A stretch of DNA of 64,000 nt. It comes from Hydrogenibacillus sp. (GTDB taxonomy: Bacteria > Bacillota > Bacilli > Thermicanales > DSM-22653). Location of the stretch: assembly GCA_014896255.1 (NCBI GenBank), contig JADBKT010000001.1:1-64000 (forward strand). The letters run 5' to 3'. The notes beneath the pieces are model-generated. The model had not been told where the DNA came from. It saw only the letters and a program-made list of their open reading frames with translations, and ran no database searches. This document shows, piece by piece, positions 1-64,000 of this stretch; within the stretch, counting starts at the first letter, position 1, and every line of letters begins with the position of its first letter. The position numbers and the translations under genes are program-made.

Positions 1-73
1 TCGGCCCAAGGGTAAAATGAGGATATCGTTTCACGACCCCTTCCAGCTTTAGGGCCTGATCCGTCAACGGCAT
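1..73 (-). CDS. ABC transporter ATP-binding protein, N-terminal fragment
   Basis: Only the first 24 codons lie in the window; the gene runs off the left edge. Reading leftward from the ATG at 73, the peptide contains LKLEGVVKRYPHFTLGP. This is the usual first beta-strand of an ABC ATPase, ending just before where the strand leading to Walker A would begin. A GGGGTG-type Shine-Dalgarno lies about 5 bases upstream. An in-frame ATG five codons earlier is a possible alternative start. The family is clear from this pattern only; the substrate cannot be told. It is divergent from the LiaF-like membrane gene at 238. Confidence 0.6.
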   Translation of the reverse strand, partial: MPLTDQALKLEGVVKRYPHFTLGP

Positions 74-92
74 CCCTTCACCCCACATCCCC

Positions 93-110
93 TGTATATA
101 ATCACATACA
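93..110. promoter_or_regulatory. Inverted repeat in the divergent promoter region, possible repressor operator
   Basis: TGTAT-N8-ATACA is a perfect 5-bp inverted repeat. It lies 20 bases upstream of the ABC gene start and overlaps AT-rich sequence (TATATA) that could be its -10 element. ABC-2 type transporter operons in Firmicutes are often governed by YtrA-like GntR repressors that bind short dyads of this sort. No regulator gene is visible here, so the role is inference. Confidence 0.3.
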
Positions 111-150
111 TACTTTAACAAACGCGCAGGCCGACGTCAAGCCAAAATTT

Positions 151-186
151 AAATGCCTGAACGGAGGCAGAGGCATTTCTTTTTTT
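151..186 (+). terminator. Rho-independent terminator-like hairpin upstream of the LiaF-like gene
   Basis: AAATGCCT (151-158) pairs perfectly with AGGCATTT (171-178) and is followed by C and a run of seven T. On the plus strand this is a standard intrinsic terminator. No plus-strand gene precedes it in the window, and the next gene begins 52 bases later. It may therefore act in the 5' leader of that gene or stop antisense read-through from the left. Confidence 0.6.
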
Positions 187-237
187 ATCTCTCTGTATTA
201 AGATGAAATTGAAACGCACGTGCAAGGAGGTACTTCT

Positions 238-948
238 TTGTCGACCGGACGAATCTTCACCGGTATCCTGCTGCTCGCGTTCGGCGTGCTGTGGTTGTTG
301 CAACAGCTTGGGCTTTTGACCTCCGGCCTCGGCGAACTGCTCTCGACGTACTGGCCGCTCATTCTGATCGTTTGGGCCATTCAGCTCATTTTTCGACGCG
401 GGGCGCGATGGTTCGGCTTGCTCGGGCTGATGATCGGCGTGCTGTTCCAGCTTAAGACGCTCGGCATCATCGAACACCTATCATGGGGCATTCTCTGGCC
501 GCTCGTGATCATCCTCATCGCCTTAAGGCTCCTCCTCCCTCGTCGCTGGTACACGACGTTCGCCCATCGCTCTCGCCCCGCATGGGCCAACCATCGATCG
601 ACGCTCACGACGCACCGCATCGAACATGCCTCGTTCTTTGCCTCGGCCAACCTCAAGATCGCTTCAAACCCGTTTGAAGGCGCAGAATTGTTCGTCCTCT
701 TCGGCGGCATCGAAGTCGATGCGCGCCAGGCGGTGCTCTCGCCCGGGGAGCGGGCCAAAGTCGAGCTCATCAACCTGTTCGGCGGCGTCGAGCTTTGCAT
801 TCCCGAAGGATGGCAGGTCGAGATTCACGGGATCCCGATCTTCGGCGGCTGGAAGGATCACACCGTCCGATCGAACGGCGGCGGTCCGGCGCCGATATTG
901 GAGATCGAGGCCATCCTGCTTTTTGGCGGTTTGGAAGTCAAACATTAA
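238..948 (+). CDS. LiaF-like / DUF5668 membrane protein
   Basis: The protein is 236 residues. It has four hydrophobic segments in the first half (roughly residues 4-25, 40-57, 63-82 and 87-105). A soluble C-terminal domain carries three LFGG repeats (LFGGIEV, LFGGVEL, LFGGLEV), typical of the LiaF C-terminal or cell-wall-active-antibiotics-response domain. LiaF-type proteins restrain LiaRS-like envelope-stress two-component systems, but no histidine kinase or regulator gene follows here. The start is taken as TTG at 238 because AAGGAGG ends 7 bases before it; an in-frame GTG at 220 lies upstream of that ribosome-binding site. The gene is followed by the small membrane gene at 1008 in the same direction. 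Confidence 0.75.
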   Translation: MSTGRIFTGILLLAFGVLWLLQQLGLLTSGLGELLSTYWPLILIVWAIQLIFRRGARWFGLLGLMIGVLFQLKTLGIIEHLSWGILWPLVIILIALRLLLPRRWYTTFAHRSRPAWANHRSTLTTHRIEHASFFASANLKIASNPFEGAELFVLFGGIEVDARQAVLSPGERAKVELINLFGGVELCIPEGWQVEIHGIPIFGGWKDHTVRSNGGGPAPILEIEAILLFGGLEVKH

Positions 949-1007
949 CGTTCCCCCCAAGATCATGACCCCATACGTTCAGTTCTCGGAAAGGAAGATC
1001 GCTGCGG

Positions 1008-1370
1008 ATGGTCATCAACCCAATGAACGACGAAGACGCTCGCACGTGGGCCATGTTCGTCCATTTAAGCGCTCTGTTGACGTTTGTGCTGCCGATTCCG
1101 TTCACCACCGTTTTGGCGCCGCTCATCTTGTGGCAGATGAAAAAGAAAGAGCATTCCTTCGTGGACGACCAAGGAAAAGAAGCCGTGAACTTCCAGCTTT
1201 CCATTTTGCTCTATGTGATTGTAAGCACGGTATTGATCCTCATCGTGATCGGTATTGTCCTTCTCATCGCGATCGCCGTCTTCTGGTTCGTGATGACGAT
1301 CATCGCCGCGGTCAAAGCGAAGAACGGCGAAGCCTTCCGATATCCGCTGGTGATTCGTTTCCTGCGCTGA
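1008..1370 (+). CDS. DUF4870 family small membrane protein
   Basis: This is a 120-residue protein. It opens with NDEDARTWAMFVHLSAL and continues with a hydrophobic helix, a short basic loop (WQMKKKEHSFVDDQGKEA) and two further strongly hydrophobic segments. That pattern matches DUF4870/Tic20-like proteins, whose function is unknown. AAGGAAG lies 10 bases before the ATG at 1008; a second in-frame ATG at 1023 is a less likely start. It is 59 bases downstream of the LiaF-like gene and probably co-transcribed. It faces the enoyl-CoA hydratase gene convergently. Confidence 0.75.
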   Translation: MVINPMNDEDARTWAMFVHLSALLTFVLPIPFTTVLAPLILWQMKKKEHSFVDDQGKEAVNFQLSILLYVIVSTVLILIVIGIVLLIAIAVFWFVMTIIAAVKAKNGEAFRYPLVIRFLR

Positions 1371-1382
1371 CGGGTATTTTCG

Positions 1383-1408
1383 CCGACAAAACAAACCGAC
1401 AAAACAAA
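1383..1408. repeat. Tandem duplication of a 13-bp unit
   Basis: CCGACAAAACAAA occurs twice in perfect tandem. It lies in the gap between the two convergent genes, directly beside the long hairpin at 1414-1469. On the minus strand the same bases give a T-rich tract that could help termination. Confidence 0.8.
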
Positions 1409-1413
1409 GAACA

Positions 1414-1469
1414 GGGCTCTCTTCCGGGACCGCTGCGGTGCGCAGCGTCTCCGGTCGGAAGAGAAGCCC
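1414..1469. terminator. Long hairpin between convergent genes, probable bidirectional terminator
   Basis: GGGCTCTCTTCC (1414-) pairs with GGAAGAGAAGCCC (-1469) with a single bulge. A nested hairpin GCTGCG-GTG-CGCAGC sits in the loop. On the minus strand the stem is followed by a T-rich tract (the 13-bp repeats), which suits termination of the leftward operon that ends at 1520. No clean U-run follows on the plus strand. Confidence 0.5.
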
Positions 1470-1519
1470 CTGAGTTTCTGAAGCGCGGTTCGATCGTACG
1501 ATGTCGTGATCGCCGTCGT

Positions 1520-2335
1520 TCATCGACCTGTGAAATTCGGCTTTCGTTTTTCAGCAAAAGCTTGCAGCGCTTCGACGCGATCTTCGGTCGGAATGAGCAC
1601 TTCGTACGCTTTCGATTCAATGTCCAGCCCCGTTTGAAGATCGACCTCGAGCCCGCGGTCGACGGCGAATTTGGCCTGGGCGACGGCAAGCGGCCCGTTT
1701 TGCGCGAGTTCTTCCGCCAATCGGCGGGCCGCGGCCGTCGGATCCTCCGCCACGCCGGTGAGGATCCCCCAATCATAGGCCTCCTGTGCCGTGATTCTAC
1801 GGGCGGTGAAAATCAACTCTTTCGCCCGCATCGGTCCGATCAACCGCGGCAGGCGTTGCGTACCGCCGGCGCCGGGGATGATGGCAAGCGACGTCTCGGT
1901 GAGGCCCATCACCGTCCCGACCGCCGCAAAGCGAAAATCACAGGCCAGGGCCAATTCGAACCCGCCGCCCAAGGCATAACCGTGCATCACGGCGATGGTC
2001 GGCTGCGGCAAACGCGCGACGGCGGTGAACACGTCGCGGATCTTCAGCACGTTTCTCCGGACTTCCGCCTCCCCAAGGGCCCGTCGTTCTTTGAGATCGG
2101 CCCCGACGGAAAACGCCCGCCCGTTCCCCCGAAAGACAACCGCCCGTAAGTCACGGCGGCGCTTCAGATCTTCGACGATCTCCCCGAGCCTGACGAGGGC
2201 CGCGTAATTCAAGGCGTTCAGCGCCTCCGGCCGGTTGAGGACGACGGTGGCGATCACGCCGTCGGTCTCGAAGTAGACTTCGTCCTTCTGATCCTGCTCC
2301 GGCGCCGGCGACATCGATTCGTTTGCTCCGGTCAT
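1520..2335 (-). CDS. Enoyl-CoA hydratase/isomerase (crotonase) family protein
   Basis: This 271-residue protein is the usual crotonase length. Oxyanion-hole motifs are visible as AFSVGADLKE and GYALGGGFELALACDF. Glutamates stand at both catalytic positions of hydratases, in GGGFELAL and in the ETSL run before IIPGAGGTQRL. This supports hydration of a trans-2-enoyl-CoA rather than a dehalogenase or isomerase role, but the substrate is unknown. The start is the ATG at 2335, preceded by AAAGGAG; longer upstream reading has no such site. It lies 62 bases downstream of the SDR gene, so the two are probably co-transcribed after the LysR gene. Confidence 0.85.
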   Translation of the reverse strand: MTGANESMSPAPEQDQKDEVYFETDGVIATVVLNRPEALNALNYAALVRLGEIVEDLKRRRDLRAVVFRGNGRAFSVGADLKERRALGEAEVRRNVLKIRDVFTAVARLPQPTIAVMHGYALGGGFELALACDFRFAAVGTVMGLTETSLAIIPGAGGTQRLPRLIGPMRAKELIFTARRITAQEAYDWGILTGVAEDPTAAARRLAEELAQNGPLAVAQAKFAVDRGLEVDLQTGLDIESKAYEVLIPTEDRVEALQAFAEKRKPNFTGR

Positions 2336-2397
2336 GGCGGCGCTCCTTTCTTCGGCGTCCGACGGACGGCGCCTTCTATTTTTTATCGCGTTAGCCG

Positions 2398-3150
2398 CTA
2401 GAACATCTTCGACTGCCCGCCGTCGACGACGACCGTCGTGCCGACGACCCACGACGCCTTCGGCGACGCCAGAAAGACGACGACGTTGGCCACCTCTTCC
2501 GGCGTGCCGAACCGCCCGCCGGGGATGTTCGCTTCCACGAAGGCGCGCATCGCTTCCGGGTTTTCCTTCATCCGCCGGTCCCAGCTCCCGCCCGGATGGC
2601 GGATCGATCCCGGCGCGACGCCGACGGCGCGCACGCCGTGCGGTGCGGCGGCATCGCCGAGGGCCTTGGTGAAGCTGATGAGGGCTGCCTTCGCCGCGTT
2701 GTACGCCGCCTTGCCGCCCGCCTCGCGCCCCCAGATGGAGGCGATGTTGACGATCACGCCGTTCGTCTTGGCGAGATGCGGGAGCGCCCGCAGACTCAAG
2801 TCGACCGCGGCGAAATAGTTGATCTCCATCGCCTTCGCGTAATCGTCAAACGGCGTCGAATACGCGTCCGCGCCGAAGCTCTGCCCGGCGTTGTTCACGA
2901 GCACGTCGAGCCGACCGAAGTGCCGGGCGACGCGCTCGATGAGCGAAGCGCGGGAAGCGGGATCGAAGGCGTCGAAGGTGAACGCCTCCGCCCCCGGAAT
3001 GTCCGCTTCGGCTTGTCTCAAGCCTGCTTCGCCGCGCGCGGCGACGGCGACGCGCGCGCCTTCTTCCGCGAACGTCTTGGCGATCGCGAGCCCGATCCCC
3101 CGCGAACCGCCGGTCACGAGCGCCACGCGTCCGGAAAGTTCGAGATTCAC
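2398..3150 (-). CDS. Short-chain dehydrogenase/reductase (SDR)
   Basis: This classical SDR of about 250 residues has the cofactor motif TGGSRGIG near residue 13. It also has NNAG in mid-protein, an active-site serine in NIASIWG, and YNAAK supplying the Tyr and Lys. The C-terminal end (VVVDGGQSKMF) is typical of FabG-like enzymes. The substrate cannot be read from sequence. The start is taken as GTG at 3150, after a GGGGGTGAG stretch; a start at 3210 would add 20 basic residues before the Rossmann fold. It is flanked by the LysR-type regulator upstream and the crotonase downstream, all on the minus strand. Confidence 0.85.
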   Translation of the reverse strand: MNLELSGRVALVTGGSRGIGLAIAKTFAEEGARVAVAARGEAGLRQAEADIPGAEAFTFDAFDPASRASLIERVARHFGRLDVLVNNAGQSFGADAYSTPFDDYAKAMEINYFAAVDLSLRALPHLAKTNGVIVNIASIWGREAGGKAAYNAAKAALISFTKALGDAAAPHGVRAVGVAPGSIRHPGGSWDRRMKENPEAMRAFVEANIPGGRFGTPEEVANVVVFLASPKASWVVGTTVVVDGGQSKMF

Positions 3151-3216
3151 CGCCTCACCCCCATAAGGCCTTGACGCACTTCCGACGGCGCGTTTTCTCG
3201 TTTGGATCAATGGCGG

Positions 3217-4164
3217 TCATTTCGCCTCGCCGCCTTCCGCCGCCACACACCCCGGCGCATCGCGCCCCTGTTGGCCGCCTTTTTCCAAAAGCAGCTGGCG
3301 AAAGCTGAGCGCCAGGGGCGAAAGCGGTTGTTGTACAGAGTGAACGACATACCATTTGCGAACGATCGGGAACCGTTCCACATCGAGCACGGTAATGAGA
3401 CCCATCTGCCGTTCCAAGCGGATCGCCGCCTCGGAGACGATCGAAACGCCGACCCTTGCGGCCACCGCTTCCTTGATCGCCGCGACGCTGCCGAGTTCCA
3501 TGCGGACGACCGGGAAGATCCCGAACTCCTGAAAAAACCGCTCCATCGTGCTGCGCGTCCCCGAACCTTTTTCGCGGATCAAAAACGGTTCCTTGGCCAA
3601 ACGCGAAAGCGGGATCCGCTCGACATCGGCCAGCGGATGATCGGCGGCGGCGATGACCACCAGCCGGTTGTCCAAAAAAGGCGCCGCCTCGAGATACGGC
3701 GACTGCTTCGGATAACCCATCACCGCCAAATCCGTCTCGCCGCGGAAAAGCCGCTGCAGAACGACGCTGCGGTTGACCACTTCCAGCTTGATTGCGACCT
3801 GCGGATGTTGACGATGGAATTCGCCCAAAAAGGGCGGCACGACGTACGCCCCCGCGGACGTATCGGCGGTGAGCGTGAGACTTCCGACGCGATGCGTCCG
3901 AATGTCCCTGATCGCCTGCTCGACGTCTTCAAGCTGACGGAACAACCGGTCCGCCGCTTCTTTCAAGTAGCTTCCCGCTTCGGTCAAGACGATCTGTTTG
4001 CCGGATTGCTCAAACAGCTTGACGCCGAAGTACTCTTCCAACTGACGGATGTGTTGCGACACCGCCGGCTGGCTCAAGTACAGCTCTTCCGCGGCGCGGG
4101 AAAAGCTCATGTGGCGGACGACGGTCCGGAAGATGTTCAGCCGACGCAGGTTCAAATATTCCAT
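3217..4164 (-). CDS. cbbR: LysR-type transcriptional regulator, probable CbbR
   Basis: This 315-residue protein has the LysR layout. The N-terminal helix-turn-helix lies at about residues 20-42 (FSRAAEELYLSQPAVSQHIR), then a linker helix and a two-lobed effector domain. CbbR proteins activate Calvin-cycle operons in response to metabolites such as NADPH or RuBP. Assignment as CbbR rests on family plus position: it directly follows the CO2-fixation block, 54 bases after nuoM. Unlike most cbbR genes it is not divergent from cbbL but lies downstream in the same direction. Its targets may be the palindromes upstream of cbbL at 12122-12158. CysB-, CysL- or YwfK-like regulators of the same family are the main alternatives. 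Confidence 0.7.
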   Translation of the reverse strand: MEYLNLRRLNIFRTVVRHMSFSRAAEELYLSQPAVSQHIRQLEEYFGVKLFEQSGKQIVLTEAGSYLKEAADRLFRQLEDVEQAIRDIRTHRVGSLTLTADTSAGAYVVPPFLGEFHRQHPQVAIKLEVVNRSVVLQRLFRGETDLAVMGYPKQSPYLEAAPFLDNRLVVIAAADHPLADVERIPLSRLAKEPFLIREKGSGTRSTMERFFQEFGIFPVVRMELGSVAAIKEAVAARVGVSIVSEAAIRLERQMGLITVLDVERFPIVRKWYVVHSVQQPLSPLALSFRQLLLEKGGQQGRDAPGCVAAEGGEAK

Positions 4165-4218
4165 CGCATCCTCACCGCTTTGCCTCTGACATTGAACCGC
4201 CGAACGGTATCCTCGCGC

Positions 4219-5736
4219 TTACACTCCAAGGCGCGACAAGAACAGGGCGATCGTCTCGCGCATCGTCTCCCCGAGGACGAGCGGATACAAGCCGAGAAGC
4301 GCAATCATCGCCACCAGCGCCAGCATCGGCAGCACTTCGATCGGTTGGGCGTCGGAAGCTCCGGCGAGCGACGGTCGGGTCGGCCCGTAGGTCGTCGTCA
4401 ACACCATGCGCAAGAGATAAGCGGCGGTGAGCACCAGCCCGAGAGCGCCGAAGAGAGCGATCCAGACATGGCCGCTTGCATAGAGTCCGAGGTAAGCCTG
4501 CACTTCGGCGACAAAGCCGGAGAACGCCGGAAGGCCCAACGAGGCCAACGCCCCCGTTAAAAGCACGGCGCTGGAGAGCGGCATCGGTTTGGCGAGCCCG
4601 CCGAGTTCCTCAAGCGATGTCGTCCCGGTACGCTCGGCGATCACCCCGGCGGTCATGAAAAGCAGCGCGGAGATGAGTCCGTGCGACACCATCTGAAAAA
4701 TCGCGCCCTGAAAGCCGACGGTGTTCAGCGCGGCGATGCCGAACAGGACGATGCCCATATGGCTCACGCTGGAATAGGCGATGATGCGCTTCAATTCCCG
4801 TTCCGCCAGCGCCAAAATCGCACCGTACAAAAGATTGATCAACCCGAGCACGGCCAACCACCCCGCGAACGCTTTCGCGACGTCCGGGAAGAAGCCGACG
4901 CCAAAGCGCATCAGACCGTACCCGCCCATCTTCAGCAGTACGCCGGAAAGAATCATCGAGATCGGCGCCGAGGCCACCGGATGGACGTTCAGCACCCAAG
5001 TGTGGAACGGCACGATCGGCAGTTTGATGCCGAAAGCCATGAGCAGCAAAAGAAATATCCCGGTCCCAAGCTCGGACGAAATGTCCAATGCCCCGAGCCG
5101 TTCGGCGATCTCATCGATGTGAGTCGAGCCGGTCACGGCAAGCAGCACCAGAAATGCGACCAGCATGATCAGCGATCCCAAGCCGTTGTAGATGAGCAGC
5201 TGATACGCCGCCCGCTCCCGGGCAAATCCGCCCCAGATGCCGACGAGAAAAAATAGCGCCACCAGCGTAATTTCAAAAAAGATGAAGAATAGAAGAATAT
5301 TTTTCGATACAAAGACGCCGTTCATGCCGACCAGCAACAACAGATAAAACATAAAATACGCCTTGACCCGGTACGTGTTGTACCACGCCGCCAGCGCCGC
5401 CAAAAACCCGATGACCGTCGAAAGCATGAGGAGCGGCAGCGACAGACCGTCGATCGCCAGATCATACCCGATCGGCAGGTCGGCCAGGCGAACGGTATTC
5501 AGCAGCGGATCGAAGATCGGAAACCGAAGCGAAAACCAATGCGCATGCTCCTCGAATTGCCAGCCTCCGGCACTGAGATTAAACCGCGCATACAGCCGAA
5601 ACGCCAGCAAAAGCGGCACAAACGACCCCACGACGCCGATCCATCGGGCCACACCGCCTTCGCGGGACGGAACCAAGGCGAGGACGATCATCATCAAAAG
5701 CGGCGCAAAAACGATCAGGGTCAACAGATGATCCAT
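4219..5736 (-). CDS. nuoM: NADH-quinone oxidoreductase subunit M (proton-translocating antiporter-like subunit)
   Basis: This 505-residue, highly hydrophobic protein belongs to the NuoM/NuoL/MrpD family. The buried glutamate of the ion channel is present (FFEITLVALFFLVGIWGG, Glu155), as is the channel lysine (MAFGIKLPIVPFHTW, Lys238). LLKMGGYGLMRFGVGFFP is NuoM-like. Length and these motifs fit subunit M rather than L (longer) or N. It is the only nuoM in the window and lies 11.5 kb downstream of nuoN, beyond the Calvin-cycle genes, while the nuo operon itself jumps from L to N. The simplest reading is that it supplies the missing subunit. A stand-alone antiporter-like or carbon-uptake role is possible. 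Confidence 0.85.
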   Translation of the reverse strand: MDHLLTLIVFAPLLMMIVLALVPSREGGVARWIGVVGSFVPLLLAFRLYARFNLSAGGWQFEEHAHWFSLRFPIFDPLLNTVRLADLPIGYDLAIDGLSLPLLMLSTVIGFLAALAAWYNTYRVKAYFMFYLLLLVGMNGVFVSKNILLFFIFFEITLVALFFLVGIWGGFARERAAYQLLIYNGLGSLIMLVAFLVLLAVTGSTHIDEIAERLGALDISSELGTGIFLLLLMAFGIKLPIVPFHTWVLNVHPVASAPISMILSGVLLKMGGYGLMRFGVGFFPDVAKAFAGWLAVLGLINLLYGAILALAERELKRIIAYSSVSHMGIVLFGIAALNTVGFQGAIFQMVSHGLISALLFMTAGVIAERTGTTSLEELGGLAKPMPLSSAVLLTGALASLGLPAFSGFVAEVQAYLGLYASGHVWIALFGALGLVLTAAYLLRMVLTTTYGPTRPSLAGASDAQPIEVLPMLALVAMIALLGLYPLVLGETMRETIALFLSRLGV

Positions 5737-5789
5737 GGTCCGCCCCTTCCTTTCGAAACATTGTATGGTTCGGTGACAAGCGGGAGCCG

Positions 5790-5819
5790 GACGCCGGACG
5801 CGTGATGGCGTCCGGCGTC
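5790..5819. other. Perfect 12-bp stem hairpin between tkt and nuoM
   Basis: GACGCCGGACGC (5790-5801) and GCGTCCGGCGTC (5808-5819) are perfect inverted copies with a 6-base loop. No T-run follows on either strand, so this is more likely an intercistronic RNA-stabilising, processing or partial-attenuation structure than a full terminator. Confidence 0.7.
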
Positions 5820-5847
5820 ACGTCCCGACGTCTCGTCCGGATTCTGC

Positions 5848-7893
5848 CTAACGCGTATGCGTCGATATCTCCCACTTCGGGTAGACGCGCCGGACGACCC
5901 GAAGCGCCGTCTCGACGACGCGTTCAACCGTAAAGCCAAATTCCGCCATCAGCCGCTCGCCGGGCGCCGAAGCGCCGAAGCGATCGATGCCGAGCACCGT
6001 CCCGGCGTCGCCGACGTACCGTTCCCACCCGAACGGGTGCGCCATCTCGATCGCCACCCGGGCGCGGACCTCCGGCGGCAAAACCGATCGGCGATACGCT
6101 TCCGATTGAGCCTCGAACAGCTCCCAGCTCGGCATGCTCACCACGCGCACCCCAAGCCCGGACGAGGCCAGTGCCTCCGCCGCCCTCAGAGCCAGATCGA
6201 CTTCCGAACCGCTGGCGATCAGGATCACCTTCTCCGACGCCTTCGCAAATCCATGCTCGCGCAAGACGTACGCGCCGCGCGGAAGCGCGTCAAACGCCCG
6301 CTTCGCCGTCTCCGGAAGCACCGGAAGCCCTTGGCGGGAAAGAACGATGGCCACCGGACCCGTCGTCGTCTCCAACGCCACCTTGTACGCGGCGGACGTC
6401 TCGTTGGCGTCGGCCGGCCGGATGACGATCATGTTCGGCATGGCCCGGAGCGACGGCAAGTGTTCGATCGGCTGGTGCGTCGGACCGTCTTCGCCGACGG
6501 CGATGCTGTCGTGCGTGAGCACATACATGACCGGCGCGCCCATGAGCGCCGAGAGGCGCATCGCCGGCCGCATGTAGTCGGAGAAAACGAAAAACGTCCC
6601 GCCGTAGACGATCAGCCCGCCGTGGAGCGCCATCCCGTTTAAAATCGCCCCCATGGCGTGTTCCCGAACCCCAAACCAGATATTCCGCCCGGTGTAATCC
6701 GGCGGCGCAAAATCCCCCGCCTCTTTCAACGTCGTCTTGTTCGACGAGGCGAGATCCGCCGAACCGCCGATCAAATTCGGAAGAACGCCGGCCAACGCAT
6801 TCAGCACCTGACCGGACGCGTCTCGGGTGGCGATCTTCTTTCCGCCGTCCGCAGCAAAGCGCGGCAGGACCTCGCTTATGTTCTTCGGCAGCCGGCGCGC
6901 CAACGCCGCTTCATATGCTTCGGCGAGCTCCGGATGCGCCTTGCGGTAGCGCGTAAAGAGCGCCTGCCAGGCCGCTTCCGCCGCTTCGCCGCGGGCGCGC
7001 ACCGCGTAAAAATGCGCCCGCACGTCGTCCGGCACCTCAAACGGCGGGGATGTCCATCCGTAAGACGCCTTCGCCTGCGCCGCGTCCTCCGCCCCCAGCG
7101 GGGCGCCGTGCACGGCGCTCGTTCCGGCCTTGGCGCTGCCGTAGCCGATCACCGTGCGCACTTCGATCAGCGTCGGCCGGTCATGCGCCGCCTTGGCCTC
7201 GGCGATCGCCTGATCGATGGCCTGAAGGTCATGTCCGTCTTCGACCCTGAGCACCTGCCACCCGTACGCGCGAAAACGCGCCGCCACATCTTCGGTAAAC
7301 GCTTTGTCCGTCCCGCCGTCGAGCGAAACGTCGTTCGAGTCATAGAGGACGATCAGCCGCCCGAGGCGCAGATGCCCGGCCAGTGACGCCGCCTCCGCGG
7401 CGACGCCTTCCATCAGATCGCCGTCGCCGACCAGGGCATACGTATAATGGTCGACAATCGGAAAATCCGGTCGGTTGTACCGGGCGGCGAGGTGCCGCTC
7501 GGCCATCGCCATCCCCACGGCCATGGCGATGCCCTGCCCCAGAGGGCCGGTCGTCGCCTCCACGCCCGGCGTATGCCCGTATTCCGGATGTCCCGGCGTC
7601 TTCGAACCCCACTGGCGAAACGCCTTCAAATCGTCGATCGAAACGTCATAGCCGGTAAGATAGAGCAGGCTGTACAACAACATCGAGCCGTGGCCGGCGG
7701 ACAAAATGAACCGATCGCGGTCCGCCCATTTCGGATTGGCCGGATTGTGCCGCATATGCCGCGTCCACAGCACATACGCCATCGGCGCCGCGCCCATCGG
7801 CAAACCCGGATGCCCGGACTTGGCCTGTTCGACGGCGTCGATCGACAGCGCGCGGATGGCGGCGATCGCCCGAGCGCTCAAGTCGTCCGTCAT
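5848..7893 (-). CDS. tkt: Transketolase
   Basis: Transketolase of 681 residues, close to the usual 660-670. It transfers two-carbon ketol units between sugar phosphates using thiamine diphosphate and Mg2+. In the Calvin cycle it helps regenerate ribulose 5-phosphate. Motifs include [17 protein letters not shown] near the N-terminus, the [20 protein letters not shown] segment, and the ThDP motif starting GDGDLMEG. The pyrimidine-binding domain follows ([27 protein letters not shown]). The start is the ATG at 7893, with AAAGGGGAG in front; upstream sequence in frame is shadow of the reductase gene. It follows that reductase by 41 bases and precedes nuoM. Confidence 0.95.
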
Positions 7894-7934
7894 CCGAACT
7901 CCCCTTTCTCTGCATCCATCAACCCTTAAGCCCA

Positions 7935-8957
7935 TCAACGCTGACCCATGGGAATGTCCGTCCGGTCGCTGGAGTGGATGGTCGAAAGCTTCGCCGTCGG
8001 GTCGATGTACGTCTTGGCGTTCGACACGGCGATCGGCGCCTCGCCGAGGCCCACGGCGATGAGCTTGATCTTCCCCGGGTAGGTCGTGATGTCGCCGATC
8101 GCGTAGACGCCCGGAATGTTCGTCTCCATCTTGGAGTTGACGACGATGCTGTTGCCTTCGATGTTGAGTCCCCAATTTTTGATCGGGCCGAGGGAAGCGG
8201 TATAACCGAGGCCGCTGACGACGGCGTCGACCTCGAGACGTTCCGTTTCCTGCGTCCGATTGTCGATCACCGTGACCGCCTCGACGCCCTCGGCCCCGTG
8301 GATTTCCTGAAGCTCCGTAAACAGTTTGACCGCGATCGACGAATTCATCAGCTGGTGGACGCTGTGTTCATGAGCCCGGAACTGATCGCGGCGATGGATC
8401 AGCGTCACCGCTTTGGCGACCGGCTCCAGCATGAGCGCATAATCGACCGCCGAATCGCCGCCGCCGACGACGAGTACGCGCTGGTCACGGAACGCCTCGA
8501 CCGAAGTGATGAAATAGTGAATGCCCTTGCCTTCGTAGTCATCGACGTTCTTGGCCGGAAGCTTCCGCGGCGTGAACGTTCCGATACCGCCGGCGATGAT
8601 CACCGCCTTGCTGTAATGACGCCCTTTGTTCGTCTCCAGGACGAACGAACCGTCTTCCTGCTTTTCCAGGCCGATGACCTGCTCCGACAGACAGATCGCC
8701 GGATTGAACTGCATGGCTTGTGTCTTCAGCTGTTCGACGAGATCCGCGCCGCGGATCTTCGGAAAACCGCCGACGTCGTAAATGTATTTCTCGGGATACA
8801 GGGCGGCCAATTGCCCTCCGAGCTGCGGCAGGCTGTCGATGACCTTGCACGACATCTCGCGCATACCGCAATAAAAAGCCGCAAAAAGACCCGCCGGCCC
8901 CCCTCCGATGACCGTGACGTCGTAGACTTTCTCGTCGACGACAGACGCTGTCGCCAT
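7935..8957 (-). CDS. Ferredoxin--NADP+ reductase, YumC type (thioredoxin-reductase-like fold)
   Basis: This 340-residue flavoprotein has an FAD motif [16 protein letters not shown], a second nucleotide-binding motif [13 protein letters not shown] and the C-terminal FAD motif [14 protein letters not shown]. There is no CxxC redox pair, which separates it from thioredoxin reductase. [20 protein letters not shown] matches Bacillus YumC-type ferredoxin-NADP reductases. It would move electrons between ferredoxin or flavodoxin and NADP(H). The location between cbbX and tkt suggests that it helps set NADPH supply for CO2 fixation, perhaps together with the NuoEFG-less complex I encoded nearby (inference). 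GAGGAGG lies about 11 bases before the ATG. Confidence 0.88.
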
Positions 8958-9065
8958 GAACGGCTCGACCTCCTCGATTGCCCTGATGAAGCCCCGTTCG
9001 GGAGCAAATGACTTGCACGCCCTTCTATTTTAAATGAAAATGATTGGATTCGGAAATGCTTATCG

Positions 9066-10043
9066 TTACTCAACCGACATTCGCGATCGGTCGGCGTCCG
9101 CACTGCCGAGCGGTTCCTGCATCACGCGGCTGGCCAAGATGTCTTCCGCCTCGATCGTCAATAGATCGGCGATCGTACAGGTGCTCAGCCCGTAGAGCCG
9201 GTTCGCCTGGCGCAGCCGCGCCCGATCGAGGGCGTTACGGACACTGCGGGCGTTGGCGAAGTGCGGCATCTGCATCCGCCGTTCGAGATAGCGGCGGAAA
9301 GCGTTTTCCGCCGCCGGACTAAAGCGGTATCCCTGTTCTCCGAGCATCCGCTTGGCGATCTCGAACAGTTCGTCGAGCGTATAGTCCGGAAAATCGATAT
9401 GGTGCGCGATACGCGAGCGCATCCCGGGATTCGATTGGAAAAACCGGTCCATTTTATCTTTGTACCCGGCCAAGACGACGACCAGATCGTCGCGGTTGTT
9501 CTCCATCACCTGCAGCAAAATCTCGATCGCTTCCTGGCCGTAGTCCCGCTCGTTCTCCGGGCGGTACAAGTAATAGGCCTCATCGATAAAAAGCACGCCG
9601 CCCATGGCGCGCTTCAGCACTTCTTTCGTCTTCGGCGCGGTGTGGCCGATGTACTGTCCGACGAGGTCGTCCCGCGTCACGGCGACGAGATGACCCTTGC
9701 GCACATAACCCAGGCGATGCAACATCTCAGCCATCCGCATGGCGACCGTCGTCTTTCCCGTTCCGGGATTGCCGGTCAACGACATGTGCAAAGAAGGCGG
9801 CGGCGTCGTAAGTCCAAGGCGCCGCCGCACGCGATCGACGAGAAGCAGCGCGGCGATCTCCCGAATTTTGGTCTTCACCGGCGCGAGGCCGACGAGATCG
9901 CGATCGAGTTGGTCGAGCACTTCGGTAATCTGTGTCTCGCGGACGATGGCCTGAAGGTCGACCGCTTCGGCGAGTTTGTCGTTCGGCAGCGCCTCCACCC
10001 GAAGCGAATCTTCCGCATTTTGCGCATCCTGTTGCACGGTCAT
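9066..10043 (-). CDS. cbbX: CbbX, red-type RuBisCO activase (AAA+ ATPase)
   Basis: This 325-residue AAA+ protein has Walker [10 protein letters not shown] at residues 91-99, Walker [10 protein letters not shown] at 150-158 and the pore-loop sequence [11 protein letters not shown]. CbbX forms hexamers that pull on the large-subunit C-terminus of red-type RuBisCO to release inhibitory sugar phosphates. It is usually activated by RuBP. It lies 70 bases downstream of cbbS in the typical cbbL-cbbS-cbbX order. AAGGAGGG precedes the ATG at 10043. Spo0VK/SpoVK-like proteins of Bacillus are the closest non-RuBisCO alternative, but the context settles the call. Confidence 0.95.
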
Positions 10044-10113
10044 GCGCGCCCTCCTTTGACCGAAGCGGTCTTGTGCCGTCCCGTCGGACGCACCTGCGGG
10101 TCGACGGTCCCGC

Positions 10114-10542
10114 CTAACCGTTGTAACGTTCGCCCTTCGGTCTGTCCGTGGCGTAACTGTGCAGCGTGTAGCGAATTTGCCGATCGCGCACTTCTTGCCT
10201 GATGACGTGGAAACCCGGTTCGTCTTTCGGCCGGTTGACGATGAACGACAGCGCCGTCGTTTGCCGCCCGTAGCTCCGATCGTAAGCGTTGACGCGGATA
10301 TAATGGTTCGGGTACGCTGCGCGGCATTGACGGATCTCATACAGCACGGCCGCCGGATCTTTCAGATCGAACATCGGCAGATCCCACATCTCCCAATAGA
10401 CGTTCCGCGGATGCGGATCATCGGTGAATTCGATGCTGATCGCCCAGCCGTTGTTCAAGGCGTATTCGACCTGCTTGAGGATCTCTTCGTCGGTCAGATC
10501 GGGGAGATAAGAAAAGGTCCCCTGCGTCAGGCGAAAAGCCAT
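10114..10542 (-). CDS. cbbS: RuBisCO small subunit (form I, red type)
   Basis: This 142-residue protein begins [21 protein letters not shown]. It has the conserved core [18 protein letters not shown] and [10 protein letters not shown]. It carries the extra C-terminal hairpin region (about residues 105-142) expected of red-type small subunits, which lines the central pore of the L8S8 enzyme. The start at 10542 is chosen over one eight codons upstream because AAGGGGCG lies just before it. It is 42 bases downstream of cbbL and certainly in the same transcript. Confidence 0.95.
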
Positions 10543-10584
10543 CGGATATCGCCCCTTCCGGATCATAAGATCAAAACGATCGGG

Positions 10585-12112
<1,528 letters not shown>

Positions 12113-12121
12113 ATACAGATC

Positions 12122-12158
12122 TCGTACTGATACGATAAGCAAAACCTTATTCCATAAG
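12122..12158. promoter_or_regulatory. Pair of palindromes upstream of cbbL, candidate CbbR operator
   Basis: Two perfect inverted repeats are present: TCGTA-CTGA-TACGA (12122-12135) and CTTAT-TCC-ATAAG (12146-12158). Relative to the predicted cbbL start they span about -45 to -58 and -69 to -81. This is the normal range for LysR-type activator binding. Spacing inside the arms is shorter than the common T-N11-A motif, so binding by the LysR protein at 3217-4164 is inference. Confidence 0.45.
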
Positions 12159-12165
12159 TTTTTGT

Positions 12166-12876
12166 TTATTGGATGGACGGTCCACGGGCATTCTCCCGTG
12201 CCTCGCGGGCGGCCCGATCGCCCGCCGCGCGGATCGCCTGGATCGCCGCCCGCCGATCGGCGTGGCCGAAGACCGCCGTGCCGGCGACGAGCACGTTCGC
12301 CCCGGCGCGGACGATCGCTTCGGCCGTCTCGGCGGTGATTCCGCCGTCGACTTCGATGTCCACGTCGGCCCGTCCGACGGCATCGAGCATCGCCCGCAAA
12401 GCGCTCGTCTTCTCGATCATTTGCGGGATGAACGCTTGACCGCCGAAACCCGGGTTGACGGTCATCAGGAGCACCATGTCGAGATCGGGGACGAGATGCC
12501 GCACCGCCTCGATCGGCGTTGAAGGCGTCAGGGCCACCGCCGCTTGGGCTCCCGCGGCACGGATCATCTGCACGGCGCGATGCGCGTGCGGCGTCGCTTC
12601 GACGTGAAAGGAGACGATGTCCGCGCCGGCGGCGATGAACTCGGGAATATAGCGCTCCGGCTCGACGATCATGAGATGCACGTCGAGCGGAAGGCGCGTA
12701 TGCGGCCGGATCGCCTTGACGACGGGGATGCCGATGGTGATGTTCGGCACGAACCGCCCGTCCATGACGTCGACGTGGATGAGATCGGCGCCGCCGGCTT
12801 CGACGTCGCGGATCTCCTCCGCCAAACGGCTGAAATCCGCCGACAAAATCGACGGCGCGATGGACAATGTGGACAT
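12166..12876 (-). CDS. rpe: Ribulose-phosphate 3-epimerase
   Basis: This 236-residue TIM-barrel enzyme interconverts xylulose 5-phosphate and ribulose 5-phosphate. Signature segments are IAPSILSADFSRL, HVDVMDGRFVPNITIG, MTVNPGFGGQAFIP and the closing VDGGITAETA. The metal-binding His and Asp residues are in HVDVMDG and VDGG. The start is the ATG at 12876 after GGGGAGG; a TTG five codons earlier is less likely. In the Calvin cycle it feeds PRK. It sits between glpX (27 bases upstream) and the cbbL promoter region, in the cluster from fba to tkt. Confidence 0.95.
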   Translation of the reverse strand: MSTLSIAPSILSADFSRLAEEIRDVEAGGADLIHVDVMDGRFVPNITIGIPVVKAIRPHTRLPLDVHLMIVEPERYIPEFIAAGADIVSFHVEATPHAHRAVQMIRAAGAQAAVALTPSTPIEAVRHLVPDLDMVLLMTVNPGFGGQAFIPQMIEKTSALRAMLDAVGRADVDIEVDGGITAETAEAIVRAGANVLVAGTAVFGHADRRAAIQAIRAAGDRAAREARENARGPSIQ

Positions 12877-12903
12877 CGCCGGCCTCCCCAAACCTCTACT
12901 TGG

Positions 12904-13929
12904 TCACGCTTCTTCGACTTCGGCGACCCACTCCCGAACGTGATCGGGCTTGCTCGGCAGGTGGTGCCGGCCGTGGATAAAGCGCACCGTCTGTGTCCGC
13001 GCCCGCGCGACCAACGTGACCGTGTGCGCGGCGCCGCCGCCGACGAAGCGCACGCCGGAGAGGATCAGTCCGTCCGTCACGCCGGTCGCCGAAAAGATGG
13101 CGTCGTCGCTCTGGACCAGATCATCCAACGTCAACACGCGGCGCGCATCGTCGATGCCCATCGTCTTGAGCCGCGCCGTTTCTTCATCGTTTTGCGGCAC
13201 GAGGCGCCCTTGAAAATCCCCGCCCAAGCTTTTCATCGCCACCGCCGTGACGACGCCTTCCGGCGCGCCGCCGATGCCCATCATCAGGTCGATGCCCGTC
13301 TCTTCGAAGCAGGCGGCGATGGCCGGACTGACGTCGCCGTCTTGGATCAGCTTGGCCCGCGCCCCGAGCGCGCGGATCTCGTCGAGAATGTACCGGTTGC
13401 GCGGACGGTCGAGAAGGACGACGACGACGTCCTGCACCCGTTTGCCGACGGCCTCGGCGACGGCCAAGATGTTCTCGCGCACCGGTCGCTCGAGCGCAAT
13501 ACGACCCCGGGCTTTGGGGCCGACGGCGATCTTTTCCATATACATGTCCGGCGCGTGCAACAGTGCCCCGCGCGGGGCGACGGCGAGCACGGTGATCGCT
13601 CCCGGTGCGCCCGTGGCCAGCAAATTCGTTCCCTCCAGCGGGTCCACGGCGACGTCGACCTCCGGCCCGTCGCCGGAACCGACGCGTTCGCCGATGTAGA
13701 GCATCGGCGCTTCATCCAGCTCCCCTTCGCCGATGACCACCGTGCCGTCGATGCCGATCTCGCCGAGGACGGCGCGCATCGCCTTGGTCGCTGCATCGTC
13801 GGCCTGCCATTTGTCGCCCTTGCCCATCCAGCGGGCGGCGGCGAGCGCCGCCGCTTCGGTCACGCGGGCCATCTCCAACGTGAGCAGGCGCAAGTTGCCG
13901 CTTTTCAGCGTCTTCGCCCCACGCGTCAT
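12904..13929 (-). CDS. glpX: Class II fructose-1,6-bisphosphatase (GlpX type)
   Basis: This 341-residue GlpX-family phosphatase has the metal-binding and catalytic motifs GEGELDEAPML and VDPLEGTNLLATG, and MGIGGAPEGVVTA near the middle. In autotrophs GlpX enzymes often hydrolyse both fructose 1,6- and sedoheptulose 1,7-bisphosphate. No separate SBPase gene is seen, so a dual role is plausible but unproven. The ATG at 13929 shares a base with the gap stop codon (TGATG), indicating translational coupling. The C-terminal stretch after about residue 318 (HHLPSKPDHVREWVAEVEEA) is ordinary for the family. Confidence 0.93.
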   Translation of the reverse strand: MTRGAKTLKSGNLRLLTLEMARVTEAAALAAARWMGKGDKWQADDAATKAMRAVLGEIGIDGTVVIGEGELDEAPMLYIGERVGSGDGPEVDVAVDPLEGTNLLATGAPGAITVLAVAPRGALLHAPDMYMEKIAVGPKARGRIALERPVRENILAVAEAVGKRVQDVVVVLLDRPRNRYILDEIRALGARAKLIQDGDVSPAIAACFEETGIDLMMGIGGAPEGVVTAVAMKSLGGDFQGRLVPQNDEETARLKTMGIDDARRVLTLDDLVQSDDAIFSATGVTDGLILSGVRFVGGGAAHTVTLVARARTQTVRFIHGRHHLPSKPDHVREWVAEVEEA

Positions 13930-14963
13930 CACACCTGGTCCCCCACGCGGTCGAGTTCCTTCGTGCGCACGCCGATGTAATGGAGCAAATCGACCATGCG
14001 GTGGGCAAAGCCCATCTCGTTGTCGTACCAGCCGAGCACCTTGACCGTCCGCTCGCCGACGACCATCGTCGACAATCCGTCGATGACGCACGAATGCGGG
14101 TCGCCGATGTAATCGACGGAGACGAGGGGCTCATAGGAGACGTCCAAAATCTTCTGCAGTCGGCCTGCGGAGGCGTCCTCAAAGGCGGCGTTCACATCGT
14201 CCGGCGTGACCCGCGTCTTCAGCGTCGCCACCAGATCGACGATGGAGACGGTCGGCGTCGGGACGCGAATGGAGATGCCGTTCAATTTGCCGTTCAGTTC
14301 CGGGAAGATCTTCCCCATCGCCCGGGCGGCGCCGGTTGTCGTCGGAACGATCGATTGGCTCGCCGCGCGGGCCCGGCGCAGATCTTTGTGCGGATTGTCG
14401 AGGCTGCGCTGATCGTTCGTGAAGCTGTGCACCGTCGTCATCGCCCCTTCGACGATGCCGAAGCGCTCGTGCAGGACGGCGACGATCGGCGCCAGGCAGT
14501 TCGTCGTGCACGACGAGCTGGAGATCACGTCGTGGCGTTCGGGGTCATACAGATCATGGTTCACGCCGTAGACGACCATGAGATCGTCGGATTGGGCGGC
14601 GGTGGAGATGATCACCTTTTTCGCCCCGGCGCGAAGGTGCATCGCCGCCCCATCCCGCGTCGTGAATTGGCCGGTGGCCTCCAGGACGATCTCCGCCCCG
14701 AGCGCGCCCCACGGGAGGTTCAGCGGATTGCGGTCGGAGAACACGCGGATGCGGCGGCCATCGATGAACAGATCATCCCCGTCGGCGATCACGTCGACCG
14801 GCCAACGCCCTTGCGCGGAATCGTACTTCAACAGATGCGCCAGCGTCTTCGCGTCGGTGGTGGCGTTCACGGCGACGATCTCGAGTTCCGGATGGTTCCA
14901 CGCGGCCCGCAAGGTGAGGCGCCCGATGCGCCCCATGCCGTTGATGCCTGCTTTGACGGTCAT
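13929..14963 (-). CDS. gap: Glyceraldehyde-3-phosphate dehydrogenase, GapB-like
   Basis: This 344-residue GAPDH begins with the Rossmann motif INGMGRIGRL. The active-site segment SSSCTTNCLAP contains the catalytic Cys. WYDNEMGFAHRM lies near the C-terminus. The position after the second beta-strand reads NATTD instead of the NDLTD usual in strictly NAD-dependent glycolytic enzymes. It resembles the NADP-using, anabolic GapB type. That would suit reduction of 1,3-bisphosphoglycerate in CO2 fixation. It follows prk after a 109-bp gap with two hairpins and is coupled to glpX. Cofactor choice is inference from the motif. Confidence 0.92.
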   Translation of the reverse strand: MTVKAGINGMGRIGRLTLRAAWNHPELEIVAVNATTDAKTLAHLLKYDSAQGRWPVDVIADGDDLFIDGRRIRVFSDRNPLNLPWGALGAEIVLEATGQFTTRDGAAMHLRAGAKKVIISTAAQSDDLMVVYGVNHDLYDPERHDVISSSSCTTNCLAPIVAVLHERFGIVEGAMTTVHSFTNDQRSLDNPHKDLRRARAASQSIVPTTTGAARAMGKIFPELNGKLNGISIRVPTPTVSIVDLVATLKTRVTPDDVNAAFEDASAGRLQKILDVSYEPLVSVDYIGDPHSCVIDGLSTMVVGERTVKVLGWYDNEMGFAHRMVDLLHYIGVRTKELDRVGDQV

Positions 14964-15014
14964 GCTCTCCCTCCCATCTTCATCGACCGTAGTCCGGCAC
15001 CGATGTGCACACGC

Positions 15015-15055
15015 GGCATCGCCGATGCCGGCCGCCGGAAGGCGGAGCCGGCGGC
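15015..15055. other. Two consecutive GC-rich hairpins between prk and gap
   Basis: GGCATC-GCC-GATGCC (15015-15029) is followed by GCCGCCGG-N9-CCGGCGGC (15031-15055). Both are perfect stems. No T-run follows, so they probably act on mRNA processing or differential stability within the operon, not as full terminators. Confidence 0.6.
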
Positions 15056-15072
15056 AGAGCTTTGCGGCCGGC

Positions 15073-16041
15073 TTAGGTGGCTCTCGCTTTCGGCGCGTCT
15101 TCCCCGCTTTGGCGCGCGACGAGCCGCTCGCGTTGGACGTCGCGCCCGTAGGCGAGTTCGACGATCATGCTGGCGATCAAGTACTGGGTGACTTTAATCG
15201 GCGTATAGTGCGTGTCGTTCATCTTTGCTTTCAAGTGGTGATTGTCGCTGATCATCTCCAGAAGCGCCGTCATCGATTCGATCGGCGTGTGTCCGCCGAT
15301 GTCGGCGATCTCCATGTCTTCGCCGACGATTTTGTCGTGGTAATGCACCGCTTCGATCAGTCCGAAGCGCGAACCGAGAGACAGCCACTTCACCAGGCGG
15401 CGTTTGTTGCCGTTTAACCGTTCGGCGATCTGTACCTTGATCGGTTCGGGATCGTCCGCCGACGGGGCGCGCGCATCGTCCGGAAAATACTTGATGACGA
15501 TGTCGGCAAAAGCCTTCTGCGGTTCGATGTACCGCTCGACGTCCGGTTTGCGCCGCTCGATCTCGGCCAACACCTCGTCTTCGGTATAGCCGCGCGTCGC
15601 GGCGTCGCGTCGCACTTTCCACCGCACCCGAAGACGCGTATCGGTGTCGAAATAGATCTTGAGATCGAGCGCCTCGCGCAGTTTTTCCAAGTACAGGATG
15701 TGCAGGCCTTCCAACAACACGATGTCCTTCGGGATGACGATTTCCGGGCCTTTGATCTTGCCGTCGCTGTGGTCGTAAATCGGTTTTTCGATCGCCCGCC
15801 CCGCTTTGAGCGCCCACACGTGCTCGATGAGCAGCCCGAGGTTGTTCGCTTTCCACGGATGGAGCGCCGTGATGCCCACCCGGCTCCGCTCCGTGCGGTC
15901 GAGCGAATGATAATCGTCGATGCTGATGACCGTCACCCGTTCTTCGCCGATCAGCGCCTTAAGCTCGGCGACGAACGTCGATTTTCCGGCACCGCTGTCG
16001 CCGGCGATGCCGATGATGGTCACCTTCCGTCCTGCCATCAT
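15073..16041 (-). CDS. prk: Phosphoribulokinase, class II (cyanobacterial/plant-like) without redox cysteines
   Basis: This enzyme of about 322 residues phosphorylates ribulose 5-phosphate to RuBP. The P-loop reads GDSGAGKST, followed by ISIDDYHSLDR, KPIYDHSDG, LLEGLHILY and RRDAATRGYTEDEVL. This pattern matches class II PRKs, not the roughly 290-residue class I enzymes of proteobacteria. The two regulatory cysteines of plant and cyanobacterial enzymes, in the P-loop and before IDDYHS, are replaced by Ala and Ser, so thioredoxin control is not expected. The start is ATG-ATG at 16041/16038 after GGAAGGT; the second ATG has the better spacing. It lies 109 bases downstream of fba. Confidence 0.92.
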   Translation of the reverse strand: MMAGRKVTIIGIAGDSGAGKSTFVAELKALIGEERVTVISIDDYHSLDRTERSRVGITALHPWKANNLGLLIEHVWALKAGRAIEKPIYDHSDGKIKGPEIVIPKDIVLLEGLHILYLEKLREALDLKIYFDTDTRLRVRWKVRRDAATRGYTEDEVLAEIERRKPDVERYIEPQKAFADIVIKYFPDDARAPSADDPEPIKVQIAERLNGNKRRLVKWLSLGSRFGLIEAVHYHDKIVGEDMEIADIGGHTPIESMTALLEMISDNHHLKAKMNDTHYTPIKVTQYLIASMIVELAYGRDVQRERLVARQSGEDAPKARAT

Positions 16042-16150
16042 CCGACCTTCCCCCTTTGGAAAAAATGGATCACCGCACCATGCCATCCCCTCACCCAAGC
16101 GGATTTACGCCCCAACGAGCGATGGTCGACCCAAACCGCCTTCACGCGCG

Positions 16151-17014
16151 CTAAAAGCGATGATGGCTGCCGAACAGGCGGATTTTTTTGCGGATCACTT
16201 CTTTGATCGCCTCCCGGGCCGGACCCAGATACTTGCGCGAATCGAACACGTCCGGCTTCTCCGCCAGCACCTTCCGGACGACGCGGGTGAATTCCGCCTG
16301 GCTTTCGGTGTTGACGTTGATCTTGCCGACGCCGAGGGCGATGGCCTGCCGGATGTCCTCATCCGGCACCCCGGAACCGCCGTGCAGGACGATGGGCTTT
16401 CCTGTCCGCTTGTGAATCGCCTCCAGGCGGTCGAAGGCGATCTGCGGGCGGCCTTTATAGAGGCCGTGCGCCGTGCCGACGGCCGGCGCAATGGCGTCGA
16501 TCTTCGTTTCCTCGGCAAACCGTTCCGCTTCGTCGACCCGCGCCAGCATCGCCTCGCGCTCGTCGACGCTCACCTCATCTTCCGTGCCGCCGATGCGCCC
16601 GATCTCCCCTTCGACGGAGACGCCGGCGGCATGCGCCGCCTCGACGACCTGTCGGGTGACGGCGATGTTTTCTTCCAGCGGGTGTTCTGATCCGTCGTAC
16701 ATGACCGAATCGAACCCGGCGCGGATGGCTTTCATGATAAAGTCAAAATCCGGTCCGTGGTCGAGGTGCAGGATGATCGGCACGCCGGCCTTGAGTTTCG
16801 CCGCGTTGGCCAGCGCGACCAGATAGTCGAGGCCGAAGTACTTCGTCGAGCTCACGCTCACGCCGAGGATGACCGGCGAGCGCTCCTCTTCGGCCACCTC
16901 GACGATGGCCTGCAAATACTCGAGGCCGTTCAAGTTGAACTGTCCGACGGCATACCCTTTTTGCACGGCATCGTTCAGCACTTCCCGATACGATGCTTTC
17001 GGCGGTACATACAC
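16151..17014 (-). CDS. fba: Class II fructose-bisphosphate aldolase
   Basis: This 287-residue Zn-dependent aldolase has LHLDHGPDFDFIMKAI, which contains metal-binding His. Other motifs are GEIGRIGGTEDEV, the AVGTAHGLYKGRP segment, VLHGGSGVPDEDI and GVGKINVNTE. It condenses triose phosphates to fructose 1,6-bisphosphate. In Calvin-cycle organisms it often also makes sedoheptulose 1,7-bisphosphate. The start is the GTG at 17014, preceded by GGAGG at 7 bases; no in-frame ATG lies near. It is the first gene after the promoter at 17145-17174 and probably heads the fba-prk-gap-glpX-rpe transcript. Confidence 0.94.
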   Translation of the reverse strand: MYVPPKASYREVLNDAVQKGYAVGQFNLNGLEYLQAIVEVAEEERSPVILGVSVSSTKYFGLDYLVALANAAKLKAGVPIILHLDHGPDFDFIMKAIRAGFDSVMYDGSEHPLEENIAVTRQVVEAAHAAGVSVEGEIGRIGGTEDEVSVDEREAMLARVDEAERFAEETKIDAIAPAVGTAHGLYKGRPQIAFDRLEAIHKRTGKPIVLHGGSGVPDEDIRQAIALGVGKINVNTESQAEFTRVVRKVLAEKPDVFDSRKYLGPAREAIKEVIRKKIRLFGSHHRF

Positions 17015-17083
17015 GCGGTTTCCCTCCGTTCTCCTCTGTTTTGCCTGTTTTGTCCGCATCGCCGCTGTTTCACTTTCTGTACC

Positions 17084-17106
17084 ATTGTTTCATAAAACGA
17101 AACAAT
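17084..17106. promoter_or_regulatory. 23-bp palindrome in the fba leader, candidate operator
   Basis: ATTGTTTC-N7-GAAACAAT is a perfect 8-bp inverted repeat, about 32-54 bases downstream of the predicted fba start. This downstream position suits a repressor roadblock or an RNA hairpin. The arms are somewhat like redox-repressor (Rex) half-sites, but the 7-base spacer does not match, so the regulator is unknown. Confidence 0.5.
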
Positions 17107-17144
17107 CGGTTCCGCCAAGCGAAATGCCCGACGGAATTGGTTTG

Positions 17145-17174
17145 ATGATACCAGAAAGATTTAAAACGTGTCAA
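17145..17174 (-). promoter_or_regulatory. Sigma-A promoter upstream of fba
   Basis: Reading leftward, a perfect -35 TTGACA (17174-17169), an 18-base spacer and -10 TATCAT (17150-17145) lie in the 215-bp gap between nuoN and fba. The leader to the fba GTG would be about 124 bases. This is the best promoter match in the Calvin-cycle part. Confidence 0.7.
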
Positions 17175-17229
17175 ATTAGCATCTCCCAATACGTGTATAT
17201 CGATCCGCTTATCGTTTGTCGATGGGCGG

Positions 17230-18699
17230 TCAAAACGCGCGCTGGATGACTTCGACGATCGGTCCGAAAAACAGCCCGCCGAGGAGCGATCCGACGACGC
17301 CGACGGCGAAGACGATGCCCGTTCCCGGGGAAAGGACGAGCGGCCGCTCCGTCTCCCCGGGGCGCATGAACACTTGGCTCAAGAGGGCGAAGTAATACCC
17401 GTACGAGATGAGCGTCGCCACCACGAGCGCGCCGGCCAGAACGAAGTGGCCGCCGGCAAGCGCGCCGAGCAAGATGTACCACTTGCCGAAAAACCCGGCC
17501 GTCAGCGGTATTCCGGCGAGCGACAAAAGCAAGACGAGCATCCCCACCGCCACCCCCGGGGACCGATGATACAATCCGGCAAACGCTTCCAACCGATACG
17601 ACCCGCGATCTTTGGCCACCGCTTCGATGATCGCGAACGCGCCGAGCGTCATGAACAGATAGGCGACGAGGTAAAAGGCGACCTGTTCGACGAACATCGG
17701 GCTCGCCGCGGCGAACGGGACGAAGAGGTAGCCGGCATGGGCGATCGAAGAGTAGGCGAGCATCCGTTTGGCGTCCGTCTGCCAAAGGGCGACGGCGTTG
17801 CCGATGAGCATGGACAAGGCGGCGATGAGCGCCAGCGTCGCCGCACTGCCGAAGGCGCCGTCCGTCCCGCGCCCATACTCCGGCAGACGGATAAAGACGG
17901 CGATCATCAGCCGCACGAGCACGGCAAAACCGGCCGCTTTGGAGACAAAAGCCAAAAAACCGGTGACCGCCGTCGGCGCGCCTTGATACACATCCGGCGT
18001 CCACATGTAAAACGGCATGCTGGAGGCTTTAAACGTCAACGCGGCAAACATGAAAAAAAAGCCGATATAGACGAGCGCCTCGTAACGCAACAGCGCCGGA
18101 TCGGTGAGGCGCTCGCCCAGCGCATACAAATCCGTCGTGCCGGTCAATCCGACGAGGAACGAGGCGCCGAACGCGAAGGCGGCCGTTGCCGTTGCCCCGC
18201 TCAAGACGTATTTCAGCGCCCCTTCGAGCGAAGCCACGGTGCGCTTTTTAAAGCCCACCAGGGCATAAGAAGCCACGGACAGCGTCTCGACGGCCACGAA
18301 CAACAACGCCATATCCCGCGCCGAGACCATGACGAGGGCGCCGAGGAGGCCCAAAAAAAGGAGGACGAGGGCGTCGCCCTCCGCCCGGCGGAAGGACGGG
18401 TCATGTTCATCGAGGGCCATGAACAAGACGAGCGCGGTGCCGAAGAGGAGGAGGAGCTTCATCATCAGGGCGAAACCGTCGACGACGAACGCCCCGGCAA
18501 AATCGCCCGGATTGCGGAACGACAGGACGACGGCAACGGCGGCCGAAAAAAGACCCAAAAAAGCGAGCGGATACAGCCCGCGTCGCGAGCGCTCCGGCGG
18601 GATGATGAGATCAACGAGGAGAAGGACGATCGCGAAAAACAGCACGATCGCCTCCGGCACGAGCAAATGCCACGGCAACGCCGTGAGCAAATCGGGCAT
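17230..18699 (-). CDS. nuoN: NADH-quinone oxidoreductase subunit N
   Basis: This 489-residue antiporter-like membrane subunit has many hydrophobic helices. FVAVETLSVASYALVGFKKR carries the channel glutamate. ASSMPFYMWTPDVYQGAPT is the characteristic NuoN segment. The start is the ATG at 18699, preceded by GGAGGTGAG. It lies 66 bases downstream of nuoL: subunit M, normally found between them, is absent at this place. It is the last nuo gene before the promoter of the Calvin-cycle genes, so read-through into fba is possible. Confidence 0.95.
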   Translation of the reverse strand: MPDLLTALPWHLLVPEAIVLFFAIVLLLVDLIIPPERSRRGLYPLAFLGLFSAAVAVVLSFRNPGDFAGAFVVDGFALMMKLLLLFGTALVLFMALDEHDPSFRRAEGDALVLLFLGLLGALVMVSARDMALLFVAVETLSVASYALVGFKKRTVASLEGALKYVLSGATATAAFAFGASFLVGLTGTTDLYALGERLTDPALLRYEALVYIGFFFMFAALTFKASSMPFYMWTPDVYQGAPTAVTGFLAFVSKAAGFAVLVRLMIAVFIRLPEYGRGTDGAFGSAATLALIAALSMLIGNAVALWQTDAKRMLAYSSIAHAGYLFVPFAAASPMFVEQVAFYLVAYLFMTLGAFAIIEAVAKDRGSYRLEAFAGLYHRSPGVAVGMLVLLLSLAGIPLTAGFFGKWYILLGALAGGHFVLAGALVVATLISYGYYFALLSQVFMRPGETERPLVLSPGTGIVFAVGVVGSLLGGLFFGPIVEVIQRAF

Positions 18700-18765
18700 G
18701 GATGCGCTCACCTCCACGTATTCATCGGTTCATCGTCGTTTCATCCCGAAGGGCGGCGCCGGCGA

Positions 18766-20682
18766 TCAGGAAGTGAGCACATAAGCGAGGAGAATAACGA
18801 CGAGAAACAGGAGCGCGATCAAGTTATAACGCTGGATCTGACCGTTTTGCAGTCTTGACAAAGCATATCCGAATCCTCTGACGGCGCCGACGGTCAGGGC
18901 GACGAGCCCTTCCAACACGCCCCGATCAACGACCTGTGCCGCGCGCCCCAGGGCCGACGCCCCGGCGGCCGCCCCACGCGCATACAGCGCATCGATGTAA
19001 AAGCCGTGTTTGAGCCATGCCCAGGGGATGCGTTCTGCCTGCGCCGTGCCCGCGCGTGCGCCGCGGGCCTCTCCTTGGACGAAAACCGCATAGGCCAAAA
19101 AGAGACCGAGAAGCGCCAGCGCGGTGGAAACGACGGCCAGCCACCGCGGCCCATGCACGTTCGCCGCCTGGATGCCGAGAAAGCGTGAAAACAGCGGTGC
19201 CGCCTCCGTCTCCACGAAACCGGCGATGACGGTCAACGCCGAAAGCACCCACAGCGGCGCGCGCATCACCGTCGGAACGGGACGCGCCTCTCCTGCCGCG
19301 CGCCCCGCGCCGACAGCGCGCGTCGCCGATCCGTGTCGCCCCGCATCCGGTGCCGGTTCACCGCGCGGCGGGCCGAGGAAGGCCAGTCCGAACATCCGAC
19401 CCATATACAGGGCGGTAAGCGGCACGGTGGCGAGAAGCAGCCAAAACCCCGCCGAACCGGACACACTGGACTGGGCCAGGATGCGCTCCTTGGAAAAATA
19501 GCCGGAAAGCGGCGGAATGCCGATCAACGCCAGCATGCCGAGCAAGAAAACCATCCCGATGAACGGCATCTTCTTCCACAGACCGCCCATACGCCTGAGG
19601 TCATATGTCCCGATCGCCGTATAGACGGCCCCGGCGCCGAGGAAGAGGAGCGCTTTGAAAAAGGCATGCGTCGTAAGGTGGAACATCGCCGCCGCCGCGC
19701 TCCCGACGCCGAGCGCATGCATCATGTACCCGAGCTGGCTGATCGTCGAATACGCCAGCACGCGCTTCATATCGTTCTGCCCGACGGCGACGAGCGCGGC
19801 AAAAAGCGCCGTAAATGCGCCGATCCAGGAGACGACGAGCGACGCTGTCGGAGAAGCGGCAAAAAGCGGAAAGAGGCGGGCGACGAGGTAGACGCCGGCG
19901 GCGACCATCGTCGCCGCGTGAATGAGGGCAGAGACCGGCGTCGGTCCTTCCATCGCGTCCGGAAGCCACACGTGCAGCGGAAACTGCCCGGACTTCCCGG
20001 CGGCTCCGAGAAAAATGAACAGCGCCAGGATCGTCGTCATCGTGGAGGAAAGCGAACCGTCTTGCACGGCTTGGAAGAGATCGTCGAACCGAAAACTGCC
20101 GACGTGCACATAGACGAGCCAGAGGGCGACGAACAGCCCGATGTCGCCGAAGCGGGTGACGAGAAACGCCTTTTGCGCCGCCCGTCGCGCTTCCGGACGG
20201 TGGACGTCGAAGCCGATCAACAAAAACGAAGCCAAGCCGACGAGCTCCCAAAAAATATACAGTTCCAGCAGGTTCGGCGCGAGCACCAGGCCGAGCATGG
20301 CCAGCGTGAACAGGCTCAAGTGTTGAAAGTAGACGGCGAGGCGCGATGCGCCCTGCATATAGCCGATGGAGTAGACGTGCACCAGAAAGCTGACCAGGCC
20401 GACGATGACGATCATCAGTGCGCTTTGAGGGTCGGCCGAAAGTTGCACGGTGACGTCCAGAGTGCCCAAGTTGAGCCAGGGGATCGGCGGACTTTCGACC
20501 GCCCCCGTCTCGTTTACGGCGAGATACACCACCGTCGAAGACAAGAGCGAGAGAAAGACGGCGGCCGAGCCGACGAGGCCGGCCCATCGGCGCAGCCGAT
20601 CGCCGAAAACGAGCAGCACAACGAAGGACAAAAAAGGCCAGCCCAAGACCAGCCACAGCGCGATGTGGGCATCCACCGCCAT
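18766..20682 (-). CDS. nuoL: NADH-quinone oxidoreductase subunit L
   Basis: This 638-residue proton-pumping subunit has FWELVGLASFLLIGFDVHRP with the channel glutamate, FPLHVWLPDAMEGPTPVSAL with HVWLPDAMEGPT, and AYSTISQLGYMMHALG. After about residue 480 the protein continues into the extra transmembrane and lateral-helix region that sets L apart from M and N. The start is taken as ATG 20682; a GTG two codons on (20676) has better spacing to GGGAGGTG. The segment around residues 425-450 is a proline/arginine/alanine-rich loop. nuoK lies 72 bases upstream. Confidence 0.95.
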   Translation of the reverse strand: MAVDAHIALWLVLGWPFLSFVVLLVFGDRLRRWAGLVGSAAVFLSLLSSTVVYLAVNETGAVESPPIPWLNLGTLDVTVQLSADPQSALMIVIVGLVSFLVHVYSIGYMQGASRLAVYFQHLSLFTLAMLGLVLAPNLLELYIFWELVGLASFLLIGFDVHRPEARRAAQKAFLVTRFGDIGLFVALWLVYVHVGSFRFDDLFQAVQDGSLSSTMTTILALFIFLGAAGKSGQFPLHVWLPDAMEGPTPVSALIHAATMVAAGVYLVARLFPLFAASPTASLVVSWIGAFTALFAALVAVGQNDMKRVLAYSTISQLGYMMHALGVGSAAAAMFHLTTHAFFKALLFLGAGAVYTAIGTYDLRRMGGLWKKMPFIGMVFLLGMLALIGIPPLSGYFSKERILAQSSVSGSAGFWLLLATVPLTALYMGRMFGLAFLGPPRGEPAPDAGRHGSATRAVGAGRAAGEARPVPTVMRAPLWVLSALTVIAGFVETEAAPLFSRFLGIQAANVHGPRWLAVVSTALALLGLFLAYAVFVQGEARGARAGTAQAERIPWAWLKHGFYIDALYARGAAAGASALGRAAQVVDRGVLEGLVALTVGAVRGFGYALSRLQNGQIQRYNLIALLFLVVILLAYVLTS

Positions 20683-20754
20683 CACCTCCCTGATTCCGGC
20701 GCGTTGGGTTTGTTGGCTCACCGCCCGCCCAACGCATCGACACGGCTTTTCCCA

Positions 20755-21096
20755 TCAGTGCTTCAGCGTATCGTGCATATCGACGTTCGGCGTCGCTTTC
20801 AGCCGATACAAGGCGATCAGGACGGCCAGCCCGACGGCCACCTCGGCCGCGGCAACGGCGATGATCATCAACGCAAAAACCTGCTCCGACACCGCCGGCC
20901 GGGCATCCGGAACGTCCGCGGTCAAGATCGCGGGCCCCGAGGAACTGAAGGCCACGAGGTTGATCAGTGCCGCAGCGAGCATCAGCTCGATCGCGAGCAG
21001 CACGATCACCGCATTCCGCCGCGTCAAGGCGGCATACAGGCCGACGGAAAACAACAGCGCGGCGAACAACACATACTGCGACAGAGCTGCTTCCAT
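20755..21096 (-). CDS. nuoK: NADH-quinone oxidoreductase subunit K
   Basis: This 113-residue protein has three hydrophobic segments. It contains the two membrane-embedded glutamates expected of subunit K, in AIELMLAAALINLVAFS and VAAAEVAVGLAVLIALYR. The acidic/proline loop between helices 2 and 3 (ADVPDARPAVS) is longer than in many homologues. The ATG at 21096 overlaps the nuoJ stop (TGATG); a GTG immediately upstream could also serve. It belongs to the membrane arm of complex I and participates in proton translocation together with J and the antiporter-like subunits. Confidence 0.95.
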   Translation of the reverse strand: MEAALSQYVLFAALLFSVGLYAALTRRNAVIVLLAIELMLAAALINLVAFSSSGPAILTADVPDARPAVSEQVFALMIIAVAAAEVAVGLAVLIALYRLKATPNVDMHDTLKH

Positions 21097-21623
21097 CACC
21101 GCCGATCCTCCTTCGCGCGATCGGGAGCGTCTTCCTTGGCCAAGACGACCGAGCCGATGAGCGCCGCCAACAGCAAAACGCCGATCAACTCAAAAGCGAG
21201 GACGTATTGACCGGAAAAAAGGTGTGCGCCGATTTCCGCAGCCGAAATCGGTGTCTCTCTCTCCACGGGGGTGTAAAGCGGCGTTCGGATCAACGCATAG
21301 AAAAAGATCGCAAACAACGCGGCCGAGACGAAAAGCGAAAGAAGGCGGTGCCAGCGGTTCGGATTCGCGGGCGGATCTTCGGCATCGTGCTTGGTGAGCA
21401 TGATGCCGAAGACGGCGAGCGTCGTCACCGCCCCGGTGTAGACGATCACCTGCATGACGCCGAGAAATTCCGCCCCGAGAAGGAAAAAGAAGGCAGCGAT
21501 ACCGAGAAAGCTGAGCGCCACGGCAAACGCCATATGCAACACGCGCGTCTCCGTGAGCATCACCATCCCGCCGATGAGCACGAAGGCGGCGACGATCAAG
21601 AAGACGACGAGGTTTGCCGCCAT
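21096..21623 (-). CDS. nuoJ: NADH-quinone oxidoreductase subunit J
   Basis: This 175-residue membrane protein has five hydrophobic segments. FLLGAEFLGVMQVIVYTGAVTTLAVFGIML is the diagnostic J motif: a pi-bulge helix followed by a loop, split here between two stretches. The start is the ATG at 21623, which lies inside the last 28 bases of nuoI; GGGAG sits 11 bases upstream. The C-terminal tail is charged (KEDAPDRAKEDRR). The gene is translationally coupled on both sides, to nuoI and nuoK. Confidence 0.94.
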   Translation of the reverse strand: MAANLVVFLIVAAFVLIGGMVMLTETRVLHMAFAVALSFLGIAAFFFLLGAEFLGVMQVIVYTGAVTTLAVFGIMLTKHDAEDPPANPNRWHRLLSLFVSAALFAIFFYALIRTPLYTPVERETPISAAEIGAHLFSGQYVLAFELIGVLLLAALIGSVVLAKEDAPDRAKEDRR

Positions 21624-22045
21624 GGCAAGTTCAACTCCCGCACGTTCGTATCGTTCGCATCGAGCCACTGCATGTCTTTGTTCAACGCATCGCGGCTGTA
21701 CGTCGCCAGCTCGAAATTCGTCGTCATGACGATCGCTTCGGTCGGGCAAACTTCCGTGCAAAAATCACATAAAATGCAGATTTCAAAATTGATATCGAAA
21801 TACTCCAGCACTTTCCCCTTTTTCTCCGGGTCCGGATGCGGCTTCCCTTTGAGCGTGATGCACTGTGTCGGACAAATGATCGCACACTGGTTGCAGACGA
21901 TGCACTTGTCCGGATAAAGCTTTTGAATGCCGCGCACGCGATTCGGGAACTCGAACGGTTCATCCGGGTATTTGGTCGTCACCTTCGGCTTGAACATCTC
22001 CTTGAACGTCACGCCCAAGCCTTTCAAGAGACCCGTCCCGTACAT
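21596..22045 (-). CDS. nuoI: NADH-quinone oxidoreductase subunit I (two 4Fe-4S clusters)
   Basis: This 149-residue ferredoxin-like subunit has two complete motifs: Cys48/51/54/58 in CIVCNQCAIICP and Cys90/93/96/100 in CILCDFCTEVCP. These hold clusters N6a and N6b, which pass electrons toward N2 in NuoB. Because no NuoEFG is encoded nearby, NuoI may be the docking side for ferredoxin or another donor, as in ferredoxin-using complexes (inference). The start is the ATG at 22045 with GGGAGGT about 10 bases upstream. The 3' end overlaps nuoJ by 28 bases. Confidence 0.95.
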   Translation of the reverse strand: MYGTGLLKGLGVTFKEMFKPKVTTKYPDEPFEFPNRVRGIQKLYPDKCIVCNQCAIICPTQCITLKGKPHPDPEKKGKVLEYFDINFEICILCDFCTEVCPTEAIVMTTNFELATYSRDALNKDMQWLDANDTNVRELNLPWRQTSSSS

Positions 22046-22086
22046 CCGCGAGACCACCTCCCAGGGCTGATGCATGCACGGAGGAT

Positions 22087-23103
22087 TTAAGAAACCCCTC
22101 CGGCGATGGTCTTGACCAATGACGTGAAGGCGATGTTCACGAGCGCCAAAGGCATGAGCACTTTCCACGAAAACGTCATGAGCTGATCGATGCGCACGCG
22201 GGGAAACGTTGCCTGCAGCCAGAACGGCAGGTAGGCGAAAAAGAGCGTTTTCACGACGAGCCAGACGATCCCCGGAATAAAGTCGAGCGCCGGGTGCGGC
22301 GGAAGCCAGCCGCCGAAGTAGAGAATCGCGATGAGCGCCCCCATGGCGAACAAGTAGACGTACTCCCCGAGCATGAAGATGGCGAAGCGGAAACCGCTGT
22401 ATTCGACTTGATAACCGGCGATGAGCTCCGATTCCGCTTCCGTAAGGTCGAACGGCGTGCGGTTGAGCTCCGCCAGAGCGGCGATGAGAAAGATGACGAA
22501 GCCGACGAACTGCGGGACGACGTTCCAGACGCCGCGCTGCGCTTCGACGATGTCGACGAGGTTGATGCTCCCGGCGAGCATGACGACGCCGAGCGCGGCG
22601 AGGACGAGCGGAATCTCATAGCTGATCATCATCGCCGCGGCGCGCATGGCGCCGATGAGCGACCACTTGTTGTTCGACGCCCAGCCGCCCATGATCACCC
22701 CGAGCGTGGAGAGCGAGGCGACGCCGATGTAGAAGAGGAGGCCGATGCCGATATCGGTAAAGGCGATGCGGTCGGTGAGCGGGATGACCGCAAAGACGAC
22801 GAACGCCGGCGCAAAGGCGACGATCGGGGCGAGCAAGTAGAGCGGACGGTCGGCGTGCGTCGGGACGAAGCTCTCTTTGGTGAGCAGCTTCAAGACGTCG
22901 GCGATCGTCTGAAGCAGCCCGTAAGGGCCGACGCGGTTCGGCCCGACGCGGCTTTGCATCCAGCCGAGCAGTTTGCGCTGGACATAGATGGCATACGTCA
23001 CCAGGAAGAGGAGGACGCCGAGGAGGATCAAAATGGACAGCACCATCCACCCAAACCGCTCCGCCGAAAGCGGCTCATACAACCAGTCGCGCACGTTACG
23101 CAT
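22087..23103 (-). CDS. nuoH: NADH-quinone oxidoreductase subunit H
   Basis: This 338-residue membrane subunit forms the quinone-binding chamber at the joint of the two arms. Conserved segments are RVGPNRVGPYGLLQTIADVL, AELNRTPFDLTEAESELI, GYQVEYSGFRFAIFML and FPRVRIDQLMTFSWK. The ATG at 23103 lies inside the end of nuoD (8-base overlap) with GGGGAGGTGG in front. Length and motifs are normal. It is in the standard order D-H-I, without nuoG between D and H. Confidence 0.96.
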   Translation of the reverse strand: MRNVRDWLYEPLSAERFGWMVLSILILLGVLLFLVTYAIYVQRKLLGWMQSRVGPNRVGPYGLLQTIADVLKLLTKESFVPTHADRPLYLLAPIVAFAPAFVVFAVIPLTDRIAFTDIGIGLLFYIGVASLSTLGVIMGGWASNNKWSLIGAMRAAAMMISYEIPLVLAALGVVMLAGSINLVDIVEAQRGVWNVVPQFVGFVIFLIAALAELNRTPFDLTEAESELIAGYQVEYSGFRFAIFMLGEYVYLFAMGALIAILYFGGWLPPHPALDFIPGIVWLVVKTLFFAYLPFWLQATFPRVRIDQLMTFSWKVLMPLALVNIAFTSLVKTIAGGVS

Positions 23104-24199
23104 CCACCTCCCCGAGGACGATGTCGATCGAGCCCAAGATGGCGATCATGTTGGCGATGTTTTCCCCGACGAGAAGCTTGGGCAAAAGCTGGAGATTGAC
23201 GAACGACGGGCGGCGGAAGTGGATGCGGTACGGCTGCGGCTTGCCCTCGCTCAAGATGTACACGCCGAGCTCGCCGCGCGGAGATTCCACGCTCGTGTAC
23301 ACTTCGCCGGCCGGCGGGCGGATGAGCTTCGGCAGCTTGGCCATGATCTCGCCGCCGGACGGAAACTGGGCGACGGCCTGCTCGACGATGCGCCGCGACT
23401 GCTCCAGCTCCGCCATGCGCAGCAGATAGCGCGCCCAGAGATCGCCTTCGGTCCGCACCGGCACCTCGAAGTCGAAGCGGTCGTAGATCGAGTACGGCTT
23501 CGCCTTGCGCACGTCGTAGGCGACGCCGGTCGAGCGCAAGTTGACGCCGGTGAGGCCGTAGGCGATCGCCGTCTCCTGATCGTATTTGCCGACGCCTTTT
23601 AGGCGCGCCTGGACGATCTCGTTGCCCGTCACCAGCGTATGGAACTCTTCCAAGGCGCCTTTGAAATCGTCGATGAACCGCCGGACCCGCCCGAGCCAGC
23701 CGTCGTCGGGGACGTCCCACTTGACGCCGCCGATGCGCATGTAGCTGTAGGTGAGCCGCGCGCCGGAGAGCTCGGCGAACAGCCGGAGAATTTTCTCCCG
23801 CTCGCGGAAGGCGTACAAAAACGGCGTGAGCGCCCCGATGTCGAGCAGATACGTCCCGAACCAGACGAGATGGCTGGCGATGCGGTTGAGCTCCATGGCG
23901 ATGACCCGGAGGTATTCCGCCCGCTCCGGAATCTCCAGTCCCATGAGCGTCTCCACGGCGTGCACAAGGGCATAGTTGCCGATCATCGCCGACAGGTAGT
24001 CCATCCGGTCGGTATACGGGATGATCTGCGTATACGTCAGATCTTCCGCGAGCTTTTCCGTGCCGCGGTGCAGGTATCCGATGACCGGCGTCGCTTCGAC
24101 GATCGTCTCCCCGTCGATTTTCACGATCACGCGGAAGACGCCGTGCGTGCTCGGGTGCTGCGGCCCGACGTTCAAGAGCATCTCTTCGGTGCGGATCAC
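23096..24199 (-). CDS. nuoD: NADH-quinone oxidoreductase subunit D
   Basis: This 367-residue 49-kDa-type subunit is homologous to the large subunit of NiFe hydrogenases. MLLNVGPQHPSTHGVFR, with the quinone-site histidines, GYLHRGTEKLAEDLTYTQ and ILGSIDIVLGEVD at the C-terminus are all typical. A shorter N-terminus is usual in Firmicutes. The start is the GTG at 24199 with GAGGGGG eight bases upstream and 3 bases from the nuoC stop. NuoC and NuoD are separate, not fused. Confidence 0.96.
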   Translation of the reverse strand: MIRTEEMLLNVGPQHPSTHGVFRVIVKIDGETIVEATPVIGYLHRGTEKLAEDLTYTQIIPYTDRMDYLSAMIGNYALVHAVETLMGLEIPERAEYLRVIAMELNRIASHLVWFGTYLLDIGALTPFLYAFREREKILRLFAELSGARLTYSYMRIGGVKWDVPDDGWLGRVRRFIDDFKGALEEFHTLVTGNEIVQARLKGVGKYDQETAIAYGLTGVNLRSTGVAYDVRKAKPYSIYDRFDFEVPVRTEGDLWARYLLRMAELEQSRRIVEQAVAQFPSGGEIMAKLPKLIRPPAGEVYTSVESPRGELGVYILSEGKPQPYRIHFRRPSFVNLQLLPKLLVGENIANMIAILGSIDIVLGEVDA

Positions 24200-24202
24200 C
24201 GC

Positions 24203-24712
24203 TTACACCCCCTCGTCATGCTGCTCATAGTCTTTGAGCATCGGGTGTCCGACCCAGTCGTCGGAAAGCAGGATCCGCCGAAGGTCGGGGTGGCCCTCAA
24301 AACGGACGCCGAAGAGGTCGTACGCCTCGCGTTCGTGCCAGTTCGCCGTCGGGTAAAGGTCGACGAGCGAGGGCACCGAACCGCCGGGGCGCTCGGTCTT
24401 CACCCGGATGCCGAGCATCCGCCCCGTCTGATGCGACTGGAAGACGTAAAACACTTCGAGGTGCGTCTTCAGATCGCTGGCGTGGAGGTCGTTCAGGAAG
24501 TCGAAGCGAAAAAGCGGTTCGTCGCGCAGCATCCGTGCCACGTCCGACAGGCGCCGCTTGTCGACGACGAGGACCGGCGAGTGGGACAGATGCGGGTTCA
24601 ACTCCGCCGACTCGATCACGCCTTCGCCGAGCGCCGCGGTCAATTGCTCGACGAGCGCCTGAAGAAAGGCGTCGTCGGCCGGCGCGATCGGCGGCACGCG
24701 CTTAATGCCCAC
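24203..24712 (-). CDS. nuoC: NADH-quinone oxidoreductase subunit C
   Basis: This 169-residue 30-kDa-type subunit has the signature [19 protein letters not shown] followed by [14 protein letters not shown]. It belongs to the peripheral arm and helps hold NuoD and NuoB. The start is the GTG at 24712, which lies in the last 11 bases of nuoB; GGGTGA is a weak ribosome-binding site, so translation is probably coupled. The first 35 residues are variable. Confidence 0.95.
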
Positions 24713-25259
24713 TCGGCATCACCCGCTTCCCGGTGCGCGCCTCGTAGCGGATCTTCGCCTGCAGCTTATGGATGCCGTAGATGAGCGCCACCGGGCTCGG
24801 CGGACAGCCGGGGATGTAGACGTCGACGGGGACGATCTGGTCGACGCCTTTGACCACGCTGTAGGCGCGGACGTACGGGCCGCCGGCGGTGGCGCAGCTG
24901 CCCATGGCGATCACCCAGCGCGGTTCCGCCATCTGGTCGTAGAGGCGGCGGAGGAGCGGCGCCATCTTCTTCGTCACCGTGCCGGAGACGATCATCACGT
25001 CGGCCTGGCGGGGCGAGGCGCGGAAGAACACGCCGAAGCGGTCGGCGTCGTAATGGCTGCTGCTCGTCGCCATCATCTCGATCGCGCAGCAGGCGAGCCC
25101 GAAGGAGAGCGGCCACATCGAATTCGACCGGGCCCACGCCTTGATCTGCTCAAACGTCGAAAACAGGACGTTGCGCTCGACCGCCTCCCGCTCCGCCCTG
25201 CCGACCGCCTCCAGCCCGAGATCGGCCCAGTCGAGGCCCGAACGGTCCGTCAGTTCCAT
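24702..25259 (-). CDS. nuoB: NADH-quinone oxidoreductase subunit B (cluster N2)
   Basis: This 185-residue PSST-type subunit has the four ligands of the terminal 4Fe-4S cluster: the Cys pair 57/58 in [10 protein letters not shown], Cys122 in [10 protein letters not shown] and Cys152 in PGCPPSP. It gives electrons to quinone at the NuoB-NuoD interface. The ATG at 25259 overlaps nuoA by 10 bases. The roughly 30-residue N-terminal leader (acidic/charged) before VLFSTFEQI is ordinary for the family. Confidence 0.97.
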
Positions 25260-25618
25260 TCCAGCACCTTCTTTCTCCAGGCGTAAAGCAGCCCGAGGGC
25301 GAGCAGGAACAAGAAGACGAACATCTCGATCACGGCGAACAGGCCGAGCCGATCAAAGACGACGGCCCACGGGTAGAGGAACAGCGTCTCGACGTCGAAC
25401 AGGACGAAAAGCAGCGCGAACATGTAGTACTTCACCTTAAAGCGCACCCAGCTCGTGCCGAACGGCTCCGTCCCGCTCTCGTACGTCTCCCCTTTTTCAC
25501 GGTAGAAATGGTGCGGGCGGAGCAGGCGGCTTAAGCCGAAGGCGACGATCGGCAGGCCGAGCGCGACGACGACGAATACCGCGATGAAGAGCAGACTGTT
25601 CACGTACACCTCCGGCAT
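25250..25618 (-). CDS. nuoA: NADH-quinone oxidoreductase subunit A
   Basis: This 122-residue protein has three membrane helices. The conserved loop [20 protein letters not shown] and [15 protein letters not shown] are diagnostic of NuoA. GGAGGG lies before the ATG at 25618. It is the first nuo gene and follows rpiB after 48 bases in the same direction. The rpiB promoter at 26207-26236 is the nearest upstream promoter, so the nuo genes are probably transcribed with rpiB. Confidence 0.96.
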
Positions 25619-25666
25619 ACCGATCCCTCCTTCTCGATCGATTGGGCGGTCCGGCCGTCTACACGG

Positions 25667-26176
25667 CTAACGTGGGGGCTTCCGACGGCGGTCGCCGCGC
25701 CCCGTTCGATCTTCTTTCCGGCCTGCGGCCGCTTCCTGGGCCGCGATTTTCGAAAGCCGCCGCTCGTGGCGCCCCCCTTCAAACGGCGTCGCGAGCCAGA
25801 TGCGCACGATTTCCCGGGCAATTTCGGGGCCGACGACGCGCCCGCCCATGGTGAGCACGTTGGCGTCGTTGTGCGCGCGCGACATCTTCGCCGAATACAG
25901 ATCGTGGACGAGCGCGGCGCGCACGCCGGGCACTTTGTTGGCGGCGATGGCCATGCCGATGCCCGTGCCGCAGATCAAAATGCCGCGGTCGGCCTCCCCG
26001 CGCGCGACCTTCTCGGCGACGGGAAAGGCGTAATCCGGATAGTCGACGGAGCGCCCCGCCGCACACTCGAGGCACCCGACATCGTCGACGTCGCACCCGA
26101 GCTCCTCGACGATCAGCCGTTTCAGCGCTTCCTTTAATTCAAATCCGCCGTGATCGGCGCCGATCGCGACGCGCAT
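25667..26176 (-). CDS. rpiB: Ribose-5-phosphate isomerase B
   Basis: This 169-residue RpiB/LacAB-family protein interconverts ribose 5-phosphate and ribulose 5-phosphate, a Calvin-cycle regeneration step. Motifs are [13 protein letters not shown] at the start, [15 protein letters not shown], the anion-hole segment [28 protein letters not shown] and [17 protein letters not shown]. It has a basic tail of about 20 residues ([18 protein letters not shown]) beyond the usual roughly 150. The start is the ATG at 26176, preceded by AAAGGAGGAGG. Its place at the head of the nuo operon joins sugar-phosphate and complex I genes in one transcript. Confidence 0.93.
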
Positions 26177-26206
26177 CGTCCTCCTCCTTTCGCTGGGTAT
26201 GCTTAC

Positions 26207-26236
26207 ATTATAGTGACTTTCTGGCGGAATTGTATA
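26207..26236 (-). promoter_or_regulatory. Sigma-A promoter upstream of rpiB-nuo
   Basis: Reading leftward, -35 TATACA (26236-26231), an 18-base spacer and a perfect -10 TATAAT (26212-26207) end about 31 bases before the rpiB ATG. The leader is therefore very short (about 25 bases). No further good promoter is seen before the one at fba. Confidence 0.6.
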
Positions 26237-26429
26237 AATCATTTGTTAACTTTTTACGAACGTTTTCATTCACAATCGTCATTCTGTTCTCCATTTCACG
26301 AAGCGGAACGGTAGGCGACGATCCGGCTCGTCCGTTTTTCAATCGCCGCGCAGGCGACGGCCATGACGCACAGGCGAGCGTCAACCGGGAATTTGGAGCA
26401 GGCGCAACGTTTCACGTGCGGTATTGAAC

Positions 26430-26460
26430 AAAAAAAAGACCCGGCCAAACGAGGCCGGTC
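26430..26460 (-). terminator. Rho-independent terminator after polC
   Basis: On the minus strand GACCGGCC-N6-GGCCGGGTC forms a GC-rich stem followed directly by eight T. It begins 10 bases after the polC stop and closes the rpsB-polC housekeeping transcript before the rpiB-nuo promoter. Confidence 0.9.
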
Positions 26461-26470
26461 TGATTGGGCG

Positions 26471-29400
26471 TCAAAACAACGTCATCTGGTTCGTCTCCGG
26501 CAGGTCCCCGAAAACACCGAGCGCGCGCAGTTCTTCGACGAGCGTTTTGGAGAGGCGGGTACGGCTGTGAAAGTCTTCGACCGACAGGAACGGTCCGTCC
26601 GCCCGGGCGCGGTCGATGCTCACCGCGGCGCTCTCGCCGAGCCCGGCAAGGGCCGTAAACGGCGGGATCAAGCCGTCTTCATGGGGAATAAAGCGCGTCG
26701 CATGGGAGCGGTACAAATCGAGCGGATGAAAGCGAAAGCCCCGGCGGAGCATCTCGTAGACGACTTCCAGCACGGTGAGGACGTTCTTTTCTTTGGCCGT
26801 CGCCTCGGCGCCTTTGCCGAGGATCTCGACGATTTTCGCCTTGACCGCTTCTTCCCCGGCTTGAACCAGGGAGAGATCGAAATCGTCGGCGCGCACCGAG
26901 AAATACGTGGCGTAGAACAAGAGCGGATGATACACCTTGAAGTAGGCGATGCGCACGGCCATCATGACGTACGCGACGGCATGCGCTTTGGGGAACATGT
27001 ATTTGATCTTTTGACACGACTCAATGTACCATTCCGGAACGCCTTTTTGGCGCATCGCCTCCTGATCCGCGGGCGGCACGCCTTTCCCTTTGCGGACGCT
27101 CTCCATAATGCGGAACGCTTGCGACGGCTCGAGTCCCCGGTAGATGAGGGTGACCATGATGTCGTCCCGGCAGCCGATGACGTCTTTCAGTTCGGCCGTG
27201 CCGCTTCGGATGAGTTCCTGGGCGTTCCCCAGCCAGACGTCGGTGCCGTGCGAGAGGCCTGAGATCTGCACCAATTCGGCGAACGTCGTCGGCCGCGTCT
27301 CTTCCAGCATCCCGCGGACGAAACGGGTGCCGAACTCGGGGATGCCGAGCGTCCCGGTGCGCACGTCGATGGCCTCAAGCCCGAGGTTCTCGCCGAGCAC
27401 TTCAGTCCCGCGAAAGAGGGCCATCACTTGAGGATCCGTCGGCGGGAGCGTCCGCGGGTCGATGCCGGACAGATCCTGGAGCATGCGCAGGACGGTCGGA
27501 TCGTCGTGGCCGAGGATGTCCAGCTTGAGCAAGCGGCCGCTGAGCGCGTGATAATCGAAATGCGTGGTGATCGTCTCCGCTCTGGGGTCATCGGCCGGAC
27601 GCTGCAGCGGGGTGAATGCATGGACGTCCATATGCCGCGGAACGACGATGAGCCCGCCCGGGTGTTGTCCGGTGGTGCGTTTGACGCCCGCCGTCCCCTG
27701 GGCCAGCCAGTCGATCTCCGCCTTGCGCCGCGTCTCGCCTCTTTCTTCTAAGTATTTGCGGACGAAGCCGTAGGCCGTCTTCTCGGCGACGGTGGAGATC
27801 GTCCCGGCGCGAAAGACGGAGGAAGCGCCGAGCAGCGCTTCGGTGTATTTGTGTGCCTGCGGCTGATATTCACCGGAGAAATTGAGGTCGATGTCCGGCA
27901 CTTTGTCGCCCTTAAAGCCCATGAACGTCTCGAAGGGGATGTCGTGTCCGTCCCGGTGAAGGGGCGTGCCGCACTGCGGACAGGATTTTTCCGGCAGGTC
28001 GAACCCGCTTTTGATCGAGCCGTCTTCGATGAACGCGCTGTAGCGGCAGTTCGGGCAGACATAATGCGGCGGAAGGGGATTGACCTCGGTGATGCCGAGC
28101 ATCGTCGCCGCCAGCGATGAGCCGACCGAACCGCGGGAGCCGACGAGGTAGCCGTCTTCGAGCGATTTTTGGACGAGCTTTTGGGCGATTAAGTAGATGA
28201 CGGCATACCCGCCGTCGATGATGCTTCGAAGCTCCCGCTCCAGGCGCTCGGCGACGACGGACGGCAGCGGATCGCCGTAGCGCTCCCTCGCCCGTTCGGT
28301 GGCGATACGGCGGATCTCCGCTTCCGCCCCTTCGATGACCGGGGTGTATAAGTCGTCGGGGAACGGTTTGAGATCCGGGATGCGCTCGGCGATGGCATTC
28401 GGGTTGTCGACGACGATCGCCTGCGCTTTGTCCGCGCCGAGGAAGGCGAATTCGGCGAGCATCTCTTCCGTCGTGCGGAAAAAGAGCGGCCGGATGCGCT
28501 CCGGGTCTTTCGTCCTGACGCCGTTCTGATTGGCGAGCAGGATGCGCCGGAAGATGACGTCTTTCGGTTCCAGGTGGTGGACGTTCCCCGTGGCGATGAC
28601 CGGTTTTCCGGCGATCTCGGCAGCGGCGACGAGTTTTTCGATCGCCTCGCGGATGATCGGATCCGCTTCGGCGTCGTCGGCGTCAACGCGCGGACGATAG
28701 GCGTCGATGGGCATCACTTCGACGACGTCGTAGAAAGCGGTGCGTTCGACGAGCGCTTCCAGGCTTTCGTTCAGCGCGGCGTCGAACAGTTCGCCTTCGT
28801 CGCAGGCGCTGCCGACGATGAGCCCCTCGCGATGCGCCGTGAGGTCGCGCCGTGTCACCCGCGGCACGCGATGGAACGTCTCCAGGTGCGAGCGGGTGAC
28901 GAGGCGGTACAAGTTTCGGAGGCCCGTTTCGCTCTCTACCCAGATCGTGACGTGCTTCGGCCGCCCCTTGGCGTACGCCTGCGCGTCGCGGACGTCCATC
29001 AGCGCGCCTTGGGTGTCGATGCCGCGCCGAACGAGTTCGGCGATCATCCGGAGCAAAATCTCACCGGTCGCCGCGGCGTCATCCGCCGCCCGGTGGTGCT
29101 GCTCGAGGGCCACGCCGTAGTATTGGGCGAGGGTGTCCAGACGGTGGTTTTTCAGGTCCGGCAGCAGATAGCGGGAGAGGCCCAGCGTGTCGATGGCCGG
29201 GCCCTCAAGCGGCGGAAGCCCGACGCGGGCGAGGCCGCTCCGTAGAAAGCCGAGGTCAAAGCGGGCGTTGTGCGCCACCAGCGTCGCGCCTTCGGCAAAA
29301 GCGCGAAAGTCGGCGAGCACTTCCGCAAGCGGCGGCGCGTCTTTCAACATCGCCTCGGTGATGCCCGTAAGTTCCGTGATCTTCGGCGGAAGCGGCCGAA

Positions 29401-31039
29401 GCGGCGCGGCAAATGATTGAAAACGGGCGGTGACCGCGCCGCCTTCGATTTTCACCGCGCCGAGCTCGATGATCGTGTCGTACTCAGGGGAAAGCCCGGT
29501 CGTCTCGACGTCGAAAACGACGTAGACATCGTCGGCGAGGCGCCGCGCGCGGTCACCGCCTAAGACGATGACGGTCTCGTCGTCGACGAGATACGCCTCC
29601 ATGCCGTAGATGATCTTGACGCCGTACTTTTTCCCGGCTTCGTACGCTTCCGGAAAAGCTTGGACAACGCCGTGATCGGTGATCGCCACGGCTCCATGGC
29701 CGAACGCTTTCGCCTGCCTTACGGCGTCTTCCACCGGAAGCGGCGCGTCCATGGCGCTCATCGCCGTGTGCAGATGCAGCTCGACGCGCTTCTTCGGCGC
29801 TCGGTCCGCGCGCCCGGAGGCGGGGACGAGGCTTACATCGGACGCCGTGAGCACGAGATCCCGTTCGTACGCGTCATAGGCGACGGTTCCACGCATGCGG
29901 ATCGTGTCTCCGACGTCGAGCGTCTCCGCCGCCTGGACGTCTTCGGCGCTCCGGAGAAAGGCCTTGACCGCCAAGGCGCTCTCGCCGTCGGTGATCTTGA
30001 GTGTAAGAAGCGTCGTCCCGCCGCGAAGCGCGCGCCGCTCGAGGGCGAAAATACGCCCCTCGGCCACGGCGCGACCGTCCGCTTCGGTGATGAAGGCGAG
30101 CGGCTTGGGTTCTTCGCGGATGGGCCGTCCGAGCACGACGCGGACGCCGCTTCGGTCGACCGCCGCCCCGACATCCGCCGGCGCGCGTCCGCCCCCGGTG
30201 CCGCCGCCGTTCATCGCGCCCGGTGCGGGCGCCGCCTCGAGCGCCTGAGCTTCCGGCGCGCGCTTGGTCTCTACGGAAGCGATGCGGCTTGCCGCCGATT
30301 CCAGCGCGCTTTGCGCAAGTTCGCGCAGCACTTCTCGACGGGTCTCAAAGGCGGCTTCGGCGGCGTCTTCCGCCAGCGTTTCGACGATGACGCGCGGTTT
30401 GATGCCGGTGTAACGCGAAAGGACGCGCGAGGCGTCTTCGGCCAGGGCATCGTCGGAAAGCGCCGGCGCGAATACGGGATCGACGATGAGCTTCACCGCG
30501 ACGGCCGCCGGCCGTTCGCATGATCCTTCACGCCGTTCGCCGTTCGCCTCAAGCGTTTCGTCGCCCCCGATGCGGCCCGGTCCGTCGAGCACGATGTCGA
30601 CGAGGGCGCGGGCGAGCGCCGGGCGACGGGCCTTGAGATAAGACAAAAGAACGCCGCGAAACGCATCCGCGGCGTCCGGAAAAGACGGAGGCGGATCGAT
30701 GCGGATGTCGAGCTCGACCTCGGCCGGCTCCGGAAGCGCCGCCTGGAGCGCCGCTTCCCAGGCCAAAAGGGGCTCGACCGGAAGGAGGCGCGGCGCGGCG
30801 AGGCGCACGATCCACCGCCGGGCATCCGGCTCGACGATCAGCCGCTCCAATCGGGCGCCCTCGAGCGCGGCGCGGAGCGCCTCATCCGGCGGTACGCGCC
30901 GGATGAGGCGGGAGAGCCCGGCGTCCGGACGCCGATCGTCCGCCGCCGAATCGCCCGGCCGCGAACGCGCCGCTCCCGCATCCGATCGGTCCACAGGCGA
31001 ACGGATCTTAGGCGATGCGGAGGGGCGCTCTCCGTTCAT
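26471..31039 (-). CDS. polC: DNA polymerase III alpha subunit, PolC type
   Basis: This replicative polymerase of Gram-positive bacteria has about 1522 residues. In order: a poorly conserved N-terminal region, an OB-fold at about 320-405, the PHP domain starting RVELHLHTAMSAMD (about 418), and an inserted 3'-5' exonuclease (VFDVETTGLS about 508). The polymerase core follows, with the Zn-binding pairs CPNC and CPQC and the catalytic aspartates in KVPDIDLNFSGEYQ. ATG 31039 or the GTG just before it follows AAAGGAGG. The alanine/arginine-rich insert around 235-300 is longer than in Bacillus. It is last in the rpsB operon, as in Bacillus. Confidence 0.97.
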   Translation of the reverse strand: MNGERPSASPKIRSPVDRSDAGAARSRPGDSAADDRRPDAGLSRLIRRVPPDEALRAALEGARLERLIVEPDARRWIVRLAAPRLLPVEPLLAWEAALQAALPEPAEVELDIRIDPPPSFPDAADAFRGVLLSYLKARRPALARALVDIVLDGPGRIGGDETLEANGERREGSCERPAAVAVKLIVDPVFAPALSDDALAEDASRVLSRYTGIKPRVIVETLAEDAAEAAFETRREVLRELAQSALESAASRIASVETKRAPEAQALEAAPAPGAMNGGGTGGGRAPADVGAAVDRSGVRVVLGRPIREEPKPLAFITEADGRAVAEGRIFALERRALRGGTTLLTLKITDGESALAVKAFLRSAEDVQAAETLDVGDTIRMRGTVAYDAYERDLVLTASDVSLVPASGRADRAPKKRVELHLHTAMSAMDAPLPVEDAVRQAKAFGHGAVAITDHGVVQAFPEAYEAGKKYGVKIIYGMEAYLVDDETVIVLGGDRARRLADDVYVVFDVETTGLSPEYDTIIELGAVKIEGGAVTARFQSFAAPLRPLPPKITELTGITEAMLKDAPPLAEVLADFRAFAEGATLVAHNARFDLGFLRSGLARVGLPPLEGPAIDTLGLSRYLLPDLKNHRLDTLAQYYGVALEQHHRAADDAAATGEILLRMIAELVRRGIDTQGALMDVRDAQAYAKGRPKHVTIWVESETGLRNLYRLVTRSHLETFHRVPRVTRRDLTAHREGLIVGSACDEGELFDAALNESLEALVERTAFYDVVEVMPIDAYRPRVDADDAEADPIIREAIEKLVAAAEIAGKPVIATGNVHHLEPKDVIFRRILLANQNGVRTKDPERIRPLFFRTTEEMLAEFAFLGADKAQAIVVDNPNAIAERIPDLKPFPDDLYTPVIEGAEAEIRRIATERARERYGDPLPSVVAERLERELRSIIDGGYAVIYLIAQKLVQKSLEDGYLVGSRGSVGSSLAATMLGITEVNPLPPHYVCPNCRYSAFIEDGSIKSGFDLPEKSCPQCGTPLHRDGHDIPFETFMGFKGDKVPDIDLNFSGEYQPQAHKYTEALLGASSVFRAGTISTVAEKTAYGFVRKYLEERGETRRKAEIDWLAQGTAGVKRTTGQHPGGLIVVPRHMDVHAFTPLQRPADDPRAETITTHFDYHALSGRLLKLDILGHDDPTVLRMLQDLSGIDPRTLPPTDPQVMALFRGTEVLGENLGLEAIDVRTGTLGIPEFGTRFVRGMLEETRPTTFAELVQISGLSHGTDVWLGNAQELIRSGTAELKDVIGCRDDIMVTLIYRGLEPSQAFRIMESVRKGKGVPPADQEAMRQKGVPEWYIESCQKIKYMFPKAHAVAYVMMAVRIAYFKVYHPLLFYATYFSVRADDFDLSLVQAGEEAVKAKIVEILGKGAEATAKEKNVLTVLEVVYEMLRRGFRFHPLDLYRSHATRFIPHEDGLIPPFTALAGLGESAAVSIDRARADGPFLSVEDFHSRTRLSKTLVEELRALGVFGDLPETNQMTLF

Positions 31040-31103
31040 CACGCCGTCGTCCTCCTTTCCCAGACCGAATGTTGTGTTCAACGCAAATGGCTGACCACGC
31101 GCC

Positions 31104-32858
31104 TCAGACGAGTTCTTTGAGCAGCGCGCGGATCGTCTCCAGCGCTTCGGGATGCGGCACGGTCCGCTTTTCTTTCGTCCGCCGGATTTTGACCTCGATC
31201 TCGCCGCGCTCCGCGGCGGCGCCGACAATCACCTGCAGCGGGATGCCGATCAGATCGGCGTCTTTGAACTTCACCCCGGCGCGTTCCTGGCGGTCGTCGA
31301 AGAGCACCGCATACCCGTCGCCGAGCAGCGCGCCGTACAGCCCTTCGGCGATGTGGCGCTGGGTATCGTGCGCCATGTTCACGACGATCAGATGGACGTC
31401 GAACGGAGCGAGCGCCGGCGGCCAGATGATGCCGTCTTCGTCGTGGGACTGCTCGACGACCGCCTGGATGACCCGGGAGACGCCGATGCCGTAGCTGCCC
31501 ATGAGCATCTCTCGTTGATTGCCGGATTCGTCGAGATAGACGGCTCCGAGCGCGCGGGAGTACTTGGTGCCGAGCTTAAAGACGTGCCCCACCTCAATCC
31601 CCTGGGCAAAGTGGAGCGGCGCACCGCAGCGCGGGCAGACGTCGCCCTCTTGGACGAGGCGAAAATCGCCGTATTGGTGCACGGTGAAGTCGCGCCCGGG
31701 GTTGACGCCGATGTAGTGCCTGTCGTCTTCATTGGCGCCGGTGGACGCGTTCCGTAAGGCGCCGACGGCGTGATCGGCGATGATGCGCACGTTTTGGACA
31801 CCGATCGGTCCGACGAACCCCGGCCCGGCGCCGAACAACGCGCGGATGCGCGACTCGTCGGCCATCTCCAGAAAACGGACGCCGAGTGCATTTTTGACTT
31901 TCACTTCGTTCACCTGATGATCGCCGCGCACGAGGACAACGACCGGCTCGCCGTCGGCGAGGAAGACGACGTTTTTGATGATCTTCGACGTCGGGAGCCC
32001 CAGCATCGCCGCCTGCTCGGCGACGGTCCGGATGCCCGGCGTGGCGACGCGTTCGAGGGGCGCCGGCGGTTCGTCTTCCATCTTCGCGCCCGAATCGTCC
32101 GCCGCGCCTCCCTCGCCCGAGGCCTGTCCGACCGGCGGAAAAACGACTTCCGCCCGTTCGACGTTGGCCGCATAGTCGCACGCCGAGCAATAAGCGATGG
32201 TGTCCTCGCCGACGTCGGCCAGCACCATGAATTCGTGGTTGTGCGTCCCGCCGATGGCGCCCGCGTCGGCCTCCACGGCCCGAAATTCGATGCCCATGCG
32301 CTCGAAGATGCGCATGTAGGCGCGGTACATCGCCCAGTAGCTGCGATCGAGCCCTTCTTCATCGCGATCGAAGGAATAGGCGTCCTTCATCAAAAACTCG
32401 CGGCCGCGCAAGAGGCCGAAGCGCGGGCGGTACTCGTCGCGGTACTTCGTCTGAATCTGATACAAAATGAGCGGCAGGCGTTTGTACGACTTCACCTCGT
32501 CGCGCACCAGGGCGGTGATCACCTCCTCGTGCGTCGGACCCAAGGCGAACATCCGCCCGTGGCGGTCGGTGAGCTTCATCATGAGCGGGCCGTAATCGTC
32601 CCACCGGCCCGTCGCCTGCCACAGCTCCGCAGGCTGCAAGGCCGGCATGGTGATCTCCTGCCCGTCGATGGCGTCCATCTCTTCGCGGATGATCTGCATC
32701 GCTTTTTTCAGCACCCGCTGGGCGAGCGGCAGGTAGGTGTAGACCCCGGAGGCGAGCTGGCGGATGTACCCGGCCCGAAGCAAAAGCCGGTGGCTTTTCA
32801 CTTCGGCGTCCGCCGGCACCTCCCGCATCGTCGGGATCAAGGCGCGCGATTGCCTCAT
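31104..32858 (-). CDS. proS: Prolyl-tRNA synthetase
   Basis: This 584-residue class II synthetase of the bacterial type charges tRNA-Pro. Motif 1/2 regions include [33 protein letters not shown] and the motif 2 loop in [24 protein letters not shown]. The trans-editing (INS) domain follows at about 225-400 ([20 protein letters not shown]). [17 protein letters not shown] is motif 3. An acidic/proline linker (about 240-260) is expanded. The ATG at 32858 overlaps the ispG stop (ATGA), so translation is coupled. Confidence 0.97.
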
Positions 32859-33967
32859 CGAACGACTTCTTCCTCGCTTTCTTTCGCTTCCGCTTCTTTT
32901 TCCGTCGCTTCTTTTTCCATCGCGGCGAGTTCTTCCATGAGCGCGTCGAACAGCTCCTCTTCGCGCACTTTGCGGAGCACTTTGCCGTGTTTGAAGATCA
33001 GCCCCTCGCCGTGGCCGCCGGCGATGCCGACGTCCGCTTCCCGCGCTTCGCCCGGACCGTTCACGGCGCAGCCCATGACGGCGATCTTCCACGGCCGCTT
33101 GAGCCCCGCGACCGCTGCTTCGACGCGGTTGGCCAGACCGATCAAATCGATGGCACACCGCCCGCATGACGGGCAGGCCACGACGACGGGATCGCTGGCG
33201 GCGATGTCCAAGCTTTTTAAGATGTTCTTCGCCACCTTGATCTCTTCTACCGGATCAGCGGCGAGCGACACGCGGATCGTGTCGCCGATGCCGTAGGAGA
33301 GCACGGTGCCGATGCCGACGGCGGACTTGATGCCGCCGAAAAACGCCGTTCCCGCCTCCGTCACCCCGACATGCAGCGGGTACGGACGAAGTTCGGCCAT
33401 CTTGCGGTACGCGTCGATCATCGTCGGCACGTCGCTCGACTTGAGGGAGACGACGATGTCGTCAAACCCGAGGTCTTCCAAAATTTCAATGTGCCCGAGG
33501 GCGCTCTCGACGAGGGCGTCCGCCGTCGGGTAGCCGTATTTTTCGAGCAACCGCCGTTCGACAGAGCCGGAGTTGACGCCGATGCGGATCGGCACGCCCC
33601 GCTCGCGGGCCGCTTGGACGACCGCTTTGACCTTTTCTTTGGAACCGATGTTGCCGGGGTTGATGCGCACCTTGTCGACGCCGTGTTCAATCGCCTTGAG
33701 GGCCAGGCGATGGTCGAAATGGATGTCGGCGACGATCGGAAGCGGCGAGCGGCGCTTGATCTCGCCGAGCGCCGCCGCCGCGTCCTCGTTCACCACCGCC
33801 AGGCGGACGATCTGACAACCGGCCGCATGGAGCGCCTCGATCTGCCGGAGCGTTCCTTCGACGTCGCGCGTATCGGTGGAGGCCATCGACTGGATGACGA
33901 CCGTCTTCTGCCCGCCGATCACGACGTTTCCGACTCGCACCGGCTTCGTCTGCTCGCGGGTATACAC
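32855..33967 (-). CDS. ispG: 4-hydroxy-3-methylbut-2-enyl diphosphate synthase (flavodoxin/ferredoxin)
   Basis: This 370-residue GcpE/IspG enzyme catalyses the penultimate step of the MEP isoprenoid pathway. [20 protein letters not shown] opens the TIM barrel. The 4Fe-4S ligands are in [10 protein letters not shown] and [11 protein letters not shown]. The start is the GTG at 33967 with GGAGG eight bases upstream; an ATG at 34015 lies inside rseP. The C-terminal tail of about 20 residues is Glu/Lys-rich. Clustering with dxr two genes upstream is normal for Bacillales. Confidence 0.95.
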
Positions 33968-33981
33968 CTTACCGGCCTCCT

Positions 33982-35457
33982 TCAGCCGAGAAAGAGCTTC
34001 TGAATGTCGTTCCACGTGACGATCAAGATCAAAAAGAGAAGCAGGGCAAAGCCGATCAAGTGCACCAGGCTTTCTTTCGCCTGATCGATCGGCCGGCCGC
34101 GCACGGCTTCAATGCCCAAAAAGAGGAGACGGCCGCCGTCCAAGGCGGGAATCGGCAGCAGGTTGAAAATGCCGAGGTTCACGGACAGAAGCGCCGTCCA
34201 GAAGAGCAGCGTGGACAGGCCGCGCTCCGCGGCGTCTCCGGTGAGTTTGAAAATGGCCACCGGACCCCCGACCTGGTTGAGCGGATTGTGCGAGGTAAAC
34301 AGCATACCGAGGGCCGCAAAGATGCGTTCGATCCAAAGGAGCGTTTCTTTCGGTCCGTTGATCACCGCCGCGATCACCGAATGGTCCCGCGCCTGCGATA
34401 CGCCGATGCGTTCCGTCTCGCCGAGGGTGAGGGCGTACTTGCCGAGATCGTAAGCGACGTCGATGGTGCGGTTTTGGTCCCGCACGACGGTCAAGGTGAC
34501 CTCCTTGCCGCGCGCTTGTTCGAGCAGCGCTTGCGCCTGATTCAGCGATTTGAGCGGCGTGCCGTCGATGGCCACCACTTCGTCGCCGGGGACGAGCTCG
34601 ATCTGCGACGTGTGGGTGAGCGCCTCGATATAAATCACCGGTTTGGGCGCGACTTCCACGCGGTACTCCCGCCCGTCGCGCTCGATGTCGACGGTCATCG
34701 GCACCGTGCCGTTTTGACTGATGATCGCCTGCAACGCTTCCCACGAGGAGATCGGTTTGCCGTTCACCGCCCGGATGATGTCGCCGGGCTTGAGCCCCGC
34801 CTCCGCCGCCGGCGAAGACGGCACGACGAAGCCGATCTCCGGTTCGGCTTTGGGGACGCCGTTCATCAGCGACAGCGCGGTGAAGATCACGGCGGCCAGG
34901 AGCAGGTTGAAAAGCGGCCCGGCAAACAGCACCCAGAACCGCTGACCGAGCGTCTTCGAGCCGAATTGCCGATCGAACGGCGCGATCATGAGCGCCTCCC
35001 CGCGGGAGATGAGTTCCGCTTTCGGCGACACCGGAAAGGTGAGGCTTTCGCCGTCGGGACCTTCCGCGACGAGGGTGAGCCCCCGTTCGAAGTCGGCGCG
35101 CCGGACGACGACTTCAAATCCTTCATCGGGACGCGTCGACGCGTCGGTGTAGATGCGCGTCACCGTTCCGGCCTCGTCGGTCAAGAGGCGCACCCGCTGC
35201 CCTTCTTTCAGCTCCGTCGTCTCCGGCTCTTCGCCGGCCATGCGCACATATCCGCCGAGCGGCAGCAGGCGGATCGTCCAAAGCGTCTCTCCCGGCTTGA
35301 AGGCAAACAGCTTCGGGCCGAAGCCGATGGCAAATTCGCGCGCCAAAATGCCGGCGCGGCGCGCGAACAGAAAATGCCCCAATTCGTGAACGAAGACGAG
35401 TACGCTGAACACCAAAACGATGGCCAGGATGGTGCCCAAGGAACCCAGCATCGGCAT
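33982..35457 (-). CDS. rseP: RseP/RasP-type intramembrane zinc metalloprotease
   Basis: This 491-residue site-2 protease cleaves anti-sigma factors and other membrane proteins. The first helix carries [14 protein letters not shown] (HExxH). The third zinc ligand is in [14 protein letters not shown] near the C-terminus. Two PDZ-like stretches are visible at about 240-290 ([17 protein letters not shown]) and 305-350 ([17 protein letters not shown]), and the protein is about 70 residues longer than Bacillus RasP. The start is ATG 35457; a second ATG two codons on is possible. It sits between dxr and ispG, in the usual Bacillales order. Confidence 0.93.
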
Positions 35458-35461
35458 CTTA

Positions 35462-36652
35462 TCACCATTCCTTTCTTTGGCGCGCGGCGTAGTCGCGGAT
35501 GACGCCTTCCGCCGTTTCCCTGGCCCAGGCGTCCGCCGCCTCGATGACGGCGAGATCGTCGGCGGCTTCAACGTCGTGCGCCGTGAGCACCGCCTCGACG
35601 ACGGCTTCGATGGCCGTAAACGGCAGCCGTCTGGCGAGAAACGCGGACACGGCCACTTCGTTGGCGGCGCTTAAAACCGCCGGCGCCGTTCCGCCGGCGC
35701 GGGCCGCGGCATACGCCAGATCGAGCGCCGGGAAGCGCGCCCGATCGACGGGGCGGAAATGAAGCGAAAGCGCCTGCGTCAGATCGAGGCGCGCCGGCGC
35801 CCACGTCGGCGGTTCCGGATCGAACAGCGCCTGCTGGATCGGCAGACGCATGTCCGCCGGGCCGAGCGCCGCGAGCAGGCTTCCGTCTTTTAATTCTACC
35901 ATAGAGTGTACGATGCTTTCATCATGCAACACGACGTCGATGTGATCCAGCGGGAGATCGAACAGCCAGTGCGCTTCGATCACCTCGAGTCCTTTGTTCA
36001 TCAACGTCGCCGAATCGACGGTGAGCTTGGCCCCCATGCGCCACGTCGGGTGCGCAAGCGCCGCCGCGACCGTGACGTCTCGCAGCGCCTCCCGCGAAAG
36101 ATGGCGAAACGCCCCGCCGGAAGCGGTGAGCACGAGCCGCCGCACTTCGTCTTTGGCGTGCCCGCGCAAGGCGAGGGCCGTCGCGGCATGTTCGCTGTCG
36201 ACCGGAACGAGACGGCCAAGGCCGCTTTTCACCAGGCGCATGACGATCGCCCCGGCGGCGACGAGCACCTCTTTGTTGGCGATGAGCACCGTCTTTCCGC
36301 GCTTAAGCGCGGCGATCGTCGGGCGCACGCCGGCAAAGCCGACGAGGGCGCTCATCACCCGCTCGGCGTCGGGATGCGCGGCACACGTTTCCGCCCCCTC
36401 CGGACCGACGAAAACCTCCGGACGACGATCGGCCGAAAGGTCCCGAAGCCGCGCCATGAGACGCGTACGCACCGATTCATCTTTGACCGCCACAGAGCGG
36501 GGGGCAAATTCGGCGATCTGCTCAAAAAGGAGCGCATCGTTCGTCCCGGCGACGAGAGCGACGATACGGAAGCGGTCGCGGTGCCGGCGGACGACATCGA
36601 GCGTCTGCGTGCCGATCGAGCCCGTCGAACCGAGGATGATGAGGCCTTCCAT
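35462..36652 (-). CDS. dxr: 1-deoxy-D-xylulose 5-phosphate reductoisomerase
   Basis: This 396-residue NADPH-dependent enzyme makes MEP, the first committed step of isoprenoid synthesis. The cofactor motif is ILGSTGSIGTQTLDVV. The metal and substrate site is in VPVDSEHAA and LTASGGAFR. TVDSATLMNKGLEVIEAHWLF and LSAANEVAVSAFL follow. The start is the ATG at 36652 with AAGGGG eight bases upstream; a TTG two codons earlier is less likely. The gap to rseP is only 4 bases. Confidence 0.96.
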   Translation of the reverse strand: MEGLIILGSTGSIGTQTLDVVRRHRDRFRIVALVAGTNDALLFEQIAEFAPRSVAVKDESVRTRLMARLRDLSADRRPEVFVGPEGAETCAAHPDAERVMSALVGFAGVRPTIAALKRGKTVLIANKEVLVAAGAIVMRLVKSGLGRLVPVDSEHAATALALRGHAKDEVRRLVLTASGGAFRHLSREALRDVTVAAALAHPTWRMGAKLTVDSATLMNKGLEVIEAHWLFDLPLDHIDVVLHDESIVHSMVELKDGSLLAALGPADMRLPIQQALFDPEPPTWAPARLDLTQALSLHFRPVDRARFPALDLAYAAARAGGTAPAVLSAANEVAVSAFLARRLPFTAIEAVVEAVLTAHDVEAADDLAVIEAADAWARETAEGVIRDYAARQRKEW

Positions 36653-36734
36653 GCGCAAGTCCCCTTTGGACGGAACGTGTGTGAACGGGTGAACGGGTCA
36701 GCGCGCCCGAACGCGGCGTCGTTCGGGTGAAGCG

Positions 36735-37532
36735 CTAGACGAACGGCGCAAACCATCGGGCGGCCCACAAGAAGGCCGGAAAAGCGACGATCATGCTGTC
36801 GAAGCGGTCGAAAAAGCCGCCGTGGCCGGGGAGGATGCCGCCGGAGTCTTTCACCCCGAGGCTGCGCTTGATCGCCGATTCGATGAGGTCGCCGATCTGC
36901 GCCCCTAAGGAGACGACGGCCACCGTGGCGATGAGGGACGTCGGGCGAAACGAAAGTCCGCCGAGGACGGCGACGAAGAGCCCGGCAAGGCTGCCGGTAA
37001 AGAGGCCCCCGATGGCCCCTTCCCACGTTTTGTTCGGGCTGATCGACGGCCACAGCGGTCTCTTGCCCCAAAGACGGCCGATGAAATAGGCGCCGGAGTC
37101 CGTCGCCCAGACGACGGCGATGACGAGGAAGGTCAGCACGAGGCCGTTTTCCATCGTACGCACGGCAACGAAATAATGAAACCCGAGGCCGATGTACACG
37201 GCGCCGATCAATATGTAACTTAAGCGTTTGAGCGAGACGCGGTTTTTGGTGATCACGGCGATGAAAAGGAGGAGAAAAGTGACCAGCCAGAGCAAGTCCA
37301 GCTGAAACCACTGCTTGATCTCGCTCAACGTAAAAAAAATAAGCACGAACGTCAGTCCAAAGCCGAGCAGCGCATGCGACGACAGCGGTCGGTCGCGGTG
37401 CATCTTGACATATTCATAAAACGTCCCCAAGCCGATCGTGGCGACGAGCACGGAGAAAAAGATGCCGCCGAGAGCGGTGAGCCCGATGAACAACCCGCCG
37501 CCGATCACGCCGGTCGCGATACGCTTCCCCAC
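36735..37532 (-). CDS. cdsA: Phosphatidate cytidylyltransferase
   Basis: This 265-residue polytopic membrane enzyme makes CDP-diacylglycerol. The family signature is seen as SPNKTWEGAIGG with, further on, GVKDSGGILPGHGGFFDRFDS, which contains the catalytic metal-binding Asp residues. The start is the GTG at 37532 (AAGGGGG about 10 bases upstream), 15 bases from the uppS stop. The gap of 82 bases to dxr shows nothing notable. Confidence 0.95.
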   Translation of the reverse strand: MGKRIATGVIGGGLFIGLTALGGIFFSVLVATIGLGTFYEYVKMHRDRPLSSHALLGFGLTFVLIFFTLSEIKQWFQLDLLWLVTFLLLFIAVITKNRVSLKRLSYILIGAVYIGLGFHYFVAVRTMENGLVLTFLVIAVVWATDSGAYFIGRLWGKRPLWPSISPNKTWEGAIGGLFTGSLAGLFVAVLGGLSFRPTSLIATVAVVSLGAQIGDLIESAIKRSLGVKDSGGILPGHGGFFDRFDSMIVAFPAFLWAARWFAPFV

Positions 37533-37547
37533 GGCGCACTGCCCCCT

Positions 37548-38363
37548 TTATCTCAAGCCGCCATACCGCCTGTCGCGCCGGCGAAAGTCTTCTACGGCGG
37601 CGAATAAATCTTCCCGGCGAAAGTCGGGCCATAATTTATCGCTGAACCAAAGCTCCGTGTAAGCGAGTTGCCAGAGCATGAAGTTCGACAAGCGGAGTTC
37701 CCCGCTCGTGCGGATCAGGAGGTCCGGATCCGGCAGATCGCGCGTATACAGCGCGTTCGCCACGGCCTGTTCGTCGATCGCCGCCGGATCGATCCGCCCA
37801 TCGCGGACGGCTTCGGCAAGCGCGCGGACGGCGCGGACGAGTTCCATCCTTCCTCCATAATTTAAAGCAAAATTAAGGATGAGTCCAGTGTTCTCGGATG
37901 TGACCCGGATCGCTTCGTCGACCGCTTTTCGCGTATGCGCGGGAAGCGCTTCCGGATCGCCGATCAGGCGCACGCGCACATTTTTGTCGATCAGTTCCTT
38001 AAGCTCGGTCAGCAAAAACTCTTGGGGCAGGGCCATCAAAAAATCGACTTCATCCCGCGGCCGTTTCCAATTTTCTGTTGAAAACGCATAGAGAGTGAGC
38101 ACCCGAATGCCGAGATCATCGGCGGCGACGGTCACCTCCCGCACCGCCTTCATCCCCGCCCGATGTCCCGCCACCCGCGGCAGGCCGCGCGCCTCGGCCC
38201 AACGGCCGTTGCCGTCCATAATGATGGCCACGTGCTCGGGAACCGCCGTCGCCTTCGGTCGTTCGAGCGCCTCCGGCACCGCGCCGGGCAGATCTTGCAC
38301 CTGATTGTCTTCGCGTTGCCACCGCACCGCTTCCACCTGCTTTCCGACCGGCCTCGCTTCCAA
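37548..38363 (-). CDS. uppS: Isoprenyl transferase (undecaprenyl diphosphate synthase)
   Basis: This cis-prenyltransferase makes the C55 lipid carrier for the cell wall. HVAIIMDGNGRWAEARGL carries the catalytic Asp. LYAFSTENWKRP, FALNYGGRMELV and DLLIRTSGELRLSNFMLWQ are the other conserved regions. The start is uncertain: TTG 38363 gives 271 residues, and a GTG at 38336 gives 262. The first 40 residues are not conserved. A GC-rich hairpin whose 3' arm contains the purine-rich AGAGGGGG lies just upstream, so translation initiation may be regulated. Confidence 0.92.
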   Translation of the reverse strand: MEARPVGKQVEAVRWQREDNQVQDLPGAVPEALERPKATAVPEHVAIIMDGNGRWAEARGLPRVAGHRAGMKAVREVTVAADDLGIRVLTLYAFSTENWKRPRDEVDFLMALPQEFLLTELKELIDKNVRVRLIGDPEALPAHTRKAVDEAIRVTSENTGLILNFALNYGGRMELVRAVRALAEAVRDGRIDPAAIDEQAVANALYTRDLPDPDLLIRTSGELRLSNFMLWQLAYTELWFSDKLWPDFRREDLFAAVEDFRRRDRRYGGLR

Positions 38364-38377
38364 CCGGCGTGAAACGA

Positions 38378-38399
38378 CCCCCTCTCGCGCAAGAGGGGG
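38378..38399. other. Hairpin between frr and uppS that contains a ribosome-binding-like arm
   Basis: CCCCCTCT and AGAGGGGG are perfect 8-base inverted copies with a 6-base loop. On the uppS mRNA the purine arm is the only Shine-Dalgarno-like sequence near the possible starts, so folding could hide it. No T-run follows. Confidence 0.5.
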
Positions 38400-38404
38400 C
38401 GGCG

Positions 38405-40365
<1,961 letters not shown>

Positions 40366-40471
40366 GTTCGTCCCTCCACTCGGTTTGAAGACAGGTGGTA
40401 TTTGACCCATTCCTCTAAAAAAGGGTGGCAGGGGCTTCCCTCCACCCTCCTCTTGCCTATACGAGATCCGC

Positions 40472-41272
40472 TCAGGCGCCGTGCGCCGCGCTCTCGTCTT
40501 CGACCGCCTCCGCGGCGTCCCAACCGGCGTCCGCCGCGGAGGCGGTCGGATCTTCGCCCTCCGGCGCCCCCGCCGCGTCGCTCACTTGCGTCCCCTGGCG
40601 GCCTTCCAAGACGGCGTCGGCGATTTTGCTCGTGATCAGGCGGACGGCGCGAATGGCGTCGTCGTTGCCGGGGATGACATGGTCGATTTCTTCCGGATCG
40701 CAGTTCGTATCGACGATGGCGACGATCGGGATGCCGAGCTTGCGCGCCTCCTGCACGGCGATGCGCTCCTTGCGCGGATCGACGATGTAGACGGCGTCGG
40801 GCAGGCGTTTCATCTCTTTGATGCCGCCCAGAAACTTTTCCAGCCGTTCTTTTTCCTTGCGCAGAAGGTTCACTTCTTTTTTCGGCAGGACGTCAAACGT
40901 GCCGTCCGTCTCCATCTTTTCCAATTCCTTGAGGCGGGCGACGCGCTTTTGAATCGTCGCGAAGTTGGTGAGCGTCCCGCCGAGCCAGCGGTGGTTGACG
41001 TAGAACATGCCGGCGCGTTCCGCTTCTTCGCGAATCGCTTCCTGCGCCTGCTTTTTCGTGCCGACGAAGAGAATCGTTCCGCCCTCTTCGGCGAGCTGAC
41101 GCACGAAACGGTACGCTTCTTCCATCTTGCGCACCGTCTTTTGCAGGTCGATGATGTAGATGCCGTTGCGCTCGGTGAAGATGTACTTCGCCATCTTCGG
41201 ATTCCAACGGCGCGTCTGATGCCCGAAGTGCACGCCGGACTCGAGCAGTTGTTTCATCGATACGATCGACAT
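40472..41272 (-). CDS. rpsB: 30S ribosomal protein S2
   Basis: This 266-residue protein has [48 protein letters not shown] and the C-terminal [14 protein letters not shown] with [12 protein letters not shown]. After about residue 225 there is an acidic/alanine-rich tail ([18 protein letters not shown]). AAAGGAGG precedes the ATG at 41272. It starts the housekeeping operon and is transcribed from the promoter at 41384-41412. The roughly 105-base leader includes GC-rich inverted repeats that could be autoregulatory, but no known element was recognised. Confidence 0.97.
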
Positions 41273-41383
41273 GATGGTCCTCCTTTGAAGGGTTTGCCCT
41301 CCGCTTCCTTTGCCGCCCGTTCGACCGCTGTCGCGGCACCCCACGGGCATCCGGAAGCGTGCGGTAGTGGTAAGCCGCTAAAT

Positions 41384-41412
41384 ACTATAACACAACCGCC
41401 GCTTAAGTTCAA
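41384..41412 (-). promoter_or_regulatory. Sigma-A promoter for the rpsB operon
   Basis: Reading leftward, -35 TTGAAC (41412-41407), a 17-base spacer and -10 TATAGT (41389-41384). It lies in an AT-richer island between the flagellar operon end at 41458 and rpsB. The leader to the rpsB ATG is about 105 bases. Confidence 0.75.
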
Positions 41413-41457
41413 CCGTACCGCGCAAGGGCGGCGATGCGGCATAACGCCGCCGGCCGC

Positions 41458-42060
41458 TTAGGCATCCTGCCCGCCTCCGGCCCTGGAAGCGTCCGTCATG
41501 TCGGGAGGACGATGACCGCGGCCTTCCAAGGACTGGAGCAGGGTCACCTCGTGTACCCCGCGGCCGAGTTCGCGGGCGACGTCTTCCGGCGATCCGCCCG
41601 CCTGAAGCCGAGCGCGGGCGTACCGGCGCCAATCGTCGCCGGGACCGGCGCCCGCTGGCCCGAGCGGCATCTCTCCGCCGGACGTCGGGACCGCCCCGCC
41701 GCTCGGATCGCCGTCCGTCCGGACTTGCGGTCTTTCCGCCGCGCTCCGCCCGTCGCGCCAGACGGCCTCGAGGAGCGCACGGTTTTGTTCTTCCAGCAGG
41801 AGCAGCACCTCATTCAGTTCGTCGAGGGCCTGGAACAGGCGCAAGACGTCCGCCGACGACAGCGCGACGCCGTCCGCCGATCCGCGCTCCGGCGCCTCCG
41901 CGGTCGACGCGCGGCCGCTTGAACGGCGTTTCCCGCCCGCATAAACGGCCTCGCGGGCAGCCGACCCCGCGCCGCGGGCGGCGCGCACCGCCAGCGCCAA
42001 AGCGACCAGGGACGACAACATGGCGAAGAAGGCCAGGACAAACGCGCTAAAGGCGGACAT
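41458..42060 (-). CDS. SwrB/YlxL-like membrane-anchored protein (DUF6115-like)
   Basis: This 200-residue protein has one N-terminal hydrophobic helix (SAFVLAFFAMLSSLVALALAV). A variable low-complexity region follows, then a short coiled-coil (LFQALDELNEVLLLLEEQNR). Its C-terminal motif resembles helix-turn-helix: AGGSPEDVARELGRGVHEVTLL. It occupies the place of swrB (ylxL) in Bacillus, between sigD and rpsB. SwrB there promotes assembly of the flagellar export gate. The function is inferred from position and architecture; the middle is too divergent for more. Its ATG overlaps the preceding small gene by 14 bases. Confidence 0.7.
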   Translation of the reverse strand: MSAFSAFVLAFFAMLSSLVALALAVRAARGAGSAAREAVYAGGKRRSSGRASTAEAPERGSADGVALSSADVLRLFQALDELNEVLLLLEEQNRALLEAVWRDGRSAAERPQVRTDGDPSGGAVPTSGGEMPLGPAGAGPGDDWRRYARARLQAGGSPEDVARELGRGVHEVTLLQSLEGRGHRPPDMTDASRAGGGQDA

Positions 42061-42292
42061 CGAACCGCCCGCCTTTCGTTTCGCCCGCGGTCGATGAACG
42101 CAAGGGCGGGGAAAAAAGCCCCGCTTGATGCACTTCACGCACCGATCGCGTTTCCTTTTCCCGCTTCACGGCGGAAGCGCGCGCGACCTCGCCGGCCTGT
42201 GCGGCGGCTGCCGTTTCACCCGCCTGCCGTTCCGCCCCCGCCTCGAAGGTGCGGGGGAGAGCCACTTCCAATTCGATCAGGCGCAAGTTCAT
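42047..42292 (-). CDS. Small protein of unknown function downstream of sigD
   Basis: This 81-residue ORF begins MNLRLIELEVALPRTFEAG and continues with Ala/Glu/Arg-rich, probably helical, sequence. It is supported as real by AGGAGGGG about 8 bases before the ATG, by ATGA overlap with the sigD stop and by a 14-base overlap with the next gene. Its base use is that of its neighbours. Small ORFs with a similar start occur in this place in other Bacillales fla/che operons as far as I recall. No function is known to me. Confidence 0.65.
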   Translation of the reverse strand: MNLRLIELEVALPRTFEAGAERQAGETAAAAQAGEVARASAVKREKETRSVREVHQAGLFSPPLRSSTAGETKGGRFDVRL

Positions 42293-43068
42293 CCGTATTC
42301 CCCTCCTTCCACCCAAGGGACGAGGAGCGGCCGCAGGCGCTTGAGCGCCTGCGTATGCAACTGCGAGATGCGCGAAGGCGACAGCTCGAGCACGCCGGCC
42401 ACTTCGCTGAACGACAAGCCCTCGTAATAGAACAGCGTCAAGACGAGGCGTTCTTTTTCCGGGAGCGTCGCGATCGCCGCGGCGAGCGCGCGGGCGAGCT
42501 CCGCCCGTTCGCCGTGCGCTTCCGGGTTCGGCGCATCGGGATCGGCGATCGACTCCAACAGGTCCTCCTCTTCCGCCTCGCTCCCCGCCCCGTGGGCGCC
42601 GTACGCGGCCGAACGCCGACGCTTCAGTTCGTCGATCTGGGCGAGCGAAAGCCCCGCCTCCTCCGCCACCCGAGCGTCGACGGCGTGTGCGAGGGTGCTC
42701 TGCTCCAGCCGCGAGCGGGCCTCTTCGTAGCGCTTGATCTGCTCCCGCGTGCTGCGCGGCAAGCTATCGCCGGCGCGCAGGCCGTCGTAGATCGCGCCGC
42801 GGATGCGCCAGAGCGCATAAGTCACAAACTTGAGCCCCCGAGCGGGGTCATATTTGCGCACCGCGTCCATCAAGCCGACGAGACCGAAGCTCTTAAGCTC
42901 TTCCGGTTCGACGTGCGCGGCGAAACGACTGCCCATGCGGCGGACGACGCGTTCGACAAGGTAAGCGTAACGTTCGACGAGGACATTTTCAAGCGTTCGG
43001 GCGCCGCTCGCCTTGTACTCACGCCAAAGCTGTTCCAATCCCTCGTGGGCGGTGCGGTGGCGGCTCAT
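42289..43068 (-). CDS. sigD: RNA polymerase sigma factor SigD/FliA (sigma-28 family)
   Basis: This 259-residue sigma factor serves flagellar late, motility and autolysin genes. Region 2 contains LVERVVRRMGSRF and LKSFGLVGLMDAVRKYDPARGLKFVTYALWRIRGAI, read in two parts. Region 3 is SLAQIDELKRRR. Region 4 ends LSFSEVAGVLELSPSRISQL and HTQALKRLR. The start is the ATG at 43068 after AAGGAGGG. The stop overlaps the next small ORF (ATGA). Its activity is normally held by anti-sigma FlgM, which is not in the window. Confidence 0.96.
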   Translation of the reverse strand: MSRHRTAHEGLEQLWREYKASGARTLENVLVERYAYLVERVVRRMGSRFAAHVEPEELKSFGLVGLMDAVRKYDPARGLKFVTYALWRIRGAIYDGLRAGDSLPRSTREQIKRYEEARSRLEQSTLAHAVDARVAEEAGLSLAQIDELKRRRSAAYGAHGAGSEAEEEDLLESIADPDAPNPEAHGERAELARALAAAIATLPEKERLVLTLFYYEGLSFSEVAGVLELSPSRISQLHTQALKRLRPLLVPWVEGGEYG

Positions 43069-43102
43069 GATTCTCCCTCCTTCGGCGTGGTAACGCTCGC
43101 GC

Positions 43103-43582
43103 CTACAAGGCTTGCTCGCCGTTCTGCGCGGTACGGACGTAGAGCGTGCCGTCCTCGAGATCCAGCTCGATCGTGCGTCCGAGGGTGCCGCCGGTGTCCT
43201 CGGCGAGGATCGGGATGTCATGCGCGCGCAGGGCGGCGCGCGCCGCTTCGACGTTGCGTTCACCGATTTTGAGCGCTTCACTTCTGACCTGTTGGAACAT
43301 GTGCGCGCCGCCGGCCAGTTTGGCCACCAGGCGCGAGCGGTGAGCGCCGAGCGCTTCCATCCGCCGGATGAGCTCCGGTACCGCCGTATCGGCGAATTTC
43401 GCCGCCTGAACGTCTCCGCGGGCTTGGCCGGAGTCCGGCAGCATAATGTGCGCCATCCCGCCGATTTTGTGCCGCCCGTCATACAACACGATGCCGACAC
43501 AGGAGCCGAGCCCGGCGGTGCGGATCCGTCCGGGCGCCGCGGCGGCGGCAAGATCGGCGATGCCGACTCTAATCACGTCCAT
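43103..43582 (-). CDS. cheD: CheD chemoreceptor glutamine deamidase
   Basis: This 159-residue protein has the catalytic Cys in GLGSCVGIVLYD and His in GGMAHIMLPDS, with Thr expected just after. It deamidates receptor glutamines and, by binding CheC, links adaptation to CheY-P level. It overlaps cheC by 14 bases, suggesting balanced synthesis of the two partners. It is 34 bases upstream of sigD, as in Bacillus. Confidence 0.95.
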   Translation of the reverse strand: MDVIRVGIADLAAAAAPGRIRTAGLGSCVGIVLYDGRHKIGGMAHIMLPDSGQARGDVQAAKFADTAVPELIRRMEALGAHRSRLVAKLAGGAHMFQQVRSEALKIGERNVEAARAALRAHDIPILAEDTGGTLGRTIELDLEDGTLYVRTAQNGEQAL

Positions 43583-44189
43583 GCGCTTGAACCCCTAACG
43601 CTTGGAATAACGCGGCCAAAGCGTCCGGCGCCGGGAGGAGGAACAGCTGCCCGCCGATCGATTGCCCCGATCCGTATAATCGCGCATCAATGACGACGGC
43701 GTGATCGCTGACCCGTCCGGCCTCCAGAAGGCCGTAGACGAGGATCGATGGCCCCATGTCCAAAGCGACGCCCGGAACGCTCGGGCTCACCTTGAGACCC
43801 GTCAAATCGGAGAGCGCCGACAAATACGATCCGGCCAAAATATTGCCGATTTCCTGCAGCGCGGACCATTCCAGCTCTGTAAAGGAGGGCCTCTCGTCGT
43901 CGACGACGCCGGGCAACAGCAAACGCAAAAGCGCTTTGGCCGCCTCGGGGCGAAACAACAGGACGATGCTCCCCTTAAGCTCGCCGTCAAACAACAGGAA
44001 AGTCGCCGCATACACGGTCTCTTCGCCGATCAGCATGCCGATTTCGGCGAACGAGAGCACGCGGGCCACCGGAACGGACATGTCGACGCGCGTACCGGTC
44101 AGCTTGGACAGCGACGTCGTGGCGTGCGCCGCACCGATGTTGCCGATCTCGCGCAAGACGTCCAGTTCGAACGCGGAAAACGGGCGCAT
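43569..44189 (-). CDS. cheC: CheC, CheY-P phosphatase
   Basis: This 206-residue member of the CheC/CheX/FliY family has two phosphatase motifs. One is near the N-terminus (ELDVLREIGNIGAAHATTSL) and one is in the second half (EWSALQEIGNILAGSYLSAL). Both keep the E-x3-N pair, so both sites should be active. The start is the ATG at 44189; GAGGGG lies about 11 bases upstream, at the end of cheW. It works together with CheD, encoded directly downstream. Confidence 0.95.
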   Translation of the reverse strand: MRPFSAFELDVLREIGNIGAAHATTSLSKLTGTRVDMSVPVARVLSFAEIGMLIGEETVYAATFLLFDGELKGSIVLLFRPEAAKALLRLLLPGVVDDERPSFTELEWSALQEIGNILAGSYLSALSDLTGLKVSPSVPGVALDMGPSILVYGLLEAGRVSDHAVVIDARLYGSGQSIGGQLFLLPAPDALAALFQALGVQAHGRD

Positions 44190-44196
44190 CTTCGAG

Positions 44197-44682
44197 TTAC
44201 CCCTCGATGCGCTGGACGGCTTCGCGCTCTTCATCGCTCAGCACGCGCGTCAAATTGAGCAGCACGACGAGCGATTCGCCCAGATGCGCAATCCCTTCCA
44301 CGTACGTCGAGCGAACGGTCGTCACCACCTCCGGCGGCGGCACGACCGCCGACGGCGGCAGATCGACGACATCGTCGGCGCGGTCGACGATGAGTCCCAC
44401 GTGCAGATCCCCGACGCGCACGATCAAAATGCGCGTTTCCGCGTCAAACGGCTTGGCCGTGACGCCGAGCTTCATCCGAAGATCGACGACCGGCGTGACG
44501 ACCCCCCGCAGGTTGATCACGCCCTTGACGTACGGCGGCGCCTCCGGCACGCGCGTGATGTCCGTGAGCCGCTCGATGGACTCCACATGCTGTACGTCGA
44601 CCGCATACCGTTCCTCGCCGAGGGCGAAGACGATCACTTTCAGATCGGTGCTTTTGTCCGATTCCATCCCAGGTTCGAACAT
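44197..44682 (-). CDS. cheW: CheW chemotaxis coupling protein
   Basis: This 161-residue SH3-like scaffold couples receptors to CheA. IVFALGEERYAVDVQHVESI, VPEAPPYVKGVINLRGVVTP and DLRMKLGVT are the conserved parts. A short N-terminal extension (MFEPGMESDKSTD) precedes the domain. The start is the ATG at 44682, after CAGGAGGG. The C-terminal LNLTRVLSDEEREAVQRIEG helix is typical. It lies 48 bases downstream of cheA. Confidence 0.95.
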   Translation of the reverse strand: MFEPGMESDKSTDLKVIVFALGEERYAVDVQHVESIERLTDITRVPEAPPYVKGVINLRGVVTPVVDLRMKLGVTAKPFDAETRILIVRVGDLHVGLIVDRADDVVDLPPSAVVPPPEVVTTVRSTYVEGIAHLGESLVVLLNLTRVLSDEEREAVQRIEG

Positions 44683-44730
44683 CCTTAAATTCCCTCCTGT
44701 CACTGGGTGCACGCCTCCGCACGCCTCTTC

Positions 44731-47211
44731 TCAGACGACCAACGTCCCTTTCGACGCCCCTTCGAAAAAGGCGGACGGCTCGACGACCAGGGCCACACGG
44801 CCGTCGCCCAAGATCGTCGCCCCCAAAAACGTGGTGATCCGCTTCAAATAAGCGCCGAGCGATTTGAGGACGATCTCCTGTTGGCCGATGAACCGGTCGA
44901 CAACGAGGCCGACATGGCGCTCGTTCTTCTTGATCACGGCGACATACAGCGCCGTCGGTTCTCCCGCCTCTTTGCCGTCCGTGACCTTTGGGTGCACGCC
45001 GTGCGTACCGAGGCGCGGCGGAGCGGTCGTCCGGAAAAAGCTGCGGCCGTCGACGAGCGGAATGATCGTCCCCCGAAGATCGATGACCGGCTGAAGATGG
45101 ACCGTCCGTACCGATTCCGGAGGAACGGCGATGGTCTCGAGGAGATCGGCGATCGGCAGGGCATACGTCTCGCCGCCGATGTCGACGAGCATGGCGAAGA
45201 GGATCGACAGCGTGAGCGGCAGCTGAATGCGAAAGATCGTCCCTTCGCCCGGTTTGGAGAAAACGGCGACCCGCCCGCCGAGCGATTCGATCTTGTTCTT
45301 CACCACGTCCAACCCGACGCCGCGGCCGGAAATGTCGGTGACGACGTCCGCCGTGCTGAAGCCGGGGTGAAAGAGCAACTGATAGACGGCCCCGTCGCGC
45401 ATCTCCCTCGCCTCTTCCGGGCGGACGAGCCCGCGTTCGATCGCTTTCTTCAGCACCTTGTCGCGGTCGATGCCCCGCCCGTCGTCGCGCACTTCGATGT
45501 ACACGTTGTTGCCGCTCGGATACGCGACGAGCTCCACCGTTCCCACCGGCGGTTTGCCCTTCGCCTTGCGCTCCGCTTCGGATTCCAGTCCATGGTCGAC
45601 GGCGTTCCGGACGAGGTGCATGATCGGATCGCCGATTTCGTCTACGACCGTGCGGTCGAGTTCCGTCTCTTCGCCGCGGACGACGAGATGGACCGATTTC
45701 CCGAGCTCCCTGGCCACGTCGCGCACCATGCGCGGAAAACGGTTGAACACGCTTTCCACGCTCACCATCCGGATCGACAAGACGAGATTTTGCAGTTCTC
45801 CGCTGATGCGGCTCATATGCTCGACGATCTCGAGCAGCCCCTGATGTCCCAGCCCCTGGGCGATCACTTCCAGGCGACCGCGATCGATGACCAATTCGCT
45901 GAACAAGTTCATCAGCTTTTCCAAGCGATCGGCGTCGACGCGGATCATCTTGTGTACGGCACGCCTGACGTTTTGAGCCGGGTTGTTGGCCGAGGAGGCG
46001 TTCGCCCGCGCCTCGGCCGTCGCCGCGACCTCCTCCCGGGCCATCGACGCCGCTTCCGGCGCCGCCTCCCGATCCGGCACGATCTCAACGAGGTCGACCG
46101 CTTGGATTTCCGAGATGTTCCGGACGGCGTCCAAAATCGCCTCCGGAGCGCCGCCCGTGCTCACCGTGAGCGCAAACACCCGTTCAAAGCGGCCCTCTTC
46201 CAGATCGTCCATCGGCGGGGCACTGTGCAGAACTTCTCCAAATCCCTCCAACGCCTGATAGACCATATAGGCCCGCGCGCCTTTGAGCAACACGCCCGGA
46301 CCCAGCGTCACCGTCAAGCGCAGGATGCGTTTTCCCAAACGCCGGGCTTCGGCGAACACATGCCGATGATGGGCTTCATAATCGGAAAAACGATCGATCA
46401 AAAGCGCCGGCACGCCGCTTGCGGATGCCGCTGCGCCCTTTTGAGCCGTTCGGGTCAAAGCGGCGACGGACACCGCTTCGACGTCGGTGATGTTCTGAAC
46501 CGCGGCGACAACGTCCGCCTCGGCCGCTCGGGTGCTCACGGTGAGCACGAACGAGCGGTCAAAGCGCTCTTGCTCCAAATCATCGACGGGCGGCGCGCTG
46601 TGCAGGATCTCGCCGAACGATTCCAAGGCCTGATAGACCATAAAAGCGCGGGCGCCGGCCATCAGCGTGCCGTGCCTGAGCGTCACGCGTACGCGATAGA
46701 CGTTCAATCCCTGCGCGAGCGCCTGGCGGATGATCTCCCGTTGGTAACCGTCGTAGTCGTAGTCGTCGTCATCATCATCGTTCCCGCCGTGTCGAGTTGC
46801 CGCGGCCGGCGATCGGCCGACGGCGGCCTCTTCATCATCCCCAAGGCGCCCAAGCGCTTCGATCAGATCGCCGATCTCCCCCTCATCGCCCCTTCCTTCT
46901 TCGATCGCCTTGAGCATTTGCTCCATGCGGTCGGTAGCCCGAAGCAACACGTCGACGTCGTCTTCCCTGAGCGTGCGTTCACCGCTGCGCACCGGATCGA
47001 GCGCGCTCTCCAATTCATGCGTCAGTTCGGCCAAACGGCCGAAGCCCATCGTCGCCGACATGCCTTTGAGCGTATGCGCCGCCCTAAACAGTTCCTTGAC
47101 CGCTTCGATATTCTTCGGATCTTGTTCCAACGCGAGCAGTTCGCGGTTGATGAGGTCGATGTTTTCGCGCGACTCATCGAGAAACATGCTCAAATAATCT
47201 CCGATATCCAT
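44731..47211 (-). CDS. cheA: Chemotaxis histidine kinase CheA with two tandem P2 domains
   Basis: This 826-residue protein, longer than the roughly 670 of Bacillus, carries a P1 domain with the phosphorylated His46 in LFRAAHTLKGMSATMG. Then come an acidic linker (142-156, mostly Asp), a first P2-like domain (about 171-250) and a near-copy (about 297-376). Both copies share GARAFMVYQALE/GARAYMVYQALE and HSAPPVDDLE/HSAPPMDDLE. Next are P3, P4 (LVRNAVDHGLES, VRDDGRGID, DISGRGVGLDVV) and the CheW-like P5. P2 docks CheY and CheB, so two docking sites per subunit are likely. AAGGAGGG precedes the ATG. Confidence 0.97.
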   Translation of the reverse strand: MDIGDYLSMFLDESRENIDLINRELLALEQDPKNIEAVKELFRAAHTLKGMSATMGFGRLAELTHELESALDPVRSGERTLREDDVDVLLRATDRMEQMLKAIEEGRGDEGEIGDLIEALGRLGDDEEAAVGRSPAAATRHGGNDDDDDDYDYDGYQREIIRQALAQGLNVYRVRVTLRHGTLMAGARAFMVYQALESFGEILHSAPPVDDLEQERFDRSFVLTVSTRAAEADVVAAVQNITDVEAVSVAALTRTAQKGAAASASGVPALLIDRFSDYEAHHRHVFAEARRLGKRILRLTVTLGPGVLLKGARAYMVYQALEGFGEVLHSAPPMDDLEEGRFERVFALTVSTGGAPEAILDAVRNISEIQAVDLVEIVPDREAAPEAASMAREEVAATAEARANASSANNPAQNVRRAVHKMIRVDADRLEKLMNLFSELVIDRGRLEVIAQGLGHQGLLEIVEHMSRISGELQNLVLSIRMVSVESVFNRFPRMVRDVARELGKSVHLVVRGEETELDRTVVDEIGDPIMHLVRNAVDHGLESEAERKAKGKPPVGTVELVAYPSGNNVYIEVRDDGRGIDRDKVLKKAIERGLVRPEEAREMRDGAVYQLLFHPGFSTADVVTDISGRGVGLDVVKNKIESLGGRVAVFSKPGEGTIFRIQLPLTLSILFAMLVDIGGETYALPIADLLETIAVPPESVRTVHLQPVIDLRGTIIPLVDGRSFFRTTAPPRLGTHGVHPKVTDGKEAGEPTALYVAVIKKNERHVGLVVDRFIGQQEIVLKSLGAYLKRITTFLGATILGDGRVALVVEPSAFFEGASKGTLVV

Positions 47212-47241
47212 TTCCTGCCCTCCTTCGCGGCCTCGGGGCGC

Positions 47242-48174
47242 TCAGGAAAAAAGCCGCTCGCGAAGCCGCGCAATGACGCCTCTCATCCCCTGCCGTGAAA
47301 GGGATCGGCCCGGCGGATCCTTATGGTCTCCCGCCGCTCCGCCCGCTCGCGCCAAGAGTACGAGCCGCACGGCGAGTTGCGCGAGATCGCGCGCCGCCAC
47401 AGCCTTGGCGGGGAGCGGAAACGGCGACCGCCCGTGGCGTGCGGCGTGCAACAGATGGGCGTCCTCCCGGATCACGCCGAGTCCGTGCGGTCTTTGGCCC
47501 AGGTATCGCTCGGCGATACGCGCAAACCGTTCGATCAACGCCCCGCCGCCGGAGGCGTCCGGCACCCGATTGGCGACCAGACTGACGTTGGCTTGCCCGT
47601 TTTGGACCAGCCACTTATACAGTGCATAAGCGTCGACCATCGCGGCGACGTCCGAATTGAGCACGATGAGCACGCGGTCGACGGCCTGAAGCAGTCGCTG
47701 GGCCGCTCGGTGGAGCCCGGCGCCGAAATCGAACAAGACAAAGTCATAGCGCGCATCCAACGTCGAAAGCGCGGCGATCAAACGCCCGACCAGCGCGCGT
47801 TCGTCGCCTTCCTTCAGTCCTTCGGCGTCGGCGATGCCGGCGACCATGTCGAAGCCGTCGGTCACCGCCGTCACCGCTTCGTGAAGCGCCGCACGGCCGT
47901 ACGCGACATCGGCCAACGTGGCTCTGGGGCGCTTTCCCAACAGCACGTCGACGTTGGCAAAACCAAAATCGACATCGATGACCACCACCCGGGCGCCGAG
48001 CGCGGACAGGGCATACGCCAACCCGATCGCGAGGTGCGATTTGCCGACGCCGCCTTTGCCGCTGGCGATCGCCAGGGAAAGCAGCGGACGGGCATGGCCA
48101 TTCGCGCCTGCGGCGGCCTGAGCGCTCAAGCGTTCGGCCATCCGTGCCCGGAGCGAAGCCGCCTGATCGTTCAT
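47242..48174 (-). CDS. flhG: FlhG (YlxH), MinD-like ATPase for flagellar number/placement
   Basis: This 310-residue MinD/ParA-type ATPase has a deviant Walker A IASGKGGVGKSHLAIGLAYAL. The Walker B-like strand is VVVIDVDFGFANVDVLLG and the later motif is YDFVLFDFGAGLH. It stimulates the FlhF GTPase and limits flagellar number. The first 30 residues include the segment that may contact FlhF. The ATG at 48174 overlaps the flhF stop (ATGA). Downstream comes cheA after 30 bases; cheB, which lies here in Bacillus, is absent. Confidence 0.94.
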   Translation of the reverse strand: MNDQAASLRARMAERLSAQAAAGANGHARPLLSLAIASGKGGVGKSHLAIGLAYALSALGARVVVIDVDFGFANVDVLLGKRPRATLADVAYGRAALHEAVTAVTDGFDMVAGIADAEGLKEGDERALVGRLIAALSTLDARYDFVLFDFGAGLHRAAQRLLQAVDRVLIVLNSDVAAMVDAYALYKWLVQNGQANVSLVANRVPDASGGGALIERFARIAERYLGQRPHGLGVIREDAHLLHAARHGRSPFPLPAKAVAARDLAQLAVRLVLLARAGGAAGDHKDPPGRSLSRQGMRGVIARLRERLFS

Positions 48175-49529
48175 GACGCGTCCCCCCCGACGGCCGTCCG
48201 TACAAGCCATTCGGCGTCGAGCGCCCGCAGGTCGTCCGGGACGTTCTGCCCGTCGGTCACGTACACGGCGCGCACCGGATAACGCAAGGCGGCGTTGATG
48301 ATCTGCCCGAGGCGCGCCGCTTCGTCGTATTTCGTAAAGACGAGGGCGTCGACGCCGAGCGGAAGAAAGCGCTCGATGAGCCGGGCATTGTCCTCCCAGG
48401 TGTGCGTCAAGGCGAGCGTAAGCAACGGGAGGGCTGAGGCGTCCAGTCCAATCAGCCGCTCCACATAGGGGCGAAGTTCCGAAAGCGTAACGTCGTCGCG
48501 ATAATTGCGTCCCGCCGTGTCGACGAACACCGTCCGCCCTTCCCCGAGCGCCCGACGCGCCCGCGCTTCGGCTTCTTCCGGAGTGTAGACGACGGCAAAC
48601 GGCACGTCCATGATCTCCGCATACGTGCGCAGTTGCTCGACGGCGGCGATGCGGTACGTATCGGCGGTGATGAGCGCCGTCTTCCCGTCGCCCTGAAGCG
48701 TCAAGCGCGCCGAAAGTTTGGCCGCCGTCGTCGTCTTCCCGACGCCCGTCGGGCCGACGAGCACGATCAGGCGCGGCGCACGCTTCGGAACGCCCACCTT
48801 GCGCCGAAGCCACCCGGTGAGCATGTGGGCCGCCGCCTGGCGCATCTTTGCCGCATCGGCGGCCGCTTCCGGCCGCCTACGAAGTACGGCGTCGTGCAGC
48901 TTGCCGATCCACCGCGGCTCGACGCCGTGCGCCCGAAGCGCATCGGCGAGCGGCCAGAAGGCGCGCACATAGGGACCGCGCCGCCCGTCGAAGACGCCCT
49001 CCAGAGCCGTCCGCAACATGACGAGCGTCTCATCCGGCGATTCGTGAGCAGGCGTCGCTTCCGAACGCTCGTCCTTCCCGCCGCCCGGAGACCGGGCGGG
49101 CGACGGTCGAACCTTGGCGGCGAAGGGCACCGACGGCGCGCCGTCGATCGCCGCGCGCTCCGTCCGCCGGCGCGACTGCTCCAAGATTTCGAGGAGCGCC
49201 GTACGACGCGCCTCCAAAAGGCCGCCGTCCGCGTCGCGCATGACCGCCGCGCGTACCGCCGAAACGCGGGACCCCGCACCGCCCGGACCCGTCAGGCGAT
49301 CATCCGTCGCCCGTTCGTCCGTGCCGCTCGGCACGGGGGCGAGCGCGCCGCCTTCCGGCTCTCCGTCGTAAGCGGCAACGACGACGACCGTTTTGCGCCG
49401 AAACCACCCGAAGAGGCCGCCCGGCCTTTCGCGCCGGGACGAGAGAATGATCGCCCGATCGCCCCACTCCGCCCGCACGCGCTCGATCGCCTCCGCTTCC
49501 GTCGCCCCGATGAACTCTTTCAGCCTCAT
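48171..49529 (-). CDS. flhF: FlhF, SRP-type GTPase for flagellar placement
   Basis: This 452-residue protein has three parts: a basic, variable region (about 1-165), an N domain, and the SRP-like GTPase domain with G1 LVGPTGVGKTTTAAKL, ITADTYRIAAVEQLRTYAEI, FVDTAGRN (G3) and FTKYDEAARLG (G4). It recruits early basal-body parts to the membrane. The ATG overlaps the flhA stop (ATGA). The usual three-gene order flhA-flhF-flhG is kept. Confidence 0.95.
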   Translation of the reverse strand: MRLKEFIGATEAEAIERVRAEWGDRAIILSSRRERPGGLFGWFRRKTVVVVAAYDGEPEGGALAPVPSGTDERATDDRLTGPGGAGSRVSAVRAAVMRDADGGLLEARRTALLEILEQSRRRTERAAIDGAPSVPFAAKVRPSPARSPGGGKDERSEATPAHESPDETLVMLRTALEGVFDGRRGPYVRAFWPLADALRAHGVEPRWIGKLHDAVLRRRPEAAADAAKMRQAAAHMLTGWLRRKVGVPKRAPRLIVLVGPTGVGKTTTAAKLSARLTLQGDGKTALITADTYRIAAVEQLRTYAEIMDVPFAVVYTPEEAEARARRALGEGRTVFVDTAGRNYRDDVTLSELRPYVERLIGLDASALPLLTLALTHTWEDNARLIERFLPLGVDALVFTKYDEAARLGQIINAALRYPVRAVYVTDGQNVPDDLRALDAEWLVRTAVGGDAS

Positions 49530-51544
49530 GACACCGTCACCACGCTGACCGTTTGTATTTCGACCGTCGGTTCGAGCTCATTGTAGGAGAGCACGACCCA
49601 CCCCGGAAACAGTCGGGCCAAAAGATCGTACACATAGCGCCGCACACCCGGTGAGGTGAGCACGATCGGCGTTTCGCCGACCGCCTCGAACGGCTTTTTG
49701 GCTTCGCTTAAGCGGCGATAGAGGGCCTCGATGTCCTCCGGCGGGAGGGCCACATAATCGCCGAAATCCGTCCGCTGCACGTGGTCCAAAATTTTCTGCT
49801 CCACGTCCGGTCCGAGGTGGATGACCCTGAGCGCTTCCTTCTCCCGCACGAATTGCGCCGTGATCTGCCGGGCGAGCGCCTGGCGGACGAACTCCGTGAG
49901 CAGCCCGGGATCTTTGACCCGCGTGCCGTGATCCGCCAACGCCTCGAAGATCCTCGGGAGATTGCGGATCGAAAGGCGCTCCCGAAGGAGCTGGGCGAGC
50001 ACTTTCTGGATCTCGCCGATGCCGAGCACCCCCAGAAGATCGTCGACGAGCGCCGGGTGGGATTTTCGGACGTGCTCGACGAGCGCCTTCGTCTCGTCGC
50101 GGCCCAACAGCTCATGCGCGTGCCGCTTGATGAGCTCGGTAAGATGGGTGGCGATGACGTTCGACGGATCGACCACCGTAAATCCTTTAAGCTCGGCAAA
50201 ATCGCGGTCCTTGGCGTCGATCCACACCGCCGGAAGGCCGAACGTCGGGTCGACCGTCCGCGTCCCGTACAGCGCCTCGATCTCTTCGCCGCCGACGGCG
50301 AGCAGTCGGTCCGGCTGGACTTCCCCGCGTCCGACGAGCGCGCCGCGGATTTTGATCACGTAGGCGTTCGGTTTAAGCTGCAGATTGTCGCGGAGGCGGA
50401 TCGTCGGCACGATAAAACCGAGCTCGAGCGCCATCTGCCGGCGGATGAACAGCATGCGGTCCATGAGATCCCCGCCTTGCTTCGGATCGGCGAGGGGGAT
50501 CAAGGCATAACCGAATTCAAATTCGATCGGCTCCATGTCGATCAGGCTGAGGGCGCTCTCCGGCGTCGTCTGCGGCGCCGGAGAGGTCGCCTCGGGCGGC
50601 GGCGGAGGCGGAGCTTTGGACGCCCGATCGATGCGGTAGGCGCCGAAGGCGATGACGCCCGCAAGCGAGCCGGAAACGAGAAAGGGGATCGGCGTCAAAA
50701 GCCCCAGAAGGAGCAGGATGGCGGCGACGATGTAGAGCAGCGCCGGATAGCTCAACAACTGTTCGGTCAGCTCCGCGCTTAAGCCCTCGCCGGATGCGGC
50801 GCGGGTGACGATGACGCCGGTCGCGGTGGAGACGAACAGCGCCGGGATCTGCGCCACGAGCCCTTCGCCGACGGACAGCACGGTGTAGATGCTCGCCGCT
50901 TCGGCGAACGATTTGCCGTGGATGACCATGCCGATGATGAGTCCGCCGACGATGTTGATGGCGAGGATGAGCATCGCCGCGATGGCGTCGCCCTTGACGA
51001 ACTTGCTCGCGCCGTCCATCGCCCCGTAAAAATCGGCTTCCCGCTCCACCTCGGCACGCCGCCGGCGCGCTTCGGCATCGTCGATGATCCCGGCGTTCAG
51101 ATCGGCGTCGATGGCCATCTGCTTTCCGGGCATGGCGTCGAGCGTGAAACGGGCGGCGACCTCGGCGACGCGTTCGGCCCCTTTGGTGATGACGAGGAAC
51201 TGAATGATGACGAGGATCAAAAAGACGATGAGGCCGACGACCGGTTCTCCGCCGACGACGAAGCTGCCGAACGCGTGGATCACTTCACCGCCGGTCATCT
51301 TGCCCAGGATCGATCGCGTCGTGGAGACGTTGAGCGCCAAACGAAACAAGGTGGTGATGAGCAAAAGCGTCGGAAACACGGAAAAGTCGAGCGGCGCCTT
51401 GGTGTTCAAGGCGACGAGCAGGACGATGAGGGAGACGGAGATGTTCACCAAGATCAAGAAGTCGAGGACCATCGGCGGAAGCGGAACGACCATCATCAGC
51501 ACGATGCCGATGACGCCGACAAACAGTGCGAGCTGCCTCGACAA
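49526..51544 (-). CDS. flhA: FlhA, flagellar type III export gate protein
   Basis: This 672-residue protein has eight membrane helices in the first half. The FHIPEP-type loop is present in KAPLDFSVFPTLLLITTLFR and FTLDAMPGKQMAIDADLNAG. A large cytoplasmic domain follows (about 330-672), which docks export chaperones. The start is a TTG at 51544, chosen because GGGGAGGTG lies 8 bases upstream. A proline-rich linker (APPPPPPEATSPAP) joins the two halves. Confidence 0.96.
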   Translation of the reverse strand: MSRQLALFVGVIGIVLMMVVPLPPMVLDFLILVNISVSLIVLLVALNTKAPLDFSVFPTLLLITTLFRLALNVSTTRSILGKMTGGEVIHAFGSFVVGGEPVVGLIVFLILVIIQFLVITKGAERVAEVAARFTLDAMPGKQMAIDADLNAGIIDDAEARRRRAEVEREADFYGAMDGASKFVKGDAIAAMLILAINIVGGLIIGMVIHGKSFAEAASIYTVLSVGEGLVAQIPALFVSTATGVIVTRAASGEGLSAELTEQLLSYPALLYIVAAILLLLGLLTPIPFLVSGSLAGVIAFGAYRIDRASKAPPPPPPEATSPAPQTTPESALSLIDMEPIEFEFGYALIPLADPKQGGDLMDRMLFIRRQMALELGFIVPTIRLRDNLQLKPNAYVIKIRGALVGRGEVQPDRLLAVGGEEIEALYGTRTVDPTFGLPAVWIDAKDRDFAELKGFTVVDPSNVIATHLTELIKRHAHELLGRDETKALVEHVRKSHPALVDDLLGVLGIGEIQKVLAQLLRERLSIRNLPRIFEALADHGTRVKDPGLLTEFVRQALARQITAQFVREKEALRVIHLGPDVEQKILDHVQRTDFGDYVALPPEDIEALYRRLSEAKKPFEAVGETPIVLTSPGVRRYVYDLLARLFPGWVVLSYNELEPTVEIQTVSVVTVS

Positions 51545-51584
51545 CGCCTTTCACCTCCCCGGTTCCCTGTCCGCTCAAGCGCCT

Positions 51585-52730
51585 TCATCGGCGATCGCCG
51601 GAACGAGCGCCGAACGTGCGTCCCTCTTTTCGATAAACAAACGCGAGCACCTCGGCCACCGCGCGGAAAAACGCCGGCGGAACGGTCCCGCCGATGGGCA
51701 CGTCCCGGTACAAGGCGCGGGCGAGCGGCGGGTTTTCCACGATCGTCACGCCGCTTCGCTCGGCGACCGTGCGAATGCGCAGCGCCATAAAATCCAGCCC
51801 CTTGGCCACGACCCGCGGCGCCTCGTCGCGCAGCGCATCGTAACGAAGCGCCACGGCGACGTGCGTCGGGTTGGTGATGACGACGTCGGCCGAGGGCACC
51901 TCGAGCATCATCCGCCGCAGGGCAAGCTCCCGGCGACGGCGGCGCTGGCGGCTTTTGACCAGCGGATCGCCTTCGGTTTTTTTCCATTCGTCCTTGACTT
52001 CCTGCTTGGTCATGCGGAGGTTTCGGCCGTACTCAAAACGCTGAAACGCATAATCGAAGGCGGCGATGACGAGCGACAACAGCGCGACGGCAAACAAGAG
52101 CTTAAGCACGATCCCCGACACCGCCTGCGCCACCTGGGACGGCGAAAGCCGGGTGAGCACGGCAAGGCGCGGCATCTCTCCGCGAAGCAGGACGATCAGC
52201 ACGGCGCCCGTGAGGACGAATTTGAAGAGCGCCTTGCCGAGATCGACCAGCGCCCGAAGGCCGAACATCCGCTTCAGGCCGCTTATGGGGTTGATGCGGG
52301 ACAGTTTGGGAACGAGCGGTTCGACGGAGAGCAGGCTGCCGATCTGCACGTATTGCCCGAAAAACGCGGCCAGCCAAAACGCCCCGAACACAATGAACAT
52401 CCACGGCCACACGCCGCCGAAAACGTCGGTGAACGTCGCATACACCCCGTCGACGTCGAGCGGCATCCCGGGCGCCTGCTCCGACGCCCGACGAAAAACG
52501 TCCAGCAGTTGGACCTTGATCCGATTCCCGAGCAGCCACAAGATCAACGTACCGGCGAAGAGCACGAGCGCCTGCGACACTTCCAGGCTGCGGGCGACTT
52601 GCCCGCGTTTTCGCGCTTCCCGTTTTTTGTACGGCGTCGCCGGCTCCGTCTTTTCTTCCGCAAAAAACTGCAAGGCGACCGGATAACGCCGGATGGCCGG
52701 GCGCACCCCCATCCGCTCCGATTCCGTCAT
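51585..52730 (-). CDS. flhB: FlhB, export gate substrate-specificity switch
   Basis: This 381-residue protein has four membrane helices followed by the cytoplasmic domain, with the self-cleavage motif NPTH in VVITNPTHVAVALRYD. Cleavage there changes export from hook to filament proteins after FliK reports hook length. FAEEKTEPATPYKKREARKRG is the typical start of the domain, read in parts. The ATG overlaps the fliR stop (ATGA). Confidence 0.96.
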   Translation of the reverse strand: MTESERMGVRPAIRRYPVALQFFAEEKTEPATPYKKREARKRGQVARSLEVSQALVLFAGTLILWLLGNRIKVQLLDVFRRASEQAPGMPLDVDGVYATFTDVFGGVWPWMFIVFGAFWLAAFFGQYVQIGSLLSVEPLVPKLSRINPISGLKRMFGLRALVDLGKALFKFVLTGAVLIVLLRGEMPRLAVLTRLSPSQVAQAVSGIVLKLLFAVALLSLVIAAFDYAFQRFEYGRNLRMTKQEVKDEWKKTEGDPLVKSRQRRRRRELALRRMMLEVPSADVVITNPTHVAVALRYDALRDEAPRVVAKGLDFMALRIRTVAERSGVTIVENPPLARALYRDVPIGGTVPPAFFRAVAEVLAFVYRKEGRTFGARSGDRR

Positions 52731-53497
52731 CCGCCCACCCCCAGCGGCAGCTCCAACACGGCCGCCGTCAACCGGTCGAACAGCGGTTCCAAGGCCAGCG
52801 CCAATCCGCCGAGGAAGGCCAAAAGCGCGAGGTGCGCGACGATGATTTTAAGCGGCAAACCGACGACGAACACGTTCATCTGCGGCACGGCCCGGGAAAG
52901 CAGCGCGATGGCCACATCGAGGATGAACAGCACGGCGACGATCGGTGCGGCGAACAGAAATCCGAAGACGAACGTCTGCGCCGCCCAGTCGACCAGGCGG
53001 GGGATCAGCGGGCCGTCGATCGACAACACCCGCTCGACCGCAAGCGTATCAAAGCTTTTCAGCACGGCGGCGATCAAGGTCCGGTGGGCGCCGGAGACGA
53101 AGAAGACGAACAGGGCGAACAGCGTCTTGAGCTGGCCGATGATCGGTTGCCCGGCGCCGGTGGCCGGATCGATGACGCTCACGATGGCCATCCCCATCTG
53201 ATAGTCGATGAGCCCGCCGGCCGTCTCGAACAAGGCGAAAAACACCTGCACGGCAAACCCGAGCAAAAGACCGGTAAAGACGGCGGACAGGACGGCGAGC
53301 GGGAACATCGCCTCCGTGACGGCGCCGCGTTCCGGGCGCGCCGGGACGACGAGCAGGGCGATCAAGAGCGCCAGGCCGAGCTTGCCGATGATCGGAAATC
53401 CGCGCAGATTAAACGGCGTGGCGACCAGGAAAAAAGCCGCGAGGCGCACCGTGACGAGGACGGCGTAAGCGAGCGTATCCGCAAGCGGCGCGTTCAT
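52727..53497 (-). CDS. fliR: FliR, flagellar export gate protein
   Basis: This 256-residue, strongly hydrophobic protein forms the export channel together with FliP and FliQ. Typical pieces are RLAAFFLVATPFNLRGFP, GGLIDYQMGMAIVSVIDPAT and MNVFVVGLPLKIIVAHLAL. The start is the ATG at 53497, overlapping the fliQ stop (ATGA); longer in-frame sequence upstream is shadow of fliQ. FliR and FlhB are separate, not fused. Confidence 0.95.
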   Translation of the reverse strand: MNAPLADTLAYAVLVTVRLAAFFLVATPFNLRGFPIIGKLGLALLIALLVVPARPERGAVTEAMFPLAVLSAVFTGLLLGFAVQVFFALFETAGGLIDYQMGMAIVSVIDPATGAGQPIIGQLKTLFALFVFFVSGAHRTLIAAVLKSFDTLAVERVLSIDGPLIPRLVDWAAQTFVFGFLFAAPIVAVLFILDVAIALLSRAVPQMNVFVVGLPLKIIVAHLALLAFLGGLALALEPLFDRLTAAVLELPLGVGG

Positions 53498-53766
53498 CCG
53501 CCGACCACCCCGCGGGCCATCTCGAACATCAGACGCGTAAAATCCATGAGCAGCGTGAGAATCGACTTGCCGAACCAGACGACGGCCAGCAGGATGGCGA
53601 TGATCTTCGGGATAAAGGCCAACGTTTGTTCCTGAATCTGCGTCGTCGCCTGCAGGATGCTCACCACGAGGCCCACGGCGAGGCCGATGCCGAGCGGCCA
53701 GGCGATCGACCACAGGACCGTTTCGACCGCCCGCGTGACGACGAACAGCGCCGTCTCCGGCGTCAT
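53494..53766 (-). CDS. fliQ: FliQ, flagellar export gate protein
   Basis: This 90-residue protein has two membrane helices. The family core is VGLVVSILQATTQIQEQTLAF followed by IPKIIAILLAVVWFG. AAAGGGGG precedes the ATG at 53766. It lies 93 bases downstream of fliP, the largest gap inside the export-gate set, where nothing notable is seen. Confidence 0.95.
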   Translation of the reverse strand: MTPETALFVVTRAVETVLWSIAWPLGIGLAVGLVVSILQATTQIQEQTLAFIPKIIAILLAVVWFGKSILTLLMDFTRLMFEMARGVVGG

Positions 53767-53859
53767 CCGCGCGCCCCCTTTCGAATCCCATCCGTCATCT
53801 CCTGTGTTCGATCGCGGCGCCTCGCGCCGTCGATGACCAGAGCGCTTCGTCCCGCTCCG

Positions 53860-54537
53860 CTAGCGCGCAAACGAGGCGAGCAGCGTCTCGACGACGAGCG
53901 CCCAGCCGTCGACGAGAACAAAAAGCAGGATTTTAAACGGCAGCGAGACCATCACCGGCGGCAGCATCATCATCCCCATGCCCATGAGCAGGCTCGCCAC
54001 GACGAGATCGATGACGATGAACGGCAGATAGAGGAAAAAGCCCATCTGAAACGCGGTCGAAAGTTCGCTCAAGACATACGCCGGGACGAGCGCCGAGAGG
54101 GGGATGTCGTCCAGTGTCTTCGGCTGCGGCAGACCGGCGTAGGACAGAAAGAGGGCCAGATCTTTTTGCCGCGTCGATTTGGCCATGAAGTCCTTAAGCG
54201 GCACGACCGCCCGGTCGATCGCCTGATCCGCCGTAATCTCTCCTTGGACATACGGCACGTAGGCTTCTTGGTACATCGTCTGAAACGTCGGGGCCATGAT
54301 GAATGCCGTCATGAACAGCGCCAAGCCGATGATCACCTGATTCGGCGGGATCTGCTGCGTCGCCAGGCCGCTCCGGACAAACGCGAGCACGACCACGATG
54401 CGCGTAAAACTCGTCATCAAGACGACGATCGCCGGCGCGAGCGACAGCACGGTCAGAACGATGAGAAGCCCGAGGGCCGTCTGGCCTTGGGCCGGTGCAT
54501 CCGGGAACCACATCTTAAGCAGGGCTTCGAGGTCCAT
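53860..54537 (-). CDS. fliP: FliP, flagellar export gate protein
   Basis: This 225-residue protein contains the diagnostic LMTSFTRIVVVLAFVRSGLA, QIPPNQVIIGLALFMTAFIM and GFFLYLPFIVIDLVVASLLM. No cleavable signal peptide is evident, unlike some longer FliP. The start is the ATG at 54537 with AGGAGGGG upstream. It overlaps the end of fliO by 23 bases. Confidence 0.96.
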   Translation of the reverse strand: MDLEALLKMWFPDAPAQGQTALGLLIVLTVLSLAPAIVVLMTSFTRIVVVLAFVRSGLATQQIPPNQVIIGLALFMTAFIMAPTFQTMYQEAYVPYVQGEITADQAIDRAVVPLKDFMAKSTRQKDLALFLSYAGLPQPKTLDDIPLSALVPAYVLSELSTAFQMGFFLYLPFIVIDLVVASLLMGMGMMMLPPVMVSLPFKILLFVLVDGWALVVETLLASFAR

Positions 54538-55255
54538 CGTCCACCCCTCCTTCCGCCGAGGCCGTGGACTTGGCCGGAGCCGTCATACGGTCAAGATGCT
54601 CCTTCATCCGGGCGGACGTTTCCCTTAGGCGCTGAAGACGCCGATCGAGCTCCTCGCCGAACGCATCTTCCTCATCGAACGAACGCGCCGCTTCCGCGCC
54701 GAATAAACGCACTTCCGGCGCCCGCTCGCGCGCCTCCTCGTCGGGCCAGTCGGGCAAACGATCGAGGAGCGTGATCGCCTCGCCCACGCCGAGCACGTAG
54801 CGTCGACCGGCGACTTCCACGAGGGCGACCGATCGGTTGGTGCCGACCGGCAACATCCCGATCAGGCGCAGCCCCTCTCCCGTCCGGCCGGTCCAGCTGA
54901 TGCGCAGGCGACGGAGGACGTACGCCAGTCCCAAAAGCAGCAAGAGGAGAATGATCAGCGTGATCGCGAAATTCATCCAGCGGCTTGCCGCGTTCCGGTC
55001 AGAGGCGCTCGCCGGCGAATCTTCTCGGGTCCCCCGCGGGGCGGAAGCACCGCCGACGGAAGCGGCATCTCTCGGCGTTCCGTCATCCTCCGACGGTTCC
55101 TTAAGCCAGTCCGACACTTTGGCGTCCTTCGCGGCGAGCGCACCGGGCGCCGCCTGCGCGCTGCCCGGAGATAAGGCGAAAGGCGACGGGAAGAGCACGA
55201 CGACCAAAAAGCAAAGACTGCAGACGGTAGCCGCCGCCCGCCGGATCATGCCCAT
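54515..55255 (-). CDS. fliO: FliO (FliZ), flagellar export assembly protein
   Basis: This 246-residue protein has a signal-peptide-like N-terminus (RRAAATVCSLCFLVVVLF, then SAQA before AP). An outside segment of about 80 residues and one membrane helix (FAITLIILLLLLLGLAYVL) follow. The cytoplasmic domain has LIGMLPVGTNRSVALVEVAG. This matches Bacillus FliO/FliZ in layout. The ATG at 55255 overlaps the cheY stop (TGATG); ATG 55249 is an alternative. FliO helps FliP assemble and does not stay in the channel. Confidence 0.9.
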   Translation of the reverse strand: MGMIRRAAATVCSLCFLVVVLFPSPFALSPGSAQAAPGALAAKDAKVSDWLKEPSEDDGTPRDAASVGGASAPRGTREDSPASASDRNAASRWMNFAITLIILLLLLLGLAYVLRRLRISWTGRTGEGLRLIGMLPVGTNRSVALVEVAGRRYVLGVGEAITLLDRLPDWPDEEARERAPEVRLFGAEAARSFDEEDAFGEELDRRLQRLRETSARMKEHLDRMTAPAKSTASAEGGVDDGPRSPA

Positions 55256-55617
55256 CACCCGATGGCCTTGCGAACGGCTTCCAGCACGCGGTCCGCCTGG
55301 AAGGGCTTCACGATGAAATCTTTGGCACCGGCTTGAATCGCTTCGATGACCATCGCCTGTTGTCCCATGGCCGAGCACATGATCACCTTCGCCGACGGGT
55401 CAAGGCTTTTGATCTCTTTCAACGCGCTGATGCCGTCCTTCTCCGGCATCGTGATGTCCATCGTCACCAAATCGGGGTTGAGTTCCTTGTACATATCGAC
55501 GGCCTTTTCCCCATCCGGCGCTTCGCCGACCACTTCGTAGCCGTTTTTCGTCAAAATGTCCTTGAGCATCATCCGCATAAAGGCGGCGTCGTCTACCACG
55601 AGAATGCGCTTGGCCAT
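55255..55617 (-). CDS. cheY: CheY chemotaxis response regulator
   Basis: This 120-residue single-domain receiver has the acidic pair in ILVVDDAAFMRMML. The phosphorylated Asp is in LVTMDITMPEKDG, the Thr/Ser switch residue in IMCSAMGQ, and the Lys in FIVKPF. It carries the signal from CheA to the motor. The start is the ATG at 55617 after GGAGG. It lies between fliY and fliO, as in Bacillus. Confidence 0.97.
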   Translation of the reverse strand: MAKRILVVDDAAFMRMMLKDILTKNGYEVVGEAPDGEKAVDMYKELNPDLVTMDITMPEKDGISALKEIKSLDPSAKVIMCSAMGQQAMVIEAIQAGAKDFIVKPFQADRVLEAVRKAIG

Positions 55618-55634
55618 CGTCAACCTCCGTCCTT

Positions 55635-56900
55635 CTACTCGATGCTGCCGAGACGTTCCCAGGCGCTTACGATTTGCGTGACGCGGACGCCGAAGTTTTC
55701 GTCGATGACCACCACTTCGCCCCGCGCGATCAGCTTGTGGTTGACCAAAATGTCGACCGGCTCCCCGGCCAGTTTGTCGAGTTCGACGATCGATCCCGGC
55801 GACAAGGCCAAGATGTCGCGAATCAACCGCTTGGTGCGGCCGAGCTCGACGGTCACTTCGAGCGGCACATCGAGGAGCAGCTTCAAGTTGTCCGGCTCGG
55901 CGCTTACGCCGCCGTGCGCCGCGGAGAGATCCGGAAAAACGACCGGTTGCACGTCTCCGGTGCCGGTAAGGCGATCGTTTTGCTCACGCGGAGATGCAGA
56001 GCGACTCGCGTTCTGAAGCGGACGATCGACAGACGATGTCCCGCTTTGAGGGGATCCTGCAGATGACGGTGACGGTTCACTCGGAGGAAGGCTTTGAGAC
56101 GCCGACGCCGCATCCGAGGCCGTTCCGTTCATCAGCCGTACGACCAAGCCTTTGGCAAACGGAACGGGGATCAGCTGCATGATCGTGGAGTCGACGAGCG
56201 TTCCGATTTTCAAACGAAACGCCACGCGGACAAGCGTCTTTTCAGCGGACAGCGGAAAGAGCGCTTCTTCCGTCGGCTTGTCCGCAAATTTCGCGACCGG
56301 CGGAGAGATGTTCACCCGCCCGCCGAAAATTTGCGACATCGCCGTCGCCGCCGAACCCATCATCTGGTTCATCGCTTCCTGGATCGCCGACAGAGCGAGA
56401 TCATCGATCGCTTCTTTTGCCGTCGTGCCGTCGCCGCCCATCATCAAGTCGGCGATGATCGACGCGTCGCGGGCGCGCAAAACGAGGGCGTTCGTCCCGC
56501 TTAATCCCTCCGTATAATCGACGAGCACGGCGACCAACGGGTAAGGAAAGTACTGTTCAAAATCGCGCGTCTCGATCACTTCGACGAACGGCGTGGTGAT
56601 TTCGACCTTTTGGTTTAAAATCTGCGACAGCGCCGTCGAGGCGGAACCGAAGCTGATGTTGCCGATCTCCCCCAACACGTCGGCTTCGATCGTCTCGAGC
56701 GAGCGGTCCTGTCCGTCCGCGGACCGATGCCGCTCGTCGGCAGTCGACGCGCCGTCCGGAGAGGGCCGAACATCCCCGCGTTCACCGATCATGGCCTGCT
56801 CCGGTGCCGACGGTTCCGGCGGCGCCCCTTCTTGAGCCGCCCGAAGGAGCGCGTCGATTTCCTCCTGGCTGAGCATGTCACGGTCGTTCAAATCCGCCAT
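55635..56900 (-). CDS. fliY: FliY, motor switch protein with CheC-like phosphatase domain
   Basis: This 421-residue protein begins with the CheY-binding peptide DMLSQEEIDALLRAA. It then has a CheC-like domain with two phosphatase motifs (VLGEIGNISFGSASTAL and LSAIQEAMNQMMGSAATAM). A low-complexity Ser/Pro linker (about 270-335) precedes the C-terminal FliN domain (LLLDVPLEVTVELGRTKRLI). In Gram-positives FliY removes phosphate from CheY-P at the motor. The ATG at 56900 lies inside the last 23 bases of fliM. Confidence 0.95.
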   Translation of the reverse strand: MADLNDRDMLSQEEIDALLRAAQEGAPPEPSAPEQAMIGERGDVRPSPDGASTADERHRSADGQDRSLETIEADVLGEIGNISFGSASTALSQILNQKVEITTPFVEVIETRDFEQYFPYPLVAVLVDYTEGLSGTNALVLRARDASIIADLMMGGDGTTAKEAIDDLALSAIQEAMNQMMGSAATAMSQIFGGRVNISPPVAKFADKPTEEALFPLSAEKTLVRVAFRLKIGTLVDSTIMQLIPVPFAKGLVVRLMNGTASDAASASQSLPPSEPSPSSAGSPQSGTSSVDRPLQNASRSASPREQNDRLTGTGDVQPVVFPDLSAAHGGVSAEPDNLKLLLDVPLEVTVELGRTKRLIRDILALSPGSIVELDKLAGEPVDILVNHKLIARGEVVVIDENFGVRVTQIVSAWERLGSIE

Positions 56901-57885
56901 CCTCCCCCTCCTCTTCGACCGGCCGTTCGACGATGACCGCCAGCCGCCTGCGCGATCGGCCGGCACGGACGTAATACTTTGGCTTCGTCCCGACGAACAA
57001 GACAAGCGGTGCGTCATGCCGCGTGCCGAGACGGATGACGTCGCCGACGGAAAGCTCGAGCAACTCGCCGAGCGAAAGCGTCGCCTGCCCGAGGATGACG
57101 GACACCGGAACCGGCGTTTTGACGATGCGCGCTTCGATCGCGAGACGTTCCGTTTCGGACAGTTCGCGTTTGGCCGTCGACAACATGTGCCGCGCCGACA
57201 ATTTGTTCATCAGCGGTTCGAGCATCACGTGCGGCAGGCAGATGTTGATCATTCCGCTCATCTCGCCGATTTTGGCGCCGAGCGTAATCACGGCGACGAT
57301 GTCGTTCGGCGAGACGATCTGCAAAAACTGGGGATTGGTTTCAATGTCTTCCAGCCGCGGATCGATCTCGATCATCTGCAGCCACGAGTCGCGGAAGACT
57401 TTGGCCGCCCGAAGGAGCAGGCGTTCGATGATCTTCTGTTCAATCTCCGTCCAGTTGTATCGGCCGACGGGATGCGATCCGGTACCGCCCAAGATGCGCT
57501 CCAGCATGGCATAGGCGAGCGTCGGCGACAGTTCGATCAAAAAGTTGCCTTTCAGCGGCGCGGCGGTGTAGACGCCGACGATGGTGCTGGCGGCGACGGA
57601 ACGGATGAACTCTTCATAGGGCAGCTGATCGACCGAGGCGACGGAAATCTGCATATAACTGCGGAGGATCGTCGAATACTGCGTCGTAAGCAGGCGCGCG
57701 AAGTTTTCGTGGATGCGCGTCAGCGACCGAATCTGGTCCTTGGAAAAACGAAGCGCGCGCTTGAAATCGTACGTCCGGACCCGGCCCGACGTCTCTTCCT
57801 CTTTCAACGCTTCAACGTTCATCTCGCCCCTGGTGAGGGCCTCCAAAAGCGCGTCGATCTCTTCTTGCGACAGCACATCGCTCAT
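56878..57885 (-). CDS. fliM: FliM, flagellar motor switch protein
   Basis: This 335-residue protein begins MSDVLSQEEIDALLEAL, the CheY-P binding peptide. The middle CheC-like domain lacks phosphatase residues, and a C-terminal SpoA domain follows (LGQATLSLGELLELSVGDVI). YDFKRALRFSKDQIRSL is a family marker. The start is the ATG at 57885 with AAAGGGGG upstream. The end overlaps fliY. Confidence 0.97.
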   Translation of the reverse strand: MSDVLSQEEIDALLEALTRGEMNVEALKEEETSGRVRTYDFKRALRFSKDQIRSLTRIHENFARLLTTQYSTILRSYMQISVASVDQLPYEEFIRSVAASTIVGVYTAAPLKGNFLIELSPTLAYAMLERILGGTGSHPVGRYNWTEIEQKIIERLLLRAAKVFRDSWLQMIEIDPRLEDIETNPQFLQIVSPNDIVAVITLGAKIGEMSGMINICLPHVMLEPLMNKLSARHMLSTAKRELSETERLAIEARIVKTPVPVSVILGQATLSLGELLELSVGDVIRLGTRHDAPLVLFVGTKPKYYVRAGRSRRRLAVIVERPVEEEGEDGGFERP

Positions 57886-57918
57886 CCCGCGTCCCCCTTT
57901 CCGCAAATGGCGGGACGG

Positions 57919-58368
57919 TTATTGGATGACCTTTTTCGTCGTGGCGACTTGGACGATATGCCCTTCCGGGAGATACGCCTGAAGCCGTTCGGCGACGGCG
58001 CGCTCCATCTCGGCGACGCCGGCTTCGGTGAACAGTTCGTCGGAGGTCATTTCGGAGAGGACGCCGATGACTTCCCGCTTCACGATGAACAGCGCACCCT
58101 CCAGCGTATCCGCCGCTTTTTTGGAATCGGTCATGATCGTGAGATTCAGCAGGATATAGCGCTTGTCCTTGAGGTCGGTCGTCAGATCGCCGGTCTCGAT
58201 GCTGTATTTGGCGTATTTGCTGATCTTCTCCGCAGCGCTTTCGACCGCCGGGCGCGCCGAGGTGTCCGCCGGCGCAAAGACGAAGCGCCACAGCACGACG
58301 GTGACGATGGCCAGCATTCCGATGGCCACGATGAGGATGATGGACAACCCGATGAGCCGTTGTCTCAT
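57919..58368 (-). CDS. fliL: FliL, flagellar basal-body-associated protein
   Basis: This 149-residue protein has one N-terminal membrane helix (LSIILIVAIGMLAIVTVVLW). An outside domain follows, with the FliL/stomatin-like pattern RYILLNLTIMTDSKKAADTL and VIGVLSEMTSDELFT. It supports stator function. The ATG overlaps the stop of the swrD/flbD gene (ATGA). Confidence 0.94.
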   Translation of the reverse strand: MRQRLIGLSIILIVAIGMLAIVTVVLWRFVFAPADTSARPAVESAAEKISKYAKYSIETGDLTTDLKDKRYILLNLTIMTDSKKAADTLEGALFIVKREVIGVLSEMTSDELFTEAGVAEMERAVAERLQAYLPEGHIVQVATTKKVIQ

Positions 58369-58631
58369 GGCGTCGACTCTCCGCTTCGTTCTTGTTGTGG
58401 GGCTTCCGGCGGCGACGCATGCTTCCCGAGCATCGCCGACGTCGCCGCGCCCCCCCCTAACGCGCGAACCGCCTCGTTAAAACGCCGGACGACGTCGGCG
58501 GCCGATTCTCTGACGATAAGCTTTTTGCCGGTCACAAGCGTGATCACCGTGTCCGGCGTCGCCTCTACCGTTTCGATGAGCAGCGGGTTGAGAAAATACG
58601 TCTCACCGCTCCGCCTGGTGAGTTCGATCAC
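58365..58631 (-). CDS. swrD: SwrD/FlbD-like flagellar protein
   Basis: This small protein of 88 residues begins MIELTRRSGETYFLNPLLIE, the typical FlbD/SwrD core, followed by ITLVTGKKLIVRESAADVV. A 25-residue tail of low complexity is added. In Bacillus SwrD raises motor torque. The start is a GTG at 58631 with GGAGG 7 bases upstream. It sits between the hook gene and fliL, as usual. Confidence 0.92.
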   Translation of the reverse strand: MIELTRRSGETYFLNPLLIETVEATPDTVITLVTGKKLIVRESAADVVRRFNEAVRALGGGAATSAMLGKHASPPEAPQQERSGESTP

Positions 58632-58685
58632 GCCGCCACCTCCGCCCGCCGTTGTCTCCGATGACCCGCCGGGGGAAGCTCACCC

Positions 58686-59498
58686 TCAGCGTTTCAAGTT
58701 GACGAGTTCCTGCAGCACTTCATCCGATGTCGTCGTGATGCGCGCGTTCGCCTGGAAGCCGCGCTGGGCGATGATCATCTCCGTGAATTCCGTCGTCAGA
58801 TCGACGTTGGACATTTCCAAGAAGCCGGAGAGGATCTCCCCGCGACCTTCTTCGCCGGGCGGACCGATCAGCGCGAGAGGATCCGTCTCTTGATCGGCGT
58901 TCGGCGTCAATCGATAGCGGTTGTCGCCGACTTTTTCCAGCCCGCCGGGGTTGGTGACGCGGACGATGCCGATGCGGACGTCGGTGTTGATCGTCCCGTC
59001 ATTCAACACCTGAATGATCGTCCCGTCTTTGGCCACGGTAAAGCTTTCGACGTCGGCATCCAACTGAATCGGTCCGCCGCCTTCGTCGAGCACCAAAAGC
59101 CCGTCCGCGGTGACCAGCTGGCGGGCCGCATCGATATGGAAGTTTCCGGCCCGCGTCAGGTAGACCGTCTCATCCGGTGCCTGCACGGCGAAAAAGCCGT
59201 TCCCGTCGATCATGAGGTCCGTCGTCGCGCCGGTCATCATCGGGCTTCCCTGGGAAAAGAGCGTGTCGATCGACCGGATCTTGCTCCCGAGGCCGACCTG
59301 CATCGGGTTCACCCCGCCCCGGGTCCCTTCTTCCGGCGCCGTGACGCCGGCGATCGTCTGGCTCAAGACGTCGGCGAACATCGCCCGGCCGGCCTTGAAG
59401 CCGACGGTGTTCACGTTGGCGATGTTGTTCGACACCACGTCCAGCTTCGTCTGGAACCCGCGCATGCCGGAGACCCCGGTGTACAGGGAGCGCAGCAT
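58686..59498 (-). CDS. flgE: Flagellar hook protein FlgE (FlgG-like, short form)
   Basis: This 270-residue protein has MLRSLYTGVSGMRGFQTKLD and VVSNNIANVNTVGFKAGR at the N-terminus, the flagellar rod/hook motif. VDLTTEFTEMIIAQRGFQAN is at the C-terminus. In Bacillus the gene in this place, between flgD and swrD, encodes the hook protein, formerly called FlgG because it is short. The sequence alone cannot exclude a distal-rod role. Its ATG (59498) is 6 bases from the flgD stop. Confidence 0.9.
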   Translation of the reverse strand: MLRSLYTGVSGMRGFQTKLDVVSNNIANVNTVGFKAGRAMFADVLSQTIAGVTAPEEGTRGGVNPMQVGLGSKIRSIDTLFSQGSPMMTGATTDLMIDGNGFFAVQAPDETVYLTRAGNFHIDAARQLVTADGLLVLDEGGGPIQLDADVESFTVAKDGTIIQVLNDGTINTDVRIGIVRVTNPGGLEKVGDNRYRLTPNADQETDPLALIGPPGEEGRGEILSGFLEMSNVDLTTEFTEMIIAQRGFQANARITTTSDEVLQELVNLKR

Positions 59499-59504
59499 CT
59501 TCCT

Positions 59505-59825
59505 TCATCCTCCTTGGTTTTCGATGGGCGGATCCGTTTGGGGCCCGGGTTCCGGAGGCGTACCCCCGAGTTTATCCCGGATGGCCAAAATGGCCTGCTG
59601 CATTTCGGCGATTTTGGCGTTCAGCTGGATGAGCTGTTCCAACGTCGAAAAGGCGGTGAGCTGGGCCATAAACTCCCGGTCGTTCATCGGCGACAGCGGA
59701 TCTTGATATTTGAGCTCGGCGATGAACAGTTTCAAAAAATCGTCCTGACCCAGCGTCTTCGGCGCCGTCCGCAGCACATCATCGGTCGAAGACGGAGCCG
59801 CGGCGGCATTGGACACGACCGTCAT
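59505..59825 (-). CDS. flgD: FlgD, hook cap/assembly protein (very short)
   Basis: This 106-residue protein contains the FlgD N-terminal signature TLGQDDFLKLFIAELKYQDP and LSPMNDREFMAQLTAFSTLE. A short helical region (QLNAKIAEMQQAI) and a proline-rich end follow. It lacks the Tudor/fibronectin-like capping domains of enterobacterial FlgD and is shorter than the roughly 140 residues of Bacillus. The start is the ATG at 59825 after GGAGGTGAT. It lies 89 bases downstream of fliK. Confidence 0.93.
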   Translation of the reverse strand: MTVVSNAAAAPSSTDDVLRTAPKTLGQDDFLKLFIAELKYQDPLSPMNDREFMAQLTAFSTLEQLIQLNAKIAEMQQAILAIRDKLGGTPPEPGPQTDPPIENQGG

Positions 59826-59914
59826 CGGATCACCTCCGCTCACGTGATTTTCCTCGATCCGCTCCAGAGAAGATCGTGCCGTCCGGCGCGCAACAAGCGG
59901 CGCTTCCGGGCGCC

Positions 59915-61300
59915 TCACTCGATCAACTCGGCAAACAGCGGATCCGACCGGCGTTCCGGACGCCTTCGCGGATCGCGGGAGGGCTGTTCGCGGCCCCCTT
60001 GACGGCCGTCCGGCGCCACCTCCAATGCGCTTCGCGGGGCCAAAAGTTCGGCGGATCGCTCCAATGTGAGCCGTTCGAGGACGAGCCCTTGGGCCAAAAG
60101 CTGCGCGCGCAATTGGTCGATGTGCGCTTCGATCAGGCGCCGGCCCGCCTCGCTGTGGGCGACGATCGAAAGGGCCACCTGCGCCCCGCGGACGTCGATC
60201 TGAACGTCGAGCGTCCCGAGCGACTCCGGCACGAGGCGCAGCGAAAGGCGATGCGAGCCCTCGTCGCGGGCGGTATAGACGATGCGCTGGATCAAGGCTT
60301 CAAGCGGCGCCGGAAGGCGCGAACGAACGTCGCTGGCCAGGGTGAGGAGATCGGCACGGTGGAACAGCTGGAGCAAAGGGAGCGTCGGTTCTTGCCCGTC
60401 CGGCGCAAGACGGTCCCCCTCACCGCCGAACCGCCGAACCGCCGAAAAGGACGGCGCGCGGCCGGGCGCATCGTCCTGCATGTAGGGTGCCGGTCGGACG
60501 GCCTCGCGAAAAGCGCCCTGAAGCCGTTCGATCAGCCGTTGAATCGCCTCGGCCGTAAGCACATCGGACGCCTGACGGGACCCTTCGGCCCCGCGTCCCG
60601 CTTCGTTCTGCGGAAAAGACAGGACAGCGGAAGGGCCGCTCGTCGCCGGGCGCGGACGAACGGGGCCGCCCTCCTCCGTTGCGCCTTCGGCGGTGGCGGC
60701 GGACGGCCGAACATCCGCCGCCTGAACGGCCGAGACCGGCGGCAAAGCCGTTTGCCGCTCCGGCGGCCGGCCGTGCCCGTTTGGTTCGATCAAGGCCGAC
60801 GTCATCAGCGGCATCAAAAGTTTCGCTTCCCCGGCTTCCTGCGCCTTCGCAAAGGCGATGCCGTCCAAGACATTGTTTTGAGCTTCGCCTTCCGGCGCTC
60901 CGTCGACGTCACCGACGGCAAGCGGCACCCGGGCGCCCTCCGGCATCCGAACGGCCTCCGACATCCGAACGGCTTCCGACATCCGAACGGCTTCCGACAT
61001 CCGCGCGGCCTCTCCCTCCGCCGGTCGTACGCGGGACGTGGGGTCGGAGACGAAAAGGGAAGCGGACACCGCCGCTCTGCCCGAATCCGGCTGTTCCATC
61101 GTGTCCGCGTCGGGTCCGGTTTCGGCCATCCGATCGCCTTGCCCATTCGCCAAAAGCCACGCCGCCCAGAGGGCCGACCAGAACTCAGCGGCGGTCGCAT
61201 CTACCGGCGAAGCGTCGTCGACGGCAAAAGCCGCCCGGCCGGCGGGCATCCGGTGCCCGGCGGGCACGCCGGGGCGCAACGCATACGCCGTATGGTCCAT
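59915..61300 (-). CDS. fliK: FliK, flagellar hook-length control protein
   Basis: This 461-residue protein is low-complexity for its first 320 residues and conserved only at the C-terminal domain (LSLRLVPESLGTLDVQIDVR, GRRLIEAHIDQLRAQLLAQG). That domain meets FlhB to switch export specificity. The N-terminal ruler region contains four copies of an 18-base repeat (about residues 97-120, SEAVRM). The ATG at 61300 has an excellent AAAGGAGGTGA. It is upstream of flgD and flgE. Confidence 0.9.
   Translation of the reverse strand: MDHTAYALRPGVPAGHRMPAGRAAFAVDDASPVDATAAEFWSALWAAWLLANGQGDRMAETGPDADTMEQPDSGRAAVSASLFVSDPTSRVRPAEGEAARMSEAVRMSEAVRMSEAVRMPEGARVPLAVGDVDGAPEGEAQNNVLDGIAFAKAQEAGEAKLLMPLMTSALIEPNGHGRPPERQTALPPVSAVQAADVRPSAATAEGATEEGGPVRPRPATSGPSAVLSFPQNEAGRGAEGSRQASDVLTAEAIQRLIERLQGAFREAVRPAPYMQDDAPGRAPSFSAVRRFGGEGDRLAPDGQEPTLPLLQLFHRADLLTLASDVRSRLPAPLEALIQRIVYTARDEGSHRLSLRLVPESLGTLDVQIDVRGAQVALSIVAHSEAGRRLIEAHIDQLRAQLLAQGLVLERLTLERSAELLAPRSALEVAPDGRQGGREQPSRDPRRRPERRSDPLFAELIE
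60942..61013. repeat. Four tandem 18-bp units inside fliK
   Basis: Four consecutive 18-base units; the two central ones (60960-60977, 60978-60995) are identical and the outer ones differ at a few bases. Each encodes six residues in frame (SEAVRM type), so gain or loss of units would keep the frame and change ruler length. Confidence 0.9.
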
Positions 61301-61366
61301 CTCATCACCTCCTTTGCGGGATGTCGTCCCGGATCGCCGGACGATGAACGGCCGGAGAGCCGCCGG

Positions 61367-62176
61367 CTAGGGACCGACCAGACGCGCGGCAACCTCTCGC
61401 CCGAGCGCCGTCGGCATCTTGGCGAGGATCGCCCCGCGCGTATCGGCGTCCATGGCCTCAAGCGCACGGATCACCGAATCGGCCTGACGCTTTTGCCAGA
61501 GACCCCCGATGAGCGTCGCCGCCTCCTCGGGGGGCATCGCCTTGAGCGTCAAAGCGAACGTCTTTACGGCCTCGTCGGTACCGCTTCGGCTTCCGCCGGC
61601 GAGCTCGGCGACGAGCTTCGCCGCCGCCTCCGGCGGCATTTTGCCGAGGAGGGCGGCTTGCGCGTCGGCGTTCATCCGGGTGAGGATGCCGACGGCGAGC
61701 GCCGGATCGAGGAGCACCACGATGTCCGCCGCCTTGGCCGGAGAAAGCTGCGAGAGCGCCCGCGCCACCGCTTTCTCCCGGGCGAGCGCTTCATCGGCAT
61801 GCGCTTTGGCGGCATCGAGCGCTTCTTTGAGCGCCGCGTTCTCTTTCATCAACGCCTCATTGGACTGCTGCTCGGCGGCGAGCTTGGCTTCGCGCTCGGC
61901 GAGCGCGGCGGCCGTTTGCGCCAATTCGTGTTGGAGGCGCTCGAGTTCCGATCGCAGCGCGGCGGTTTCGGACACTGCCGGGGCACCGGACGATCCGGGC
62001 CGCACCCAGGCGCGCACGTCCTCGTAGAGCGAACGCCCGATGTCGAGCACGTTGATGTTGAAAAAGGCCAACGTCACGCCGGCGACGACGAGCGCAAAAA
62101 AGCCCGGAATGAGCACCACATAGACAAACCACTCGAAACGCGACGGCTCTCTTGCCTCAAGCGACGTCTCATCCAT
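61367..62176 (-). CDS. MotE/YlxF-like flagellar chaperone protein
   Basis: This 269-residue protein has one membrane helix (about 18-40, FVYVVLIPGFFALVVAGVTL). A long coiled coil follows (about 65-135; rich in Glu/Ala/Leu), then a C-terminal MgtE-N-like domain with helical repeats (LSQLSPAKAADIVVLLDP, GKMPPEAAAKLVAELAG, KAMPPEEAATLIGGLW). The gene lies between fliJ and fliK, where ylxF is found in Bacillus. MotE proteins are reported to stabilise MotB-type stators, but whether this one does is unknown. The ATG overlaps fliJ by 8 bases. Confidence 0.85.
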   Translation of the reverse strand: MDETSLEAREPSRFEWFVYVVLIPGFFALVVAGVTLAFFNINVLDIGRSLYEDVRAWVRPGSSGAPAVSETAALRSELERLQHELAQTAAALAEREAKLAAEQQSNEALMKENAALKEALDAAKAHADEALAREKAVARALSQLSPAKAADIVVLLDPALAVGILTRMNADAQAALLGKMPPEAAAKLVAELAGGSRSGTDEAVKTFALTLKAMPPEEAATLIGGLWQKRQADSVIRALEAMDADTRGAILAKMPTALGREVAARLVGP

Positions 62177-62621
62177 CGTCCGCGCCCTCCCTTCGCGTTC
62201 GTGCATGGCGCTGGACGGCCACTTCATCGAAAAAACGCTGCTCACGGTGCCGGGTGAGCAGGCGCGCCTGGGCTTCCCAGCGCGCCTTGAGCGCATCGAA
62301 CATCTTGACTTCGATCTGTTTTTGCATGACTTCGGCCCGGCGCGCTTCGGCCTCCGCCCGGGCCTTGGCCAGCGTCGAAAGATGCACCCTGCGGGCGGCT
62401 TCCAGCCGCCGCCAATGTTCGGCCGCGGCGGAGAGGCGCGTGATCGAGGGCCCCTCCCGGGCCATCATGAGCAGCTGTTCATGGACCGCGTCGCGGGTTT
62501 TGACGGCGCACTCCAGCGCCTCTTCGGCCTGGTGGACGCGCTTGTCGGCTTGCCACAGCAACCATTCGCGCGTCTTTTGTTCTTGTTCCGCCAAGGTGCG
62601 CAAGCGTTCGAGGGGGAACAT
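62169..62621 (-). CDS. fliJ: FliJ, flagellar export chaperone/ATPase stalk
   Basis: This 150-residue protein is almost wholly predicted coiled coil and rich in Glu, Arg and Ala (EQEQKTREWLLWQADKRVHQ). Sequence conservation is low, but length, coiled coil and position after fliI fix the call. The start is the ATG at 62621 with GAGGAG upstream; a GTG three codons earlier overlaps the fliI stop. FliJ sits in the centre of the FliI hexamer and contacts FlhA. Confidence 0.88.
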   Translation of the reverse strand: MFPLERLRTLAEQEQKTREWLLWQADKRVHQAEEALECAVKTRDAVHEQLLMMAREGPSITRLSAAAEHWRRLEAARRVHLSTLAKARAEAEARRAEVMQKQIEVKMFDALKARWEAQARLLTRHREQRFFDEVAVQRHARTRREGADDG

Positions 62622-62626
62622 CGGAC

Positions 62627-63967
62627 TCACTCCTCAAATACGGCCCTGAGCATCGCCTGCGTTTCCTCCAGCGACGAGCGCTCGTCCACGCCTTGTCTCA
62701 AAAAGCGATCCATCGCTTCTTTGCGCATCAGGCTTTCGTCCAGGCGCGCGTTATGTCCTTTGCGATAGGCGCCGATGGAGATCAAATCTTCCGACTGGCG
62801 GTAAACCGACAAAAGCTCGCGAAAACGCGTCGCCAGCGCGATCACGTCCGGCGGCGCGACGGCACGCATCAACCGGCTCGTGCTCTCCAGAACGTCGATC
62901 GCCGGGTAGATTCCCCGGTTGGCCAGCGCGCGGCTCAAGACAATGTGGCCGTCCAATATGCCGCGGGCGGCGTCGGCGATCGGGTCGGTGAGATCGTCAC
63001 CGTCGACCAGCACGGTGTAAAACGCGGTGATCGATCCCCGCGCGCTCGTCCCGGCGCGTTCGATGAGTTTCGGCAGAAGGCCGAAGACCGAGGGCGGATA
63101 GCCTTTCGTCGTCGGCGGTTCGCCGACCGCCAGGCCCACTTCGCGGGCCGCATGGGCGAAGCGGGTGAGAGAGTCCATCATGAGCAGGACGTCTCGGCCC
63201 AGATCGCGGAAATACTCGGCGATGGCCGTGGCCACATAGGCGCCCTTCATGCGCAAAAGCGCCGGCTGATCGCTCGGCACGGCGACGATGACGGAGCGCT
63301 TGAGGCCCGCTTCGCCCAGATCGCGCTCGATGAACTCGCGCACCTCGCGGCTGCGCTCACCGATCAGGGCGATCACGTTCACGTCCGCCTGCGTCCCGCG
63401 GGCGATCATCCCGAGGAGCGTGCTCTTGCCGACGCCGCTGCCGGCGAAAATGCCCAGCCGTTGACCGCGCCCGACGGCGATCAGCCCGTCGATGGCCCGT
63501 ACGCCGACGGCGAGCGGGGAGGTGATCGGCGGCCGTTCGAGCGGCGACGGCGGGGTGCTTTCGACCGAGCGCGCAACGCCGCGGGGAAGCGGCGCGCCGT
63601 CGAGCGGCCGGCCGAGTCCGTCCAACACTCGGCCGACGAGCGCCTCGCCGACGGTGATCGTAAGCGGACGGCCCTCCGAGCGTACACGTGCGCCGGGTTC
63701 GACGTGTCCGAGCGCACCGAGCGGCATGAGCAGCACCTCGCCGCGGCGAAAACCGACCGCCTCGGCGAGCATCGGCGCATCGAAGCCGCGCGAGTGGATC
63801 GTCAGCGCGTCGCCGATCCGCACGCTCGGACCGCGGGAGACGATGGTGAGCCCGATCACTTCCTGCACTTCGCCTTGGATTTCCAACGGGTCCCATGCGC
63901 GTACCGCCGCCTCCGCGCGCGCGAGCGCCGCCTCGAGCGCCTTACGCATCGCGGGCGGTCCCGGCAT
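62627..63967 (-). CDS. fliI: FliI, flagellum-specific ATPase
   Basis: This 446-residue F1-beta-like ATPase of the flagellar export apparatus has Walker A GIFAGSGVGKSTLLGMIARG, IALIGERSREVREFIERDLG, Walker B DVLLMMDSLTRFAHAAREVG, and the arginine-finger part YPAIDVLESTSRLM. GGAGGG lies before the ATG at 63967; a second ATG six codons on is less likely. The start overlaps the presumed end of fliH. Confidence 0.97.
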   Translation of the reverse strand: MPGPPAMRKALEAALARAEAAVRAWDPLEIQGEVQEVIGLTIVSRGPSVRIGDALTIHSRGFDAPMLAEAVGFRRGEVLLMPLGALGHVEPGARVRSEGRPLTITVGEALVGRVLDGLGRPLDGAPLPRGVARSVESTPPSPLERPPITSPLAVGVRAIDGLIAVGRGQRLGIFAGSGVGKSTLLGMIARGTQADVNVIALIGERSREVREFIERDLGEAGLKRSVIVAVPSDQPALLRMKGAYVATAIAEYFRDLGRDVLLMMDSLTRFAHAAREVGLAVGEPPTTKGYPPSVFGLLPKLIERAGTSARGSITAFYTVLVDGDDLTDPIADAARGILDGHIVLSRALANRGIYPAIDVLESTSRLMRAVAPPDVIALATRFRELLSVYRQSEDLISIGAYRKGHNARLDESLMRKEAMDRFLRQGVDERSSLEETQAMLRAVFEE

Positions 63968-64000
63968 CCCGACGCCCTCCGTCCGCTTCGCCCGCCTCCG
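63942..64000 (-). CDS. fliH: Probable C-terminal end of FliH (partial)
   Basis: An open frame entering from the right edge reads EAGEADGGRRDAGTARDA and stops with TAA at 63942-63944. It overlaps the start of fliI by 26 bases. fliH precedes fliI in all Bacillales fla operons, and a short overlap is usual here. With only 18 codons visible this is inference from position. Confidence 0.45.
   Translation of the reverse strand, partial: EAGEADGGRRDAGTARDA

Follow-up and report, generated by a model that had tools for sequence, protein, structure and literature searches.

A second complex I gene set interlocked with the Calvin-cycle gene cluster in Hydrogenibacillus and Kyrpidia

Among Bacillota, Desulfitobacterium hafniense possesses a complex I encoded by eleven genes, nuoABCDHIJKLMN, which lacks an NADH module and has ordinary channel residues in NuoL, NuoM and NuoN (PMC11238625). 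Cyanobacterial NDH-1, which is fed by ferredoxin, is likewise a NuoEFG-less complex I. To our knowledge, no linkage of ndh genes to a whole cbb cluster occurs in cyanobacteria. On the side of carbon fixation, Sulfobacillus-like and other bacteria with form IE Rubisco carry the cbb gene set fba-prk-rpe-rbcLS-cbbX-gap-tkt, and in Hydrogenibacillus schlegelii two complexes I have already been reported in print.

The locus described here shares features with each of these systems and differs from all of them. It encodes the same eleven subunits as D. hafniense, again with no NADH module and with ordinary channel residues; here, however, the genome has another such gene set besides, and the one described is interwoven with a cbb cluster that includes a gene for a ferredoxin-NADP reductase (FNR), and its nuoM is displaced behind tkt. 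As in cyanobacteria, an EFG-less complex I would be tied to ferredoxin, and the best-scoring solved relative of the NuoM encoded here is cyanobacterial NdhD1, although ChpXY are absent. The cbb gene set is held in common with the form IE Rubisco bacteria (RbcL about 81% identical), but the Sulfobacillus-like cbb cluster that we examined has no nuo genes, nuoM or FNR. The two complexes reported for H. schlegelii are almost certainly the two discussed below, since that species has the cluster in the same order; the accessible part of that report lists the complexes, and not the nuo-cbb arrangement, the split nuoM or a Kyrpidia counterpart. In a search of the literature on these organisms, which covered main texts from largely open-access journals, neither the interlocked cluster nor the split nuoM nor its sharing with Kyrpidia turned up. 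The components of the cluster and the two H. schlegelii complexes are already known, while for the joint nuo-cbb cluster we found no prior report.

Organization of the cluster

The window analysed here is a stretch of 64,000 nucleotides from a Hydrogenibacillus sp. genome (GCA_014896255.1, contig JADBKT010000001.1, positions 1 to 64,000). Its minus strand carries a supercluster with the order rpiB-nuoABCDHIJKLN-fba-prk-gap-glpX-rpe-rbcLS-cbbX-FNR-tkt-nuoM-cbbR, preceded by polC and proS and followed by an SDR gene; all features of the supercluster given below lie on this strand. The nuo block is headed by the gene for ribose-5-phosphate isomerase B, rpiB (25667-26242; TIGR01120), as it is in both genera that possess the cluster. 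There follow nuoA (25250-25618), nuoB (24702-25259), nuoC (24203-24712; PF00329), nuoD (23096-24199), nuoH (22087-23103), nuoI (21596-22060; Fer4 domains), nuoJ (21096-21630; PF00499), nuoK (20755-21099; profile match), nuoL (18766-20682; NF005141, 628 bits) and nuoN (17230-18699; TIGR01770), the starts of nuoI and nuoJ being approximate. NuoL and NuoN were recognized by their channel residues as well. With nuoM, found behind tkt, all eleven subunit genes are present in the cbb-linked cluster.

A sequence-only reading of this window had placed nuoN directly after nuoL with a gap of 66 bp, which proved correct: nuoL ends at 18766 and nuoN starts with an ATG at 18699 that has its own Shine-Dalgarno sequence. 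The same reading had ten Calvin-cycle genes standing before nuoM, which lies 11.5 kb downstream of nuoL and nuoN. There are indeed ten genes in between, all on the same strand, of which nine belong to the Calvin cycle and Rubisco; the tenth encodes the FNR, which is not a Calvin-cycle enzyme.

These ten genes begin with those for fructose-bisphosphate aldolase (fba, 16151-17059; orthologs 90% identical in H. schlegelii and 75-76% in Kyrpidia), phosphoribulokinase (prk, 15073-16041; 87% and 77%) and glyceraldehyde-3-phosphate dehydrogenase (gap, 13929-14963; assigned from its sequence; 78% and 74%). They continue with a glpX-type class II fructose-bisphosphatase (12904-13900; TIGR00330, 412 bits), ribulose-phosphate 3-epimerase (rpe, 12166-12876; assigned from position and sequence, 78% identical to its H. 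schlegelii ortholog and absent from the Kyrpidia version), form I rbcL (10585-12039; NF003252, 762 bits), rbcS (10114-10566; PF00101) and, in a conserved position next to rbcS, the Rubisco activase AAA protein gene cbbX (9066-10000; PF17866 and PF00004). The FNR gene (7935-8957) codes for a YumC/TrxR-like protein whose best PDB matches are ferredoxin-NADP reductases (6gas, 426 bits; 3lzw, 408 bits), and is followed by the transketolase gene tkt (5848-7890; PF00456, 516 bits). The starts of glpX, cbbX and tkt are approximate. Beyond nuoM (4219-5736), after 54 bp, lies a gene for a LysR-type regulator (3217-4164), for which the best family match is NF045990 with 227 bits. The curated cut-off for CbbR, 450, is not reached, and the gene is named cbbR from its best match and its position; orthologs are found in H. 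schlegelii (83%) and at the start of the cluster in Kyrpidia (66%).

Identity of the displaced NuoM and a second nuo operon

The nuoM reading frame is intact and encodes 505 amino acids. Its product scores 438.4 bits with TIGR01972 (NDH_I_M), above the curated threshold of 263.8. In an alignment with the E. coli protein, Glu155 and Lys238, which the sequence-only reading had called intact, correspond to E144 and K234; together with K269 and E411 (E. coli K265 and E407), all four channel residues are in place. Equivalents of these four residues are kept in every cbb-linked NuoM, and the residues tested in cbb-linked NuoL and NuoN are also intact, so that, to judge from the residues in all three subunits, the cbb-linked complex I looks able to pump protons.

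NuoM, MrpD and DabB have a common fold. This fold, together with the Rubisco genes nearby, could be taken to mean that the protein is an MrpD-like cation/proton antiporter or a subunit for CO2 uptake, either DabB or an NdhD3/D4 acting with ChpX/Y, and an antiporter-like or CO2-uptake role had been put forward from the sequence. The results make such a role highly improbable. MrpD models reach only about 176 bits against this protein, compared with 438 for TIGR01972, and a tree that includes NuoL, NuoN, MrpA, MrpD and DabB places it inside the NuoM clade and apart from MrpD and DabB, with the NuoM group, E. coli and Bacilli NuoM included, on one side of a branch with a support of 99. Profile searches for DabA (PF10070) found none in the window's genome or in Kyrpidia, and ChpX/ChpY (CupA/B; PF10216) were missing from all four genomes that carry the cbb-nuo cluster, with a positive Synechococcus control; since these partners are missing, CO2 uptake is unlikely. 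The same cluster, moreover, holds the other ten nuo genes. We rejected an identity as an MrpD antiporter, as MrpD branches separately and the gene's neighbours are cbb and nuo genes, and on the basis of the tree, the HMM scores and the missing partners we likewise rejected DabB and NdhD3/4. H. schlegelii does possess a DabA gene, which adjoins a DabB-like gene of its own (L102, G001:C1:57000-63500) and lies away from the cbb-nuo cluster.

A search with PF00361 revealed six antiporter-like proteins in the window's genome, namely NuoL, NuoM and NuoN of the window and a contiguous L-M-N set on contig C27. The latter belongs to a complete and contiguous nuoABCDHIJKLMN operon (C27:83.3-93.2 kb) that stands directly behind atpA, atpG, atpD and atpC, with its nuoM at C27:84805-86310. 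As atp followed by nuo is the usual gene order in Bacilli, we take the C27 operon to be the resident copy.

Taken alone, the gene order in the window would fit a simple relocation, in which the genome's only nuoM left the nuoL-nuoN region upon insertion of the cbb genes, as the sequence-only reading had proposed as one option. The nuoM of the window is, however, the only one in the window and not in the genome: with a second, canonical nuoM in an unbroken nuoLMN on C27, behind atpAGDC, relocation of a single nuoM was rejected, a second canonical nuoM being what the sequence-only reading had itself named as refuting it, and we regard this explanation as scarcely credible. That H. schlegelii and Kyrpidia have the split order too speaks against it as well, and means that the split is neither recent nor local; an assembly artefact was also rejected, because the H. 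schlegelii MA48 isolate genome shows the identical order. The initial suggestion that a cbb-associated rearrangement separated nuoM from nuoL and nuoN thus holds in part, since a separation did occur, but in an ancestor, in a second operon, and in a form common to H. schlegelii and Kyrpidia. Its alternative, a paralogue with a special job alongside a true nuoM elsewhere, was right in expecting a second nuoM, although the protein is no lone paralogue but one subunit of another complete complex I, whose job is probably tied to CO2 fixation.

Distribution and descent of the cbb-nuo cluster

In the nearest genome, that of H. schlegelii MA48 (contig NZ_JXBB01000012.1), the gene order is the same from rpiB to the SDR gene, split included, with NuoM 64% and RbcL 92% identical to the window's, and a second nuo operon lies on another contig. 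The two species' cbb-linked NuoL proteins (window 18766-20682 and H. schlegelii L027:7057-8898) share 54% identity, compared with 93% for NuoD and 92% for RbcL, and H. schlegelii NuoL has unusually long branches in both copies.

Two Kyrpidia genomes, from another family and taken to be K. spormannii EA-1 and K. tusciae, have on one strand the order cbbR-fba-prk-gap-glpX-rbcL-rbcS-cbbX-FNR-tkt-nuoM-rpiB-nuoABCDHIJKLN. This is the Hydrogenibacillus order circularly permuted, and it lacks rpe. All four cbb-nuo genomes have nuoM after tkt and nuoL followed by nuoN; both genera have the FNR gene inside the cluster, and both keep a separate contiguous nuo operon. No further cases were found in samples of 300 genomes of the class and 398 of the phylum, and a scan of a genome collection for the cluster matched only H. 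schlegelii and two unrelated contigs. A close Rubisco occurs in only 6 of the 300 class genomes sampled, two of these six being the Kyrpidia genomes with the cluster; a third genome of that genus (G059, 86% complete) is without one, and the NuoM listed for it belongs with the resident ones. Two probable Brockia genomes possess a Calvin cycle with Rubisco and a single nuo set with no nuo-cbb linkage, and Sulfobacillus-like genomes have a form I Rubisco cbb cluster without nuo, so that the linkage is not required for autotrophy. In the probable Brockia genomes (L031 and L033; G002 and G004) there is no nuoM between nuoL and nuoN, and a lone nuoM lies far off, not near Rubisco.

A phylogenetic analysis of 34 NuoM sequences grouped the cbb-linked NuoM proteins of both genera as one clade (support 98/94) inside the clade of the Hydrogenibacillus family (99/97), far from the resident NuoM of Kyrpidia. 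Eight concatenated core subunits likewise put the Kyrpidia cbb-linked complex inside the Hydrogenibacillus family clade, with a support of 100. Grouping the Kyrpidia cbb-linked complex with the Kyrpidia resident copy was rejected by the AU test (p=2.8e-12 for the core, p=0.0068 for NuoM), and with it an independent duplication within Kyrpidia. In the best trees for NuoL, NuoN and the core, the four cbb-linked sets form one group, with support that is weak to modest. As regards a possible common origin of its detached nuoM with that of the cbb cluster, Brockia stands next to the cbb clade in the NuoM tree (83/91), where an alternative placement was not rejected (p 0.35), and outside the cbb-linked group in the NuoL and NuoN trees.

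Because the Kyrpidia cbb-linked complex nests among those of the Hydrogenibacillus family and at a great distance from the resident complex of Kyrpidia, the cbb-nuo block was very probably transferred between the families. The simplest account would be a single origin in the Hydrogenibacillus lineage followed by movement to Kyrpidia as a unit; this direction is suggested by the nesting, and more genomes could change it. Within Kyrpidia, the resident NuoM of three genomes (L053/G044, L054/G025 and L105/G059) has a glutamate at the position of E. coli K234, the TM7 lysine, with the motif VEEALVPFHTW instead of xKxPxxPxHxW. Every other NuoM aligned has the lysine, the cbb-linked one in these same species included, and the resident complex I of Kyrpidia may have an altered M channel.

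Regulation and a proposed direction of electron flow

Between nuoN and fba lies a candidate cbb promoter (17145-17195), in which the block CACGTATNGNNNNATGCNAA (17176-17195) abuts a match to a promoter, TTGACA-18-TATCAT (17174-17145). Each of the four cbb-nuo genomes contains a single exact copy of the block, in every case upstream of fba, and genome G003 has one further match. A cbbR gene is linked to the cluster in the window and stands at its head in Kyrpidia. We consider CACGTATNGNNNNATGCNAA a candidate CbbR operator. If it is one, the cbb transcription unit of Hydrogenibacillus would have nuoM at its distal end, read from the CbbR-type promoter that precedes fba, and the second complex I would be complete only when CO2 fixation is switched on. 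In Kyrpidia, nuoM abuts tkt, and the two are thus probably translationally coupled. In both Hydrogenibacillus species, the tkt-nuoM spacers contain strong GC hairpins that are mutually unrelated (window 5749-5847, z -2.8; H. schlegelii L028:7160-7190, z -5.9). The hairpin in the window has a 12-bp stem with a weak U-tract or none and is a possible partial terminator or processing signal; such hairpins may tune the level of nuoM, and could also reduce read-through into nuoM, which would count against cotranscription.

The profile for NuoF/HoxF (PF01512) has no match in the window's genome or in seven relatives, with a positive control in 9 genomes, which implies that there is neither an NADH module nor an NAD-reducing Hox hydrogenase. 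The hydrogenases published for these genera are of groups 1d/2a (PMC10215811). At C13:93182-94727 of the window's genome (G000), the coding sequence for a group-1-like NiFe hydrogenase large subunit is broken up among several frames and contains one TGA; either the gene has decayed or the assembly is wrong at this point. The electrons of H2 or CO probably enter at the quinone, in which case supplying NADPH to the cycle would need an uphill step. We propose that the second complex I works backwards during growth on H2 or CO, with the proton-motive force driving electrons from quinol to ferredoxin and the FNR of the cluster turning reduced ferredoxin into NADPH for the Calvin cycle (quinol to ferredoxin to FNR to NADPH). 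Desulfitobacterium does not need its 11-subunit complex I to respire H2 (PMC11238625), so that the supply of NADPH is left as a motive for linking such a complex with autotrophy.

Alternatively, the same second complex I might run forward, from reduced ferredoxin or another low-potential donor to quinone with proton pumping, or be a spare copy, its linkage to cbb reflecting co-transfer of an island for autotrophy and energy. The ordinary channel and core residues would suit this, one of two copies may be superfluous, and gene linkage by itself does not tell which way the electrons flow; the EFG-less complex I of Desulfitobacterium, for its part, was inferred to make menaquinol (PMC11238625). 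Yet a resident nuo operon is already present in both genera, and the join includes the FNR and keeps nuoM behind tkt in both genera across the permutation, which points to selection for co-expression and not to chance neighbourhood. We consider forward flow or redundancy a rather unlikely explanation.

The gene at 4219-5736 encodes a genuine NuoM, which belongs to an additional complex I that is complete with 11 subunits and lacks NuoEFG. In our reading this complex would be dedicated to autotrophy and operate in reverse, with nuoM locked into the cbb unit; we give this reading a probability of roughly 0.6, with the reverse direction as its proposed part. Against it stands that Bacilli employ FNR and ferredoxin for other purposes as well. 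Our fuller proposal is tentative, and we would put it somewhat short of even odds: the block would be a horizontally mobile unit for autotrophy, its dedicated second complex I, running in reverse, would feed the Calvin cycle through ferredoxin and FNR, and the place of nuoM within the cbb unit would act as a lock that makes assembly of this complex depend on CO2 fixation.

The sharing of this arrangement by hydrogen-oxidising, heat-loving bacteria of two families suggests that this complex I serves CO2 fixation, and implies that an entire complex I can pass from one family to another along with a pathway for autotrophy. With the full Calvin cycle, a single CbbR and an FNR combined with a second EFG-less complex I, the cluster names candidate partners for the NuoEFG-less complex I and bears on the source of NADPH for CO2 fixation in aerobic H2- and CO-oxidisers that have no NAD-reducing hydrogenase. 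Both questions become testable in cultured H. schlegelii and Kyrpidia.

Follow-up and report, generated by a model that had tools for sequence, protein, structure and literature searches.

Proteobacterial and plant-type phosphoribulokinases (PRKs) catalyze a common reaction and belong to a common superfamily of P-loop kinases, the plant-type enzymes having been called 'class II' in an older naming. The accessible portion of PMC9199185 names the plant-type enzymes 'class IA' and assigns two thiol pairs, Cys19/Cys41 and Cys230/Cys236, to the cyanobacterial PRK. The RuBisCO of Hydrogenibacillus schlegelii, Kyrpidia tusciae, Brockia and Sulfobacillus species is described as type 1-E in the part of PMC5928048 open to us, and the available text of PMC10215811 reports a type 1-E Calvin cycle in a second Hydrogenibacillus species, from coal-fire vents. 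An autotrophic Thermus highly expresses a set of cbbLSX and PRK genes (PMC13019369, partial text), and the form I RuBisCO of Thermus forms a separate clade (PMC12999727, partial text).

The locus described here lies within a 64,000-nucleotide stretch of Hydrogenibacillus sp. DNA (the window). The host is a member of the Bacillota and a relative of thermophilic bacteria that oxidize hydrogen. Its genome (G000) is 1.9 Mb and 92.5% complete, and G001 is the sole same-genus relative among 40 genomes drawn. Between positions 3217 and 26176 on the minus strand, Calvin-cycle genes are found inside a complex I operon, in the order rpiB-nuoABCDHIJKLN-[fba-prk-gap-glpX-rpe-cbbLSX-fnr-tkt]-nuoM-LysR. All genes of this run are on one strand and the widest gap is 248 bp, between nuoN and fba with the fba start as called. 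The features are as follows.

25667..26176, minus strand: rpiB-type sugar-phosphate isomerase, with which the run opens (PF02502, 201 bits)
17230..25618, minus strand: nuoA, B, C, D, H, I, J, K, L and N, in this order from 25618 down
16151..16981, minus strand: fba, class II fructose-bisphosphate aldolase; start uncertain, the open reading frame extending to 17059
15073..16041, minus strand: prk, plant/cyanobacterial-type phosphoribulokinase, 322 aa, no Cys
13929..14963, minus strand: gap (TIGR01534, 404 bits, cut-off 367)
12904..13929, minus strand: glpX, class II fructose-bisphosphatase (TIGR00330, 412 bits, cut-off 259)
12166..12876, minus strand: rpe, ribulose-phosphate 3-epimerase (TIGR01163, 292 bits, cut-off 213)
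10585..12039, minus strand: cbbL, form I red-type RuBisCO large subunit, no Cys
10114..10566, minus strand: cbbS, RuBisCO small subunit, by position and by the L048 homologue, annotated as small subunit
9066..10043, minus strand: cbbX, red-type RuBisCO activase (TIGR02880, 516 bits, cut-off 459)
7935..8957, minus strand: fnr, thioredoxin-reductase-like flavoprotein without CxxC (TIGR01292, 198 bits, below the cut-off of 343)
5848..7893, minus strand: tkt, transketolase (TIGR00232, 944 bits, cut-off 682)
4219..5736, minus strand: nuoM (TIGR01972, 438 bits, cut-off 264), with the cbb cluster between it and the remaining nuo genes
3217..4164, minus strand: LysR-type regulator, CbbR-like (best NCBIfam match CbbR)

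Among the complex I genes, nuoA, B, C, D, H, I, L and N were identified by profile match, and nuoJ and nuoK by position and small size; a loss of nuoM, suspected where nuoL is followed by nuoN, proved wrong, the gene being at 4219-5736. The only NCBIfam match of the cbbS product is a weak one (CcmM, 21.9 bits). The flavoprotein at 7935..8957 is probably a ferredoxin-NADP reductase, enzymes whose thioredoxin-reductase-like members are expected to have no CxxC motif, and a similar gene is found in the five relatives with the full cluster. The LysR product scores 227 bits against the CbbR model NF045990, below its cut-off of 450, and is thus not a member of the proteobacterial CbbR family as modeled; a LysR gene 59.9-83% identical to that of the window is found next to the cluster or within it in all five full-cluster relatives.

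The prk gene is an open reading frame, stop codon included, whose ATG at 16041 gives the product of 322 aa; with an alternative TTG start at 16098 the protein would be 19 residues longer and would include one Cys, and in relatives the alignment begins near the ATG. The product scores 290 bits against NF005655, the model for the plant/cyanobacterial subfamily (cut-off 236; the Synechococcus genome served as positive control), and 38 bits against the proteobacterial model NF011997 (cut-off 362), whereas control PRKs from the red-type clusters of Afipia and Sinorhizobium score oppositely, with 515 and 487 bits to NF011997 and no NF005655 match at E 1e-20. It has the motifs GIAGDSGAGKST, SIDDYHSLDR and KPIYDH, and like the plant and cyanobacterial PRKs (6hzk, 6gve, 6h7g) it combines this NCBIfam subfamily with their fold and active-site motifs. 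Lys20 of the P-loop, Asp42, Arg49, Arg52, Arg145, Asp146, Arg164 and Asp167 are invariant across 24 aligned PRKs, and as Lys20 is retained along with the conserved Asp, Arg and His residues, PRK catalysis is expected; judged from its sequence, the product is most likely an active PRK. The search for PRKs gave this one match in the host genome at its 92.5% completeness, and no second PRK.

The predicted structure (pLDDT 89.5, pTM 0.87) aligns best with PRKs of cyanobacteria, archaea and plants (Z 25.9-32.1), with Z of 32.1 to cyanobacterial 9qkp, 30.9 to archaeal 5b3f and 28.6 to Synechococcus 6kev, and less closely with the Rhodobacter enzyme 1a7j (Z 20.5 over 244 residues, 20% identity). Uridine kinases, at Z 21-22 over ~200 residues, score higher than 1a7j, so the fold by itself is insufficient to fix the function. 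The C-terminal third aligns poorly in sequence with characterized PRKs, the phmmer alignment to 6hzk ending at residue 208. The NF011997 score, the opposite-scoring controls and the fold rule out the proteobacterial class; the plant-type assignment exceeds chance, and the enzyme is an ordinary representative of the plant/cyanobacterial/archaeal branch, within a Bacillota clade. The class II pattern proposed in the initial annotation is borne out, and the grouping with class I that it had named as the contrary outcome is not seen. As a separate observation, a ~700-codon open reading frame annotated as phosphoribulokinase on a Hirschia baltica plasmid (L050), amid sugar and lipid genes, encodes a larger protein of which a PRK-like domain is one part.

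The nearest solved structures to the CbbL are 25hn, 1bwv, 4f0h and 1bxn, of which we take 1bwv and 1bxn to be the red-type RuBisCO of Galdieria and Cupriavidus. In the tree it falls among the Bacillota called type 1-E in the accessible part of PMC5928048 and outside the five rows of IC/ID (100/99), IE not being resolved as one clade, and the window RuBisCO is probably form IE.

The arrangement of the cluster is shared with a subset of the Bacillota. The order fba-prk-gap-glpX-(rpe)-cbbL-cbbS-cbbX-fnr-tkt is found again at L021, L096 and L097, rpe not being found in the clusters of L096 and L097, and the same genes are present in Alicyclobacillus (L022) and G315 (L098) with tkt relocated, and at L098 with fnr relocated too. 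These five (L021, L022, L096, L097, L098) are the loci with the full cluster among 13 Bacillota loci opened with flanks. The remaining eight do not show it: the Sulfobacillus-type loci L023-L026 have fba and prk only in the 19-21 kb read, with cbbL elsewhere, L101 has cbbX-rpe-prk, the Brockia-like L099 and L100 have cbbL-cbbS-prk, and in G594 (L102) the PRK and CbbL are from other branches. The closest match is H. schlegelii MA 48 (L021), with the same cluster, flanking nuo genes, a Cys-free PRK and a Trp insertion; its PRK is 87% identical over 303 residues to that of the window, a divergence at species level only.

The PRKs of G025 and G044, which we take to be Kyrpidia-like, of Alicyclobacillus tolerans and of Sulfobacillus form one clade with the window PRK (96/95), and all have the Trp insertion and no redox cysteines. 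This insertion, Trp63 (15853-15855), adds one residue in HPWKANN where other PRKs have DPRANN or similar, and it is present in 11 of 11 PRKs of the Bacillota clade and 0 of 54 others; situated in a conserved loop, it could alter the kinetics. The genomes G002 and G004 are presumably Brockia-like, a label based on PMC5928048. Their CbbL lies near Hydrogenibacillus on a long branch and their PRK outside the clade of 11, as its sister (96/96), and a shared placement is not rejected (p-AU 0.069). The same-family PRKs of these genomes (L004 in G004, L005 in G002) have DGYHSLNR instead of DDYHSLDR and no Cys, and no match to cbbX was found within the stretch read at either locus.

Two further observations concern PRK genes in the wider sample. 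A PRK-like gene occurs with no match to the window CbbL at E 1e-20 in five of 16 genomes (G652, G792, G403, G1085, G1048), which may use a different form of RuBisCO, be incompletely sequenced or employ the PRK-like protein for some other purpose. The PRK genes at G862:C170:453-1367 and G816:C62:64799-65713 read through one in-frame TAG, representing a pseudogene, a sequencing error or recoding.

The initial annotation noted that red-type RuBisCO normally goes with class I PRK in proteobacteria, as is seen in the red-type clusters of Afipia and Sinorhizobium; in a third, that of Phyllobacterium, no PRK is annotated in the stretch. It also regarded a plant-type PRK accompanying red-type RuBisCO and CbbX as odd, which the wider sample does not support. 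A plant-type PRK lies with cbbL, cbbS and cbbX on one strand in 11 of 31 PRK loci read with flanks (L021, L022, L096, L097, L098, L103, L106, L110, L111, L112 and Allomeiothermus L048), and in ten of these, from Bacillota, Chloroflexota and Eremiobacterota, the RuBisCO is red-type, Allomeiothermus being the eleventh. L104 and L108 are less clear, with genes on the opposite strand or a broken cbbL, and a Mycobacterium plasmid has a plant-type PRK, red-type RuBisCO and CbbX within ~10 kb. The Thermus/Allomeiothermus cluster resembles that of the window in joining cbbLSX to a plant-type PRK, but its PRK is 33% identical, keeps Cys41 and is of another subclade, and its RuBisCO belongs, according to the accessible part of PMC12999727, to a form I clade of its own.

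Whether the cluster is a mosaic, its PRK derived from another lineage than its RuBisCO as the initial annotation proposed, was addressed by comparing the PRK and CbbL phylogenies, and the answer depends on the depth considered. When 25 taxa from several phyla are compared, the data of each gene reject the tree of the other (p-AU 1.8e-13 and 3.5e-12). The PRK data likewise reject a clade of the Bacillota with the Chloroflexota PRKs of G614, G626 and G949 (lnL 70 lower), a group picked after the trees were seen and in which the G949 row is a second PRK copy, whereas the CbbL of G614 and G949 adjoins the Bacillota with moderate support, at 93/90 (in the 25-taxon run, bootstrap 65% and SH-aLRT 93). 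Among the 11 Bacillota, in contrast, the PRK and CbbL trees have identical topology (lnL difference 0.0001 and 0.00005). Whether the PRKs of the Bacillota group with those of the cyanobacterial plant type is neither established nor refuted by the data (p-AU 0.247), the CbbX tree is too weakly resolved for use and does not hold the seven Bacillota as one supported clade, and the proteobacterial PRK sits on a 5.7-unit branch, so that its position carries no meaning. The conflict over 25 taxa makes an old swap of PRK or RuBisCO likely, and the identical Bacillota topologies, with gene order kept in five loci, place any such swap earlier than this group, probably long before the Hydrogenibacillus lineage. 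The mosaic is thus retained as an old event and set aside within the Bacillota, and as an account of this cluster we consider it doubtful; on the evidence of these trees and gene orders, the PRK is inherited together with RuBisCO among Bacillota autotrophs and is not part of a recent mosaic.

The position of the cbb genes among those for complex I offers another view of how the pathway could be governed. H. schlegelii has the same nuo-cbb order as the window, and in G025 and G044 the two sets are rearranged but adjacent (LysR-fba...tkt-nuoM-rpiB-nuoA...N); no nuo genes were found in the stretches read of Alicyclobacillus (L022, L150, L151) and G315 (L098, L152, L153). NuoF was found in none of eight genomes at E 1e-20, while seven of 14 control genomes gave a match, and the encoded complex, judged from NuoF alone, appears to be without the NADH-oxidizing module. 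A different contig, C27, carries a further set of nuoL, M and N. We tentatively suggest a supercluster in which CO2 fixation is coupled to electron supply: complex I, driven in reverse by the proton-motive force, would move electrons to ferredoxin from quinone reduced by H2, the FNR-like protein would use the reduced ferredoxin to supply the Calvin cycle with NADPH, and carbon fixation would follow the supply of reductant instead of thiol switches. A search of the literature, subscription papers lying outside it, gave no account of the nuo-cbb arrangement in the texts available, and the arrangement is a better lead than the Cys-free PRK.

Alignment to the cyanobacterial PRKs 6gve and 6hzk places Ala18 (15988-15990) and Ser40 (15922-15924) at the redox-cysteine positions, in agreement with the Ala and Ser reported in the initial annotation at the two thioredoxin-target positions, and the protein of 322 aa has no Cys at all. 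Neither thiol pair of the 'class IA' redox definition is thus present, the N-terminal pair 19/41 being replaced by Ala18 and Ser40 and the C-terminal pair 230/236 being absent from a protein with no Cys. Thiol regulation of the enzyme itself is therefore impossible; control through other cysteines, which the initial annotation had allowed for as a contrary finding, is ruled out by the same count. Plant and cyanobacterial PRKs have both pairs and a CP12 partner, whereas the window PRK and its genome have neither: CP12 (PF02672) was found in none of 11 genomes including that of the host (92.5% complete), the Synechococcus control being positive.

The distribution of these cysteines was examined in 65 aligned PRKs, comprising Bacillota, Chloroflexota (the best-scoring, from 30 loci, near-copies counted), Eremiobacterota, two plasmid-borne sequences and four solved chains, with archaeal and algal PRKs outside the set. 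The count excludes uridine kinases, the ~700-aa Hirschia protein and loci that repeat genes already included; for the PRK tree two uridine kinases were retained as outgroup, and ten near-copies were further removed for the careful tree. Cys19 and Cys41 occur together in two of the 65, both cyanobacterial solved structures, Cys41 alone in 36, neither in 27 and Cys19 alone in none, so that 36 of the 38 PRKs with Cys41 are outside the plant-type cyanobacterial enzymes. By parsimony on one tree, Cys19 needs one change and Cys41 at least seven. The whole Bacillota PRK clade is without Cys41, and all seven PRKs over the cut-off among 398 sampled genomes of the host's class are without both redox cysteines. 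The occurrence of Cys19 in 2/65 PRKs and its single change suggest that the N-terminal pair was probably gained toward oxygenic phototrophs and not lost in the Bacillota branch, where Cys19 was probably never gained; an ancient loss may have occurred, the parsimony coming from one tree without archaeal or algal PRKs. The word 'lacking' in the initial annotation, with its implication of loss, is accordingly not borne out.

The absence of cysteine is also unexceptional for this organism. Cys makes up 174 of 51,803 residues (0.34%) over 160 genes called on the window's contig of 183.5 kb. The genes of this one contig were called with a purpose-built program whose training set was 17 genes of the window, which biases the values mildly. 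The Poisson chance of no Cys in 322 residues is 0.34, and no Cys is present in 8 of 22 proteins of 290-360 aa and 48 of 99 of 250-1200 aa; with Cys codons scored neutrally, the values are 0.37% Cys, 7 of 21 and 46 of 99, respectively. With such a proteome, and 8/22 similar-sized proteins free of Cys, a Cys-free PRK is not more than expected by chance. The CbbL is also Cys-free in this species, H. schlegelii, G025, G044, G002 and G004, the remaining 24 CbbL having 1-7. It is improbable that an ancestral thiol switch was specifically lost under selection because chemolithotrophs living in the dark need none: Cys41, present in 38/65 PRKs and absent across the Bacillota clade, is what such a loss would predict, but its partner Cys19 is restricted to 2/65, Cys41 itself changes at least seven times, and the ten cluster proteins, with 9 Cys in 3,499 residues, are not significantly poorer than the rest of a Cys-rare proteome (165 in 48,304; Fisher p 0.54).

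Allosteric control by NADH and AMP as in proteobacterial PRK, independently acquired, also has little to recommend it, for nothing in the sequence speaks for it, even if the host probably oxidizes H2 in the manner of its relatives (PMC10215811, partial text), and the fold and sequence of the enzyme belong to the other class. In the texts within reach of our search, which did not extend to subscription papers, no description of the regulation of these Bacillota PRKs was found. The effector site of proteobacterial PRK is tied to its octamer.

We regard it as very probable that the Hydrogenibacillus enzyme is a PRK of the Bacillota clade, co-inherited with its RuBisCO and free of thiol and CP12 control, with flux set by transcription and supply. 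It would make ribulose-1,5-bisphosphate from ribulose-5-phosphate and ATP, the substrate for a red-type RuBisCO of form I, probably IE, that has CbbX as its activase. Thiol and CP12 control would be absent with Cys19 never gained and a Cys-poor proteome leaving no other Cys in place. Control by means other than thiols is plausible from the sequences at hand: flux would be set by transcription of the cluster through the adjacent CbbR-like LysR gene, and also by the supply of ATP, NADPH and substrate.

Finally, these comparisons correct a picture centered on the proteobacteria, as plant-type PRK is found alongside red-type RuBisCO and CbbX in several phyla other than the proteobacteria, and the PRK thiol switch looks like a trait of oxygenic phototrophs, not something that other lineages have lost. 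The Cys-free PRK and RuBisCO large subunit might serve as oxidant-tolerant parts for the engineering of CO2 fixation, and the position of the cbb genes within an operon for complex I hints at where H2-driven autotrophy might draw its NADPH.
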